NCBI GenBank assembly: GCA_010094025.1
Contig: ML991787.1
Coordinates: 124,001-188,000, forward strand
Length of the DNA stretch: 64,000 nucleotides
DNA from: Viridothelium virens
Taxonomy: Eukaryota; Ascomycota; Dothideomycetes; Trypetheliales; Trypetheliaceae
Direction of reading: 5' to 3'
Below, piece by piece: positions 1 to 64,000 of the stretch (positions within the stretch are counted from its first letter, which is position 1; the number at the start of each line of letters is the position of its first letter). The notes beneath the pieces were generated by a model. That model ran no database searches. It was given only the letters and a program-made list of their open reading frames with translations, and was not told the origin of the DNA. The translations under genes and the position numbers were made by a program.

Positions 1-1251
1 GCCAGTGGCTTCAAATGCTGTACCAACGGTACCAACGCCTACATTTCCGCCTGATGAGGAGAAGTTGACATAGGCACCGATTGCCTGCTGTACATGCGGG
101 AGGTTGAGATAATCCTGGAAAAAGTTGTACGGAAATGGGTCTGGCATGAGTTCTCGCATGTCATATTCATCTCTGTTCAAAACGACATCGAACACATTTT
201 CCACTTCATTATAACAAAAATTGTCGGCAAAGTTGCAAATCTCATCAATTCCGCTGGAGGCACAGTAGTTGAGCTGGTCCAGACAATTGCCCGCTCCATA
301 CATACTGTTGTACATCATCTCTTTGACGGATTCATTGAAGAACGACTCCCCAACGTAGGGATTTCCAGGATAAACGGTATAATTGTAGTAAGCAGCATAT
401 TGTGCAATCGGATCGAACCAACCGTTGCCAACGCCGACAGACAAAAGCGAGATTTGATGTGCTCCCGAAATGTTCTTCGCGTTCTGCTGCTCAAAGTACT
501 CTGCCAGTTGTAAGCCAAAATGCCCGTGAGTAAAGAGGGTTTTCTTACCATTGAATATGGGACCATAGTGACCACCATAACTTTCCGTTGTGAAGTGAAA
601 TCCATGACTTGAGTACTGAGGGAAAGCTCCCATGAAACCTTGAAGTGTCTTCCACACATTTGGCGCTGCATTCACAGTGGAGTTCGCGGTTAGCGATAAA
701 TTAGCATAGGAGTACGTCCCACAGGTGCCGGCTGTCTGAGCATAGTCGGTGCATGTCCCGTTGGGTAAATTAATGATCTGGCCCGAGAGCGGATCTGTAT
801 ACCCGTTCACCGGTATTGAGTACGAGAAACCAACTTGCGTCGGCTCGTCAATATATAACATATTGCTGGCATTTGACCAGGAATACGGATTGTTGTAAAC
901 ATCGCCATTGTAGTCAATACCACATGGTCCATTCTCTTGAAAGAGCCCAATCATCGAGGACGAACCAGGTCCACCATTGATCCAGACCGTGAGAGGCGCA
1001 GTAGTCGGATCTTGATTTCGAGCTTCGAAAAACCACCAGAAGATGTGTTGGTTCTCATCCACGTCCGAGTACCCAGAATAACTCTTAACATTTGGATCCG
1101 TCTCGCAGATACCAGTTGGGACTTCTTTGTATCGTACTTGAATCCCAGCGTAGCCTTGCTTGGTCGTTAAATCATTTGGAGCTGGTACGAACTGAGCAAT
1201 ACTGGCAGGTACTGCTACCGCAGCCCAAATCGTAAGAAGAGATTGAAGCAT
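1..1251 (-). CDS. Serine carboxypeptidase (peptidase S10), 3' part cut by window edge
   Basis: The gene reads leftwards from an ATG at 1251 and leaves the window still open, so the C-terminus is missing. The N-terminus is a signal peptide (MLQSLLTIWAAVAVPASIAQ), indicating secretion or vacuolar routing. The substrate-binding motif WINGGPGSSS, the oxyanion/Cys region ENGPC and the nucleophile motif TESYGGHYGP are all visible. The catalytic Asp and His of the triad would lie beyond the edge. A 48-bp intron at 501-548 is inferred (donor GTAAGA, acceptor GGCAG). It is a multiple of three without a stop, so only the family alignment (PIFNEYFEQQN) argues for splicing. Many N-glycosylation sequons and paired cysteines fit an extracellular glycoprotein. 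The role is removal of C-terminal residues from peptides at acidic pH. Confidence 0.9.
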   Translation of the reverse strand, partial: MLQSLLTIWAAVAVPASIAQFVPAPNDLTTKQGYAGIQVRYKEVPTGICETDPNVKSYSGYSDVDENQHIFWWFFEARNQDPTTAPLTVWINGGPGSSSMIGLFQENGPCGIDYNGDVYNNPYSWSNASNMLYIDEPTQVGFSYSIPVNGYTDPLSGQIINLPNGTCTDYAQTAGTCGTYSYANLSLTANSTVNAAPNVWKTLQGFMGAFPQYSSHGFHFTTESYGGHYGPIFNGKKTLFTHGHFGLQLAEYFEQQNAKNISGAHQISLLSVGVGNGWFDPIAQYAAYYNYTVYPGNPYVGESFFNESVKEMMYNSMYGAGNCLDQLNYCASSGIDEICNFADNFCYNEVENVFDVVLNRDEYDMRELMPDPFPYNFFQDYLNLPHVQQAIGAYVNFSSSGGNVGVGTVGTAFEATG

Positions 1252-2422
1252 GGCTAGGGGAGCTGATTTGATTGAAGTAGGAGACGGAAAGCTTGGGAGT
1301 TCCAGCTTTGTGGGAACCCCATGATTTTAGTAGAGCAGCCATCAGAAACGGCCTTCCTCAAAAGTGAAAAGAATATTTTTTGACCCGTCGTCATTTTGCG
1401 GCAAGAATCCAGCCGTCCTGCCAGGGCACATGCAGATCGGCGGGGCCTTGAACAACAGGCCAATTGATATCAAGGCCAGGTAAAGTCCCGCATGGCCGGG
1501 CTGTAGGTAACGTCTGGACCGCGTGTGGATCCTTGCTCTGCGAGAACCCATCACACTGATAAGGCTTGCTTGGGGAGGAGTCGGAAAGAAGAAAGCGGCC
1601 CATGACGTATCTAGGCTCGTTGCGGCAGGTGCCGGGCTTTTTACGAGCCTGGAGGCTTATAAGTGCATTCGATGCGGTCATTATCATTGACTCACCGGCA
1701 AAGCTGTGCGTATTTTGGATTTGGCGCTGTGGGTATATTCCTCTCACTTTCTTTCCAAGATAATGTCGAGACGAACTGCCTTGAGCGATGGCGACAAGCC
1801 GCCTTGATTTTCCAATCAGACTTAATACGAGTCATGTCACGTGATATTGCTATGAATGCTGGTACGGAGTATATGGAGGCTCGTTACGACAAAAGGTTGA
1901 TCTCGCAGTTGCGATCAAATGCAAGGCTCCGTCACTCAAATTAGAGAGTGTAGTTCAAAGCAACGCGTGAACGCCATAGACTTGTTCTTTATCCGAAGTT
2001 GTTACGGAGGAGTGAGAGGTAGCTGTGAATGGGTTGGGTGTGGATCATTTTCGGCAAACTAAGCGAGGCGTCGGACTCATTCACTTCACTCCTTCACCCG
2101 ACTTACCCTTCTACTTCCTACTGCACCTTCACCTGTGCCGTAACGACATCACATCCACAGGACTCCGTACCCGACCTATACGCCAAAAGAATCGCTTGTA
2201 GCTTGCGGAGATTCAGATAGGCCACCTTTCTCGCAAGCACGCCTCTGAACCGTGCGCAAGGGGGTCAGCGAACCTGGTCTCCAACCCAGGCTTCCGCCAT
2301 CAACCTCATCAATACCAGCCGGCAATTGAAGGAGGAGCGCAATATTCATCGCTTCAGCCGAAAACGCACAGCCGAAGTCCTTCCCCAGCAAAGCAGAATC
2401 AGACAGTCTGCTCACGTCCAAG
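1252..2422. other. Intergenic region between divergent genes
   Basis: About 1.2 kb separates the carboxypeptidase start from the TFIIA start and should hold both promoters. I see a CCAAT at about 1811 and a palindromic TCACGTGA E-box at 1837-1844. The short open frames here (for example 2176-2481 on the minus strand) resemble no protein I recognise. Confidence 0.4.
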
Positions 2423-4012
2423 ATGTCGAACTCAGTCGTGGTTAGTTGCCATCGCGCTTCTGACAAGACATCGCAGACCAATCTAGGGACGTGGCTAATC
2501 GCAATATTTGCTGCCTAGGGAACCATCTATGCGAAAATTATTGCCGAGACGGCTGTTATGTCCCAGAATGACTTCGAGGAGTATGGTGTTGAGCAGCATA
2601 CCTTGCAGACTTTGCAAGAGGTTGGTGATATTTCCTTTGTCTGCGACCGAGCTTTTGCGTTTCCACGAGTATTTTTCGTTAATTCCGAGGTTCTGCACAT
2701 TATGTTTGCGACATTTCGACGGAGTTTCGATGGGCAGGTGTCCTGTTGAGCGTTGCACTGCCCGTTATATGGGTGTCGTGGCCGGCTGGCTGAGCGGAGC
2801 AAGCTGAGTCGGAGCGGGGTCTCAGAACAGCGGGAGCCGCTTTGTTTTTGGCTTTTTATGTCTTCGCCATCAGCCTGGTCTTGGCCCGTGCTTACGCTAA
2901 CCCAATCCCTGCCTTGCCCCAATCACGTTACTTTTTCTTGCCAGGCAGCAAACATTTTGCTTTTGCACCAATTCACAAGACTCGGACGGTCTTGCTAACT
3001 TTGGAGGCAGACGTGGCAGAAGAAGCTCTCTGCTCGTGCCATCGCTCAATTCCCATGGGACCCAGCTCCAACCCCCCCGGCACCGATCGCGAACCCACCC
3101 ACAGTCCCGTCGCAGCCGAGTCCAGTAAGTGCGCCACCGTCGGTTCCTCATAGCCAAGGCGACGTACGAGTCAAGACCGAGCCTGTATACGAGAATGGTT
3201 TATCTAGCTATCCAACGAATCCGTACTCAACCGGTGGCAACAATGTAAGCGCTCAACAGCGGGCGGCGCAACTACTACAACAGCAGTATGGCCAGCAGGC
3301 GAACGCATCTATAGGTGCTCTTCAACAGCAGAATCTCCAAATGCCCGGTCGTGCCCCTGGCGGGCCTCCGATCCATCGACAGCAGGGTGATCCAGCGTCC
3401 ACTCAGCAATACCTGCGCGAGCAAGAGCAAGTGCGTCAACAGCAGCGAGAAATTACCAATGCCCAGACCGATGGCGCTGGCGATGAACTACATGCTTGGA
3501 AGGCCCTTGTTGCCGAGAGGCGATCTGAACACAACATGATGCGCGCTCATGTCGAACAGCTCGCCCAAAAAATGGATTCAGGTCTTATGGTTCCTCTTAC
3601 CGAGCATACGAAATCGCAAGGCAAGAAACGCAAAGCTCTGAGTGTGATCGCCGCTCCTACGACCTGTCATACTGCCATTGCTCAGCTCGATGGGCCGGAC
3701 GACATCAAGGAGGAAGACGGTGAGAGGGAAGAGCTGGACGAAGATGCTATCAACTCTGATCTGGATGATTCTGATGACGGTCAGAATCAGGATGATGATG
3801 ACGATGAGGGCAATAGCGGTGAAGTCATGCTCTGCACCTACGACAAAGTGCAGCGCGTCAAGAACAAGTGGAAGTGCGTTCTCAAGGATGGCGTCCTTAC
3901 CACTGGTGGCAAGGAGTGAGTCAATGACTCCTCAATTCCTTCGTTGGTGACGCAGTACTAAGTCTGTCGCAGATATCTCTACCACAAAGCCCAGGGCGAG
4001 TTTGAGTGGTAG
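2423..4012 (+). CDS. TOA1: Transcription initiation factor IIA large subunit (TFIIA alpha/beta)
   Basis: TFIIA stabilises TBP on TATA promoters for RNA polymerase II. There are four exons: 2423-2440, 2519-2620, 3011-3915 and 3973-4012, giving 354 residues in frame. The N-terminal four-helix-bundle region is clear (VVGTIYAKIIAETAVMSQ, then NDFEEYGVEQHTLQTLQETW). It is followed by FPWDPAP, a Q/P-rich linker and a strongly acidic stretch (DDSDDGQNQDDDDDE). The C-terminal beta-barrel begins at VMLCTYDKVQRVKNKWKCVL and ends with the family terminus KAQGEFEW. The first coding exon is only 18 nt. The second intron (2621-3010) is 390 bp, long for this window, but its ends rejoin conserved residues exactly (LQE/TWQKKL) and CTAAC lies near the acceptor. 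The last intron (3916-3972) has TACTA. Confidence 0.95.
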
Positions 4013-4572
4013 GTGAAATTACTCATCTGGGCGCGCAGAACTTTACCACGCCACATTCCATCTTTACGACTAGATGAATCTCAGCACACTCTTTAATCGC
4101 CACGCGACCGTATATGCATGAATTGGAGTTGAAGACTTTTCACTGGCAATTTCCTGCACTGCTCATCAATTGTTTCTCTCATGCAAACGAAAGGAAAAAG
4201 ATCAAAAATAGGCGATGGAGGTTTATTTTCTTTGCCGCGCGACATACGTCGAATACCGAATACCGAATACCCGACGAGCTTCAGACTGCTAGCTCGCAAT
4301 TTGTGTTGTATTAGACAGAATCAAGCGCGGCGTAATACGTCATGACTTCTGCGCTTGTTTCCTCGTATGAGTCTTTTGAGTATAGAATTGTGAGACTGCG
4401 CAGCGGTTGACACAAAGCTCACACATTTCTTTTCAGTCGGGAGAGTTGAAGCAATCAATGAAGTCACTCAGTAGCAGCTACAGTATCTCTAGCTCTTGCA
4501 TGCACAATAAGAATTGAATCGCTCTCGTAACGCCTTGTCCCAATGATTCAGCGCCCAAAAGAACCATGTTGG
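4013..4572. other. Intergenic, tail-to-tail between TFIIA and Rad1
   Basis: The 560 bp hold both 3' ends. A perfect three-copy 7-bp tandem (GAATACC) lies at 4251-4271. No gene is seen. Confidence 0.5.
4251..4271. repeat. 7-bp tandem repeat, unit GAATACC x3
   Basis: Three perfect contiguous copies in the intergenic region downstream of TFIIA. Confidence 0.85.
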
Positions 4573-5905
4573 TCATTCGCTCTCCGTCTCCGCATCTTCT
4601 TCACCCTCTCCGTCGCTCGCATCCTCCTCCCCATCACTAATGAATGGCACAAAGCGAAAATCCACAAAACTTACTGCTGGCCCAGCGCCCCTGTTTCCCT
4701 CCACCCCACTTGCGCTCTCCACCTCAATCATAAACTGTAGACTCAGTACCCCCTGCTGATCGATCCTCACACTCACCTTCGTCGCCAGCTGCATCGCCCT
4801 CACCGCATTGCGAATCAAACTAAACTTATACGCCTGTCTGCACCCAGCCCCCTTCGCCACCTGAAACGTCTCAAGCAGAGGTTGCTGCACGTCCTGTGCC
4901 GCTGTACCTCCTCCTCCTCCTCCTCCTCCTCCTCCTCCAGCAGCCGTACCGCCCGCAAACGACGCACCCGCAGCACGAGGCGAAGAAGCCGCACGCGACT
5001 CCGCCGGCGTGCCAAACTCCACACTCGCACTCCCCAGCGGGCCCTCCGCCTCCAGCACCCACAACGGCGCGCGCGTTCCGCGCTCCCGCCGCGCCCGCAG
5101 CACGAGCCGCTCCGGATTCGTCGACGCGAGCTCCGTGAGGGCGTCGTGCAGGTACGCGCTGCGCAGGATGATCTTGAGGGCGAGGCGGTCGCGCGCGAAC
5201 GGGATCGTGGCTGTGCCTGCTCCTCTTCCTCCTCCTTCTTCTCCTGTGGAAGCATCGCCGCCGGAGACAGCGAGGGCGCTGCGCGAGCCTGGCTCGTATG
5301 TGGTTAGCTCGCAGGTGGTGCTGATGCCGGGTTCGGAGATGTGGATGCGGAGGGGGGCGCCTGGCGTGCTGTAGACGAGGCGGCAGAGGCCGGTGGAGGG
5401 GAGGCCGAGGAGGTGCGTGGAGAAGGCGGTGCGGGCGGGGAAGGTGCTGTTGTGGGTGTTGGTGTTGGTGGAGGGGTCGCGGGAGGAGTCGCGCGCGGAG
5501 CGGGGGTCGGTGAGGCCGAGGATTTGGAGGGTTTCGAGGAGGGCGGGGAGGGAGATTTCGAAGGGTGGGGGGTCGTGGTCAGGGAACGCATCGTCCTCGT
5601 TGTGGTCGGGGCGAGTAGATTGGGAGGGTAGGGTTGATGGAGGAGGAGGGTTGTATTTGTAGGATGTGAAGAGGGTATGTTCGAGGAATGCGAAACCTGG
5701 AACGATGAGCTGCCTAACACTCCGGACCTCTAAGAATTTTGCATATCGTACCTTCCATGACACCTGCCTCTTCCACGCTGAAACGAAGACCATCTTGTGT
5801 GATTTGAACTTGAGCAAAAGGAGCGAAATTGATGCATCTTAGAAGGAGGTAAAGCTGCCGAGCATTTGCAGTAACTGCGCGGAGGACAAAGTGTTCAGAC
5901 TCCAT
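4573..5905 (-). CDS. rad1: DNA damage checkpoint clamp subunit Rad1 (9-1-1 complex)
   Basis: Rad1 forms the PCNA-like Rad9-Rad1-Hus1 ring loaded at damaged DNA to activate ATR signalling. Two exons, 5752-5905 and 4573-5696, are joined across a 55-bp intron (5697-5751) to give 425 residues. The join restores the conserved segment SVEEAGVMEGFAFLEHTLFT. Before it come RQLYLLLRCINFAP and QVQITQDGLRF, typical of the first sliding-clamp domain. The Met at 5905 (MESEHFVLRAVTANARQ) is chosen because homologues start there; an in-frame ATG at 5953 would add 16 residues. The protein is longer than usual because of a low-complexity insert with about eleven consecutive Gly, encoded by a CCT tract at 4909-4940, and an acidic Asp/Glu C-tail. 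Codons across 4.9-5.7 kb are far more GC-rich than in the TFIIA gene next door. Confidence 0.92.
4909..4940. repeat. Trinucleotide (CCT)n microsatellite inside the Rad1 coding region
   Basis: A run of about ten CCT units on the + strand, read on the minus strand as GGA/GGC-type glycine codons. It sits in a poorly conserved loop and is likely length-variable. Confidence 0.8.
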
Positions 5906-8900
5906 GTTGATCGTGTTCTGCTTAGTGACTTCTCTTGACTGTCCAAATAACAATGGAGGATATGGACGATACTCTGAGGAGAGCAGCTTATTCGGGAGAG
6001 GAGCTTTGCAGGAGCGCTGAAGTTTATTCCATTGTTCACTATGATACAGTGTATTCCACGGCGTTTAAAAATATAAGTGCTCTTCTCAGACGTAGACCCC
6101 CACTGCGCAGATCATGTAAACTGCGCCAAATCTAGAAATTCTCAGATCGAAGTACCGTGGTGCGAAGAATTCGTTACTCACCCAAATGCAAGCGATGCTG
6201 GAACACCCAGGGCAGGTACGTTTATGAGAGACTGATCTAATCAATGATTAGCCTGGCGGGGAACCCTCAAATCGTTGTATATCGATCAGCATACTGAGGC
6301 CGAAAAGAGAGGTCAACACGAATGCTAACACGTCTGTTAGTCTCTGTCAATCGAGGTTGTCTCTCAGTAAACTTCACCAATAAGTAGTAGAGTAAACCCA
6401 ACGTAAAATTGGCTATCTCTGGAAACTGTGGGTTCATACGGGCTGGCAGAAGCTGCCTCCCAGAGATCGTGTATGGAAGAGGTCGACATCACAGCTCAAT
6501 GGCTGCAAGCTCGGGCGGGATGGAAAGCACTCGAGTAGGTTAGGTAGGTATTTGCAGGAGAACTCTACTTGGCCTCAAGTGGCCTAAACCGAGGTTTTGC
6601 CGTTCGGGATTCAAATTTAAATGTACATTCTGATTGACCCAGCGGCCGACTCTCATTGACTCGAAGATTTGTGAAATCCGCCTACTCTGCAGTGAGACAA
6701 ACTATGCTCCAGCACTGAGAAAGATAAGCGCAGCGAAAATGCGTTCTTCAGTTTCAATGGACTTCTGATCGAAAATCCCAAATTACCCCCGCTCTTACGC
6801 CTATGGTTTAGCAGCACGGCCAGTGGACAGCCAAGTCACTCTCATCTACACCCTTCGACTATGAAGTCGAGGCTCTTTGACACGCTCGTCGCCCGGAGTA
6901 CATCCTATGGGTTGTTCACAGCGCAACGTAGGATATCGAGTCACTCACTGTGGGCATGACAGTCGAAGTTGTATGCGAAACAACCTCTCCCTTCGCTGGC
7001 TTGCCGTCTGACTGGACAATGAGAGAGCAAAGATGATACCGCATGCAAAAGCACAAACTTATGGAGCAATCGCCCTAACCGATGAAATGGCGCAAGGCTG
7101 TGGGTAAGATCCTCAGATACGTGGCGTGCGTGGTACGCGTGGGTACATATGCGGCCGCAATATCGGCCGTAGATGCGCCGCTAATGTCTTCAAGTCAACA
7201 CACAGGATGACAGCATGGCGAAGCCAAAGTGAAATTCGTGCGCAAACCAAATGAGGCCTGGCTTGCGAGGCAAACCCGTGCCAAAGCAGATAAGCCGTGC
7301 AATGTGACGTCACTTCATTATTTCTGCTGCTGTTGATGCTGGATCGTTCAGGTCCGGGTTCCAGGTTACCACCACCATTTATCTCACCATGGGATTGCGG
7401 TTAAATTGTGACAGGCGGATTGTAAATCAGTGGGGCTCAGTCAAACGGACTAGATCGAGGTAAGCGAAGTGGCATGCCTTTGTCCCCATTGTGCTCTCAC
7501 TTCACGACCCTGCTGGTGCAAGAAGGAATAAACAGTCTGCTCGGCCTCGTCATACCTCATGGAACCTATCAACTTCCACATGGCGGTACAGCCTCTTACA
7601 CCTACTGCTTACAACGGCAAATGCTACCGAGGAAGCCGTGCAGCGTCGGAATTCATGATTAGAGTGGTTGTTCTGCCAAGCTGCATCAGCGTCGCATAGG
7701 GACTTGGCGTGAAAGCGGAACCAGAACGCACGTGAGATTGGAGCAAATCACAGCTGAGATATTGGTGCTGAACAGTGAAAAGGGAATGAGCTGATGAATA
7801 GCTAAGCAATAGGTAATGACCTTGGATTTGCAGGAAAATGCTGATATCGCCTCTGCATCTAAGGCTGTCCGTTGAAACCTCACAAACTTTTCTGGATGAA
7901 CTCCTTTGAGTAATCAATATGCTTCAGGCCTAACAAATCCGGGGGCCTTAGGGGTCATTCAGTCAGAGCTCTAGAACGCACCTGCACACATTCGTTCGTA
8001 TCAATGAGGGCCTGCTTGTCCGTTTCATCACGAAGCGAATTCAGAGAAGATCACCAATGTGGGGGAATGGAAGTAGAACGTACCTAGCAATGAGAGAACA
8101 TTAACTCATGAATCTCGCGAAGCCCATATTCTCATAGTCTCTCTCTACATACACCGTAGTGACTGTCCAAGATATGTATTTTGGGCGGTGAGCTCCACAA
8201 TGCAGGTCGGTGCACTAAGCAGTCGATGATCTTGTTGATGTTTCTGAAGAAAGGTGGGTTTATTTGAAGATCGTAAATGATTCCTCATATAGCAATTGAG
8301 GTCCTGATTTTGCGAAGGATTGGTAAATCGTTTAGCATCAGTTCTGATTCGCCTACCAATTCGTATCATCAATTTGTAAACAAGCCAATTGCAGGCGCTC
8401 TTCTCATTGGGGGCCCCGCTGTGAGTTGCCACAACGTTCTCAGACCCATGCATTCGGCTCGGAGGAGCCATGCAACTAACCAGGCCTAGCTTAGCAGGGT
8501 TAGGTAGTTTCTGAGCGTCAGCCGCATGGCCAGTGACTTCGATGGCTCGTCGGCCGAGGGACAGCGGATTGGAGTGCTCACTAGAGCATTTGGTCCATCA
8601 ACTTCTGCCTTTGCATACCGGTGCAGTGGGGTTTATGTCATTGGGGCGTACCAGAGAGACAGATGCGAGCCATCCTATCAAATAAGCTCATCTTGTCAAA
8701 TTGACGGTCGCAGTGTATGGGCAACTAGCCTATTTTCGGATTCTTATTTGCCCATAGCTCCAACGGGTTCAACGGATAGGAGTATGATAGCCGGAGGTCG
8801 ACTAAGCACATGGGGCCCAATGGGATTGGCTTGAAGGAACTGGTAGCTGGTGAGGCCAATCTTGGCATAGGGCAAATCTGCATCTCGAATGGTGAGACAT

Positions 8901-9666
8901 CCAATTATTTCCATGCACTGATGTCTAGGCACCACAGTTGAGATAGCTCTAGCATCCCGTACTACGCCGTATGGACCGAATTTGGACGGCGCGCTGATGG
9001 ATAGCGGAGAGTTATCGCGTCATCTCGAGAGCCAGCATCTTATCATATAGCTAGTTCACTGGGGAAACCCAATAGAGAAAGCCAATCATCAGCACCCTTC
9101 AGCCACATAGGAGCTGCGGACAGCAAGATGATGCAAATACCAATTCCAGTGTCAATCTGTCTTCAATACCATTACACGCTTTAGGCAAATAGGGTGCGAC
9201 CTAATGATCCAGCATTTTCGCTAAAACAGAAGCTTAGCTCAACTCTTCAGTCTATCTCAGCCTTGACGAGTAGGAAGAGTGATGGGCCAAATGTTTTTCT
9301 GCCTAGACCCGCGGTTGCATCGTTCGACAGCGGTGCCGTTGCAAGAGGATCCTAGCGAAGCTGAATAACAACATCGATTGGCCAATCGCTGAGTATAAGA
9401 CTCTGGCTCACGACTCTGCCACTCGGCCCGTTCCATCCCACCATGGTTCAAGGGATTGTGAAGACTTCACGATCCAGCTCGCAAGATCTTTCACTGCCAC
9501 GAGCTACATTGGGTTGACTAAGGTCATCATGAGCTCACCGGCATGGTATGCCCGCTTAACAGTCGGTGGACTTAATCGACCGAGGGGGGTTCCGGCTTAA
9601 AATGAACGACCCTCCTGTTACGAGTAGCCAGTTCAGTTGCCGTTTACCGTCGGAAAGATTCCACTC
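5906..9666. other. Long gene-free stretch (3.8 kb)
   Basis: Both strands carry many stops. The open frames are 60-110 codons, without known motifs or matching splice pairs. It contains the divergent promoters of rad1 and the Zn2Cys6 gene. I saw no tRNA cloverleaf, terminal repeat or transposase remnant, though very decayed repeats cannot be excluded by eye. Confidence 0.5.
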
Positions 9667-11536
9667 ATGGGTCGTGAGTCAAAGAAAAAGACCAAAACTT
9701 TCACGGTATTGTACACAGCCTCCCGTTGAATACGGGAACAAATCTCTAATACCAAGCGTAGGGCTGCTGGACCTGCCGAGCCAAGAAACGCAAATGTGAC
9801 GAAGCAGTTCCAAGCTGCAGCCAATGTCAAGATTCGGGAGACCAATGCGCAGGATACGGGGCCAAGCTTGCATGGGTTGGCCCCGATGACAAGCATCAAC
9901 CGTCTCGACGGCGATTAATTCGAAGTGGTAGGCCGATCGGATGGCAAAGACAGAAGTTTGATATACCACTCACACCGGATTTTAGAAACAACGTGGAGTG
10001 ACCGAGAGGTGTTAGATTCTGCAACAATTGATCGGTACCTAGCGCAGACAGACGAGCCAAGCAGAGCTGCCTCAGAAAACCCTGATGATGAGTTCGCTAT
10101 TAGCCCAACCTCGCCGTTCTCTGTCTTTCGGTCGTCAAGTGCCAGTCCACACCCTCAGGCTGGCCCATCGCACATTCAACCACGGATGATGGCCAGCTAC
10201 GCAGATCCGCTGCAGGACAAGCTAATCACCGACTCCTTGGACTTCTTACCGAGCCATTTTGTGAACCACGTGGGTCGGATACTAATGCCGTTTGAACATG
10301 AGCGCAATCCATGGCAAAAAACCATACCGCAAGTTGTGTTCCGACCCAGCACGACGAACGTCCAGAGTGCGGAACACAAATCTTTATACAACGCCGTCCT
10401 TGCGCTCGCAGCTACTCATCTGATCCAAAAAGGTGTTCCGAATAAGGAAGAGATGCAAGCCAAAGCGAGCACACATTACGGTATTGCAACCAATGAGCTG
10501 GTGAAAAGCATTCAAACCGGAAATCGGGACTACGGGACGTTTCTGGCAGCTGTGGTGACAATGATGATGATAGAGGTAGGCTTCGGATGCGAGCAAAAAT
10601 TTTTATCGCGCATCTGACGCAGCTTAGGTCTTTCGAGGTCAGTCAGGAAGCTGGAGAACTCACTTGCACGGGGCTTGGGATTTCATCCGTACGCGAGGCT
10701 CGACTGAACCTTGGGAATCCGACCTTCTGTCCATGGGGTTGACGCACGCTTGGTATACTTCTGCTATCATTTGTGACAGCAACGTTCTTTGCGTCCAGCC
10801 TTCCCCAAATGAAGCACAGCCTGAAGCACGAGTAAGATTTGAGCAGGCGCTTTTGAGAGGTATGGCCGACTGTGTGGTACTAGGTTTCACGCTGGGGGCA
10901 AATCCAACGATCATGAAATGTATTACGGAAATCCAACGTCTCAAACGCTTGCTCCAAACGAACGCCATCACAGTCGAGGACTTGGAACAGAAGAGTGAAG
11001 ATATAAGGTGCCGCCTCAATGAAGTGGGCTCTCCAGGAAATGGCTGGCTGCTTCCAACTACAGGTCTGACTGAGAAGTTTGCCGAATACCACATCAATGC
11101 ATTTAAGCACGCTGCATTCATTTACCTGGCACGCGAAACTCAAGACGCAGCTCCGTATATGCTCGAGGCACACGTGGCTGAGATATTCCGAAGTGTCGAC
11201 GCCTACTTCGAAGCTGGCGGTGAGAATTTTGCCGTTTGGCCTACTTTTGTTGCTGCCGCTGAGGCGTGCAGTGAGCAGCACATGGCGGCGGCGAGAAAAT
11301 GGCTCGAAGTGAGTTCATCGTCTCTGGAAACAAGGGTACCAAGAGCAGCGACTAACATAGAACAGAAAGCAAAGCAGGTCGGCATGGGAAACCGGGATCA
11401 TCTCGGCGCAATCCTCGAAGAAGTCTGGCGGCGAAGGTCTGTGGAATCGATGGTCTGTGGGCTGGAACCTTCCTTGATCACAATGGACTGGAAAGAAGTT
11501 ATGAGTGACCTTCAAATTGATGTATTACTGGTATGA
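9667..11536 (+). CDS. Zn2Cys6 (fungal binuclear zinc cluster) transcription factor
   Basis: This is a nuclear DNA-binding regulator of the group with an N-terminal zinc cluster and a C-terminal fungal-specific regulatory region. Five exons fit: 9667-9705, 9762-9927, 9986-10575, 10628-11308 and 11366-11536, totalling 548 residues. The start MGRESKKKTKTFT leads directly into the cluster GCWTCRAKKRKCDEAVPSC, completed by SQC and QCAGYG, so all six zinc cysteines are present. The middle domain (HKSLYNAVLALAATHLIQKG, then GAWDFIRTRG) and the end (KAKQVGMGNRDHLGAILEEV) match the fungal TF family. Introns at 9706-9761 and 11309-11365 have clear CTAAT/CTAAC branch sites. Intron 9928-9985 has a weak donor (GTAGGC) but is needed to keep frame; without it the zinc-cluster frame closes after ...DFRNNVE. 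The target genes cannot be told. Confidence 0.85.
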
Positions 11537-12608
11537 TTGTGATGGAATGTGATAGACCAACTGGAAATGCGACACTATGAGACTTTTGGTTAGATTTGGA
11601 AAATGAGTATATAGACCTTGCATTTCAGCCTGTAATTAATTAGCACTCGTTGGGATAGCAGTGAGCTCACATCACCACTGCTGGATGAACTGATATTGGA
11701 GTTTTTTCCAGAGTGACGCGTCTACAATCAGGACCACGATGCTGCTCGTTCGGGAGCCCATGACTTCAATTGACTTCAAGGCAGGACGACTATGAGCATC
11801 TACCAAGACCGAGTTTGGAGGAAGGATCAAAGGAGGTGGCACAGTGGACCACGGTAAAGGTGGAAGCTGCGCGATTTACGATTTTCCGCTCCGATTTCCG
11901 ATTTCCGATTCCATGTCAGCATCGACTGCATCCCGTCCGTCCCCTATTATATCCCGTCCACTATCGCAAACGTCTCGATCCCTTAGAATAACGAATATAG
12001 GTGGTAACGAATATAGGTGGCGGAGACAAGCTTTTGCTGACCAGTCAACAGCCAGGGTCTGAGATTGCTCTGTCCATTGACGGACGACGTGATGGTCATC
12101 CTGAATGAATGAGTGCAATCTGGGAGGGTCGCTTACAGGCCCAGCCTGCAGGGGGCACCGTTTCACCAAGGTCGCGTTTATATGGTTCGGCCGGATTGCC
12201 ATCAATGAACATCCACTCTCCCCGTCCATGGCGCCTATCAATCATTTTATTTCAGATCTCTCAGCCAATTTTCCGGCGATCACGGTGGGTCGCTGTGGGT
12301 CTCCGCCCCGGCAAGCGGCTTCCCCGAATGGTTTCCTTCGAATAGACCACCAAGACCGTCCGTTTCGTGTAGTTCCACTGCATTGCCGCCTCGCGTTGAC
12401 ATCACGGCGGCAACATGGATGGGTAGGTAGATTCCCATATATCAGCGAGACTGTGCCGTCGTTCAGAGTGAGTTCCTTACGGAAGCCTTCAGTGACTCTT
12501 CCTTGCGGACTACTTTTCGTAGTATCCATTCATTCGTTTTTACTTCTTTCGACATTCATTTTCAGCGTTCATTCTCTGAACACAGCTTCTAGAAAGCTTT
12601 TAAACACA
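11537..12608. other. Intergenic and 5' leader of the AA8 gene
   Basis: This 1.07 kb holds two small tandem repeats (11891-11912 and 11989-12020) and a pyrimidine-rich leader just before the ATG at 12609. The frame of the AA8 gene stays open upstream to 12105, but that part has neither signal peptide nor domain character and is taken as leader. Confidence 0.55.
11891..12020. repeat. Two short tandem repeats in the AA8 upstream region
   Basis: At 11891-11912 a 7-bp unit (CGATTTC) occurs about three times. At 11989-12020 a 16-bp unit (TAACGAATATAGGTGG) occurs twice without mismatch. They are separate arrays about 80 bp apart. Confidence 0.8.
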
Positions 12609-13733
12609 ATGGCTCGGTCCACCTTCGTTTCATTGCTCGCTCTCGCTGCTGGTGCTTTCGCCCAGGTTGCTACCACTTACGTGGATCCTCTGACCGACAT
12701 TACATTCCAAGCCTTCACTGACAATACCACGGGCTACCGCTTTGGTATTGCCCTTCCTGAAAACCCCACCACCGACTTCATTGCTCAGCTGCATGCTCCA
12801 TTGACAAATGGCAGCGGCTGGGTCGGTGCCGACCTCGGCGCTCCTATGGTCAACGAACTCCTCATCGTCGCCTGGCCATCTGGTAACCGCGTGATCTCAT
12901 CCTTCCGCGAGGCCACCGCATACGCCTCTCCTCCCGTTTACAACGGCAACCTCTCCGTCTCGATGCTCCCCATCGCCAAGGGCACGACCGTCACCAAGAA
13001 CTCCATGACCTACACCTTCGTCTGCCAAGGCTGCATCACCAACACCATCGCATCCTTCTCCTCCTCCGACAGCGGCACCGTCTTCGGCTGGGCTCTCAGC
13101 ACCGACGTCGTCCCCAACCCCTCCCGCTCTGCCTCCGCCCTCAACTTCCACTCCGCTGGCTACGGCGACTACGGCGTGAACCTCACCATGGCCAAGAGCG
13201 CGCAGTACGCCCAGTGGGCTGCCCTGGCCAACTCCAACAGCACAACAGGCGTTGGCGCCGGCACTGGTAGCAGCACCGGCCCCAGCTCCGTCCTCGCCGG
13301 CAGCGCCATCCCTTCACCTATCGCCGTCGGCGCTCCCAGCTCCGCCGCGGGTGCTGCGTCCCCGACCAAGAGCGCCTGCCGCAAGAAGCCCAGCCAGGGC
13401 CAGACTGGCTCCGTCTCCGCTTCCCCCAATAGTGGCTCGCAGTCTGGCTCTGTCGCCGCTTCTCCTGTCGGTGAGGCTCAGACCGGATCCGTTACTGCTT
13501 CGCCTGCATCGGGCGCTTCTAGTGCTGCTTCTACAGGTGCCAGCGGTAGTGGCAGCGGCAGCGGTAGCGGTAGCGGTATTGGAGCTGCTCCCTCGTTCGC
13601 TCCTCATCATCATCACCACCATCACCACAACGGGACATTCCCAGGTGGCTTCAATGGCTCTGCGTTCGGTGGTGCAGGTATTCGCCAGCCACGCCGTGCT
13701 CACATTGGGGGCGGTGCTGCTAGGAGATCGTAA
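12609..13733 (+). CDS. Secreted AA8 cytochrome-domain (CDH-type haem b) protein with Ser/Gly linker and His-rich tail
   Basis: This single-exon protein has 374 residues. A signal peptide (MARSTFVSLLALAAGAFA) precedes a domain of about 190 residues like the cytochrome of cellobiose dehydrogenase. Candidate haem ligands are M80 in GAPMVNELLIVAW and H181 in NFHSAGYGDYG, about 100 residues apart as in CDH; CQGC (139-142) supplies the disulfide. No flavin dehydrogenase, AA9 or CBM1 module follows. Instead there is a Ser/Gly/Ala linker with a degenerate repeat (QTGSVSASP, SGSVAASP, QTGSVTASP), a GSGSGSG run, then eight consecutive His and an Arg-rich end. There is no hydrophobic C-terminus, so a GPI anchor is unlikely. 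By family knowledge it could relay electrons to extracellular oxygenases; the poly-His could bind metal (inference). The start at 12609 is set by the signal peptide. Confidence 0.88.
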   Translation: MARSTFVSLLALAAGAFAQVATTYVDPLTDITFQAFTDNTTGYRFGIALPENPTTDFIAQLHAPLTNGSGWVGADLGAPMVNELLIVAWPSGNRVISSFREATAYASPPVYNGNLSVSMLPIAKGTTVTKNSMTYTFVCQGCITNTIASFSSSDSGTVFGWALSTDVVPNPSRSASALNFHSAGYGDYGVNLTMAKSAQYAQWAALANSNSTTGVGAGTGSSTGPSSVLAGSAIPSPIAVGAPSSAAGAASPTKSACRKKPSQGQTGSVSASPNSGSQSGSVAASPVGEAQTGSVTASPASGASSAASTGASGSGSGSGSGSGIGAAPSFAPHHHHHHHHNGTFPGGFNGSAFGGAGIRQPRRAHIGGGAARRS

Positions 13734-13890
13734 GGTTCTCTAGGAGGTTCGATGTACGATTGCATTTGGGGGTGTTGTGTGATATAGTCTTCAATTCTTG
13801 GACATAGTTGCGCGAGGTCGCTTTAGCTTGGAATGAAAAAGCTTTTCTCCCTGAAATACACTCGTCCCCTCCTTGTTAATCTTGGTGACG

Positions 13891-15540
13891 TTACCTCTTC
13901 CGTCGTCGCTTCGCCTTCGTTGTAATGGCTTCATCCATATCTACGTCCATCTCGTCTCCAACATTCAATGCTGTGGTTCTCCCTACTCCAACTCCGGCCT
14001 TCCATGCCTTGACTAGGCCGTCTTCACCGCAGGTATAATACGTCCCGTTAGACCCTTGTCTAGGGTCATAAACGCAGTCCCTAACAATCTCCTCGCCGTG
14101 CGCGCCATCAAAATCGAGAGCCTGTCCCGTCTGCACCAACCACCTCCCATTCTCGTGGTGGATTGGGTATGCCGCCAGATGGGTTCGCCTTCATGCCACT
14201 AAGTCAGCTGCACACCTTACATGCACAACAACATACAAACCACCCCATCTAAGGAGACAAAGGGAGGGAAGAACTTACATCGCATCCCCCACCACCAAAC
14301 CCCCCTCCACCACATCAACCACATACCGACAGCCCACCAACTCCCGCACATCCCCCAACTCCTGCACTCCCTTCTCCCGTCCTTCCCCCTCAGCTGCTGC
14401 CACACCAGCATCACCGCTCACCTCAAAGAAGCTCATCCCCTCGTCCGCGCTTGTCGCCCACACCTGCTCGCCCAGCACGCCCGCCCTATGCACCGCCGAG
14501 CCGAGATTGAACACCTGCACGACGGCGTCGTCTTCGCTGGCGTGAGCGGGGTCGAAGAGGGTGAGCAGGGCGTCGGTGCTGCCGGATAGGAGAAGCGGAG
14601 ACGTCTCAGTGGTAGTAGTCGTCGTCGTCGTGGGAACGCTTGTCGTACTCGGATTGCTGGCGGATATCGTGGTGGGGAAGGACGAGGGCAGGAAGGAGAG
14701 GGTGGTGATGGTGTCAGTGTGGGATTCGGTGTAAGTGCGGAGCGGGGAAGTAGGTTGGCGGATGTCCCTGTGGAGGAGGGGTGCGTGTTAGTTACTGGGG
14801 TTCTGGAGGAGGGGCAGAAGGTGAGGGTTTGGGACGGAGGAAGGGGTGGGAGATGATGGGTTTGAGGGGTTAGGAACTCGGGGTGTCGTACCAGATGTAG
14901 ATGTCGGCTTCGTGGCCGCTGATTTCGAGTTCAGCGCCGGCGGCGATGAGGTTGTGAGATGCGTTGCATGCTAAGGCGGAGAGGGGGATATTGTTTGCTT
15001 GGATCTCTGTCAGACGGAGACTTCATTGGGACGAATCAGTAGCACGGGGACGTATGTAAAGAAAATGAGGGACTGTCACGTTGCCAGAATGACGAGCACA
15101 GAGGCATTGTGAATGATCTTGATGAGAACCGTACCATGATGGTCGTAGGGAAATCTTGCTCAACCTTGAAGACGGATGATGATATCTATTTTCCATATAA
15201 AAAGCAAACCAATCTTACCTGCTATCACTTCAAAGACAGCCTTCGTCGACGAAGCTCTAAGGTCCCATCCTTTCACTTTGCCATCTCTACCAGTAGTCAC
15301 CACCCCAGGTCTCTTGCCTCCATCGATCCCGCCGGTGTCCCAGTCTTTCAAACACGTGATACCTTCATGTGCATTCGGAATTTCGTGAAGAAGACGCAAG
15401 CCATCCGAAGAAAAGCAGCGAATTGCGTCGTCGGAAGCAATAACAAAAATTGCTGTATCCTTAGGACACAATGTGTAGATGTAGGGACTGTTTGGGAGAG
15501 TTGGGGACTGAGCAAGGGTCCGAAAGGTTGTGGGAGGCAT
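13891..15540 (-). CDS. WD40-repeat protein, WDR89-like
   Basis: Four exons on the minus strand, 15219-15540, 14892-15006, 14279-14767 and 13891-14188, splice in frame to 407 residues. Introns are 212, 124 and 90 bp. Beta-propeller signatures include VVTTGRDGKVKGWDLR, SGHEADIYIWDIRQ, LLLSGSTDALLTLFD and YYTCGEDGLVKAWK; the last resembles the C-terminal repeat of WDR89. The protein ends in a basic tract (KAKRRRKR) that may be nuclear-targeting. An in-frame ATG at 15567 would add nine residues. Exon 3 contains a poly-Thr run and is extremely C-rich on the + strand at its left end and G-rich at its right. The family is thought to be a scaffold; no specific partner can be inferred. Confidence 0.85.
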
Positions 15541-16341
15541 AGAGGAAGAAAATGACAAAAACAACAATTACTCCAATTGAGCAATCCCTGCAAAGGAATA
15601 TCACTGAGTTTGCTTTTTGAGCATCAAGCAAGTCTTGTTGCAAACATTTGGTAGATCTTTTGTTTTTCTTTCCCAAGGTAGATGTTGCCACTGTCGTAAA
15701 AGCAACCGCCTTGGGCTAGTTTTGTGGTGTTAGTTTTAGAGTCGCGTGGGTTGGCATTGGCGAGATAGGCGAGATAGGTACAGTCGCAGGGATTCAATAA
15801 TGTTTTACATAGCGAGACTCACATCACAATTGACGATGGCTGGACCTCCTCAGAGCTTCAGCGTCTATTTTGCGATGCTTCTGCTTCTGCTTCTGCTCAG
15901 AGTTTTCCCAAAACAGGTCACGGCTGTTCTCGCTTCTCTCACCGCCTAAGGTTGGACTAGCCTACCTTAAGTTGGTCAGAAATCCAAACGCAGTAATTTC
16001 CTCCGCTGACAAGACGGAATTTGGAGACTGGTTTGTTGAAAGTTCATTGGATTTGTGAATTACTTTTCGAGCTACCTCCGCTACCGCCGAAGATGCTGCA
16101 GTGGCGTGTCTAGTATAGAATGCAAATTTCCTACGCCACAAGTACCGAGAGGACGCCATGCTCAAGTAATCCCCAGGGTATGAGAACAAAACAATGCCGG
16201 CAGATTGCCCTTGACTTCCCTTGATGTTAAAACTCTTCGGAGTCCGAAAACGCCATCGTCACATGCATCGAGTGTAAAGAGTGAAGAAAAAATGGGGATC
16301 AGGCAACCAGAGTCCAGGATTCGTGATCGGTATTGCCCCGC
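15541..16341. other. Intergenic, with a doubtful 65-codon open frame
   Basis: The interval lies between two minus-strand genes. A minus-strand frame at 15962-16159 would encode a 65-residue peptide starting MASSRYLWRRKFAF, with an Arg/Ala/Ser N-terminus that looks like a mitochondrial presequence. I do not recognise it and would not call it a gene without RNA data. Confidence 0.3.
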
Positions 16342-17235
16342 TTAAGCACGCGGCGAGCCCATGCGAGGGTTGGTAGGTGAGGGAAATTGAGTAGAAGCTG
16401 TGCTTGTTAAAGTGGATGGAAGAAATCCATGTTGTTGAGCATATTCCGCCGCGGAAAGTTGGGAGATGTTGCCATTCTCTGTGGCTTCCTTAATCCACTG
16501 CTCCCACACCGCTAAATCCATCCCACCTGCCGGAGTCTGCATGGCGTTTGACGCTGCTCGGAAGATATTGGGCTGGAGAGTTCTTTCATGCTGGTTGGGC
16601 ATTGAGGTCACTCTGAACTGACTTTCGTGAGACGGAGCACCGATAGTCTCCTCAGCAGCATCCTCAAGTTCACCCTCCTCTTCATCAACCTCGCTATCCT
16701 CAACGTCTGGCATCTCCGTATCCACTGTCGTGCGTCCAACCTGCTCAATCTCCACCGTCATTTCCCTCTTGATGTGGATGCCGTCGTTGCCGCTGCTCGC
16801 TCTCGGTGTTGTATCCAACCTTGCTTTCTTTGTCTTCCGAGGATCCACCCATTCTGGAATGTCAAGCCCAGTGGTATCCTGCACCTTGATGCCTTCATCA
16901 CGCTCGTAACGTTCACGTGCCCACTTGGTGCCCTCCCACCTACAGAACCCCGCAATTTCTCCTTCGGTCAGTTCCAACGCGTCAAAGGCCTTGAATAGTG
17001 CGGCATGGTGAGGGAAGCGTCCGAGTCGTTTGCGATGTGGCGGATGAGAGTAGTTGAGGCCTGGATATCGGGCTTCGATTGTGTCTAGAGAGCCATAGAA
17101 AGTAGCGGTTTCGATGCGGACTTCGGGAACCAGGTTTTTGGCCAGATGAGCGGAGAATGAAGAAGGGTCACTAGGGCGAGGATTGGGATAGAGGAACTGG
17201 TGCAGAAGGACGGCGATGGGGTGGTTGCGATGCAT
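16342..17235 (-). CDS. Uncharacterised acidic protein
   Basis: This intronless frame encodes 297 residues from MHRNHPIAVLLHQFLYPNPR. An ATG at 17298 would add 21 residues of unconvincing sequence. The N-terminal half looks globular (FYGSLDTIEARYPGLNYSHP, GRFPHHAALFKAFDALELTE, WEGTKWARERYERDEGIKVQ). A basic KTKKARLD patch follows, possibly a nuclear signal. Then comes a long acidic segment (MPDVEDSEVDEEEGELEDAA) and a Ser/Thr/Pro-rich end. I do not recognise a family. Length, composition bias and lack of a disrupted frame support a real gene. Confidence 0.6.
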   Translation of the reverse strand: MHRNHPIAVLLHQFLYPNPRPSDPSSFSAHLAKNLVPEVRIETATFYGSLDTIEARYPGLNYSHPPHRKRLGRFPHHAALFKAFDALELTEGEIAGFCRWEGTKWARERYERDEGIKVQDTTGLDIPEWVDPRKTKKARLDTTPRASSGNDGIHIKREMTVEIEQVGRTTVDTEMPDVEDSEVDEEEGELEDAAEETIGAPSHESQFRVTSMPNQHERTLQPNIFRAASNAMQTPAGGMDLAVWEQWIKEATENGNISQLSAAEYAQQHGFLPSTLTSTASTQFPSPTNPRMGSPRA

Positions 17236-17468
17236 CTTGGTTGGCCGGCACTGGCAGGTGCCAGATCCAAGTAGATATTTGTTTGAAATATGTGTCAAGA
17301 GAGGCTCGTTCTCGAAAGCCGGTTGGTAGATGTTTGTTTTGCAAGGAAGGTCAATTTGTGGTGGAGTTGTTCAAAGAGTGGTGATATGCAGAGTTTGCAA
17401 GTGCATGAAAGATTTGACAAAGAGTGAAGGATGTGTGGGTGAACCCGTGATTGCCACGAGGGGCAGTG

Positions 17469-17530
17469 AAAGTCAAAGTCAAAGTCAGATGCAGGATGCA
17501 GGATGCAGGTGCAGGTGCAGGTGCAGCAGG
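17469..17530. repeat. Tandem repeats: AAGTC-type hexamer then GGATGCA/GGTGCA units
   Basis: A 6-bp AAAGTC-like unit runs three times (about 17469-17487). It is followed by three GATGCAG units grading into three GGTGCA units up to about 17530. Confidence 0.8.
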
Positions 17531-18052
17531 TGCGGTGAGTGGGAGGAGGTGACTGCAGCAGAAGCCGGTCGAAGATGAGGCAAGTGAGTCGTCCCTATTG
17601 TACGATCGACTTCAGGCCCAGCAGCAGCCGGAGCTGGGCCCGCCAGTGTTGCGCCTCGGTTGGGTCACGATCGAGCGCGGATTAGATTGCGGACGGAGCG
17701 TTGGAAGGTTGATGTCAGGGGCCTGGACTATCCGAAAAGGGCTCGCGGCTTAATGCAACACCCAGGAACAGAAACAACGTGCGCAACCTGCGGACCTTGC
17801 GTAAACTCGTCTTTGCCTCAGTGACGAGGATGTAAGACGAAGTTGAGCGCCAGGAGAATCTTCCGGAGGTTATGGGATCTGGGTTCAAGTACCGGGTTTG
17901 GCAGCCGCGTGGAATGGGTCGCCCCTCGCTTTCCACCGCAAATGGGAGATGAGCGGTGCGATGCAATGCGGCAAGAGAGGGTGTGCTTATTTCACGCTGA
18001 TGGTACTGCGTACTCCGTATCTCCCGTGGAATAGGCACGAAGGCGCGATGGC

Positions 18053-18074
18053 ACGATACCACGATACCACGATA
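18053..18074. repeat. 8-bp tandem repeat, unit ACGATACC
   Basis: About 2.75 copies of ACGATACC, contiguous. A further ATGGCACG-like half unit precedes it. Confidence 0.75.
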
Positions 18075-18423
18075 ACGCGGTAGGGCTCGGGGCCAGGTAT
18101 GGATGGAGAATGGGGACGCGGATCGGGATGGAGGGCGCCAGCAGGAGATTAAAAGCGAGGAGGTGGTGGTGCTCACTGCTCACCGCTCCACCTCCAGGGC
18201 CATGGAGATTGAGTGTGAAGTTGGGCCTGGCGCTTGTACACTCGTAACATCCGGGCCAGCTCATCATCACCAGGCCCATCCAGTGCCAGTGCCAGGGCCG
18301 AGCGTGCAGATGCAAGGGTGGCGCGAACCTTGGAGGGCAGGCGTGGGTAGGGTACGGTACCTGTACACCGCAATCCACCGCAAATCGCCAATCTCTAATC
18401 CAATCCTCTCCCAAGCCTATCCA

Positions 18424-18459
18424 GCTCAAGCCAATCCAGTCCAGTCCAATCCAGTCCGA
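18424..18459. repeat. CCAATCCAGT/CCAGT simple repeat
   Basis: A C-rich alternation of CCAGT and CCAAT units in the gene-poor stretch. Confidence 0.7.
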
Positions 18460-20436
18460 CACGCTTTCACGCCCTCTCCACCAGCACCCGGTCGTCAGCC
18501 TAAGCGCACACATGCCCGAAGTGCTGCTTCTAGCGGCTCGCCCGGTCCCAGACAAGACCCAGAACTTTATCTGCAGTCTGCGCCCACCCATCGATGCACC
18601 TGCATTTCGCCATCTTCCTGCTCGTCACGCTCATCGTCAGTCGATATCACCGCCGTCTGCCCAGCCCGCCAGAGCCCGCGCCGCTTGCGAACCTTCCACC
18701 CTTCCACCCGTCCATCGGCTCACTTGCATTCAACATAAGCGAAGCAAACCCTGTTGTCCATACGAGAAAGTAGTCGACCATGGATGAGGCACTTTTACAA
18801 CATAGGCCTCCCGCGGCACAGGCTGACAACTGGCATGCAATTCGCCTCTTCTCCCCTTAGTTAAAAATGTGATTTGATTAGCCACAACGCCAAAGGCGCC
18901 TCCCGCTCGAGCTCTGCACCATCTAGTCTTGCGGCGAGGGCAACACCTGGTACCTAATTAATTGAGACCAACATCGACAGGATAGCCAATGCAGCCCCGT
19001 TGATGACAATATTATCGATAGCTGCTTGATCTGATGAAACCGAAAATATCTCTCTCAGCTCATGAATTAGACGACGCCGAATTGGGTAGGTACATTAGGC
19101 TTCGAAAGCGGCATTGTCTGCACGTGAGCCCTCGATTTGTCCGCTCTCAAGTGGATATGTGTCGGGATGTTTTCGGATGCTTAGTGAAATGATTTAAGTG
19201 AGTGAACTTATTCTGAACTCGATCCTCTTTTTCTCTTTTCACTTTATTCCATTCCTAGAATTCTGTCGAATAGCCAGTTTCTGTGTTCGTAAGCATCCTG
19301 GACCCTCTTCCTCTTCTGGATCAGCTTAAGGGCCACGCACTTTGAGCTGACTCTGACTATTTGCCAAGGTCATCATGAAATAATCAACAGCCAGCGCTGC
19401 GGGTTCGAACGTCATATCAGAGGTGACTCCTGCATCTTTCCTATCTCGGGACCCCACTTGATCCCAGCAACTTATCACGGATCACGTCCTCACTCCTCGG
19501 TAAATTTGTTTTTCCTACTGTGCGAAACCTACCTGATCTAAACGTGCGGCTATCCAGTCCATGAATGTTACCCCGAGGCAGTGCCTTTGGAGTGAACCAA
19601 ATTGTGTTGCGTATAATTTCTTATCTTTCGGATCCAGACTTCGCGATTAGAACAAGCAGAGCACGGACTGTTCAGCCTCACCCTTAGGTTGATCTGGGAA
19701 ACTTATAACTCTCCGCTTGGCGGACTACTGTGCGCTTTGGACTCGCCTGCCGGTACCTTCTCCGATGTAGGACGCCCGAGGACCGTAGGGCATTAAGCTC
19801 TCTGTAGAGCTCAAAGGACTTCTTTCAATCAACTGATCCGCAGTTCTAGCCGCGTCAATGCATGGTATGACCATTTTGCTTACCCATCGAACTCTATTAC
19901 TGCTGGTTGCAGAGCCAGTCTCCGCTGGATGGATCGGATTTCATCGGGCTTCAGTCAATCGACGATGACTTTCTCCTCGTTCCCGTTCATGCTGCGAGCT
20001 CACATCCAGCCATGTGCCTGACACTCCAATCTTTTGGTGTTACCGATGATGCATATGCTGCAGCACAGTTCCCAGTCACACAGCTTAAACAACTCAACCT
20101 GGTTAATAGTCGTCGGTCCGCACGGCTTCGAATGGAATGCTAGCGAGGACGCATCAGAACTCTTCGATTTTTTTTACTCGATATTATACTGAATTATCAT
20201 CCACGATTCCTAATTCACGACTGAAGCCCTCTCGATTGTGGTGAGATATAAATCCCGGTCACAATGAATGCCTACAAGCTTTGCTGCCACCAATATCTCC
20301 AATTCCACCTCCTGGTAAGCACTCAAGTGGAAGAATGACCTGTCGTTGAGTGATTGTTCGGCTTTCAATGTCGCGAACGGAATACAGAAACGCAATGTCT
20401 GTGCTGCTGCAGAGAACGCGCAGACTCACCGTAAGT

Positions 20437-23400
20437 CTACTTCCAGCTGAACCAGGCCCAAAATCCCGTCACTTGGGACTGCATCGGCTCTTGCTGCTTT
20501 GCCTTGACTGTCACTTCCAGTGGAAGTCGAGCTTGGCCACTCGCCTGCTGTACCGGCAAAATTCTATCCAGCAAAGTTCTGGAAGCCTCCTCTCCGAAGA
20601 ATTGTCGCAGTATGTCCTCTGCCTTGACGTGTTTTGCCTTAAATGGGGCTGTGCGTATTGGTGTGCTTTTCTCCTGGTTGGCCATGGCTGATATTCCATT
20701 TCTTTCCTGAGGTCTGGGCTGTTCTTCAAGCTCTTCTGACTCGTATGTCATTGCCGGGACTTGTTCGTCGGTGTCAGGGTCAATCTTTCTGTAGACAGTC
20801 CTCGACAGAGAAGCCTTGACTCCTGCAGAGGTTGCACTACAGACACCAAGGGAACTAACCGGGGTTCCAGATACGTTCCGATTGTCGGTTGGTCTCCATA
20901 AGTCCTGAGTCATGATTGTTACATTTGTCGCTCCCCCAGCATCAATCATTCGCTCCACGTGCTTGAGTAAAGAGCCTTTTTTCCCGTCCGTGAAGTGCGG
21001 ATTGGCTGGATGTAAGCTTTCCAACCACCGCAGGAACTCGATCCATGGAGATGCTTGCTGAGCTGCAACTTCTGGACTTGCGACAACTTCTAGAAGGAAG
21101 GCGGTTAGCTGAGCATTGGGGCGACGTGGGTTGCGGAAACTGCAATCCAAGAGTGCGAACGCATCTGTTGACTGGTCAATTAGCCAGGGCTCCCTTCGTA
21201 TTTTCTCGCCGACAAATTTGCGTAAACCATAGTCGACTGTCAGGCCCAGAAACGAGTTGATTTGATAAATACTCGGTATATCCGACTCAAAACTCCTATA
21301 AGCGAGAGGTCTGACAAGAGGAGCCCATTGTTGGGGAGACGAACCGACCCAATCGTAGACGGCCGTTTCCAGCGCTTCGAGTAATGCGTGATCTGTTCGA
21401 GACTGCTCGGCTTCCAATTCAGAGACATACTCAAACAATTCTTCTATCCAGTATCCAAATTTGAGCCGGCCATGATAATCCACAATATCCATGTGAGGTG
21501 CAATTTCTTGCACAGGAAACTTCTTTACCAAAAGCAGACAGGCACGGCCCAACATACCCAGCACATCAAAGTCCGGACCAGATCGAAGGACAAGCATATC
21601 ACGCATGTGCTGATTGCTGAGGAAATCTTTCACGGTCCGATGTATGAACTCCACCGTCCGCGTCTCGTAGGGAAAATGCTTCCAGTAGCGGTTTACTTCC
21701 AAAAGGTCTTTACAGCGTCCGCCGATCCGTCTCTTCAGAATGTTTTGCATCGAGTCGATCTCCCTAGGGTTTGCAGATCCCACCCTAGTTTTGATGGCAC
21801 AGTCATCCTCATGATCGAATATCGAGAAAGCGATGACTGGAAGAGGCTGGTGAGCTCTCACGCATAGTTGCAAAATTTGCGAGGTTTGCTTCTGATAGAA
21901 CGGGTCAATAGAATCGAAGATGTGTTGAAAATATTCTTCCAGGCTAGATGGCAAAGATTCAACGCGTCTTCGAAGATCTTCGATCCCGTCCTCATTCTGT
22001 ACACTTTTCAAGAGTTCAGCGACGACGAGTGAAACCCATAGAAAGACCCCGTTCGCCTTATCTGTGATCTCTTGGACAAGCTCAGCGCACTGGTCATCTC
22101 GGCTTTGCATACGTTTGAACTGAGGATCTTCTTCAAGCACGTCTTTGATATAAGTGCGAATGTCTTCTCGGGTGAGATCTTGCAGGACCAGCATCTGGGG
22201 CGAGCTTCCGAAGGCGTCTTCGAAGACATTCCAGGGCCGACTCGAAGCACAAATCTTAATATGAGCCGAGCCTGTCAAGCGCTTCAATATATGGATAACA
22301 TCTTTATGTTCACCTTTGTATTCATCCAAGCCGTCAATGAAGAAGCAAAATTTGATACTTTTCTCGTCCAACTGCGCAAGGATTCGTTGCAAAGAATCTA
22401 CTGCCTGAGATAACTCCTTCAATGTCCATATGTCACTTATTTCGCTATGTATGCCATCTGCATTCCATCGAGCGGGACATACAGCTTCTATCAAGTCAGG
22501 GCACTGCCGGAAAATGTCGTACATCAGCGTCTGTAGCAGTCCCTCCTGTGACTTTTGCATCGGATTACCATTGCTCCAGAAAAAGTGGCTAGCAATCACC
22601 AGTTCCTTCCTGTCCTCTGCTTGACGGCGAAGAGCTTCCGCGGTGATACCGCTGTACGACTTAGGGATTATCCAAGCTATCTGGGCCCACCGGACCAGCG
22701 CCTCTTTTGTCTTGGCATGGTCACAGATAAATTTCATCAGCGTGGACTTGCCAGATCCGGCTTTACCAGAGATCCAGAAGATTCCGGTACCAGAGACGAG
22801 CCAGTTCATGAAGTTACTTTCCGAAGAGACTGGAGGTTGTGACTCTGCAAACATCCAGGCATACGTTCTTTCGTGCGCTGGCTTGATTCTTTCATGTCTT
22901 GCTTTTATGGCATCAAACTTCAAGCTGAACAGGATTTTTTGTTGTTTTCCTACTTTGGTGCCTTCCTCTAGGACTCCATACAACAGATCCTTCACTTTAC
23001 CATGATCGCGCGATTTGCTGCCCAGTGTTGAAAATAACTCTTCTTTAAGCAGGTCCAATTTGTTTGTCATTGAAGCTTCCATCTGTTTATCTCGTTCTGC
23101 AAGCTGATCGAGCCGTTGCAGAGCCTTTGAAGAACGTTCTCTAAGGAGAAGAATTAGTCAGTAGTACCCACTACTCGATCAAGAAGCGGATATTTACCTC
23201 AGCACTAATAACAGTTGCTGGTTCATTTGTACTTGCAGTCCCTCCAACGTACTCTGCAATCGAGAAATTCTGTCTTGTTTCTGCTCTATCTTGTACGCAT
23301 TCTTGATACTTCTGAATATGTTCCTCGAGTCACCTAACTTGAGCTCACCCAGTAATGCAATTAATTCATCTGCCACACCGCAACAAGAGAATGCAATTGA

Positions 23401-23628
23401 GTTGAGTCCTTGCTCTGGAGCAGACAACTGGTCATTCCCTGAGCGCGAGTGTTCCCTAGCACTCGCACTCAGGCTTCGAAGCTGGATCGTCGTCTTCTCG
23501 ATCTCATCATTGTCGGCAGTGCTTCCCCTTGCCGCAATTTCGCTGACTCTGCGGGCAAGCTTCGTGCCATAATCGACGAACTGAACCACCGCCGCAGCCA
23601 CGCTAAGTGCGCTGAGAGGGTCGAGCAT
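20437..23628 (-). CDS. NLR-like NACHT-domain STAND ATPase
   Basis: Two exons, 23198-23628 and 20437-23140, with a 57-bp intron, give 1044 residues. Fungal STAND proteins are intracellular receptors linked to heterokaryon incompatibility and innate-like responses. The N-terminus MLDPLSALSVAAAVVQFVDY is the hallmark of the fungal STAND N-terminal domain (PF17111 type). A coiled region follows. The NACHT core shows Walker A (WISGKAGSGKST, about 267-278), Walker B (FCFFIDGLDEY) and the sensor segment KICASSRPW. A winged-helix-like region and FIHRTVKDFL follow, typical of this group. The last 500 residues show no ankyrin, WD40 or TPR repeats that I can see. The final 150 residues are polar and low in order. 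The sensing domain is therefore unknown. Confidence 0.9.
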
Positions 23629-24618
23629 CTTGGCTCTTCGGATGAAATGACACCATTATCTCTCCACTGAAGACTGGACGTGGGAAAGACCGGAATGGCA
23701 TTGCAACGGTGAGTGGCATTTATTAGAGGTATGGGATCGGCCATGCATCGCGGGCGTCGGCGAGGCTGAGCCCAGCAGCTTGTGCGCTACAAGATCTGTA
23801 TAGGTAGTTGGGGGCCATGTAGCGTAGAGCTAGAAATGCAGGAGCGAAAATCCCGCAGTCTGATTCGCGTTGAGACCAAGATCATGAGACGTGTATATCG
23901 CAGGCCAAGGACGGCCCAGACACGCTCACTCCGACTAGGACGTATTCGGATTAGGATCACTCAGCGGCATGGCTTCACGAGCCTGAATCCCCTAACAGAC
24001 AGCCAAAATATTTGCTGTAGGTCTGCCAGCTCATGAAGTGAGCATAATCAGTCCATCAGTGCTCTGCATCGCATTACGGTGTTGCAATGCGCGGAATCTA
24101 ATTGGTACCCCGGAATGTCTGGGATTCAGCGCTGACTCGTTCGTCATGCCTTTATTGAGCAAGTTTATGAATTCCATGACTGCTGTTGAACGAGCCAAGA
24201 GTAGCGGCTACGAACATAACTGCGGCTTTTCGTTGATGAAAGTGGAAACCCCAAAGGAGTTCTACGACGTTCGAAGTGCTGTGCTCTCTCTCAACATCAG
24301 CGAAGTGAAGCAGAAGAGGGTCAGCGTCATGTCATCGCAAGAAAACTTGGTGCCTTGTTCGAAGCGTTTGTGCCGTCCATAATATCTCATCTTGTCGCCG
24401 CTTGCAGAGAACGCCTATCTGATATTTCGTCTCATGTCACGGTCGTGTCATCCAACGATCGACACACAGGAGCCTTCGACGCCCAAATAGGCCCAGATGC
24501 TATTGAAAATCTGTGCAGTCTACTCTCAAAAGAAAGCTAGCAAGCGCTACGCTTGAATGTCTTTCCCTACGCGAATTTTACAGATATGCCTCGTTGAGAA
24601 AGCGCGGGATTTTAGTGT
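23629..24618. other. Intergenic with protein-like open frames
   Basis: Two overlapping + strand frames, about 24038-24382 and 24310-24540, read like protein (for example GYEHNCGFSLMKVETPKEFY, then LFEAFVPSIISHLVAACRER) and might be exons of an unrecognised or decayed host gene. No domain was identified and no clear splice pair links them. Confidence 0.3.
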
Positions 24619-27600
24619 TCATTTATCTTCAAGGTACTCCTCGATTACACTCCTTGGTTTAACGTACCAGCCCAATGGTTTGTATTCCACGTTGTCGTAC
24701 CCGAACGCCTTTGGTCCTCCAATTTCTAATCCCTTAGGCGTATCCGTCCATCTTGGCGAGCATGTGATACCCAAGACAACAACTCGAAATCCATACTTGA
24801 ATTCCGGCACTCCCAATGCACGCCCAGAGCCTCGATCAAGTACACAAATCAGGTCAGGCACGGAAGCAATGATAGATTGCTTTCCAGCTGCATCAGTGTG
24901 CTCCGCAAGGATGTTCTCATTCTTGAAAGGAACCTTCAATGTGCCTCCTCGGGCCACAGCACTCATGTACTCCGACGTTGCCGGGCCCTGCTCGTCTGAT
25001 TCTTCCTCTGGAGAGGTGCTTGCAATGACGACTTCGCCATATGAATGCCCCTTCCACAACCGTCTCTCAACTCCAATGATCTTGCCTCTAAAAAGAATCT
25101 TCGCGCTCTCCGACCCGCCAGCCTCTTCTACGATAGCTTCTGCAACGCGGCTCAGCGTATTCGTGCGCTCTGCAACAGCAATACATCGGCCGATGCGCCA
25201 AGCCAAGCTATAACTATTGATCACGGCGCAACCTCTGATTCTCTCCGTTGTTGTCGGTTTCGCAGCCTTTCCGACTCTTGACCCCATCTCGGCACAACTG
25301 GCTCTGAGTGCCCGATCAACTATCTCATCATCAGGCGCTCTTGTCATGATGATGCTCTTGCCATCCCCGGAGTCGATTGCGCAAGGCGTAAGTTCCAAGG
25401 AATGATGTGCAGCAAGTGTTGTCTGCCAATACGTGGGATATGCCCTTCCCATGAAATCAGCGTCGACTACGGGCCGGTTGAAGAATTTGGACGAGCCCAC
25501 GAGCAGGGGCTCGAGACCATTGGCACCGCCAATTTCGAGGCCAACTACCGCGTCGAAACAATCATGGCGGAGGTATTCCATGAGAACTGCAAAAGCAGAG
25601 ACTGTCTCTGTAGCATTTAAACGCTCAACGCCGGTCGCGGGTGATCCCATGTGTCCGCCCCCTGGACTGGTTAGAGTTTGCTTGAAAATGCATTGTAGGG
25701 ACATGACGCATACAATAAATGACTGCATCGTCCTTCAATGAAGACTCATCAATGACTCGCATGGTGTAACCAGCTCGGATTTGGTCTCTTAGTTGAAGCC
25801 GACTCGAGCCGGGACTGCCCCCTCCAGCACATCCAAGGACGTAGCAGCCATCAGCCAGGTAGTTGATATCAGTCTCGCTAATCTGCCACTCCGGTACGCC
25901 TGTTTCATCATTCACAGCAACACAAGGCTTGTATGTCGTAGGATCTATAGTTGCCTTTTCTGTAACCTCAGTTTGGTAATCCACGATCATGTCAGTATAG
26001 TCGTCTCGATCTTCGGCAGTATCAAGCAATTCGCAGGAAGGCTGTAAATTGCTGTCCAGATTGCCAATGGCTTTTACCACGGTTCGAAGCTGGTTGGTCA
26101 TGTAAGTGACAGGCAAGCTCTCAATCTCGGCAATGAAGACCGAGGATTCCTCGGCGCCAGCTTCGACGGTTTTTCTGACTGCTAAAATCTTGGCATTCTC
26201 GATGGCTTGAGCTTCAGTCTGGCTTGTAATGCTCTGCACCATATCTACCGTTCCTCCGACCTGTGACATCGCTGCGCCGACGGCATTTGCCACATCATGG
26301 AAGGGTGGCCTGATCAGATCAGAGGCACCCCTCAGAGAATCTGGAGCTAGGATGGAGCCTCCACCAACTAATAACACGGGTAGCGGGTCTGGTGAAGTCT
26401 TAATAACATCGATAGCTGCTTCTAGTAGATTCTTGATCCTTGCTTGAGCTCGATCGATTGTTTGTTTGGGAACTGACCTTACTAAGTCTACCTTCCCCAT
26501 CAAGACCTTGTCCAGAGCGACAGCTATATCAGAGGCGGTAAGTGTGGAACCGCCGAAAACCTTGCCTTCTTCAGTCAGCGAATGGCCCACGGAGTCTGGC
26601 CCAACAGAAACCTGTTCATCCACTTCTCGTACGATTGAACCTCCGCCCAGGCCAATGGAATGTAAATGAGGCATTGAATAATTAACCTTGACGCCAGCAA
26701 CGGATACATACGCGGATGCTTGCCGAGGAAGTCCGGACGGTAGCAAGACACCGACATCTGAAGTTGTTCCACCAATGTCAACAACGATGGTCGACGTGGC
26801 TTCAATCCTCACACGAGATAGGTAGGCCGCTCCGCGCATAGAATTGGTGGCCCCGGAAGAAAATGTGCGGATCGGTACTCTCGCTGCAGATGCTGCGTCT
26901 AGCAGCGTCCCATCATTCTGGGTAAGGAACAATGGACAGTCTAATTGGAGTTGCTTAATGGCAGTGCGGAAGCCTTTAATCGTACGACGTGCGTATTGTA
27001 GTATGGCTGCATTGAGTATGCTGGCATTCTCTCTTTCCAGAAATCCAATATTGGCGACTTCATGTGAGCATACAACGTCGACATCAGGCAGTTCGCGGGT
27101 GACAATTTCCCTAACCTTGTCCTCCTGCTTGAAGTGCGTATCGATGGGCGAGAAGATGCCTGCAATAACAACCGCATTCAGATGCTTCTGTTTGATGGCC
27201 AAACATTCCCGAATGACCTGGCTTTCCACTACTGGAGCTTCTTGCGAGCCATCGATGTGCAATCCACCGTCAACATACCCCACATAACCTTTGAGGATCT
27301 TTGCCAGACTGGGTGGAAAATCTGAGAGGGGAGGAATTTCTCGCAAAAACGACTTTGAAAGACGTATCACTGCAACTCTTCGAAGCCTTCTAACATCTCG
27401 ATGAATGTAAGCAAGAATCCGCTGGATCCGTAAACCAGATTTTGCAAAGCAGACAAACCTCGTTCTAGAACTGCATTGATAAAATGAGTCGTGCCGACTG
27501 TCACACTAGCAATCTTATCCGGGGTTAGCTTAGAAATATCCAAGACATTCCGAATAGCAGTCTCAATTCCTTCAGTCACGTGTGAAGTAGTTGGAGTCTT

Positions 27601-27769
27601 GCAATGGGCAACGACACCTCGATGCTCACTGGCCTGGGCCGATACATCAAGAGCGACCGCATCAGTATTGGTGCCTAGCTTGACTTAAGCAAAGAGGCCG
27701 ATTTGAAGTCGATTCGGGGACAGATTTGACATTACCTCCAACATCTACGCCGATACGTATCCCTGCCAT
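24619..27769 (-). CDS. Hydantoinase/oxoprolinase fused to DUF917 domain
   Basis: Four exons, 27736-27769, 27459-27674, 25714-27396 and 24619-25661, splice in frame to 991 residues. The N-terminal hydantoinase A/oxoprolinase half has the ASKHA nucleotide-binding signature GIRIGVDVGGTNTDAVALD, the TTHFINAVLERD segment and TIVVDIGGTTSDVGVLLPSG. The C-terminal third (YVLGCAGGGSP, then YWGGHMGSPATGVERLNATE and AVVGLEIGGANGLEPLL) is DUF917. This two-part layout occurs in other fungi. Family knowledge suggests ATP-dependent opening of a cyclic amide such as hydantoin or 5-oxoproline; the substrate here is unknown. Introns are 61, 62 and 52 bp. The gene is divergent from the catalase gene, 917 bp apart, so promoter elements may be shared. 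Confidence 0.92.
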
Positions 27770-28686
27770 AGTACAGGAGCAAACCAGGGACCTTGGACAG
27801 ACCTACCTCAGCTGAGATCCTCCTGTAGCAACTCAATGTCTAATGTGCCAGGGGTAGTCTATGTCACTTGAGCCCTGGTGTTTAGCTGTCCCCTCAAGAA
27901 GATGAAGATTGAAGTTTAGCCGGCACGATGCCGATTGGATGAGGATTCTGTAGATTAGCACCAAAGGTAACAATTCCATCAGTACAGTACCCTCGCTACT
28001 AATTCTCTCGGGCGGTACCTGCAGGTACCCAAGTATTCCTTACGCGCCGCGCAATCTATATCTCCGAGGTTGCGTCTTGTTCTGGCAGGTATTGAAGAAA
28101 TTTTGTCCTCTATCAGCGGCTGACCTTGCAACAGCCGTTACTCCGAAGATTGTTGTTGGTTTTGCCACCGCCCTTCTTTTTTCCCCCTTTCAGAACTTGC
28201 AAGGGAGGATCAATTTCTGAATATCATGTTGTCAAAGGCGTAGGCTGTCATGACGACCACGATGTCAGTTCGATGTCTTGAAATCAGGCTGGCATCGAGC
28301 CTGCGTGGTGGTGCCACTTTTTCTTCTTTGACAGCCATAGGGCCGCATGGTGGGTGGAGGCTAGGCTGGAAGTAGTTGTGGCTTTGTAAATGGCTGGCGC
28401 TGATTGGGTAAAGCTGACAGATGGGAATTGAGATCGGGAGATGGGGCAACATGGGATTGTTTGGCTGCCGCGGCAGAATGCCATGTCAAGTCGCACCAGC
28501 TTACCACCTTACAATTCTGTTCGCTCACTGTGACGCCATCGGGTGGCGGCGACCTCTGCCGTGCTCGATGCCGTCTCTGCTCAGAATTACACTATATAAC
28601 AGCAAGAGCTCCCGAATATCGTACCGCCTCCCTTCTGGACTTTCAGCTCACTGTCCCAGAGCCACACCATCGCTTCACTAACCAAG
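27770..28686. promoter_or_regulatory. Divergent promoter region, hydantoinase / catalase
   Basis: The 917 bp lie between two head-to-head starts. A TATATAA box is at 28593-28599, 88 bp before the catalase ATG. No open frame of note is present. Confidence 0.55.
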
Positions 28687-30962
28687 ATGGCATCTCACCT
28701 GCTTTCCAATTTTTCAAAGCCAACCAACGGCCATGTCAAGGACGGCAAGCAACATGATCTCGAGCGTGATGTCAAGAACGTTCACGATCCACACTGGCGG
28801 ATTACCTCGGACTTTGGTGTCAAGCAGTCGAATACCGATGATTGGCTACGAGTTGCCACTGAAGACCAGACTGGTCCTTCGCTTCTTGAGGATCATTTTG
28901 CCCGGGAAAAAGTACGCCCACTCGCATGTACAACTGAATTCTCCAGGATACTTACATGTTTCGTTAGATCCACCGTTTTGATCATGAGAGGATTCCCGAA
29001 CGCGTCGTCCATGCTCGCGGTGCTGCAGCCTTCGGTCACTTCAAGCTCACCGAGAGCGCTTCCGATGTAACCAATGCCGCCGTTCTGACCGACACTTCTC
29101 GTGAAACACCAGTGTTCCTTCGCTTCTCCACGGTCTTGGGCAGTCGAGGCAGTGCCGATACCGTTCGGGACGTTCGTGGCTTCGCCGTCAAGTTTTACAC
29201 TCAAGAGGGTAACTGGGATATCGTTGGCAACGATATTCCTGTATTTTTCATTCAAGATTCCATGAAATTCCCCGACCTGATTCACTCTGGCAAACCCGAA
29301 CCCAATAATGAAGTCCCCCAGGCCCAGACTGCCCACAATAACTTCTGGGATTTTGTATACCTACATTCAGAGGCTACACATATGTACCAGTGGGCAATGT
29401 CGGATCGAGGCATTCCTCGTTCATACCGTATGCTCCAGGGCTTTGGTGTCAACACCTACACCTTGATGAACGACAAGGGCGAGCGCCACTTCGTCAAATT
29501 CATCTTCACACCTGAGCTTGGTGTACACTCATTTGTATGGGATGAGGCTCTTAAGCTTGCAGGGCAAGATCCGGACTTTCACCGGAAAGACCTTTGGGAG
29601 GCTATCGAGTCTGGCAATCCGGCTAGGTGGAAATTTGGGATCCAAGTAATACCGGAGTCTAAGGAGCATGATTTTGACTTCGATATTCTCGATGCTACTA
29701 AGATCTGGCCGGAAGAACTTGTACCTATCCGATACATCGGTGAACTGGAGCTTAACCGGAATCCTGATGAGTACTTCACGCAGACTGAACAAGTCGCCTT
29801 CTGCACTAGCCATGTCGTTCCTGGAATTGGCTTTTCGGATGACCCTCTGCTTCAAGGCCGGAACTTTTCCTACCTCGACACACAGCTCACCCGTCTAGGG
29901 GTCAATTGGCAAGAGCTACCCATCAATCGTCCCGTATGCCCGTACCTCAATCACAACCGAGATGGCGCTATGCGTCACACAATCAACCGGGGTACGGTGA
30001 ACTACTGGCCCAACCGGTTCAGTGCCGTCGCTCCTGCCAAACCCGAGGAGGGCGGCTACGTCGACTACCCGCAAAAGGTCGAAGGCATCAAGACCCGCAT
30101 GCGCAGCAAGAAATTCCGTGACCACATCTCTCAAGCCCAGCTCTTCTACAACTCCATGAGCTCGCACGAGAAGAAGCACATCGCCTCCGCCCTCTCCTTC
30201 GAGCTCGACCACTGCGACGACCCCACCGTCTACGAACGCATCTCGCAGCGCCTCGCCGACATCGACCTCAAACTCGCGCAGCAAGTCGCCGCCCAAGTCG
30301 GCGCCCCGGCACCGCAACACGCCAGCATCGCCAACCACGGCAAGACGGCCAAGGGGCTCTCACAAACCGAGTTCCTGCCCGCCGAGCCCACCATCCAAAC
30401 CCGCCGCGTCGCCATCCTCATCGCCGACGGCTTCGACCCCGTCGCCTACAGCGCCATCGTCGCCGCGCTGAAGTCCGCCCGCGCCATGCCCTTCACCATC
30501 GGCCCGCGGCGCGGCGCCGTCTTCGCGAAGGGCGAGAGCCGCGAGCATGGGCAGGGCGTCAAGCCGGATCACCATCTTGAGGGCATGCGCAGCACGATGT
30601 TCGACTCGGTGTTTGTGCCTGGAGGTGCGGATTCCGTGGAGACGCTGAGGAAGAACGGGCGCGCGCTGCATTGGGTGCGCGAGGCGTTTGGCCATCTCAA
30701 GGCGATTGGGGCGACGGGTGAGGGCGTGCAGTTGGTGAGGGATGCGTGTCAGTTGGAGGGCGTCCGCTTCTCGGAGGGAGAGGACGTGGTGTCGTCGTAT
30801 GGGGTGGTGACGGCGGTGAAGACGCAGCCGGAGCGGTTGAAAGAGGTGTTTAAGATGGCGAGGGGGGCGGCGAACTTTGTGGATTCGTATTTCTGGGAGA
30901 TTAGCCAGCATCGCAACTGGGATCGGGAGATGGATGGATTGGCTGAGATGGTGGCGTATTAG
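28687..30962 (+). CDS. catA: Large-subunit catalase, CatA-type, with C-terminal DJ-1/GATase-like domain
   Basis: Haem catalase dismutes hydrogen peroxide to water and oxygen. Two exons, 28687-28911 and 28968-30962, with a 56-bp intron, give 739 residues, the length of fungal large-subunit catalases. Distal His is H90 in ERVVHARGAAAFGHF, Asn is N163 in VGNDIPVFFIQD, and the proximal Tyr is about Y377 in GRNFSYLDTQLTRLG. The C-terminal 150 residues (RRVAILIADGFDPVAYSAIV, then DSVFVPGGADSVETL) form the flavodoxin/DJ-1-like domain of this class. There is no signal peptide, so it is cytosolic or spore-type rather than the secreted CatB type. Codon use changes abruptly near 30.0 kb from mixed to very GC-rich, and the strand bias flips near 30.5 kb. 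Confidence 0.96.
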
Positions 30963-33120
30963 GTGGAGGTGTGGGCATGCTGTTACGGTTGAAGATGGGA
31001 GCTGGAGCAGATGCGGAGAAATGAGGAAAGAACGGTAATATTTCTTGGTGTTGATAGTTTCTCAAAACATTGCAGCAGATGCTGTATTTTCTCGCTTCAT
31101 GTACTCATCTTGAGTTTGCTGAATGAAATACCATTGGTTGTGGCATTTGAATCAAAGTCACGGAATCGCACGAATAATCGCAGTACGTGAAAGCCAGCGT
31201 AGCTACCAAGAATACAAGCACATTGCCTTGCAAGGCGATAGTGATCTGGTCACATCAAACACTGGAAAGGGCAATGGCGAAGCTCGCAAAAAATGCTGGT
31301 ATTCGTAATCCTAAGGAGACCAGAGAGAGGAATGGAGAACTACACTCTGTACCCGCGCATGATGGATATCATGAATGCCAGAGAGGACGATTTTTACCCT
31401 CGGAAGTCTTCGTTCTACGCTACGCCCAAGCTTTGTTTCCGCTCTTCGTAAGAAAGGTACCTGACTTAGATAGCTGCGCGGACAGCCACCTATTGGATGG
31501 AAGTTGATCCCACTTCTCACGAAGCGAGAGGTAGAGAAATCGCTCGAGGATAGACCTGGATGAGCGGAGACCCAGAGAAGCGTTACTTTCATTTTCGTGT
31601 TGGGGGATTTCATAGTGTACTCATCCAATCTTGTTGGTGGAGGCAACAGCCGAGACTAAAGAGTACGAGAACAATTATCGGATGTTTGTTGGTGTTGCGA
31701 CACGGTTCAACAAAAGAAGAACACTTCCATAAGGTATGGGGTCGTTTCACAACCAACTCCTCAAGTCCATCAAAGCGAGTGAGGTCATTCTAGCTACCTA
31801 ATGCATAAGACCGGCTTGCGCGTTGTTAGTAACGACGAGGAGTTTTTTTTTTTTAATTAGCGTCTATGTGGATTCATGCTCTTGAAGTACCAGCGATTGC
31901 AGGTGGGGTTGACCAGACGCACAGCTGAGCTTCCCACAAGAGTTTCAAAAAGCAGATCAAGAGAAGGGGCATGCGCACTTTAAGTATTAAGTAACAGGAT
32001 ATCTAAGTCTCGTGTCTCTGTAATCAAAGAAGATTGCTTTTGGGGAAGGGTTAATTCGATGGCGAGGAAGGATTGCTGACAGGTGTCAGTGGTCCACCAC
32101 TGATGCGTGGCTCAGCTCCCTAACCTGGGAAGGTGCTAGTGCCCCTTTTCCCTGTCGATCATACCTTATGCAATAGTTGCGTCGTACCTACTTCGTACTC
32201 CGTACTCCGTACTCCTCTCCATACCATACGAACTGGGATGACTGACGGATCATCAGAGAAGCCGCGCCTTACAGCTGCACCAGACGCCACTTATCTTGCC
32301 CGTGATCTGCCCCAAGAAGAGCGAGCGATTGTTCGCGGGGGAACTGCGAAGCTTCCTGTCGCTTCCCTTTTCCATATCGGCATGACTTCCAGAATAGACA
32401 CAGACCGGTTAACTGCAAAAGTCCGCTATCAGCATCGGTCACTATTGCGGGCAGGCAACGCTACATGCGCCAATCAGTACATTACCAGAAATGCATGAGA
32501 CCGCCCGGTGGCTTTCGGGGTCTGCTTGGGCTGCCTGCCAGTAATCGCTGTTGGTCGCTGTTACACGATCTAGATCTGTGGACGAGAATGGCGCCGAACC
32601 ATCCCACGAGCAAACAACCTTGTCAACGAATAGGTCGCATAGATCTATACTACCCAGTAAGTGTTATAATGGCTACTTATGCAAACTATCGTGCGTCACA
32701 AAAGAAAATACCCGTCACTTCAGGGACTGTAAGAAAAGTTGGTCAGAGCTGGCCCGAGAGAGTAAGACACTGACAACACCGGTGTAAGTTGCATTTTTAG
32801 TCCGCGTTATAAATCTCATTTTTGGAAAGCAAAGACAACATAGGATGTTTCCGCTCATCTCGAGTTCTAAACGCTTTCGAGGCCATCTATGGCCGTTCAG
32901 GTGTTAGAGACCTTCGACCACTCATACCTGCCTCCAACATCCGAAATGGCCAGTCAACCCTTGCACTGAGCTGTTCTATCATCAGTGCTGCTTGGGAAAC
33001 TGTCTTAATTAAGGGAAGGCCATGGCATCGACCTGATAGCAGATTGCAAGGGACCTTTCTTAGCATGCTCATGCACACATCTTGTACTCCAATTCATAGA
33101 ACTTCTCGCTCGCCGCTCTC
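30963..33120. other. Gene-poor stretch (2.2 kb)
   Basis: No gene is recognised. A T-run lies near 31843-31855 and a three-copy 7-bp tandem (CGTACTC) at 32194-32214. The 121-codon frame at 32133-32498 has no family features. Confidence 0.5.
32194..32214. repeat. 7-bp tandem repeat, unit CGTACTC x3
   Basis: Three perfect contiguous copies. Single related GTACTCCGT strings also occur near 18.0 kb. Confidence 0.85.
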
Positions 33121-34800
33121 ATGTATCAAAGTTCCAGTATGGCGACTAAAAACTTCCGGTCCGTTCCGCAGCTACTACGAAAATCTTCGCCTCTCAAGTG
33201 GACAGTCGTGGGTCTAATGGTCATCTGGACCTTGTTTGTGATCAATAAGCTGGACATAGTCAAAGAGGATCTCCGCACCAAGTTCCCATCATTCTACCTA
33301 CAATCTTTTGCCTCCCACCATAGACCATCTTCCTCTAGGACGCAACGACCAAACTATCACTCTTCCGCCGTCATCGAACCTTCAAATCTTACCTTCGTCC
33401 AGCGTCTGTTGGATCTCGAGGAGGTGTTCGACTACCAGTGTCGCACTATACAAACCAAGCAAAGTCCCGGCATGTCACGATCTCGAATGCAAGCAGTGGA
33501 TGAAAGAATTTTCCAGGAACCGCTCCACGTTGAATCTGTAGAGGACGAGAAGACAGACTCGCTAAGTTGTCAACCTCTTGGTCTGCCTGTGCCCCAGTTC
33601 AAGGTCAACTCAGACGTCGATACTTCGTCATTGTTCTTTGGTGCAGCGACCACGCTCGATCGTCTTAACTCAAGTGCGCCATACTGGGCACGGTGGCTCA
33701 AGGGTTCAGAGGCAAGCCTTGTTGCGGTTATACACTGGGATCCCCAGAATGAACCAGGAATCACTACACCTGAGCAGTTACGGGCAACATCGAAATGGGC
33801 AGAAGTCGGTCAAACCTTACGAGACCATGGTCTTAATGTAACCCTTAAACCATATATGGAATTTGGGGAAGGAACTCATGCGGTAGGCGATAGCCAAGAA
33901 AGACGGCATGTCTCAATTGCCCAAGCAATGTTCTTGATGAAAGAGCCTCGACACGAGTGGTTCATCGTCTTTGACGACGACACCTTTTTTGTCTCTCTTC
34001 CCCACTTACTGCATGCACTCGAGCCGTTCGACCCTAAGAAGCCGCATTTTCTCGGCCAGGTTTCCGAGAGTCGATTCCATTTTCATAATGCGGCTTTTAT
34101 GCCGTTTGGCGGGGCTGGCACCATTCTAACAGGTCCCGTACTCAAGCAAATCAATGACCATTACAAAACTTGCATCGATCGGCCTCGGGATAATGCCGAT
34201 GTCAACCCAAAACCCCCAGGTGGTGACATGCTTCTCAAATTCTGTGTCGAGGAGGCAGACGGGACATCAACGACATCGCTGGAGCTTCTTCCTGGCCTAC
34301 ATCAGGTCGACTTACACGGTGATCCGTGGGGTTGGTATGAGTCAGGACTTATGCAGCTCTTGACCCTCCATCATTACCACACGTTTGCGGTTTTCCCTAT
34401 GTTGGAGGCTAGTCTTGTCACTGATGTATGCGGCGACTGTTTCCTCCAACGCTATCGCTTCCAAGACGAGACGGTTTTCACTAACGGTGTATCAATCGTC
34501 AAATATCCGAACGGCCTCGAGCACATTCCCTTTCACAAAGTGGAACAGACTTTTACATCCTCGGGTCCTGGCGAGTTTACTGATTCTCTGGGCGAGCTTA
34601 GGCCGAAATTGACTGAGGGTGTCGGGAAGCTGAGCTGGAGATTCGAGACCGCTATTAAGACCGATGATGGTCTGGTGAGGCAGTTCTATGTCTCAAGAGA
34701 CAATGAAAAGAATGGGGTCGAAGGAAGACCAGATAGCGTGTATGAATTAATCTTCCACGATAGCGACAGCTCAAGGTCCCTGCTGCATGGATGGAGGTGA
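33121..34800 (+). CDS. Type II membrane glycosyltransferase, GT31/DUF604-like
   Basis: This intronless gene encodes 559 residues. A short cytosolic N-terminus is followed by one membrane segment (KWTVVGLMVIWTLFVINKL, about 26-45), the topology of Golgi glycosyltransferases. The lumenal domain holds the metal-binding DDD motif in WFIVFDDDTFFVSL (Asp about 285-287). Further typical features are FGGAGTILTGPVL and PGGDMLLKFCVEE with a DLHGDPWGWYESG segment. These match the fungal Fringe-like GT31 group. The donor and acceptor sugars are unknown; a role in cell-wall or glycoprotein decoration is inferred. A second in-frame ATG (MATKNF) lies seven codons in and could be the true start. Confidence 0.88.
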   Translation: MYQSSSMATKNFRSVPQLLRKSSPLKWTVVGLMVIWTLFVINKLDIVKEDLRTKFPSFYLQSFASHHRPSSSRTQRPNYHSSAVIEPSNLTFVQRLLDLEEVFDYQCRTIQTKQSPGMSRSRMQAVDERIFQEPLHVESVEDEKTDSLSCQPLGLPVPQFKVNSDVDTSSLFFGAATTLDRLNSSAPYWARWLKGSEASLVAVIHWDPQNEPGITTPEQLRATSKWAEVGQTLRDHGLNVTLKPYMEFGEGTHAVGDSQERRHVSIAQAMFLMKEPRHEWFIVFDDDTFFVSLPHLLHALEPFDPKKPHFLGQVSESRFHFHNAAFMPFGGAGTILTGPVLKQINDHYKTCIDRPRDNADVNPKPPGGDMLLKFCVEEADGTSTTSLELLPGLHQVDLHGDPWGWYESGLMQLLTLHHYHTFAVFPMLEASLVTDVCGDCFLQRYRFQDETVFTNGVSIVKYPNGLEHIPFHKVEQTFTSSGPGEFTDSLGELRPKLTEGVGKLSWRFETAIKTDDGLVRQFYVSRDNEKNGVEGRPDSVYELIFHDSDSSRSLLHGWR

Positions 34801-36885
34801 GGAGCAAGTGGAGAATTTGAGCGTTCCGAGTGAATTCTGGGATATCCGATCTGGAAAATCAACACCTAACTACTCCTGAGTCGGACTACATGCATCTGGC
34901 GGGCACGGATACAGTAGGTAACGGGGACATTTTTCACGAATCTAACACAGAGGCCGGTGCAAGCCGACGCTAATCCCGCAACAAATTCATTTGCCGACGC
35001 AATACGAGATGAAAGGAGCACGACGCGATTTACCCCAGTCTACTTTGAACAACTGAGATAATTTCTCTACCAGGCGATCGCAGCGAGCTCTCACGAATCG
35101 AGGCCAGAGACAAACCTCAGTGACTCAGTCGCTTCAATTGCCCGATATATTTGCACGGACTGTCTTCGAGGAGGACGTGGGATTACAAATCAGCCGCCGT
35201 CACCCATGTTGATGCTAATAGCAAAGAAATAGTAAATACCATGTATTTGAAATCAACGCAATTTCCAAGCGGAAGCGCAGTATCCTTGTACCAACAAATA
35301 AGCTCCCGATGACTACTCATTGGCTGCACACAGTTTGGAGGCGTTATAACGCTTAGAACGGCGCTTGCGCATCTGGATGTGCTCACCGCGGAGACATAGC
35401 TCGGAGTTAAGAGCCTTGGAGTATCTCGTAAGCATCTCGACTTTGATCAAAGTGCCCAAAGGTTGAGGAAAGTCACCGAATGCATTCGTTTTCAGCTGTA
35501 GAGCTAACAGCAATGGTGCTTTTTTACTCCGTGGCCATTACCATATCCGACTAAAGACCTGAAACAAGAGCCCAGGGATCGTAACCAATCAATGCTTTCC
35601 GAAGCAAGCAGCACCATTTCAGCCAAGATACAATCTGTGGATGTGGTGGGCAGGAAAAAAAAGTAGCCAGATTAACAAGCTTCGTCAAGGGCACGACGGC
35701 AATATTCTTAGACCGTCTCTTAGGAGTACAAGCAGCAAGATAGGCTGCAAGAAGGATCGATCGCCACCACTTCTCCCGAAATCATCTTTTAGGAATTGCG
35801 ACAGAGCTCTTCAAACATCTTGACCGAATAATTGAGCATGTTAAACGCAGTGACGAGAACGCAAGCGGCGGTTTGTCGACTTTGGTTTGCCAGACCATTG
35901 TGCGCAGCTGATGGTGAAGCTTGCGGTTCTGACTCGTAGTGGGGCTGGAAATCGGGTGTACGATGCAGTTCAGCAGATTACGGGATAGAGACCGACCACT
36001 TTTGATGAATTTGCAGAGAAGAATAAAGAAACATGGCAATGACTTGCAAGGGGAAAGCTTCGAGAATGGACTTACCTAGCAAATAACGGAGTAATCCTGG
36101 CTCTGTTTAGGCCGCTAACTCCTTCTAATTATCGAACTCTCTCCCGGTCGTCATCGCGTACTCGATGGTAACAACTTGCGATTGTGTTGACGCGATCGGA
36201 GTGGGCTTCGAATTTCGGAATTCGTTGGAGTAATCTTCTTCGTATGGCGTACAATAGCACGAGCAGGGACATTAGCGCACCGCAGATATAAGCTCACACG
36301 AACACCGAAGTACCTCTGTACCCAGGTAATCCCTACCATCCGCCTTTCAATTCCGTGCCAATCATCTCTTACCAGTACGTACCTACGGGCGCTATAGTCA
36401 CTCGCATGTGCTCTCCTAATAGGATTACCCCGCGGTGCCCCTCCATCGCAAGATGCCGAATCACAGTCATCAAGTTGGAAATCGCATCCCAAAACCCTCA
36501 ACCCACCTATACCTTGCCTTTTTCTTAATGAGAATGACTTTACTGACAGCAGGCATCTTTCTCGCGTTCGTCGTCAAGTGTACTGCTCTGTTCGCCGCCA
36601 TGATCTTCGCGCTTGATTACCACTGGTAGAACAGAATTCACTGAGTACAGAACGACTCTCGATCCGCGCATCCTCGTCCTCTTCGTCCCAACAAACCACG
36701 TCCCCTTTGGGCTCTCGGCATTCGCATCCACACTCCGTTTCTTTTTTCTCTTCCTCTTTTTTGTTCCATTTAGATATCGCAAGGTTTAGCTCGCGTATTG
36801 AACCCCTTCCGGCGCTCAAAAATACCGGTCATTTCCAACCGTAGCTTCAAGTTCTCGCCAACGGCACGGCATTGACCGCGCAGCC
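34801..36885. other. Gene-poor stretch (2.1 kb)
   Basis: No gene is assigned. A minus-strand frame at 35313-35513 encodes a 66-residue basic peptide (LTRYSKALNSELCLRGEHIQ then MRKRRSKRYNASKL) that looks protein-like but has no recognised family. Confidence 0.4.
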
Positions 36886-39107
36886 ATGGCGGCCAACTTC
36901 AATGCAATCCCCACGCTACCCCTCGCGCAGGCGCGGGACCCCAAGACAAAATCTGCTTTCCTGGACGATTTGCGGTCGGCGCTGCTGAATGTGGGATTTC
37001 TCTATCTCTCAGAGACGGGGCTGGACGAGGAGTTGGTGGAGCGCGTCTGCGCAGAAACGAGGAGGTTTTTTGAGGAGCTGCCGGAGGACGAGAAGCTGAA
37101 GATTGAGATGAAGAACGAGAAGAGTTTTCTGGGGTACTCTAGGGTGAGTCCAGTTTTCCGAAAATCATTTCTGTCGTAGGCAAGAATATAAGCGTGTCCC
37201 AAAGCGACCAAGTAGAGGTGGGGAGAAATAGTATCAAAGTATTGTTCTGTATTCCTTGTCAATCACATTTGCTTTTGATAAATCGAAGAAAAAATACGCT
37301 TCAGAAAAGAGTTGGCCATCTCCTTTCATCAAGAGCACAACGCTTGCCTCCCACCCAAGGGTATCTCCACCACATGCTGCCTTATGCAACCTGACAACCA
37401 CCGTACCACTAACGCCTTGCTATTCAAAATCACTAGCTGGGAAACGAAACAACCGCCCGCGCCGCAGATCAAAGAGAGCAACTCGACCTCTCTACACCCC
37501 ATGACCTCCCGGCTCCCACCGCACCACTTTACCACAACCTCCTCGCCCCCAACCAATGGCCCTCCCCCACGCACTTACCCACCTTCCGCCCCATCCTCGA
37601 AGAATACATGCAGCAAATGTCCTCGATCTCCACCTTCTTCACCTCGCTCATCGCCGAAGCCATCGGGCTCGCTCCTTCCGCCTTCACCCGCTTCTTCGAC
37701 CCCAACCAGCAACACAAGCTGAAAATCATCAAGTATCCCGAGATGCCACCACGCCTCTCCATCCCCTCCGACCACCCCTCCTCCAACCCGCTCAGCGACA
37801 ACGACGACGACTCCGACGACAGCGACAGCGAAGCCCTCGCCCGCGCCCGCGCCAGCGCCAATGCCGGACGCCGCAGCAGCCTCAAAGAAGCCGGACACGA
37901 GGCGCGCGCGCAAGGCGTCGGCCCGCACAAAGACAGCATGCTGACGTCGTACCTTTTGCAAGCGTCGCCGCAGCGGGGCCTACAAGCGCAGAACCCGTCG
38001 GGCCGCTGGATCGAGGTGCCGCCCGTGGAGGGCACGCTGGTGGTGGCGATCGGGCAGGGCTTGGAGGCGCTGACCGGCGGGGTGTGCGCGTCCACGACGC
38101 ACCGCGTGCTGAGTCCGCTGCCTGGAGAGGGCGCGCGCTACTCGGTGCCGTTCTTTCAGGGGGTGTCGTATGATGCGGTGTTTGAGAGTGTGGAGGTGCC
38201 GGAGGGGGTGAGGGAGTTGAGGAGGGGGGTGCTGAAGGAGCTGGGGGGCAGCCGGAGGGATGATGTCGAGTTTACGTTTGTGAAGGGACGGTGGGGACAT
38301 CTGGGGGAGGCGACGTTGATGAATAGGGTGAAGAGTCATCCGGATGTTGGGGAGCGATGGGTGAGTGTGATGCATTTTCTTCCTCTTGTTGTTTGTGGCT
38401 TCTTGTGACGACGGTGTTTGTTGTTCTTGATGTCGCGTTTCCTCTCCCATGGGCCTCCTCGACCGTCCCGACGAGGGAAGACAACGACTCCAGGGATGGT
38501 GAGAGTAATCACGCATACGTACGTATGTCCTAGAGATTGTTTGGACTAATGGGCAGTGCCTGAACCGGAAAGGGGCTTCTCCGACGTTCCGGCGCTGTTC
38601 CTGATTCTGAGGCTCGGCGACGGAAATAAGGTAGCGCGGAGTTGGAAGCATCGGCTTAGTATGACTCGCTATAGGGGCAATTTGGCCTGTGGAGCCACCG
38701 GAACTCCCTGAATCGTGCCCAACGTGTTTCTCCAGATCGCACGTTTTCCCCTCAAGTCGCCCTGGGTAGCGTGAACCCAGTTCAACCGTTCGCCTCGGAT
38801 CTCAAGAGGGCCACCGCTTGCCCCTTCCCCTAATAGTTGGTCAATCCGCCTATGACTCTTCTAGATTTCAGAAGCCCTTGGCAATGTATCTCCATGGTCA
38901 ATTTAGTTTCGTTCTTCTCGTTCAGCTTGTCAGATGTCTCAGAAGGTACAGAAACTGATTGGTTGGCAGTATCCAGAACTCCTTGCGCAGATACGAGCCG
39001 AACAGGCTCAGCAACAGAAGTCCGAAGCAGAAAACCAGTCTTCGGCCAAAGACGTAGCGCAGCCTGGTGGGAATACTTCTAATCCCACAGTTTTGAGGGC
39101 ACACTAA
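36886..39107 (+). CDS. 2-oxoglutarate/Fe(II)-dependent dioxygenase (isopenicillin-N-synthase-like)
   Basis: Three exons, 36886-37143, 37437-38360 and 38970-39107, splice in frame to 439 residues. The N-terminal DIOX_N region is clear (FLDDLRSALLNVGFLYLSET, then KSFLGYSRLGNETTARAADQ across the first junction). The double-stranded beta-helix supplies the iron ligands HKD in GVGPHKDSMLTSYLLQ and His in CASTTHRVLSP, and RYSVPFF carries the 2OG-binding Arg-x-Ser. The last exon begins WYPELLAQIRAEQAQQQ, the usual C-terminal helix. A charged insert (DNDDDSDDSDSEALARARAS) precedes the HKD. The introns are very long for a fungus, 293 and 609 bp, yet join conserved residues. Without the last splice the frame would close at 38408. 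The substrate is unknown. Confidence 0.9.
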
Positions 39108-39250
39108 GCCAAAACCGGTTTTATTCCAAAACTATCAATCCACATGTAATCGAAGACTTGTAAATTCGTTTTGCGCGGTATTCAAACAAGTATTATCAAG
39201 ATCTTCTTCTTCCTATTAAAAGGCATCATCGTTTTCAAAATTGAACAACA

Positions 39251-40491
39251 CTAGCCCACGTTAGGGTCGTAATAGCGGAGAGAGCCCGTTTGTTGTGGAT
39301 GTATTGCCCCTCCGCCCTGTTGTACTGAGTACGCAGCACCTGGAGCTTGTTGCGTTGGCGGAGCTGTCGCCAGGTATGGCTGCGGATTTGGCATTGGGCA
39401 ATACGCGCCTACCGCACTGCTCATTGCTTGTGTCTGCCCACCTAGATCTCGCCCGTGGTATCCCGGTGCCGCGACCGGGGCTCGCGAGCTATATTCAGTT
39501 GGTTGTGCACCCGTCTGGTATTCGGGTAGATGAGAGGAAGATCTGCTTGAGGAATAATCTGGTGTTGATTGATTGGTGGTACGAGTCTGATAATTTTGTC
39601 CCGACTTATAGTCCTGTGAAAGGGATGTGACGCGTGGCTGGTAGTCGGATGATAGTGAAGGCGAGGTGTATGTCGGCACAGAAGCATCGCCTCGATAAGG
39701 CACAGGTCGTCCAGAGGAATCCACCATGTATCCATAATTAACCCCTGATGATAAGCCTGATTGTATCACCGTTTGATTTCGATCAGATTCGTTCGAGTCT
39801 GTCCGCCAAATGCCGCTTTGCTGTCCCATCTCAGAATGCGAGGGGCGAGAAATCGGAGAGGGGTTTGTCGGATGGTAAGAACCTGTATGCTGCTGCCACG
39901 GATCTGATTGAGTCAATCCCGAAGGGGTAGGCGTTGATGAAGGCTGCCTTTGCGGTGTCCCCGTCCCAGTCGTTCGCTGTTGTCCCATTGCTTGGAGTGC
40001 GCTTGAGCCTGAAGAAGGCAACGCCATACCAAGCCCAGCTGTATCCATTCCTGAGCCTAAGGAACCATGTTCTGCTCACTGCTTGGTTAAAAGGAAACAA
40101 CATGAAAGCTGCGGATCAAAGACTTACCTTGGCTCTCTATCCCTAAAGATACGCCTGCCGGACCTAGCCGACTTCGTAAGAGCGCGTTCTCATTCTCTAG
40201 CTCCTTGTTCCGTTGAATTAATTTCTCAGTGATGCCTTGGTTCGAAGTGAGCTCTTCAATCCGCCTTTCTAGGTTTTCAATGTGATCTTTGGTTCTCTGG
40301 CGTATCGCTCGTTGGGCTTCCCGATCATTCGCGCGTTTCCTTTCCAGCTGGGCTGCGGTCAGAGTTGTCACGCTTCGAGTACCAGCTCTAGATGCTCTTT
40401 TGCTCCCAGTGTGGACGTTTTGCTTCTTTCTGGAATCGGAATTTTCCGAGGAATAATGATCTGGTGGGCTCTGTTTTTCGTATGCCGACAT
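39251..40491 (-). CDS. bZIP transcription factor
   Basis: Two exons, 40128-40491 and 39251-40056, with a 71-bp intron, give 389 residues. The basic region is LERKRANDREAQRAIRQRTK, followed by a short zipper (HIENLERRIEELTSNQ then LIQRNKELENENALLRSRL). The basic motif is a variant of the Yap-type NxxAQxxFR, with one extra residue. The rest is long, Ser/Gln/Tyr/Pro-rich and probably disordered activation sequence. The Met at 40491 (MSAYEKQSPPDHYSS) is preferred; an ATG at 40578 would add 29 residues without a stop between. The gene is tail-to-tail with the dioxygenase, 143 bp apart. Target genes are unknown. Confidence 0.85.
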
Positions 40492-43314
40492 TGAGGCTGG
40501 TAAATCGGCCGGATATTTTATTGGGTAATTAGGAAAGAAAGCAGGCGAACTGACAGTTCGTACCTGAACCACAGTCATGGGTCAAGTGCTGACAGGACGG
40601 GACGACGATCAGCGCTTGGCTGCTGGGGCTTGAGCACAGAAGTATACGTACAAGGAGATTGTCAGCCGGGAGAGCAGCGAGCGAGGTATTGGGTAAGAGG
40701 CTTGGGAGCTTGGAGGCCGGAAGGCAGCTGCCAGGCTTACAGGGTTTAGAGAGCCTCGAGACTGCCTTCGCGCGAAAACAGCAGGTAGATCGCCAGGAAG
40801 GAAGTGATGACAGCTGCGGATTTTCCACCACCAATAATTGATGAATTAGTCCTTCAAGCAAATCTCCAAATCGCCAATGACCCAATGGTGCCCGGGAATT
40901 TTTGATGGCGCTGATCGATCGGCTGCGTATACGCGTGACCGCTTATTTATTCCCGAATCCGCTGAGCTTTTTTGCTTGCAATGTGCCAGGCGAGGAAAGA
41001 GGACCCCTATGCGGGGAACAGCTGGAATCAGACCTGGACCAGAGAGCGTAGATGAATAGATTTCTTACAAATGCAAATGGTGGAGAAGCCAGGCTATTTT
41101 AACATGTCAGAATGTGCTCTGTGAAGTAGGGATCTCAGGACGGTTGGCTATAGTCTTTGTTGCTCGAAAGTGACCGAATCATCTAGGGCACCCGTAAGGA
41201 TGCCCCCAAATGAGCGAGAGTACGAGCTGCTACAGAAGAGGTCTTTGAAGGGGACCCCCACAGGGAACGGACCCGGTAGGCACCAAAGACCTGGGATCCC
41301 AGCCCGAATCCATGGGTAGGCCTCCACCAACGGATCGCTAGGTTAAGGATGGCGTACACCAATTGGGACATGGCATTTCCGCCGCTGGTGGCACGTTAGA
41401 GCGCCCCGCCTGCATTGTGACGCTACGCTGGCCGCCGTCCACGTGGAAAGGGTGTCGTCCGAGTCGAGATGCTCCAACCGCCCATCTCGGTAGCAGGCCA
41501 GGATGGGGCGATTCAGCAGAGCCGCAGAACCAGCCTGCCAACGACCGAGATTTGAGGTGATTTTGGCTCTCTGAAACCAACATGCGGTAGGAGGGAGGTA
41601 GTGTGACGCGGTGTTGATCGAAATCTGGAGCCTGCTCCACGAACAAACGACGAACGCTACGCATTTCTGTCCAAGTCGAAGCTGGTTAGAGGCATGCAAA
41701 GGTCAGGATGCCAAGCCCGCCGCAATCCCGTACAGGTATCGCCGCGTGGTTGAGGAGCTGAAAGACTGAAACGCCTCCCCTAGCGCCACATTTCCACGTG
41801 GAAGCTGACCTCATTTGGGGTCGTATTCCCTGGAAGCTGGTTTCGCACAAGCAAGCCCTTTTATCTTGCTCGCACATGACGCACATTGGAAATGCTCAGT
41901 CAGTGGGGAAGCCGCCCTCGTCGTCGTCGTTGGCGACGGTGTTGCTTCTGATGTGGCTGGAGCTCCCGCCCTCCAGCTTGATGTGAGCAGGTCACACCGT
42001 CACGATCCGCGGTTGCCGTCAGAAAGACAGCCGTGGCGGTCAAGACTGCTCAGAGGTGAAGAGACAGCGCGCCGCCGTCCCGGGGAGCATGGGAAGGCTT
42101 GAAACCCAAGCTAACTGATGCGGGACACAGCGCTCTGGCGGGAAAGGCTCCTGATGGCTCACCAGCCCTCTATAGGGTTGATTCGGTAAGCGTTCACCGT
42201 TAGCGTCGTCGCTTTCTCAGTGGCGCGAGCTATCCTCAGTGGAAAAGATTGCCCGGCGGGCCATTCACCCAGTCCCAGCACTTCGATTCCCAGACCCTCA
42301 GCGCTCTCGAGGGACCAGGCACGCCAGAGTACCAAGGCTTAACTATCCACACCGGAGCGTTTGAGAGGGGTTTGCAGCTCCATTGTTGGCGCCCTGGTCT
42401 GCGGGTGAGCAACATTACGCTTGCCTTTACCTGATCCGTACTGTATGGTAGTGTGGCCGTTTGTTTCAGCGACAATCGCTTGGGCTTCAACAGATCAGCT
42501 TCGCTCAACGCCCAACCCGCCTTAAACGTCAAGTCGAACAGAGCCGTCCAGCGCTTGCAAGCAATGTTGATGAAGTCCAAATACTCCGTAGTGGCCCACG
42601 TTACCCGCTCTTGGTGGAATCGTGGTTGTTGTCAGGGCCGTCCTGGAGCCTCCTGGGTCGTCCTGGGTTGGGGCTCTGGAGAAGGAACCGGGGATCTCCC
42701 CGGAGCCTTGTGTAACAGGAGCAATCTACAGGGCCCTACCTAACATCGCACGCGACCAATCTCGGTTCAGAGCCTTTCAATACGGTGCTAGCTGAAGCAG
42801 CCTCAGTGCTCAAGCAAATCGCTCGTCAGACTTGCCATCGCAAACTCGAATTTGATACTACTACTACAGCCCTGGCCTCATCCACCCAACCATGTCGCCA
42901 TCTTGGCGAAGGAACAACCTCCCCTTCAATGCAGGGGTCTTGGCACTATTTGGAGGAGGGACGGGGCTCTATGGTCATTATGCTTAGGCTCGACTACTCC
43001 GTACATTGATCAGCATGCCCAGCTAAGTACTATGCGGCACAGCTATAATGGGACGCTATACGAGCAAAGGCCACATGCGCCCTCAATAATGATGATATTC
43101 TCCGAAGCCACTCCTATCCCGTATGGTTCTTCTAAGATCGTCATTGTTTCGCCCAGCAACTACAAGCAGCGGGCAGTGTCTTCTGAACCCAGCCACACCA
43201 ATGAGCAAGCTATGGCTTCTATCCCTGTGGAGACTGGTCCCGTTCGGATCTCGGATTTGGCCCGAATATGGAGGTGAACTTTGGTGAAAAGCCAGGGATC
43301 ACCCTATAATCTTA
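40492..43314. other. 2.8 kb stretch without a recognised gene, unusual texture
   Basis: From about 41.1 to 43.3 kb the sequence is GC-moderate and rich in overlapping 60-140-codon frames on both strands, none with a motif I know. Palindromic CCACGTGG cores occur at about 41440 and 41795. A GTCCTGG-type imperfect repeat lies near 42640-42670. It may be a decayed gene or repeat; I saw no terminal repeats and cannot classify it. Confidence 0.4.
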
Positions 43315-45129
43315 CTAAATATCTTCTGCGTGTAGGGCATGTTCATCCTCCACTACAGACTCGGCATGCAAGAGAACTGGGCCACGATAGCCGTTTTTGC
43401 TCTTCCATAACCACCAACATGCCACCAGCAGTGTCAATCCGCCCGCTATGACCACTGAGTAATTCATGTTCTTTGCCGTGACCGGCAAAAAGTAAGGAAA
43501 GAGGTAAATGACGTTCCAGATGATGATATAGGCGCAGCTTATGCTAAGGATGAGTGTGCCTACCAGGCCTGGCATCCAAAACGGTCCAGGCGTAACGTAT
43601 GCGCGTCGCACTAGAAGATGAGGCCTACTCTAAATTAGCTCCGAGAACAAAGTCGACCGATTAAACGAAGAGACCCAACGTACAGAAGCGCTGCTAAATA
43701 GCTGAGCGTGCTGAAAATGACGAAGCTTCCAACAAAGGCATTGAACGCCGTTGTCGACCCGACATAGATGCAACCCATCAAAGTCGAGAGAACCCCGCAG
43801 GCAACTGTGGCATTAAATGGATTCTTCCAAGTATTGCTGACTCGACCCAGATGACCACAGAAAGGCGTCGCTCCATCCCGTGCCAGAGTCCAGAGCATCC
43901 GACCGGCGATAAGGTATACCCCGATGAGAGTGGTGAACATTGAGAAGAATATGACAAGCAGCAAACCCAGGGCGCCCCCCCGCGAGGATGTTGCTTGATA
44001 GTAGATCTCGGCCAAGGGGAACGGGAAGTCGCTCTCGAGAACAGCATCAAAAGAATTGATCGAATAGCAGATCGTAATCAGAAAGCACAGAGACGTCGCA
44101 AATCCAATCAGCGCCTGTGCCGCAATGGCTTTTGGCAAATTGACTCGAGGCTTGGGGATTTCCTCGGCGAGGTGAGAAATTTGGTCGGGGGTTCCGACGG
44201 CGTACGCTCTGTTTCAATGTCAACAGTGGAACGTCGTTGAACGGTGTGATAAGCTTTGGGGTTGTACCCGTTGAGCATTCCTGCAAGAAAGACAAATCCA
44301 TCGTTGCTCCATCCTGTTTGGTTTTGCCAATCACGCCAAACTGACCGGTCTGAAGCATAGCCAGAGCCTTTGGTGCTGGGCATGATAGCACATACAAGAA
44401 TGGTGACAAAGGCACCTCCCAGAACAATCATTAATCCCAGGCGGTTTAGTAAAGGCAGAAGCCAATTAGCGAAGAGCACGCAAGCACAGCAGATCCATGT
44501 CACTATGATGTAGATGACGAACACCTGCCAGCTCTCAGGGGTGTGATCCGGGTGGAAGAGCATGTACATGGACATTATCTGGCTACCACAAATAGCACTT
44601 GTGGAAGCGAGACCGAATAACAAGGCAAAATAATTCCACCATCCTGCGAACCAACTGCAGACTAGACCCCATCGTGGACCTGGAGTGATAGAGGCCCAGT
44701 GGTAGACTATGAAAAGGGTCAGCACTGTCTCATCTGATACGAAAGCTGACGACATGCCTCCAGCCGATGATGGGATGGCAGATGCCAACTCAGCAATGCA
44801 CGCCGCTATCAGGAAATAGAACATTGATACAGCGATCAATTCGTACACGATACCTGTAGGACCTCCATTATAGAGACTAACCACCTGAGACGGTAAGATG
44901 ATGGATCCGCAGAAGGGGAATACGGAATGCTCACAATACTCCCTGCTAAGGCCGACCAGGCATTACCCGCGACGATCCCTAGAGCACAAATACTGAAAAG
45001 TCCAAAGTTTCGGTCAAGTTCTTGAACATGACCCGAGGCATTGACAACCAGCACATCGCCTGTATCCCTGCCACCTTCTTCCGCAGCCGCTGTTGCAGAT
45101 TCTTTCTCTCTGTTATCCTCCTTGGACAT
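43315..45129 (-). CDS. APC-superfamily amino-acid/GABA-type permease
   Basis: Four exons, 44935-45129, 44268-44884, 43684-44208 and 43315-43624, splice in frame to 548 residues, typical for fungal GABA/choline/amino-acid permeases of the UGA4 kind. The acidic cytosolic N-terminus leads into NFGLFSICALGIVAGNAWSA and GSIVVSLYNGGPTGIVYELI, the conserved first helices. About twelve membrane segments can be counted. The segment GTPDQISHLAEEIPKPRVNL matches the loop where family members read DA..H.AEE. The last exon restores LLPHLLVRRAYVTPGPF. Introns are 50, 59 and 59 bp. The protein sits in plasma or vacuolar membrane and imports a small amino compound; the exact substrate cannot be read from sequence. 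Confidence 0.92.
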
Positions 45130-45807
45130 GGTAGAGGTGCTTGGAAACGAATAAATGTAAAAGTGAAAAAAGGATTTACAGTTTATCTAAAGTCAATTAC
45201 AAGACTGCCGCCGGCAAGATCCGCGTCATCTAGCTGAACTCTAGACGCTTTCAAGTTCATCAATTACGCAGATGTATCGATACTCTGCTCAGCTATCTAT
45301 CACCCTATCATATTGCCGATAATAGTGGCCTCGGAAGCTCCGACCCCGGCACATTGCATAGATTGAAGATAAGTGGTTCGGTAGATCATGGATTTGGGGG
45401 AAACTAGTACATTCATGGAAGCTAACACGCACAATGACCGAGTTTCATTAACTGATTGGCGTCCCAGGCCTTGATTTCCTTGCGAATTGCTCCAAGGTGC
45501 ATGAAAAGGCCACCTGCAGCATGCAGGAAGTACGATTATGGCACGTAGGGCAGACGGCTTTGGTTCTAACGCGAGCTTGTAATGCATTATATAAGTGACG
45601 TTACTGCTTTGGTAATCTTTCTCGTCGGTCTTGGTCCGTGCCTAAGGCGGTCAACAAAGTCTTTGACACTGCAAGCAAACAAAGTTTCCAACGCCAGAAA
45701 TGCGGGGAATGTAGGGTGGTGGAATGAAAGCACGACGCCCTACAAGTGTTCCATCTAACAACTCACCAACTTGTGCGTATTCGCTCCTCGGTCAAGCCGT
45801 CGTAGCC
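45130..45807. other. Intergenic region upstream of the permease
   Basis: About 680 bp, the permease promoter and the 3' flank of the GFA gene. Nothing else is seen. Confidence 0.5.
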
Positions 45808-46760
45808 CTACGAACTTCCCATCTGCACATCTTGCGCCCCACTATCAGCATCAGCTTCACCTTTTCGCTTCGTCCCCCTTTGCTCTACCTCAATTCCTTC
45901 ACCTCCCTCCCCATCCACTTCCACAACCTCCCACTCTACTCTTGTCGTACCATCTCGACTCGTATGCCCTCCCTTTTGCCGCTTGACATGACCGAGCCTG
46001 CTATTGTCCACCATCGACTCAAACCACGGGAACCCTCTCACGGTCATCCGGTCCTGCGGCTGAGACCGCACAACTTCCCTTATGCCCTCGCTACGCCTCC
46101 TTGCACTCGGCTCATCTCCTTGTTCTGCTCCCTCTGTCCTTCTTTCCTCCCTTTCCCTCCCTTCCTCCCCTTCGTCCTCCTCTTCATCCTCTTCCTCCTC
46201 TTCCCCCTCATCGGGTAGCAGCCCCAGTCCCACCAACCGATCCAGATCTTCCCCCACGAGACTTCCCAGCGTCAGTGAGATGAAGCCCGCATCATCCCTT
46301 GTGCGCTCGTTCCAGCTTGACAGCTGTGTGCCGCAATAGCCGCAGAACTGGCGGCGCACGGTCGGGAGGGCTGTGTGGGTGCTGGCGGGGGAGGTGAAGG
46401 TGCGCCGGATGGAAGCGTGTGTCTCGTCCGGATAGTAGGCATAGGTGGCGGATTGATACCAGGGGAGGGGGACGCGAAGCCAGGCTGTCAGAGGGGCGGC
46501 TTGATGACGACCTGTAGGAATGTCTTGTATCAGAGATTGTGGTATTGCCATAGAATGTAGTGGGGTGTCAAGTAGAGTGGAGATTTGGGGGAGATGCCAG
46601 AGGCTCGGAAGCTTTGGAAGTGATTTGACGTACGATTTGCGCTACCACTGTCGAAGAAAACATGTGCGAGGCTCGTTATAGCTTGATCCTCCGGTATGTA
46701 GACCATGTATTCATTGCGACCACAGCTACAAGAGCCATGGAGTGGTGCTGAACCACTCAT
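45808..46760 (-). CDS. GFA/CENP-V-fold protein with long acidic C-terminal extension
   Basis: Two exons, 46634-46760 and 45808-46511, with a 122-bp intron, give 276 residues. The start MSGSAPLHGSCSCGRNEYMV carries the first Cys pair (CSCG). RRQFCGYCGTQLSSWNE supplies the CxxC pair near the end of the fold. The middle CHCxxC zinc cluster of canonical GFA proteins is absent; the segment reads VFFDSGSANRRHQAAPLTAW, so one zinc site and the thiol chemistry are probably lost. The second half is an insertion of Glu-rich low complexity (EGEEEEEDEEEDEGEEGRER) followed by a tail with FPWFESMVDNSRLGHVKRQK. An upstream in-frame ATG at 46934 is disfavoured because its product lacks family residues. The function is unknown. 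Confidence 0.82.
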
Positions 46761-47248
46761 TCTGGTCGCTTTATCCGTTTGATGAGCAATTGAAACCTCA
46801 AACTCGCCAGCGAGGTGGTTATTAGATGGTGGAGGTGGTATTATGGAGGGGGAAAATGCCGGGGAGCGTTGATTGGAAGCAAAATGAAGCTTCGACAAAG
46901 TTCGCGAATGACCAGGGTCTTGAGAATTGAGCACAGCCCTACGCCATATTCGCCATTGTCGAAAACCGACCTCATAGAAGTGCTTCTTGCCGTAATGGAG
47001 GATGTATCATCGCTATTTATAGAGGACTGTACATTACGCCACAAATCTCGCTCCGCACGAATTACGAAGAGCAAAGAAAAATACTGTGTCCTGAAACAGA
47101 CATTCCGAGAGCTTGCTCTCTGCCTTCAACTGACTCTCATTTCATCACATACTGGACATCTTCTCGTTATCCGTAAAAACCAACCAGGCGCTATCATCAA
47201 AGAACATAACTCCAGAGACGTACAGTTGGAGTGACTACACTCTGGCGG
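46761..47248. other. Intergenic
   Basis: About 490 bp: promoter of the GFA gene and 3' flank of the DUF1479 gene. No gene is seen. Confidence 0.5.
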
Positions 47249-48872
47249 TTACGCATAAAATCCCAGTATCTTATTCGATCTATTGAGTATCTCTTGTTGC
47301 CCAGGAGTCAATCCTGGCTCTGTGCTATCCCAGGCCTTTAGACCAAAAGACTGCAACCCTAAATCATTGGTCATGGCAGCAACATCCTCGGCTTGGGGTC
47401 GGCCGATGTGTTGAGATTCGCCTACTCCGCCTGGAAAATCAGGAGCAGGTAGCCCTGGATAACATTAGTTCAAATTACCCCCGAATGAGCGATTTGGAAA
47501 GCCTGCCTTTCAGAAAATTATCACGCAGATCCGCAAGACCTTGCGCATTCAGCTCAGTGAGGGGGCAACTTGGGATGTAGAGCACACTTGAATCTGATTT
47601 TCCTGCATGAATGCTGTCGACAGCGTGGATAGCTATGTAACTTGTCAGGCCGAAGTCAGTGAAGACACGTTCTCACTTACTATCACAATGCCAAGCGACA
47701 TAATCTCCAGGCCGCACTGTAGGTACATGTGTCATGGTCCTATGTAATTCGAGATGGGGATGTAGGAAGCCGCGCAATTCCTGTCCCAATCCCGGGCTAG
47801 CGCCATGCAGCCATGAGTTTGGCTGATGATCCAATCGCCAATTGTTCGAGGCAAGAAAGTCACTTGAGAACACATCCGCAGAGGGATCTGCTGCTGCTTT
47901 GACGGGAGAAAAGAACGGCCGAAGAAGGAAATATGCTGTAGCCCTGGACAAAAGCGGATTTACGAGCAGTGTTCCTTCAAATGGCCCCGTCTCAGACATC
48001 GAGAGCCAGCCTTGAGCCATGCGGAACATGCTGCACGAGCCATTACCGTTATACATGTCACTGATGACCGGAAGTCGACAACTGGACTCCCATGGATCGT
48101 ACTGCTCCCACTCGCCTTGCCAGATCTTTTCGTAAACTTTTCCTCGGCCATAACCCTCTGGCTCCCACCGTTCGGGTCCACCACCATCAATATGCGGCCC
48201 CAAAGCAAATTTATTATCTCCAGGTGAACGCATACGGACTCGATCGGCATAGACAGTCGGATGATCAGCAGACACGAGGGCATGGGGGTCTTTTGAGTGC
48301 CAATAGGACATAAGAAACTGCTGCGTTTTCAGAAGATTTGGATGAGAACGTGCGCGAACCTGTGATGGCGACCAGTAGAGCTCGAATACTTGAGGATTTT
48401 CAGGCGGGAATGCTTTGGTCTGCGGGTTCTGTCGAATATATGTTCGCAGGCCCTCCTTCAGCTGGAGTGCCTCATCTTCCGGTATTGCTCCTCTGATGAT
48501 TGCTACTCCCCTCTTCCTGTACTCATGGTTAAAGTGCTCAGATGGATTGTCGATATCCTTGAAATCGATCTCGGGGATGATTCTGGGACCTGCCTCTGCT
48601 ATCAATGGAACCTCTTCCCTTAGTGACGCTAGGAGCCTTTCCCAAGAAGCATAGACCTTTTCATGCTTGCCGTGTATAAGTTGAGCTTTAAGATCAGCAA
48701 ATCGAGTTTCTAGGGGTTGGAACTGGAGACCTGAAAGTGAAGCAAAGGCATCTGAGATATCTCCCTCCTTCTTTGGGAGAACCGTAGCTACTCCTCTCAC
48801 GGACTGGGGACTCGGAAGCCTGGTAGTATGTCGGAGAACTTGTAGTCGCCTAAGCATGCACAGAGCGGACAT
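47249..48872 (-). CDS. DUF1479 (YbiU-like) putative oxygenase, probably mitochondrial
   Basis: Three exons, 47681-48872, 47507-47632 and 47249-47454, give 507 residues. The N-terminus (MSALCMLRRLQVLRHTTRLP) is Arg-rich without acids, like a mitochondrial presequence. The conserved body includes YRKRGVAIIRGAIPEDEAL, FALGPHIDGGGPERWEPEGY (HxD), RLPVISDMYNGNGSCSMFRM and, across intron 1, VAWHCDTIHAVDS, which would supply the distal His of a 2-oxoglutarate/Fe(II)-like fold. The end GLPAPDFPGGVGESQHIGRP is typical of the family. Intron 1 (47633-47680) is GT-AG. Intron 2 (47455-47506, 52 bp) appears to start with GC (AAAG/GCAGGC) and has CTAAT before CCAG. No reaction is established for the family as far as I know. 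Confidence 0.88.
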
Positions 48873-49317
48873 CTTGATCTACTAGAGGTACCGGCTTGTG
48901 GAAAAAATGTTACACGGTCTTACCAACTCTAACAGGAAGCTTCTTATCTCCAGAGTTTTAATACTCTGCCCATATTTTCTCGCAACGATCATGTGAACCG
49001 CAGAGACGAATGCGGGGCAGTAGAACAACACACGCTGATTGGCAGTGCGATGCCATAGAAGCGGGTAAACCTTCCAAGTTCCGAACTGGTACTCACTGCG
49101 CACGTGCCCTCGTGAACTAGCGCGTGTATACTGCATTGCAGGTTGAATTCACTGTTGCAGCTTCACTTTCGATGACCCAGCGCTCTTGCTGCATTCACTT
49201 CGACGCTGCCCCGATGTGTGATTTAGGTCCACGCACATATGTTTTCACTTCGTTCTTCTTCCCTGTTTCCCTCTTTTCTTTTCTCCACCATCCGCATTAC
49301 AAGCGCCCGTAGACAAG
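48873..49317. promoter_or_regulatory. Divergent promoter, DUF1479 / Artemis-like gene
   Basis: 445 bp between two head-to-head starts. A CT-rich tract (about 49255-49290) precedes the Artemis-like ATG. No other gene is seen. Confidence 0.5.
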
Positions 49318-51419
49318 ATGTCCACTTTCAACGGCGTCGTCCCAGGTAATCATGAATCGCTTCTCTGATCTCGAGAAGCTAGTGTTTTCTGACAGCCACT
49401 AGAATTTCCTGAAATACGCGTCGACTATTTCAGGACAGTTCCCGACATCATCCCGCCACTCGCATACTTCTTGTCCCATGTTCATTCGGACCACCTGCAG
49501 GGCCTTGAGTCCATCAGGGCCCCTTTCATCTACTGCTCGTATGCTACTCGCGAGGTGAGATACTACTCTTGGGTATCTTGCATTCTAATGATTTGCCTTG
49601 ACGCTTTTCCGCACTATGACATCACTGAGATTGCCTGCGCTTTCCACTCTGGAAGTTTGTTACACATTGCGAACCTTCACTAACACCGAAGTAGTTACTC
49701 TTGAAACTTGAGAAGCGCCCTCATCGCTTGAATTTTACGAAAGGGATACTCGAGGGCCGTGTTCAAACATATGGGCATCTGGGAAATCTTGCCAAGCCAC
49801 TCCCACTTAACACGCCAACGACTATCGAACTGAGTCCCACAGAAAATGTTCGCGTCACGCTCTTTGATGCAAACCATTGTCCTGGTGCAGTCATGTTCCT
49901 TTTCGAGGGCAACGGCAAGGCAGTGCTTTATACTGGCGATCTGCGCGCAGAAAGCTGGTGGTGTCAACAGCTTGCTCGCCATCCTGTCCTGTTGCCCTAT
50001 ACGAAAGGCTTGAGGACCATTGATTGCATCTATCTTGATACAACATTTGCCACCAAGAAAGACATTTTCCGTCAATTTCCTAGCAAGCGTGACGGCATTT
50101 GTGACTTGCTTACCCAAATCAAAGAGTACCCAGGCGACACTGTATTTCACTTTGACACTTGGACCTTCGGGTACGAAGATGTCTGGATTGCCCTGACAAC
50201 GGCGCTGAATTGCGAAATTCATGTCGACCGTTACCGAGGCGAGCTCTACAACAACCTGGGCAAGACGTATCCTTCGGGCGAGGCCGCTGTGTTAGGCGGA
50301 TTTCAGTATGGCAATCGATTCCAAATGGGTCGCTTGACTCAGGGCACGTATCCTCGCATTCACAGTTGTGAGCGTGGAACTCCGTGCCCGATATTTGAAG
50401 ATAATCGGAAGGTTGTACGAATCCTTCCGATTATCTCTCGATTCGAGGACGGCACGGAAGTGGAAGAACAAGGGGCTGGTGGCGGTTTTGGTGATCTCAA
50501 GCAAGCTCATGAACTTGAGATCACTGACAATGAGTCAGTCGGGCAGCTCATGTCCATCTGCGCCGCCTCGATTCACGATGCAGAAAAACTTGCAAAAGTA
50601 CTTGGCATGCTGGTTGCCAAGATACCTGAGAAAGGTTCTTACAACTTGACCTTGACGTCCAATTTGCCTATCACGGATGACATGTCTTTACGCGACTTTG
50701 TGCCCATCTTAGCTGAAGTTGCTGAGACCAAGGCACGGAACTCATATCAGGCCTCGTTGCGATCATCAAAATTGCCAACATCGCAGGCGTCGACATCAGC
50801 TAAAAATGCAGCAAAATTGCCAGAGGTCATTGTGAGTATTATATTGCACTCTGTCTCCTGGACAAAGTTCCCGGAGACTATCTCACTCAAGTAACATCTC
50901 TAACATTTGTAGACATTCCCTTATTCACGTCATTCATCGTATGAAGAGCTCTGCCAATTGCTGGCCTTGTTCCAACCAAAAGACGTGTTCCCTTGCACTG
51001 TGGATGAAAAGTCTTGGTCTCTTGAGACAAGCATGCAAACACTGTTCGGAGCCCATTGCTCCTCTGACGTGTTCGCGCACGATCAGGCAATGCTTCGCAA
51101 GTTTCCAGACAGGCATGCTGTTGTACTCAAGAGACCTCACGAACAGGAGACTTCTGACGCAGCTAGCGCTACGGAAGCTTCCCACCACAGTACAAGTGAA
51201 AGTCGAAGTGTGGTAGGTGGACACCAATCCACAACACTCCAGCCCTTAATAGTGCAGCAACGCATGGCACAGGCGGGAATCGCTTTCGTAGACATGCATT
51301 CGCACCATAATGATCGCGTAGCCAACTTTGCAGACCCTCATTCGTATGAACGTGTTCGCAGAAATTATCTCGCGATCATCAACTATCGTACTTCGATTCC
51401 TCGTGCTTACAGCTCATAG
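49318..51419 (+). CDS. Artemis/SNM1-like MBL beta-CASP DNA-repair nuclease
   Basis: Four exons, 49318-49345, 49403-49554, 49695-50831 and 50913-51419, give 607 residues ending at a TAG. The start MSTFNGVVPEFPEIRVDYFR is typical of Artemis. The HxHxDH metal motif is in FLSHVHSDHLQGLES. Others are LFDANHCPGAVMFLFEG, the Asp of VLYTGDLR and the beta-CASP motif YLDTTFATK. Introns are 57, 140 and 81 bp with CTAAC branch sites in the last two. The enzyme would process hairpins, ends or crosslinks in the nucleus. Oddly, the frame beyond the TAG stays open for 178 more codons and runs into an RRM-encoding region without its own nearby ATG. The end of this gene is therefore uncertain. Confidence 0.9.
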
Positions 51420-52627
51420 ACACTGTCTCTTGGCCCTTTACATAACTCGCTCGGAAATTCATTGAAGACTGGCAATCATTCACAACCGGAAGAGCTATCT
51501 GAAACGGCTTATCGCCATAGAAGAACCAAACTTGATCTTGAAAATCCAGAGCAAGCTTTTCGCCGCAAGGTGTGGTTGGACAATCCGCAGCTCCATCGTC
51601 AATACGATGGCCTGAAGGCGTATCAAGCCCTTGGGAACAATCACCCGGATGTCAAACGCTTCAGGATTCCTCGCAGAAACCCCTTCAGAATTGCGCGCAA
51701 GAACCCCTTCATAGCGTCACAAGAAACATCAGGGTGCGCCTCCACGGAACTCACTCAGCCAGGCTCTACTGGTTTAGCTCTGCAATCACCTGGCTACCCG
51801 AATAACATGGGTCCGCCTGAGCCGTACATGCATGTTGCTCGGCAGAAGATGCTCCGCGAACCTGTATTCGAGGAACCCTGTGCAATACGTGTTGGAAATC
51901 TCTCGCGATATACTACCGGCCAGGATATTAGGGCTTTTTTCGGGAAATGGAATATGTGAGTAAAGCTTTCGTCCTCAACATACAAACGCAAGCTAATGAT
52001 CCACTCGTCAGTGAAACCGTCGAATTGACGATCAGACCCTCAACCGCTGGTAATGCTACGGGCTTTGAAACGGTACTCAACTTACCATCCTTGGGGGACG
52101 CCCAGACAGCTGTTCAAGAGTTGTCAGGCAAGATGCTCATGGGTCGTCAAGTGAGGGTTGCGATCGCTGGAGGGATATTTGACTGGCGCCTCGCGCCCCC
52201 AAAGACCGGTGCAAATACAGAGCCCCTTCACAAGGCTCGAAATCCAGAAACATCTTACACTAATACGGCTGCGCCAAACGTCGTCCCCTCTCCTCCTCCG
52301 CCCCCTCCTGGTTTCCAAATTCCAGTACAGACCGGCCCACCTCCCCAGCTGCCTCCTGGTTTCCAGATTCCAGGGTTGAAACCGCTCACTGTGAGCTGGA
52401 GTCACGTCCCGCCCTCGCCGTCCAAAAGCTTGGCAGACATTCGAGAAAAGCTACGCTCTCTCCAGACCCCGAATAAAGGTCGCTCCTCTCCCTCGGGGGA
52501 GAATCGCTTGATCACTCGTCAACATTCGTACAATGCCGCCAAGTGCCGCGACGGAACAAATTGGCAATCGGGAGTCGGTCTCAGTAGCACTGGTGGTAGT
52601 GTACGCGACCGTGAGGAGGAGCTCTGA
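51420..52627 (+). CDS. RRM-containing region: C-terminal extension of the Artemis-like gene or a separate gene with an unseen start
   Basis: Segments 51420-51955 and 52012-52627 join across a good 56-bp intron (GTGAGT donor, CTAAT branch) to 383 codons. The first part reads SETAYRHRRTKLDLENPEQA and KVWLDNPQLHRQYDGLKAYQ. An RRM-like domain then spans the junction: CAIRVGNLSRYTTGQDIRAF, then GFETVLNLPSLGDAQTAVQE and MLMGRQVRVA. A Pro-rich segment (PSPPPPPPGFQIP) and a polar tail follow. The frame is the same as the preceding nuclease frame and has no ATG until 51808. Three readings remain: an in-frame nonsense codon in a fused protein, an unseen intron removing the TAG (phase-0 GT sites at 51318 and 51354, acceptor at 51419), or a separate gene with an upstream exon. 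Confidence 0.6.
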
Positions 52628-53193
52628 ACACAAGGGAGATTGATGAATTACGACAGACGAAACGATGAAGTTGAGAATGATGATACGATTAGACTTTTTA
52701 CGATACGATGACGTACCATGGTCTTGATGCAGCATGAAGACTTGCATGGACCTGGCGTGGAATACACTATGGTGATGACTTGCTTTTACAGGATTCTCAA
52801 TTGCTTCTACTTGCTTTTCCTTACTTGTGCTTGCTTACACTTCTCACTTGTGTCCGATGATTAGACATGAGGTTGAAGGCAAGGTCAGAACATCAGAAAA
52901 CCAATCTGGTCATTTGCGGCGGAATTTACACTTCTCTTCCATCAGCTGTAGATGGACCCTTTACCTGCTAAGCATTGTAATTAGAGAAATGAGAGTTCTA
53001 TCACTTCGGAGCACATGGGGATCGTCATCGTCGCGTGCCTTTACTCAGCAGACGCCGAGGATAACCGAGCCACCCAGATTGCGGCCCCGATCCTTGTCAC
53101 ATGCGAGTAAAGTACCAATGTAACCCAACGTACCCTCTGCTCTTTATACACATCCAGTTTAGAATTTTCCTTCCCTAAAAACTGTGTGAGACA
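52628..53193. other. Intergenic
   Basis: About 565 bp between two + strand genes. A CTTGCTT-type imperfect repeat lies at 52780-52840. No gene is seen. Confidence 0.5.
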
Positions 53194-54697
53194 ATGGCAT
53201 CGTCCAGCCGGCCCTTTATGCGGGCTCTGGCTCGCTCTACTGTGCGAACACCAAAGCTCTCGGCTTGTAGGAGACCGCTTCCGTGGGCTCGGAAACAACA
53301 GTAAATGAGCAGTGCGAGAATTATACGTGCGAAAAATTTGCTCATGAGTCTCATATAGGACCCGGACAATATCCACGACATGTTCATGCCACCAGATCGT
53401 CACCAAAGGCGAACCTTTGGACATAACCGACATCCCTCCTACGCCAATTACGCACCTTTCCGAGACAGAGGCCTTAATGAAAGACCAAGTTTCCAAATTC
53501 GCTTCCGAAGTCATTCTTCCCAAATCAAGAGAAATGGATGAAGCAGAGAAAATGGATCCAGAGATCATCGAACAATGTTTTGAGCAAGGACTGATGGGCA
53601 TTGAGATCCCAGAAGAGTACGGCGGTGCGGGCATGAACTTTACTGCTGCCATTGTGGCGATTGAGGAGCTGGCACGAGTTGATCCAAGTGTGAGCGTCAT
53701 GACAGACGTTCACAATACGTTGGTAAACACGGCAATCTTGAAGTATGGCAGTGAAAAGACGAAAAAGGATTGGTTACCACAACTCGCTACGAATACCATT
53801 GGTATGCCCTGTCTGCTTCTAAGCTTCCATCCTCAAACTACGCCACTCCTCCCTATCAGTCCGATATAGACCTGCAAAGCTAAACCCATCCTCCTCCCAG
53901 GCTCCTTCTGCCTCTCCGAACCCATCTCCGGCTCCGACGCCTTCGCGCTCAAAACCCGCGCCACCAAGCAACCCGACGGCTCCTACCTCCTCTCCGGCAG
54001 CAAGATGTGGATCACCAACAGCCTCGAAGCCGGCTTCTTCCTCGTCTTCGCGAACCTCGACCCCTCCGCCGGCTACAAAGGCATCAGCGCCTTCCTCCTC
54101 CCACGCGACACGCCGGGGTTCGCGATCGCAAAGAAAGAGAAGAAACTCGGCATCAAGGCGTCTTCCACCTGCGTCATCACCCTCGACGACGTCCACCTCC
54201 CGGCGTCGGCGCTGCTCGGCCGCGAAGGCGAGGGCTACAAGTACGCCATCGGCCTCCTGAACGAGGGCCGCATCGGCATCGCGGCGCAGATGACGGGCTT
54301 GGCGCTCGGGGCGTGGGAGAACGCGGCGAGGTATGTGTGGAATGATCGGCGCCAGTTTGGGAAGCTGGTTGGTGAGTTTCAGGGCATGCAGCATCAGCTT
54401 GCCCAGGCGTATACGGAGATCCAGGCGGCGAGGGGACTGGTGTATAATGCGGCGAGGAAGAAGGAGGCGGGCGAGGAGTTTGTGGCGGATGCGGCGATGG
54501 CGAAGCTATTTTCGAGTCAGGTCGCGGGGAGGGTGAGTGGGAGCGCGATTGAATGGATGGGGGGCATGGGGTTTGTACGGGAGGGGCTAGCGGAGAAGTA
54601 TTGGCGGGATAGTAAGATTGGGGCGATCTATGAGGGGACGAGTAATATTCAGTTGACGACGATTGCGAAGTTGTTGCAAAAGGAGTATACGGGTTGA
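53194..54697 (+). CDS. Acyl-CoA dehydrogenase, mitochondrial, short/branched-chain type
   Basis: Three exons, 53194-53300, 53359-53801 and 53901-54697, splice in frame to 448 residues. The N-terminus (MASSSRPFMRALARSTVRTP) is a mitochondrial presequence. Conserved blocks follow: GLMGIEIPEEYGGAGMNF, GSFCLSEPISGSDAFALKTR (second junction), YLLSGSKMWITNSLEAGFFL, RRQFGKLVGEFQGMQHQLAQ and IGAIYEGTSNIQLTTIAKLL, whose Glu is the usual catalytic base. The length and the WITNS and YEGT motifs fit the SCAD/ACADSB branch. It uses FAD, oxidises an acyl-CoA at alpha-beta and passes electrons to ETF, in beta-oxidation or isoleucine/valine breakdown. The intron 1 acceptor is inferred from frame. The last exon is much more GC-rich than the first two. 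Confidence 0.93.
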
Positions 54698-54876
54698 GGT
54701 TGTGGCTGGAGATCTTGAAAGGGTTGGGGGGCTACATGTTTTGAGATAATGGATTGTACGTTGTACTTGTTTGTCACGATTGTATATGATTAATAGAGAG
54801 ATAGGGTTTGAGCTCCTCGAGGCTTGAAATTTGAAAATTAAGATACGTTCGATTGGCTAAACAGTCTGAATTCCTC

Positions 54877-57046
54877 CTAACATGTGACCTTCACACGCCA
54901 TGTCCCTCCCGTGAAATCGCTGACCTCCGCCGTCCCATTCACCAATCCGATCGATCCACCTGTCGTGGAGGTCCCCATCCCCATTTCCTGTATCCACACC
55001 GACCCTTCACACCCGGGCTCATCAATACTCAAACTCCCATTCGTGCCCGCCGGTGCCGAGAACTCATACGTAAATCCCTGCGCCGTGGACGTAGTCGAGC
55101 TATTGGACCGAGTCAGCTTCGCACTGAAATCCCCCAATCCCGTCGAGAATCCAGCCTCCACACTCGTGAGGTTTCCCGGCCTCGGCGCCATCTGCCACGT
55201 CTTCCCTTCCACCGTCAACGGCTGAATCCCCGCGACATACATGCTCAGCGCGCTTGTCGGCCCCGTCGCCCAGCCATGAGCATGACTCACACGTGCGTCG
55301 TTGGTGTAGGGTGCGTAATGCAAGCTGCCATCTGTCGAGTAGCCCTCGATGAAGGTCGAGTTGGTCATGCGAGGGTCGTCAAGCATGAAGTCCGCCCACA
55401 TGAAGCTCATGAGGTCGAGCGCACGTTGTGGAGCGCCTGCGATGAAGTGCACCTGCAGCTCGAAGGAGGAGATAAAGGGGGACACAGTGGCGCCGGCTTC
55501 GGGGGCAGGCGCACCATACGGACCCCAGCGGGAGGCGAGGTTGGAGGAGATGGAGGTAGTTTGGGAGTTGTTGGCGACGAGGCCGGAAATTACGGCCCAG
55601 CAGTTGCCATCTTGGGGGTGGAGGGTAGTGGTTTCGTTATCACGGTAGAGCCCGGCGGAGCTGTCCCAGAGACGGGAGTTGGCGGCGGATTTGATGCCGT
55701 CAGCGTAGGAAGTCCAGTTGGCGTTGGAAGAGGTGTCATTGACAACGGTAGAAAGGGAGAGGCCAAGCTGGATGGTGTGGTAGAGAATGGAGTTCGCCTA
55801 GCTGTAATTTAGCTTTCAGATGAATATAAGGCAGGAGATAGACTGACCTCGATGTTATGCCCACCCATTCCAAAGCGGAGCCAGTCAGCAGAAGACGTTA
55901 CGTTTTGTAGACCTGAGCTGTCAACGAACGAAAGAGAATAGGCCAATGCAAGCTTGAACTGATTCCAATGGGCAGTAAGATAGGCAATGTCGCCAGAGTA
56001 AACGTAGTAGTTGTATAGACCGATAAGACTATACAGATGATATGTAAACGAGAATGCCCCGGTAATCTGACCGAATGGGACACCGGCATATGGCAAGGCT
56101 CCAGAGCTGTTCTGTAAAACGAAGAGGGACGAAAGACCATTGCGGATTGAAGTAAGATCATTAGTAGAAACGAAAATACTGGGCACCGCCACAGACATAT
56201 CGCCGGGCCAAACAAGTCGGTCACGTTTAGCACCGTCGGTAAGTACTTCGGTACCATTCGCAATTGTGTAGTTATTGTACCAGGACACTGTATAGTTCAG
56301 AGTCTCATTGCTGTTGATGACACCTAGATGCACAAGCGCATCGCCAGCAGAGGGTTCGATAGAGCAAAGCTGCGACGTCCAGGCTCCTGCGTAAAAGACT
56401 CGGTTTAATTTGTCCTCGTTGCAGTGAAAGTATCCAGTGTAGTTCCGTAAACCATCGGCCCCAGCGGCAGGGTTTGCAGTCATGTTTACCGTCGTAGATG
56501 AAATAGATACAGAGCCAGTGTCATTTGGGTGCACGACGCTCATATACCGGAAAGCACCTCGCCGATATTGTGGAAGAGCTGTGTAAGTGCCAGATCCATC
56601 TAGTGGGAACCACAATGGGTCGTCCAACCCAGCATCCGCAGTTCCATCTGCAATTCACTGTGTCAGTGTGTTCCAAGACAACAAATCGCTATTGGTCACC
56701 TACCACATGAATCAGGGGAGATCCAGAGAGATGATTCAGTGAAAGTGATCCCGATATATTGGCCAGTCCCATTCACACTATCAACATCGAAACTGACAAT
56801 GCCTTCCACGTTCTTGCCAAAATCGTATGTGACTCCCGATTTGCCTTGGAAGAGGGCATTTCCTGATGAAGGACTTGAAGCTAGCAACGCCTTCGCATTG
56901 GATACAGACCCATTGACGAATCGAGTCGAGGTTGGGACCAGTGTTCGTGAGGAAGGAGCCAAGATGTACTCAGAGTATGGAATTGCAGAAGAAACCCTCG
57001 CTAGGGCCAAGGATGCCAGTACGTTGATAGTGAAAGACACCATCAT
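54877..57046 (-). CDS. Secreted GH78 alpha-L-rhamnosidase
   Basis: Three exons, 56704-57046, 55848-56647 and 54877-55797, with introns of 56 and 50 bp, give 687 residues. A signal peptide (MMVSFTINVLASLALARVSS) precedes a beta-sandwich region (YDFGKNVEGIVSFDVDSVNG). Then comes the segment DGTADAGLDDPLWFP restored by the first splice. The (alpha/alpha)6 catalytic part includes AKRDRLVWPGDMSVAVPSIF, SADWLRFGMGGHNIEANS (second splice) and RVSHAHGWATGPTSALS, all typical of fungal GH78. It would remove terminal rhamnose from plant pectin or flavonoid glycosides outside the cell. Many sequons are present. It is tail-to-tail with the acyl-CoA dehydrogenase, 179 bp apart. Confidence 0.9.
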
Positions 57047-57547
57047 TCTGATCCTTCGTGATGAACTTGACGATAGGCAACGATCGAAAACACGCCATGG
57101 TGACTTGGGTCATTTTATAATGTTCGATGCTGGTACTGTAGAGAAAAATTGAGGTAGATTACCTACTCGCCTCATTAGGCTTCGGCCGGTTCGGTGCAAA
57201 GAGTACCGACGTACACTTGATGATCGTAGCTAGCGTAAGGTAAAATGACGACCTTCAAGAAACGATTTATCAAATTGTAGTGTATTCCGTACTGCGTACA
57301 CCTGGGCAGTTGGGGAAATTGCATGCGAGTCAACTTCCTTGGATCAAGGAGCACAGGGATCCCCGCAATCATCGGTAGCTTTCCCCGGATCTCCTCCATA
57401 GCATACCCATGCTCTCTCAAAGTTTGCTTGTCGAACCATGGTTCTGGACCTCTTCTCATTATTTGCTCCGAGATGATGGCTCACGGGCCGTTTACAGAGC
57501 CGTCATAACCAGCCTAACTGCGCCAAGAAATGCCTTGCATCGCACCG
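57047..57547. other. Intergenic
   Basis: About 500 bp. A 94-codon minus-strand frame (57175-57459) has no recognisable family and is not called. Confidence 0.45.
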
Positions 57548-58790
57548 CTAAACCAGGACTCGGCTTTCTCCATTCGCCAACTCGGCAAATCGCGCATTTT
57601 CAAAGTCGTTCAGAATTTGCTTTGATAATTCGTTGCTACCAGTTGTCTCGTTGTCCTCATTGTCTTCATTTTCACCTTGCAGATGCTTTCGTCTTTTCCG
57701 TTCCTCCTCCAGTGCATCACTGAGGCTGACGATCTTTCTTCGGAGAAAGAAGCTGACAAGCCCTCCACCTCTCTTCTGTTCGTCATGCGTGCCGACCCAA
57801 TATTTTGCCTTCAATACCCTCTGCGCTGCTAAACCATTATGACCTCCCAGATTCAGCTGTTTTGCAGAGCTGATAGCCACATCGTGTAGCCCATGGAGAA
57901 AGGCCAGCACAGACAAGGGCGGTGATGCTTCCTGAATTATGGAAAGCGAGGAGGCAGTGGTACCGTGAGGGGTATAGATGACAGCTTCGGCTGCGTCAGA
58001 AATATTGGAGTCGGAGCTCTGAGATTGGCCAGCGGATGAGTTGAAGGATATGAGTATTGCAGAATGATAGTAAAGTTTGTCCTTGGACGTGACAATGCGC
58101 GATATACCTATCCATGTCGGGAGTGGTTCGAGAGATGTTTCTCTCCAGTCTGGGGATGCGCCAGTGAAGGCAGGAGTGACAAGGACGGTACGAAAGTGTG
58201 ACCAGGACGATATAAGCTCTGCTGCTTTCTAAGGACAGCGTTAGTGTCGATGAACTAGCAGCTTGCCATGTGTGGAGAGAGTTTACTTTTGTTGCAATGA
58301 TTGGTACGTCAGGATGAACCTCCAGCAGCGTGTCCTTATGACAATGATCTGTGAATTCATGCGATACAACGACGACATCGATCGTCCCATCTCCGCCCAG
58401 GGCCTTTTGTGAACCAGTCTTGCCACTCTTGTGTCTTCCCCGCGTGTCGCCACCACGTTTTTCAATCTCCTGTGCCAACTCTTTCACCTCAGCTATCGAG
58501 CCGAACTTGCTGTCGATGGCATGCCATTGCTGTGAGAACCAACTTGCCACATCTGACTGAGGTCCTTTCAGCCAAGGGTCGATCAAGATATTGAAATATA
58601 ATCTGCCCCCATGTTTGACGGCGGAAGCAGGACGAGGGATTTGGAGTAACCAGGAACTATCAGCGTTGAGATGATGGAGGATAGGTCGATGGAGAGAGAC
58701 AGCGTCGTCGATCGAAGTTTGCAGCTCGGAATGAAGTTGAAGCTCATCCTCGCTTATTTGCTTCGATTCAGCGGGTGCTTCGAAACCCAT
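57548..58790 (-). CDS. Metallo-beta-lactamase-fold-like protein
   Basis: Two exons, 58287-58790 and 57548-58228, with a 58-bp intron, give 394 residues. The N-terminal part contains HHLNADSSWLLQIPRP and GRLYFNILIDPWLKGPQSDV, the first beta-strands of an UlaG-like MBL protein. VVVVSHEFTDHCHKDTLLEV follows, in which the usual HxHxDH is replaced by HEFTDH plus a nearby His. Later YTPHGTTASS and LAFLHGLHDV may hold further ligands. The final 80 residues are charged and coiled (LSDALEEERKRRKHLQGENE). The Met at 58790 (MGFEAPAES) is chosen; an ATG at 58874 would add 28 unlikely residues. Substrate and metal status are unknown. It is divergent from the SPRY gene, 454 bp apart. Confidence 0.8.
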
Positions 58791-59244
58791 GATATTGAGA
58801 TCGGGATACACAGAAAGCAGGAGATGAGTCGACATGGAATGACGACGCCACGTGCAGCTTCGATTGTGGGGCACTGATCAACCTGGCAGAACCCGCTGAT
58901 CTTGCCTTGCCTTGCCCCATTGTTGCCTTCATTTCCTCAGCTGGGGTAGCTGCACATTGGTACCTGGGTTACCTTAAGCAGCAACTTGATATTTTATGTA
59001 GCCTTTTCAACTCAGGCATCCTTGAGGAAATTTGCACTGGATAATACATTTTGAAGTCTCGCTTCCAGTGGTCAATCAATATCCTACCATTTTCTTCTGA
59101 CTCTCAATCTTCCAGCTTCATACAAATTCTTGTTCTCGAGACATTCACGAACATAAAACCCCGATAGGCTTGGAATAAGGTTGGGGGGCTGAAGCAAGAC
59201 TCTGATTCTGTTCTGTCGACACTTCTTTTCGATTTGAACGAACG
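58791..59244. promoter_or_regulatory. Divergent promoter, MBL-like / SPRY genes
   Basis: 454 bp between head-to-head starts, with a CTTGC repeat (about 58898-58915). No gene is seen. Confidence 0.45.
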
Positions 59245-60363
59245 ATGGCGGGCGAGCAATACAATCCACCAGCAGGACCTCCTCCAAGCTGGCGGCAACG
59301 TCACCACGATGAGTACGCTCCGCCGTCCGGTCCACCTCCCTCTCATCGTCATAAAGAGACTTTCGATCCACCACCCGGCCCTCCCCCTTTCCGCCGGCAC
59401 AACGAGACTTTTGCCCCGCCATCGGGTCCTCCCCCGTCCCACCACCACGACGAAACATTCGCTCCACCCTCTGGCCCTCCCCCTAACAAGAACCAAACAC
59501 CATCCGAGTCAAACCCTCCACCCTACCACGACTGGACCATCATCCCCGACACCGCCCTCCTCCCACCACCCCCCGCCATACACCACGAAATCAGCCCCAC
59601 CGCCAACGCGAGCGCCTCCTCCGCTGATCACGCTCGCCACTGGACCCAGCGCAACCCGCTCGCGCCACCCGCCCACCTCTCGCACGCCGCGCAAACCGCG
59701 CGTCAGAACCAGCAATACCTCATCAACCGACCGCGCGAGTTCACAGGGCAGATCTTCCCGAACCGGACGCCGGGGACGCACCGCCTCAAAGCCGGCGAGC
59801 GATGCGCCGACTGCGTGCTGATCATGGCGCTGCCGTCGTACTCGGCGCGGCTCGACTCGCCGCTGGAGACTGAGGTGGCGCGGACGATCTATTTCGAGGT
59901 GCGGGTGGAGCGGATGGGGCGGGCAGGTGACGCGGGGATTGCGGTTGGGTTTGTCGCTCTGCCGTATCCGACGTGGAGGTTGCCGGGGTGGGAGAGGGGG
60001 AGTATTGGGGTGCATGGGGATGATGGGAGGAGGTATATGAATGATAATGAGGGGGGCAAGGATTTTACCACGCCGTGGCGGGATGGGGAGACGGTGGGCG
60101 TCGGTATGCGGTTTGCGGTTTCGGAGCAGCCGCCGGGGTATGGGGAGAGTCGGGCGCGTCTGAAGGTGGAGGTGTTCTTTACGAGAAATGGAGCGAAGGC
60201 CGGGGGGTGGGATGTTCATGAGGAGAAGGATCTTGATGATACGAGTGGAGACGTGCAGGGTTTGGAGGGGTTTCATGATCTCCATGCTGCGGTTGGTATC
60301 TTTGGTGGTTCGGACTTTCAGATCATTCTGAATCCAGCCGAATGGAAGTATTATCCCGAGTGA
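59245..60363 (+). CDS. SPRY-domain protein with proline-rich N-terminal repeats
   Basis: This intronless gene encodes 372 residues. The first 80 residues hold five imperfect copies of a 15-17-residue unit with the core (F/Y)xPPxGPPP, separated by His/Arg-rich spacers (RHHDEYAPPSGPPPSHRHKE), resembling SH3- or WW-binding sequence. A globular B30.2/SPRY fold follows: RTIYFEVRVERMGRAGDAGI, VGFVALPYPTWRLPGWERGS, IGVHGDDGRRYMN, TVGVGMRFAV, VEVFFTRNGAKAGGWDVHEE and HAAVGIFGGSDFQIILNPAE. Fungal SPRY proteins with this order are similar to endosomal Ssh4/Ear1-type or Ran-binding SPRY proteins, but no membrane segment is seen here. The binding partner is unknown. Confidence 0.85.
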   Translation: MAGEQYNPPAGPPPSWRQRHHDEYAPPSGPPPSHRHKETFDPPPGPPPFRRHNETFAPPSGPPPSHHHDETFAPPSGPPPNKNQTPSESNPPPYHDWTIIPDTALLPPPPAIHHEISPTANASASSADHARHWTQRNPLAPPAHLSHAAQTARQNQQYLINRPREFTGQIFPNRTPGTHRLKAGERCADCVLIMALPSYSARLDSPLETEVARTIYFEVRVERMGRAGDAGIAVGFVALPYPTWRLPGWERGSIGVHGDDGRRYMNDNEGGKDFTTPWRDGETVGVGMRFAVSEQPPGYGESRARLKVEVFFTRNGAKAGGWDVHEEKDLDDTSGDVQGLEGFHDLHAAVGIFGGSDFQIILNPAEWKYYPE

Positions 60364-60443
60364 GGCCAGAAGGTCTGACCTGGAAGATAGATTCCCTGCA
60401 TCATATCTGGAATCGGAGGCCATTGTCAGGTGCCGTGAAGACT

Positions 60444-61391
60444 TTATGACATCGGTTCCAGACCCCCTCTCCGTCTTCGCATCTCTTGAACTTTCCGCTT
60501 GTCCTCCTCGAACGCCTTCAACAAGTGACCAGCCTGCTGTTTCTTCTTTTCCCGCACTTGGAATCTGTAGAAGTCTTCTCTGCCCTTACTCTTTTCCTTC
60601 TGCTCCTCTGCTTTCCTCTGTGCCTCTTCAATCCGTGCTGGACCTACACGTCCGCCTCTGGCAACTGTGATGAATCCATCCTCATCTGGTACCTGTCGTA
60701 GACGAGCGAGTCGTTTGGCTCGTGCTGTCTCGGCTGCGGCGAATCGCGTCATGTAGAGATCAACCTTGAGCTGAATATCTTTCGCTGATGGGAAGGATAA
60801 TTGGTGATGAGTACAGTATCTATCGGAGCCAAGGCTTGGGAGCCTCCCGTCTAGATCTTGGCCCCATGTTATTGATTGCTTTGCCTTTAGAGCAATTTTT
60901 ACAGCCTTCATAGCTGCACTGGCACTCGTCCTGTCCACAAACACAATGACAGCGCTGCTCCCACTCTTGCGTAATTCCCTATCCCACGATATTGGTAGTC
61001 GTGTCTCTTCATTCTCGATTTGCTCGTCTGGGTCTACTCGACCTCTCTTGCGCTTTTTGTTCTTCTTCCCCTTTGTAACTCCATTTTGCTCATCTACGTT
61101 TGCTGCCGCTTCAGCTATTCTTGATCTACTTTCCTCTTCAAATTCGACCTTTTCGACTCGTAGACCTCCTAGCTGATCTGCCCATAGCTGCCGAAAGTGT
61201 AGGGAAGTGGCGTCAAATGGAACATTTGCAATGAAGAGGGAACGCGGAGAATCGGGGTGTGGAATATTCAAGTCCTGGGGCCGAATGTAGAGGTAATGGG
61301 TTGTAGGCTTTGGGAAGGATGGAAGAGACGGAAGTGTAAGTGGCAGCACAGTAAAGTCTGCCACCTGTGGAGGGACTTTTTGGGGTGCCAT
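60444..61391 (-). CDS. RRP7: Ribosomal RNA-processing protein 7
   Basis: This intronless gene encodes 315 residues. Rrp7 acts in the nucleolus in 18S rRNA maturation as part of the UTP-C subcomplex of the small-subunit processome. An RRM-like N-terminal region is visible (YLYIRPQDLNIPH, then SLFIANVPFDATSLHFRQLW), interrupted by a basic insert (KGKKNKKRKRGRVDPDEQ) before SGSSAVIVFVDRTSASAAMK. The C-terminal Rrp7 domain starts at VDLYMTRFAAAETARAKRLA and includes VPDEDGFITVARGGRVGPAR, ending in a basic helix with FYRFQVREKKKQ. Length is normal. It is tail-to-tail with the SPRY gene (80 bp) and divergent from the zinc-ribbon gene (361 bp). Confidence 0.94.
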   Translation of the reverse strand: MAPQKVPPQVADFTVLPLTLPSLPSFPKPTTHYLYIRPQDLNIPHPDSPRSLFIANVPFDATSLHFRQLWADQLGGLRVEKVEFEEESRSRIAEAAANVDEQNGVTKGKKNKKRKRGRVDPDEQIENEETRLPISWDRELRKSGSSAVIVFVDRTSASAAMKAVKIALKAKQSITWGQDLDGRLPSLGSDRYCTHHQLSFPSAKDIQLKVDLYMTRFAAAETARAKRLARLRQVPDEDGFITVARGGRVGPARIEEAQRKAEEQKEKSKGREDFYRFQVREKKKQQAGHLLKAFEEDKRKVQEMRRRRGGLEPMS

Positions 61392-61752
61392 CTTGGGATA
61401 GTTGTTTTACAGCAGCTCCAGGAAGTTTTCAAGTCGCAGAACTAAAATCGCACTAAGTTGTGGGGTGACCAGGGTGGCCGTCGCGTGCCGCGTTTCTGGA
61501 ACGAACCGACGGGTGTGAGCTCATGGGGCAAAGAGCAATTAGACTTAGTACATAGCCACAATCATCACGACGAGGCTTTCGTCACCTTCATATCAGCGAC
61601 AATCAGACCTGCATCCTTGAAATCCTTCCTATCGCCTTATCTCTTCGGAAACTCTTTCTCACAGCAGAATACGCCAAAGCGCCCAGCGGTACGTCAAACA
61701 TCACTCAGAACAATCACACAGAGGCTTTCAGGTCTCTTGGACCTCGTCAGGC
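61392..61752. promoter_or_regulatory. Divergent promoter, RRP7 / zinc-ribbon gene
   Basis: 361 bp between head-to-head starts. No separate gene is seen. Confidence 0.45.
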
Positions 61753-62283
61753 ATGGGTATGCTACGTGACGTCTTGCTTCATCGTGGCAGCTGCTAACCC
61801 AACCCTAGCGTTTATCCTCATTTGTGGCCAGCATGGTGAGCTCACTTTCCCTGGGCTCTATACATACGGCACCCCGTTTAAATCTGCTAACCTGTATCCG
61901 CAGCCTTCAACTCTAGACTTCAAGGCTACGAGAATGTTGTTGTGCAATGCCAGAATTGTGGTAATATGTCGGCACGACCATGCAAGAGGTGGGAATGGTT
62001 TACCGTTTGCTTCATCCCTCTCATTCCATTCTCTTTGAAGCCGTGGCACGAGGTTGCATGCCCAATCTGCAACTTCCACCAGGATTTAAAGTGAGTTTGC
62101 TCCTGAAGCAAGGACAACAAAGAGATGCCATTACTGACATGAAGCTCTTCGAATAGGTATCGACCCGATGTACACCAACAAGCGCAAGGAGGCGGTGGAC
62201 CAAATCAGTATCCCATGCAAAATCAAGGACCTCCGCCACCTGGTCCACCGCCAGGCGCTGGGAATATGCCACAGTACAAGTGA
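61753..62283 (+). CDS. Small zinc-ribbon protein (zf-15 type) with a 4-nt first coding exon
   Basis: Four coding exons, 61753-61756, 61809-61835, 61904-62090 and 62157-62283, give 114 residues. The protein begins MAFILICGQHAFNSRLQGYE, the usual fungal start, which is obtained only by joining ATGG to the next exon. Two zinc-binding pairs follow: VVVQCQNCGNMSARPCKRWE and EVACPICNFHQDL, flanking a hydrophobic stretch (FTVCFIPLIPFSL). The tail is Gly/Gln/Pro-rich (QGPPPPGPPPGAGNMPQYK). Introns are 52, 68 and 66 bp; the first two have strong CTAAC branch sites. The function of this fungal family is not known to me; the hydrophobic stretch suggests membrane association. Confidence 0.88.
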
Positions 62284-62938
62284 ATCCCGAGTAGGTAAAT
62301 CCGCACGGACAATCAGTCGTAAAATCAAGAATGGAGGAACTGAGACTGCGAAAGCACCGTAGGCGGATACTACGAGTCGCCCAGACGGTCCCTCATCTGT
62401 AAGTATAACTAGGCGTCTTTGGTGTATCTCGGGAACCTGGCGTTAGCTCATTGGAGATGTATGATACCAATTGTACTACGTTGCCGAAAATAATTTTTGA
62501 TGCAGGAGCTCCTTTGCGTCGATGAATTAAAATTGCGCATCGGAGCCGCATGAAGCTACTGCTTCTAGGATTACCAATTGTCAAGCTCAGCTAAGTCTAT
62601 ATCTGAGTACGTACAAGTATGCTCTGAAGAGAATTTGGGGTTGTGAATTAGCCGTGGTGCAGTGTTCCAGCTTCCGTATTGAGTAATGCGGATGCACTGC
62701 GCTTAATAGCCACAGTCATTTTTTAACCTGGATCCTTCACCGCAGGGGTGCCACTGACCATAGTCACGCTTCCTATACTTCACTCCTTTTTGTCTTTGAG
62801 CGTTTCCCGGGAGCAAACCGGATTTGCGGATCACCAGCAATCACAATGGACTAACCCTAGTCAATAACAATCACTTTGCTTACACACCCTTCACGGGTAG
62901 TACCGTAAATAAGAAAGTACAGAATACGGACAGTCAAA
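62284..62938. other. Intergenic
   Basis: About 655 bp between two + strand genes. Nothing recognised. Confidence 0.5.
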
Positions 62939-64000
62939 ATGACTTCGTCGACTTCAACCATGCTCGCAGAGCCAGATCTAATCGATCTAACTTCGGATAA
63001 ATTTGAACGTCACTCTGAGATTAACCTGGAGTCAACGCCGGTAGCACTATCTATGGGTCCTGATGTGTCAGAAAATGGACTTGCCTCCCTGACGGAAGCA
63101 TTGAAAGAGCATGGCGTCGAGGCGCCTGGCACTTTCGAGTCAATTGAATCCTGGGAAACTCGCGTCCATGGGGAGGGCCGTGAAGAGGAGGCTCGTCTCG
63201 AAAATATTGGTGAAGAGGGTCCAAGTTGCGAAAAACACCTGGGTAGTCCTCCACCTGGACTGATATTTCCGCGAATCCAGAGTTCGTCTTCAAAGCCAGT
63301 GGGTCTTGAAGATAGAGAGGAACGGATCAGGTTGCATGAGCTTTGTAGATCGCTCAATTTACCATATCAGTACGAACGCGCAGACGTCCAGTCAGACCAG
63401 TCAGACCAAAACAGCTTTCGGTTTAAGCTTCGACTACTCAACGAAACCATCGAAGCTCCAGAGTCCTATCCCAGCAAAAACAAAGCGAAGGACGCGGTGG
63501 CGAAGCGCGGGTGTGAACTTATCAAGAGAATCTTTCACTCGGCTGCAAGTTCTGTGCCTCCTCGAAGAACTAATGGGACAGATCGAGTCAGATCCAGTGA
63601 GGACGGAGAGACCAGCAATCGTAAGGCAACTCTAGATGATAATGAAAATCTCGAGAATAGGTCTGAAAACTGGATTGGGATCTTAAATCGTAAGTTTCTT
63701 GGAATTAGTTTTTCTCCCGAGTGGCGAATACAGGAGCTGGGCCCTCTGAACATCAAGGTTGAAAACTCCATAGACTAACTAAGGTAACTATCGTCAGAAT
63801 TCACTCAGATCAACCAGCTCTCTCGACCAACGTACACCGAGCATGAGGTTTCACATCATCTCGGCCGGCAATTTTATTGTGAATGCGTCCTCCTCGGTCT
63901 AAGGAAAGAGCCTTTTGGATGCCATTCTAGGACCTTCCCTACGAAAAAGGCGGCTAAAACGTTTGCTGCTAGGGAAGCCTGTCTTTGGTTACGCGACCAA
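62939..64000 (+). CDS. Double-stranded-RNA-binding (DRBM) protein, 3' end cut by window edge
   Basis: Exon 1 is 62939-63689. A 108-bp intron (63690-63797, CTAAC branch) is followed by an exon open to the window end. The first about 120 residues are acidic and probably disordered. A first DRBM-like fold spans RLHELCRSLNLPYQYE, FRFKLRLLNETIEAPE and SKNKAKDAVAKRGCELIKRI. A second is formed across the intron: NQFTQINQLSRPTYTEHEVS, FYCECVLLGLRKEPF and FPTKKAAKTFAAREACLWLR. The paired KxxAK/KKAAK helices are the RNA-binding ends. Without the splice the frame would close at 63778. It could act in RNA silencing, RNA editing-like or RNA-processing complexes; nothing in the window decides this. Confidence 0.82.

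What the first reader, a model, noticed from the sequence alone, without database searches (positions are those of the whole stretch)
4560..5690. C-rich to G-rich strand switch across Rad1, first of a repeated pattern
On the + strand, base counts in 60-base lines go from about C25/G10 near 4561 to about G36/C7 near 5401, with the switch near 5.1-5.3 kb. The same order recurs in GC-rich patches at about 14.3-14.98 kb (WDR89-like; C34/G3 to about G31/C5, switch near 14.52), 30.05-30.95 kb (catalase, near 30.5), 37.45-38.35 kb (dioxygenase, near 37.95), 45.8-46.5 kb (GFA, near 46.33), 53.9-54.68 kb (acyl-CoA dehydrogenase, near 54.22), 54.88-55.8 kb (GH78, near 55.33) and 59.3-60.2 kb (SPRY, near 59.78). 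It is independent of gene direction: four of these genes are on the minus strand and four on the plus strand. A C-to-G switch left to right is what leading/lagging asymmetry around a replication origin would give. High GC could also reflect biased gene conversion at recombination hotspots. Either would mean local DNA processes, not protein function, shape these exons.
Basis: partly seen in the sequence, partly recalled or inferred. Interest (0 to 1): 0.72.

Follow-up and report, generated by a model that had tools for sequence, protein, structure and literature searches.

The report
Strand-flipping GC islands at gene ends
In this fungus the last kilobase of many ordinary genes has been pushed to extreme C-richness in its first half and extreme G-richness in its second half, ending near the stop codon, which points to an unidentified DNA-level process tied to gene ends rather than to what the proteins do.

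Summary
Synonymous sites flip within single genes: in two-fold pyrimidine codons (top strand) C is 86% left and 35% right of the centre; in two-fold purine codons G is 34% left and 90% right; over 900 bp away both are about 50%. One well-supported intron and the 3'UTRs share the bias, so codon choice is an unlikely cause.

"Independent of gene direction" is automatic, since C-then-G survives reverse-complementing. The islands are gene-anchored: the coding-sense 3' edge lies within 110 bp of a stop codon in 20 of 23 (15% by random placement; 7 of 52 wrong-frame ORFs). Replication origins do not fit; strand-symmetric GC-biased conversion is contradicted. I favour strand-specific repair synthesis from recurrent breaks about 0.4 kb before the stop. 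Divergent transcription from an internal point is a close rival. Neither is proven. Ten paper searches listed nothing like it.

The parts
4578..5113 (.). Rad1 island (gene on minus strand, ORF ends at 4576): top-strand C-rich arm, the coding-sense 3' half
   Evidence: fit; Pfam Rad1 E 1.9e-47; 3' edge 2 bp from the end of the ORF
5114..5686 (.). Rad1 island: top-strand G-rich arm, the coding-sense 5' half
   Evidence: fit; GC about 0.7 in 200-bp windows round the centre
13979..14987 (.). WDR89-like gene island (minus strand, ORF ends about 13894), switch at 14523
Evidence: The blind scan merges this island with the C-rich end of the neighbouring gene (12829-14987)
14768..14891 (-). Intron of the WDR89-like gene inside its coding-sense C arm: 124 bp, C 64, G 10, A 28, T 22
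   Evidence: C minus G 0.44 against a maximum of 0.25 among 268 pattern-called candidate introns outside islands
30122..31026 (.). Catalase island (plus strand, ORF ends at 30959), switch at 30507
   Evidence: Pfam Catalase E 5e-164; alignment to PDB 1sy7 runs to both C-termini
37316..38372 (.). 2OG-Fe(II) oxygenase island (plus strand, ORF ends at 38405), switch at 37996
   Evidence: Pfam 2OG-FeII_Oxy E 5e-16
45731..46622 (.). GFA-like gene island (minus strand, ORF ends at 45811), switch at 46348
53827..54731 (.). Acyl-CoA dehydrogenase island (plus strand, ORF ends at 54694), switch at 54201
   Evidence: Pfam Acyl-CoA_dh_1 E 8e-39; sequence
54873..55792 (.). GH78-like gene island (minus strand, ORF ends at 54880), switch at 55292; tail to tail with the previous gene, two separate islands
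   Evidence: Pfam Bac_rhamnosid6H E 2.7e-10 on the upstream ORF 55812-56654 and weak sub-threshold Trehalase/MGH1-like matches on this one
59266..60270 (.). SPRY-domain gene island (plus strand, ORF ends at 60360), switch at 59793
   Evidence: Pfam SPRY E 5e-9

Best explanation
SHOWN: in this ascomycete a fraction of genes carries a terminal island of about 0.6-1.4 kb, mean about 0.9 kb. On the coding strand C dominates in the half farther from the stop codon and G in the half nearer to it. In the averaged profile the switch spans roughly 200 bp, and it sits on average 411 bp upstream of the stop. The bias hits synonymous sites, codon positions 1 and 2, at least one intron and 3'UTR sites, and fades within about 60-100 bp after the stop.

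INFERRED mechanism: recurrent double-strand breaks, most likely meiotic, at the island centre, repaired by homologous recombination. Repair synthesis adds new DNA to the top strand right of a break and to the bottom strand left of it. If that nascent strand gains G and loses C (error-prone synthesis, or mismatch correction that favours G on the new strand), the top strand becomes G/T-rich on the right and C/A-rich on the left, symmetric about the break, with both effects overlapping in a GC-richest centre.

INFERRED and unexplained: why breaks fall inside the terminal part of transcription units and why the tract stops near the gene's end. A chromatin boundary at the 3' end would do it.
For: Mirror-symmetric two-arm anatomy with a GC maximum (0.67-0.68) at the centre and skew of about +/-0.48 on both sides, centre placed by cross-validation. 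Blind scan 23 against 3. At four-fold sites C is 0.62 left and G 0.62 right, with the other bases at 0.09-0.16; at two-fold sites C is favoured on the left and G on the right, with the opposite GC type below background (22 genes). An intron and 3'UTRs affected. Flip present in PRP8, Med16, Vps39, VPS11, aldehyde dehydrogenase and catalase; in the five of these with an upstream part to measure, codon use there is near background (genes named). Break repair in the human germline leaves strong strand-asymmetric substitutions including C>G, A>G and C>T, with translesion synthesis implicated (PMC7615360, section 4 and passages read). Intragenic recombination hotspots exist in a filamentous ascomycete: in Zymoseptoria tritici 1435 of 2578 hotspots are in exons (PMC5844332, passages).
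Against: The 3' edge is the best-aligned landmark (SD 79 bp from the stop, against 153 for the centre and 200 for the 5' edge), and conversion tracts have no obvious reason to stop there. The skew is a plateau to about 380 bp rather than an exponential decay from the centre. In human hotspots the substitutions remove C and A from the 3' single-stranded tails left of the break, which at a central break would give the opposite polarity, so the nascent-strand version is required. No break, recombination or population data for this species. No significant shared motif at centres: best 6-mers in 15 of 23, reached in 55% of shuffles; CGCGTC in 12 of 23, reached in 10%.
Confidence: 0.38

Rival explanations
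1. Divergent transcription from a cryptic promoter inside the gene. A bidirectional start at the island centre gives a short sense RNA that ends at the gene's own poly(A) site and an antisense RNA about as long. The displaced non-template strand of each (top right, bottom left), exposed in R-loops, accumulates G and T, as at CpG-island promoters.
For: Explains directly why the 3' edge tracks the gene's end and is the least variable landmark, why the G-rich bias runs only about 60-100 bp past the stop, and the C-to-G switch with a GC peak that resembles bidirectional CpG-island promoters (recalled). T over C and G over A on the presumed non-template strand fit transcription-linked asymmetry (site classes; the comparison is recalled).
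Against: Full-length sense transcription leaves the rest of the gene without this asymmetry (sites over 900 bp away). No significant shared motif at centres. CpG observed/expected is only slightly raised, 0.95 in islands and 1.10 at centres against 0.89. The strong shift at four-fold sites needs transversions, which I do not know as typical of transcription-linked mutation. No transcript data.
Confidence: 0.3
2. Ordinary strand-symmetric GC-biased gene conversion at intragenic recombination hotspots.
For: GC peaks of about 1 kb in exons; intragenic hotspots known in Zymoseptoria.
Against: Predicts more G and more C on both sides. Instead G falls in the C arm at two-fold purine sites (0.34 against 0.51) and C falls in the G arm at two-fold pyrimidine sites (0.35 against 0.54). 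PMC5844332 reports extremely weak or absent gBGC in its two species.
Confidence: 0.05
3. Replication origins: leading/lagging asymmetry either side of an origin.
For: C-to-G is the bacterial origin polarity (recalled).
Against: Skew decays to about 0.1 or less by 640 bp; two switches 1.09 kb apart with return to baseline between them; 3' edges near stop codons in 20 of 23.
Confidence: 0.02
4. Selection on codons or translation: NNC codons early and NNG codons late in the terminal kilobase.
For: In coding sense the order is always C then G and it ends at the stop codon. Few introns lie inside islands, so the non-coding evidence is thin.
Against: The WDR89-like intron in a C arm has 64 C and 10 G in 124 bp; a likely intron of the aldehyde dehydrogenase gene at a C-arm edge has C 0.44/G 0.09; 3'UTR after 23 island genes has G 0.333/C 0.172 against 0.228/0.250 after 87 others. 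First and second codon positions shift too. Only some acyl-CoA dehydrogenase paralogs have it.
Confidence: 0.07
5. Selection for, or templating by, a long hairpin: the C/A-rich 5' arm pairs with the G/U-rich 3' arm in the RNA or in single-stranded DNA.
For: The arms are complementary in composition, and predicted folds pair across arms (42-85% of pairs in 12 islands).
Against: Folding energy is no better than with each arm shuffled separately in most cases: 12 islands, 25 shuffles each, z from -3.07 to +1.42, two below -2 (Rad1 and the 2OG gene).
Confidence: 0.06

Closest known systems
Mouse meiotic break hotspots with a nucleotide skew that changes polarity at the centre (Smagulova et al. 2011; recalled, not held in the library)
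   Same: Skew with sign change at the centre of a local DNA-processing site.
   Different: There the site is set by PRDM9 (recalled), and I could not check the direction of its skew. Here the islands sit in the 3' ends of genes, dominate composition, and no break map exists.
Strand-asymmetric mutagenesis at human recombination hotspots (PMC7615360; section 4 and passages read)
   Same: Substitution types swap to their reverse complement across the centre; C>G, A>G, C>T.
   Different: Flanks of about 2 kb, a rare-variant signal rather than equilibrium composition, and the tail-strand polarity is opposite to what a central break would need here.
Intragenic recombination hotspots of Zymoseptoria (PMC5844332; passages read)
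   Same: Filamentous ascomycete; hotspots in exons.
   Different: That paper reports extremely weak or absent gBGC, and its main text holds no word beginning with 'skew'.
GC3 variation along genes from meiotic conversion in yeast (PMC3020949; abstract and passages read)
   Same: Meiotic recombination shapes GC along genes.
   Different: There breaks are practically excluded from coding sequence; here the GC maximum is inside it. Its main text holds no word beginning with 'skew'.
GC skew at CpG-island promoters and at 3' gene ends linked to R-loops (Ginno et al. 2013; recalled, not held under the identifier tried)
   Same: C-to-G switch with GC peak; G-rich non-template strand before the gene's end.
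   Different: Here the switch is inside coding sequence, two-armed, in a fungus.

Membership tests
Replication-origin GC skew | Skew extends along the replicon (kilobases) from the switch | tested here: not met
   Skew about 0.1 or less from 640 bp either side
Replication-origin GC skew | Origins spaced tens of kb apart and not tied to gene 3' ends | tested here: not met
   Centres 1.09 kb apart at 54201 and 55292; 20 of 23 island edges within 110 bp of a stop codon
Strand-symmetric GC-biased gene conversion | Local GC rise | tested here: met
   GC 0.62 in islands, 0.67 at centres, 0.50 elsewhere
Strand-symmetric GC-biased gene conversion | Both G and C favoured on each side of the hotspot | tested here: not met
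   Two-fold purine G 0.34 in the C arm; two-fold pyrimidine C 0.35 in the G arm; 0.51 and 0.54 far away
Meiotic break hotspot with skew reversal | Skew changes sign at the centre, same polarity at all sites | tested here: met
   23 C-to-G against 3 in the mirror control; by GC alone 26 of 27 to 35 of 47 according to threshold
Meiotic break hotspot with skew reversal | Breaks or recombination at the centre | not testable with these tools
   No break map, crosses or population data for this genome
Meiotic break hotspot with skew reversal | Polarity expected from damage on 3' single-stranded tails (loss of C and A left of the break on the forward strand) | tested here: not met
   Left arms are C-enriched whereas PMC7615360 reports C>N and A>N on that strand
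CpG-island-like bidirectional promoter | C-to-G switch with GC peak | tested here: met
CpG-island-like bidirectional promoter | CpG enrichment | tested here: inconclusive
   CpG o/e 0.95 in islands, 1.10 at centres, 0.89 elsewhere
CpG-island-like bidirectional promoter | Transcription start at the centre | not testable with these tools
   No RNA data; no significant shared motif at centres
Island of convergent (tail-to-tail) gene pairs | Downstream neighbour on the opposite strand | tested here: inconclusive
   12 of 17 callable island genes against 28 of 53 controls, Fisher P 0.26; 6 of 23 had no callable neighbour and one call is visibly wrong. By ORFs alone 17 of 23 against 32 of 62, P 0.085

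The most novel reading that the evidence does not exclude
A strand-switching substitution engine tied to transcription units. At perhaps 1,700 sites in this genome (13 islands in 230 kb of stretches away from the window, scaled up to 30.7 Mb), some process acts outward from a point about 0.4 kb before the gene's end and stops near that end. It writes any-base-to-C on one side and any-base-to-G on the other, strongly enough to set synonymous codons even in PRP8 and to push protein composition. No described process that I know of has this combination of polarity, size and anchoring.
Probability: 0.4. Interest if true: 0.8.

Novelty: new variant of a known kind. Interest (0 to 1): 0.63.

Why it matters
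Local composition is usually put down to replication, transcription, GC-biased conversion or codon selection. Here one genome shows synonymous sites flipping between C and G within single exons, at a consistent place in unrelated genes. If breaks cause it, sequence alone would give a break map for a species with no genetics, and the strand rule would show which strand repair favours. If internal divergent transcription causes it, the islands mark cryptic promoters. Either way it confounds codon-usage, selection and horizontal-transfer tests that assume one composition per gene, and it shows DNA-level bias reaching even PRP8.

Tried and rejected
Codon or protein cause: judged unlikely through an intron, UTRs and paralogs. 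Acyl-CoA dehydrogenase loci in the genome: 11 fetched; 5 show the terminal C-to-G pattern (L027, L028 mild, L029 = the window's own, L031, L033), 3 do not (L030, L032, L036), 3 not judged (L034 not found; L035 and L037 short ORFs). Some of these ORF ends may be splice sites rather than gene ends (a first pass with wrong strand choice for some loci was).

ORF-end artefact: stop codons are rare in GC-rich DNA, so any open frame might end at an island edge. Checked: 7 of 52 other-frame ORFs end within 110 bp, against 20 of 23 assigned. Of 9 ORFs open for at least 300 bp outside the island, 8 end within 110 bp. Two of the 23 gene assignments (WDR89-like, GH78) were made by hand; the WDR89-like one counts as a miss because the scan merged it with its neighbour. 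The other two misses are L004 (-225) and the island at 74 kb of the joined stretch (+117).

Introns: of 7 pattern-called candidates inside islands, 3 lie on the strand opposite to the assigned gene, one lies in an open frame of a C arm (L015), one in the GFA-like ORF, one spans a centre; only the one beside the aldehyde dehydrogenase exon (L016) is a likely intron. The WDR89-like intron was read by hand; a second one in its G arm (C 12-14, G 21-23 in 71-80 bp) has uncertain ends.

Hairpin: not supported. Shared motif at centres: none significant. Convergent neighbours: not significant. cDNA-mediated conversion from gene 3' ends: considered because most islands lie in one open frame, dropped because the WDR89-like gene keeps a skewed intron. 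Breaks at the island edges with inward resection: polarity would fit the human data, but neighbours across a shared 3' end often lack a facing island. Rfam and tRNA scans of the window: nothing. Papers that looked close and were not: PMC9001825 (outline and abstract; mismatch resolution in single-strand annealing) and PMC7403616 (passages; 'GC skew' there means GC-biased substitution, not strand skew).

Full report
SETTING. The window is bases 124001-188000 of contig 17 of a 30.7-Mb, 175-contig assembly, and no relatives are held. Gene content is that of a filamentous ascomycete (my reading): a cellobiose-dehydrogenase-type cytochrome domain, 110 P450 matches, and a catalase whose best solved relative is 1sy7 'Catalase 1' (that 1sy7 is from Neurospora crassa is recalled). 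The species is not known to me.

OBSERVATION. A scan that knows nothing of genes, run on the window, its two 10-kb neighbours and 23 further 10-kb stretches (314 kb), finds 23 islands with a C-rich left arm and a G-rich right arm, and 3 in the mirror-image control; at score 60 or more it is 19 against 0. Defining islands by GC alone in 264 kb (window and 20 stretches), 26 of 27 with 400-bp GC of 0.62 or more have the C-to-G order, 26 of 33 at 0.60 and 35 of 47 at 0.575. The mean profile is symmetric: GC 0.67-0.68 at the centre, skew about 0.48 either side on a plateau to roughly 380 bp, about 0.1 or less from 640 bp.

ORIENTATION. C-then-G reads C-then-G on either strand, so finding it in four plus and four minus genes says nothing for or against a gene link. 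The link shows in position. With the gene assigned by the longest overlapping ORF (two by hand), the coding-sense 3' edge of the island lies within 110 bp of the stop in 20 of 23; islands dropped at random over ORFs of 200 aa or more do so 15% of the time (binomial P about 6e-14). The control for GC-rich DNA lacking stop codons is 7 of 52 wrong-frame ORFs. Pfam domains running close to the C-terminus support the stops of catalase and acyl-CoA dehydrogenase, PRP8, Med16, Vps39 and an AIR-synthase-related protein, and an aldehyde dehydrogenase and VPS11. Among 22 islands (WDR89-like left out) the edge-to-stop SD is 79 bp, centre-to-stop 153 bp (mean 411), 5'-edge-to-stop 200 bp (mean 878); arm lengths are uncorrelated, r -0.04. 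Averaged over 110 ORFs of 200 aa or more, coding-strand skew goes from -0.18 at -900 to +0.18 just before the stop and 0.04 in the next 100 bp. In 24 island genes, chosen by eye from earlier calls, G is about 0.42 and C 0.12 right up to the stop, then 0.34/0.16, 0.30/0.19 and 0.25/0.18 in successive 30-bp bins.

WHAT CHANGES. In 22 island genes (the WDR89-like gene left out, its ORF being in pieces) third positions flip: two-fold pyrimidine C 0.86 left, 0.35 right; two-fold purine G 0.34 left, 0.90 right; four-fold C 0.62 left, G 0.62 right with the rest at 0.09-0.16; sites over 900 bp away, available in the longer ORFs, are 0.54, 0.51 and 0.21-0.27. The direction holds in 21 of 22 genes for the first and 22 of 22 for the second. 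In PRP8 the C arm has C in 24 of 27 two-fold pyrimidine codons and the G arm, the last 175 bp before the stop, in 3 of 19. Codon positions 1 and 2 shift the same way in eight window genes, and tandem or triplet repeats lie in several arms. Non-coding DNA shares it: the WDR89-like intron has 64 C and 10 G in 124 bp, and a likely intron beside the aldehyde dehydrogenase exon has C 0.44/G 0.09, against 268 pattern-called candidates elsewhere at 0.244/0.230 with a largest excess of 0.25; 3'UTR of 23 island genes has G 0.333/C 0.172 against 0.228/0.250 in 87 others. So the bias works on DNA or pre-mRNA, and on one strand at a time: G at purine sites of the C arm, and C at pyrimidine sites of the G arm, fall below background.

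WHAT THIS EXCLUDES. Replication origins: wrong length scale, spacing and location. Strand-symmetric GC-biased conversion: wrong at two-fold sites. Codon selection: made unlikely by the intron and UTR evidence, which is small in amount. Protein function: some acyl-CoA dehydrogenase paralogs have the pattern and some do not, and the island genes are unrelated. Hairpin selection: no pairing beyond composition in most of 12 islands.

MECHANISM. The strand that gains G (and, at pyrimidine sites, T) is the top strand right of the centre and the bottom strand left of it. Those are the strands made by repair synthesis at a break in the centre, and also the displaced non-template strands of transcripts diverging from the centre. 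They are not the 3' tails that stay single-stranded at a central break, where human data show loss of C and A (PMC7615360, section 4 and passages). I put recurrent break repair with a nascent-strand bias first, since it accounts for GC gain, transversions and symmetry, and internal divergent transcription close behind, since it accounts best for the fixed 3' edge. Neither has direct evidence here. Convergent neighbours are commoner among island genes but not significantly (12 of 17 against 28 of 53, P 0.26; by ORFs alone 17 of 23 against 32 of 62, P 0.085).

LITERATURE. Ten searches of the open-access library were made. None listed a paper on C-to-G skew islands at fungal gene ends. Most subscription papers are not in that library and long result lists were cut, so this is not proof of absence. 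The mouse hotspot skew (Smagulova 2011), CpG-island and 3'-end skew (Ginno 2013) and transcription-linked asymmetry are recalled, not read.

VERDICT. Real, found across the sampled genome, gene-end anchored, not explained by the usual causes; mechanism open.

Noticed in passing
window 17887-18735: The one clear reversed patch in the window: GC-rich, left-half skew +0.15 and right-half -0.31. No Pfam match for the two ORFs tried there.
   Followed up: partly
window 41135-42427: Two GC-rich patches (0.58-0.59) without a skew switch; not every GC island is two-armed.
   Followed up: no
window 12710-13787: The gene with a CDH-type cytochrome domain has a C-rich left half (skew -0.32) but no G arm (-0.04); its C-terminus is a Ser/Gly/His-rich low-complexity tail.
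   Followed up: partly
window 4907-4938 and 46131-46209: CCT-type triplet and nonamer repeats in top-strand C-rich arms, where the minus-strand genes code for poly-Gly (Rad1) and Glu-rich (GFA-like) tracts: the bias may seed low-complexity inserts.
   Followed up: no
window 59356-59484: 48-bp tandem repeat (2.7 copies) coding for Pro-rich repeats in the C arm of the SPRY gene.
   Followed up: no
L007 3327-5283; L016 1889-3838; window 53827-55792: Tail-to-tail gene pairs in which both genes have islands, with separate centres.
   Followed up: partly
L012 1-1785: The PRP8 C-terminal part carries an island at its 3' end (1192-1869), with synonymous sites flipped.
   Followed up: yes
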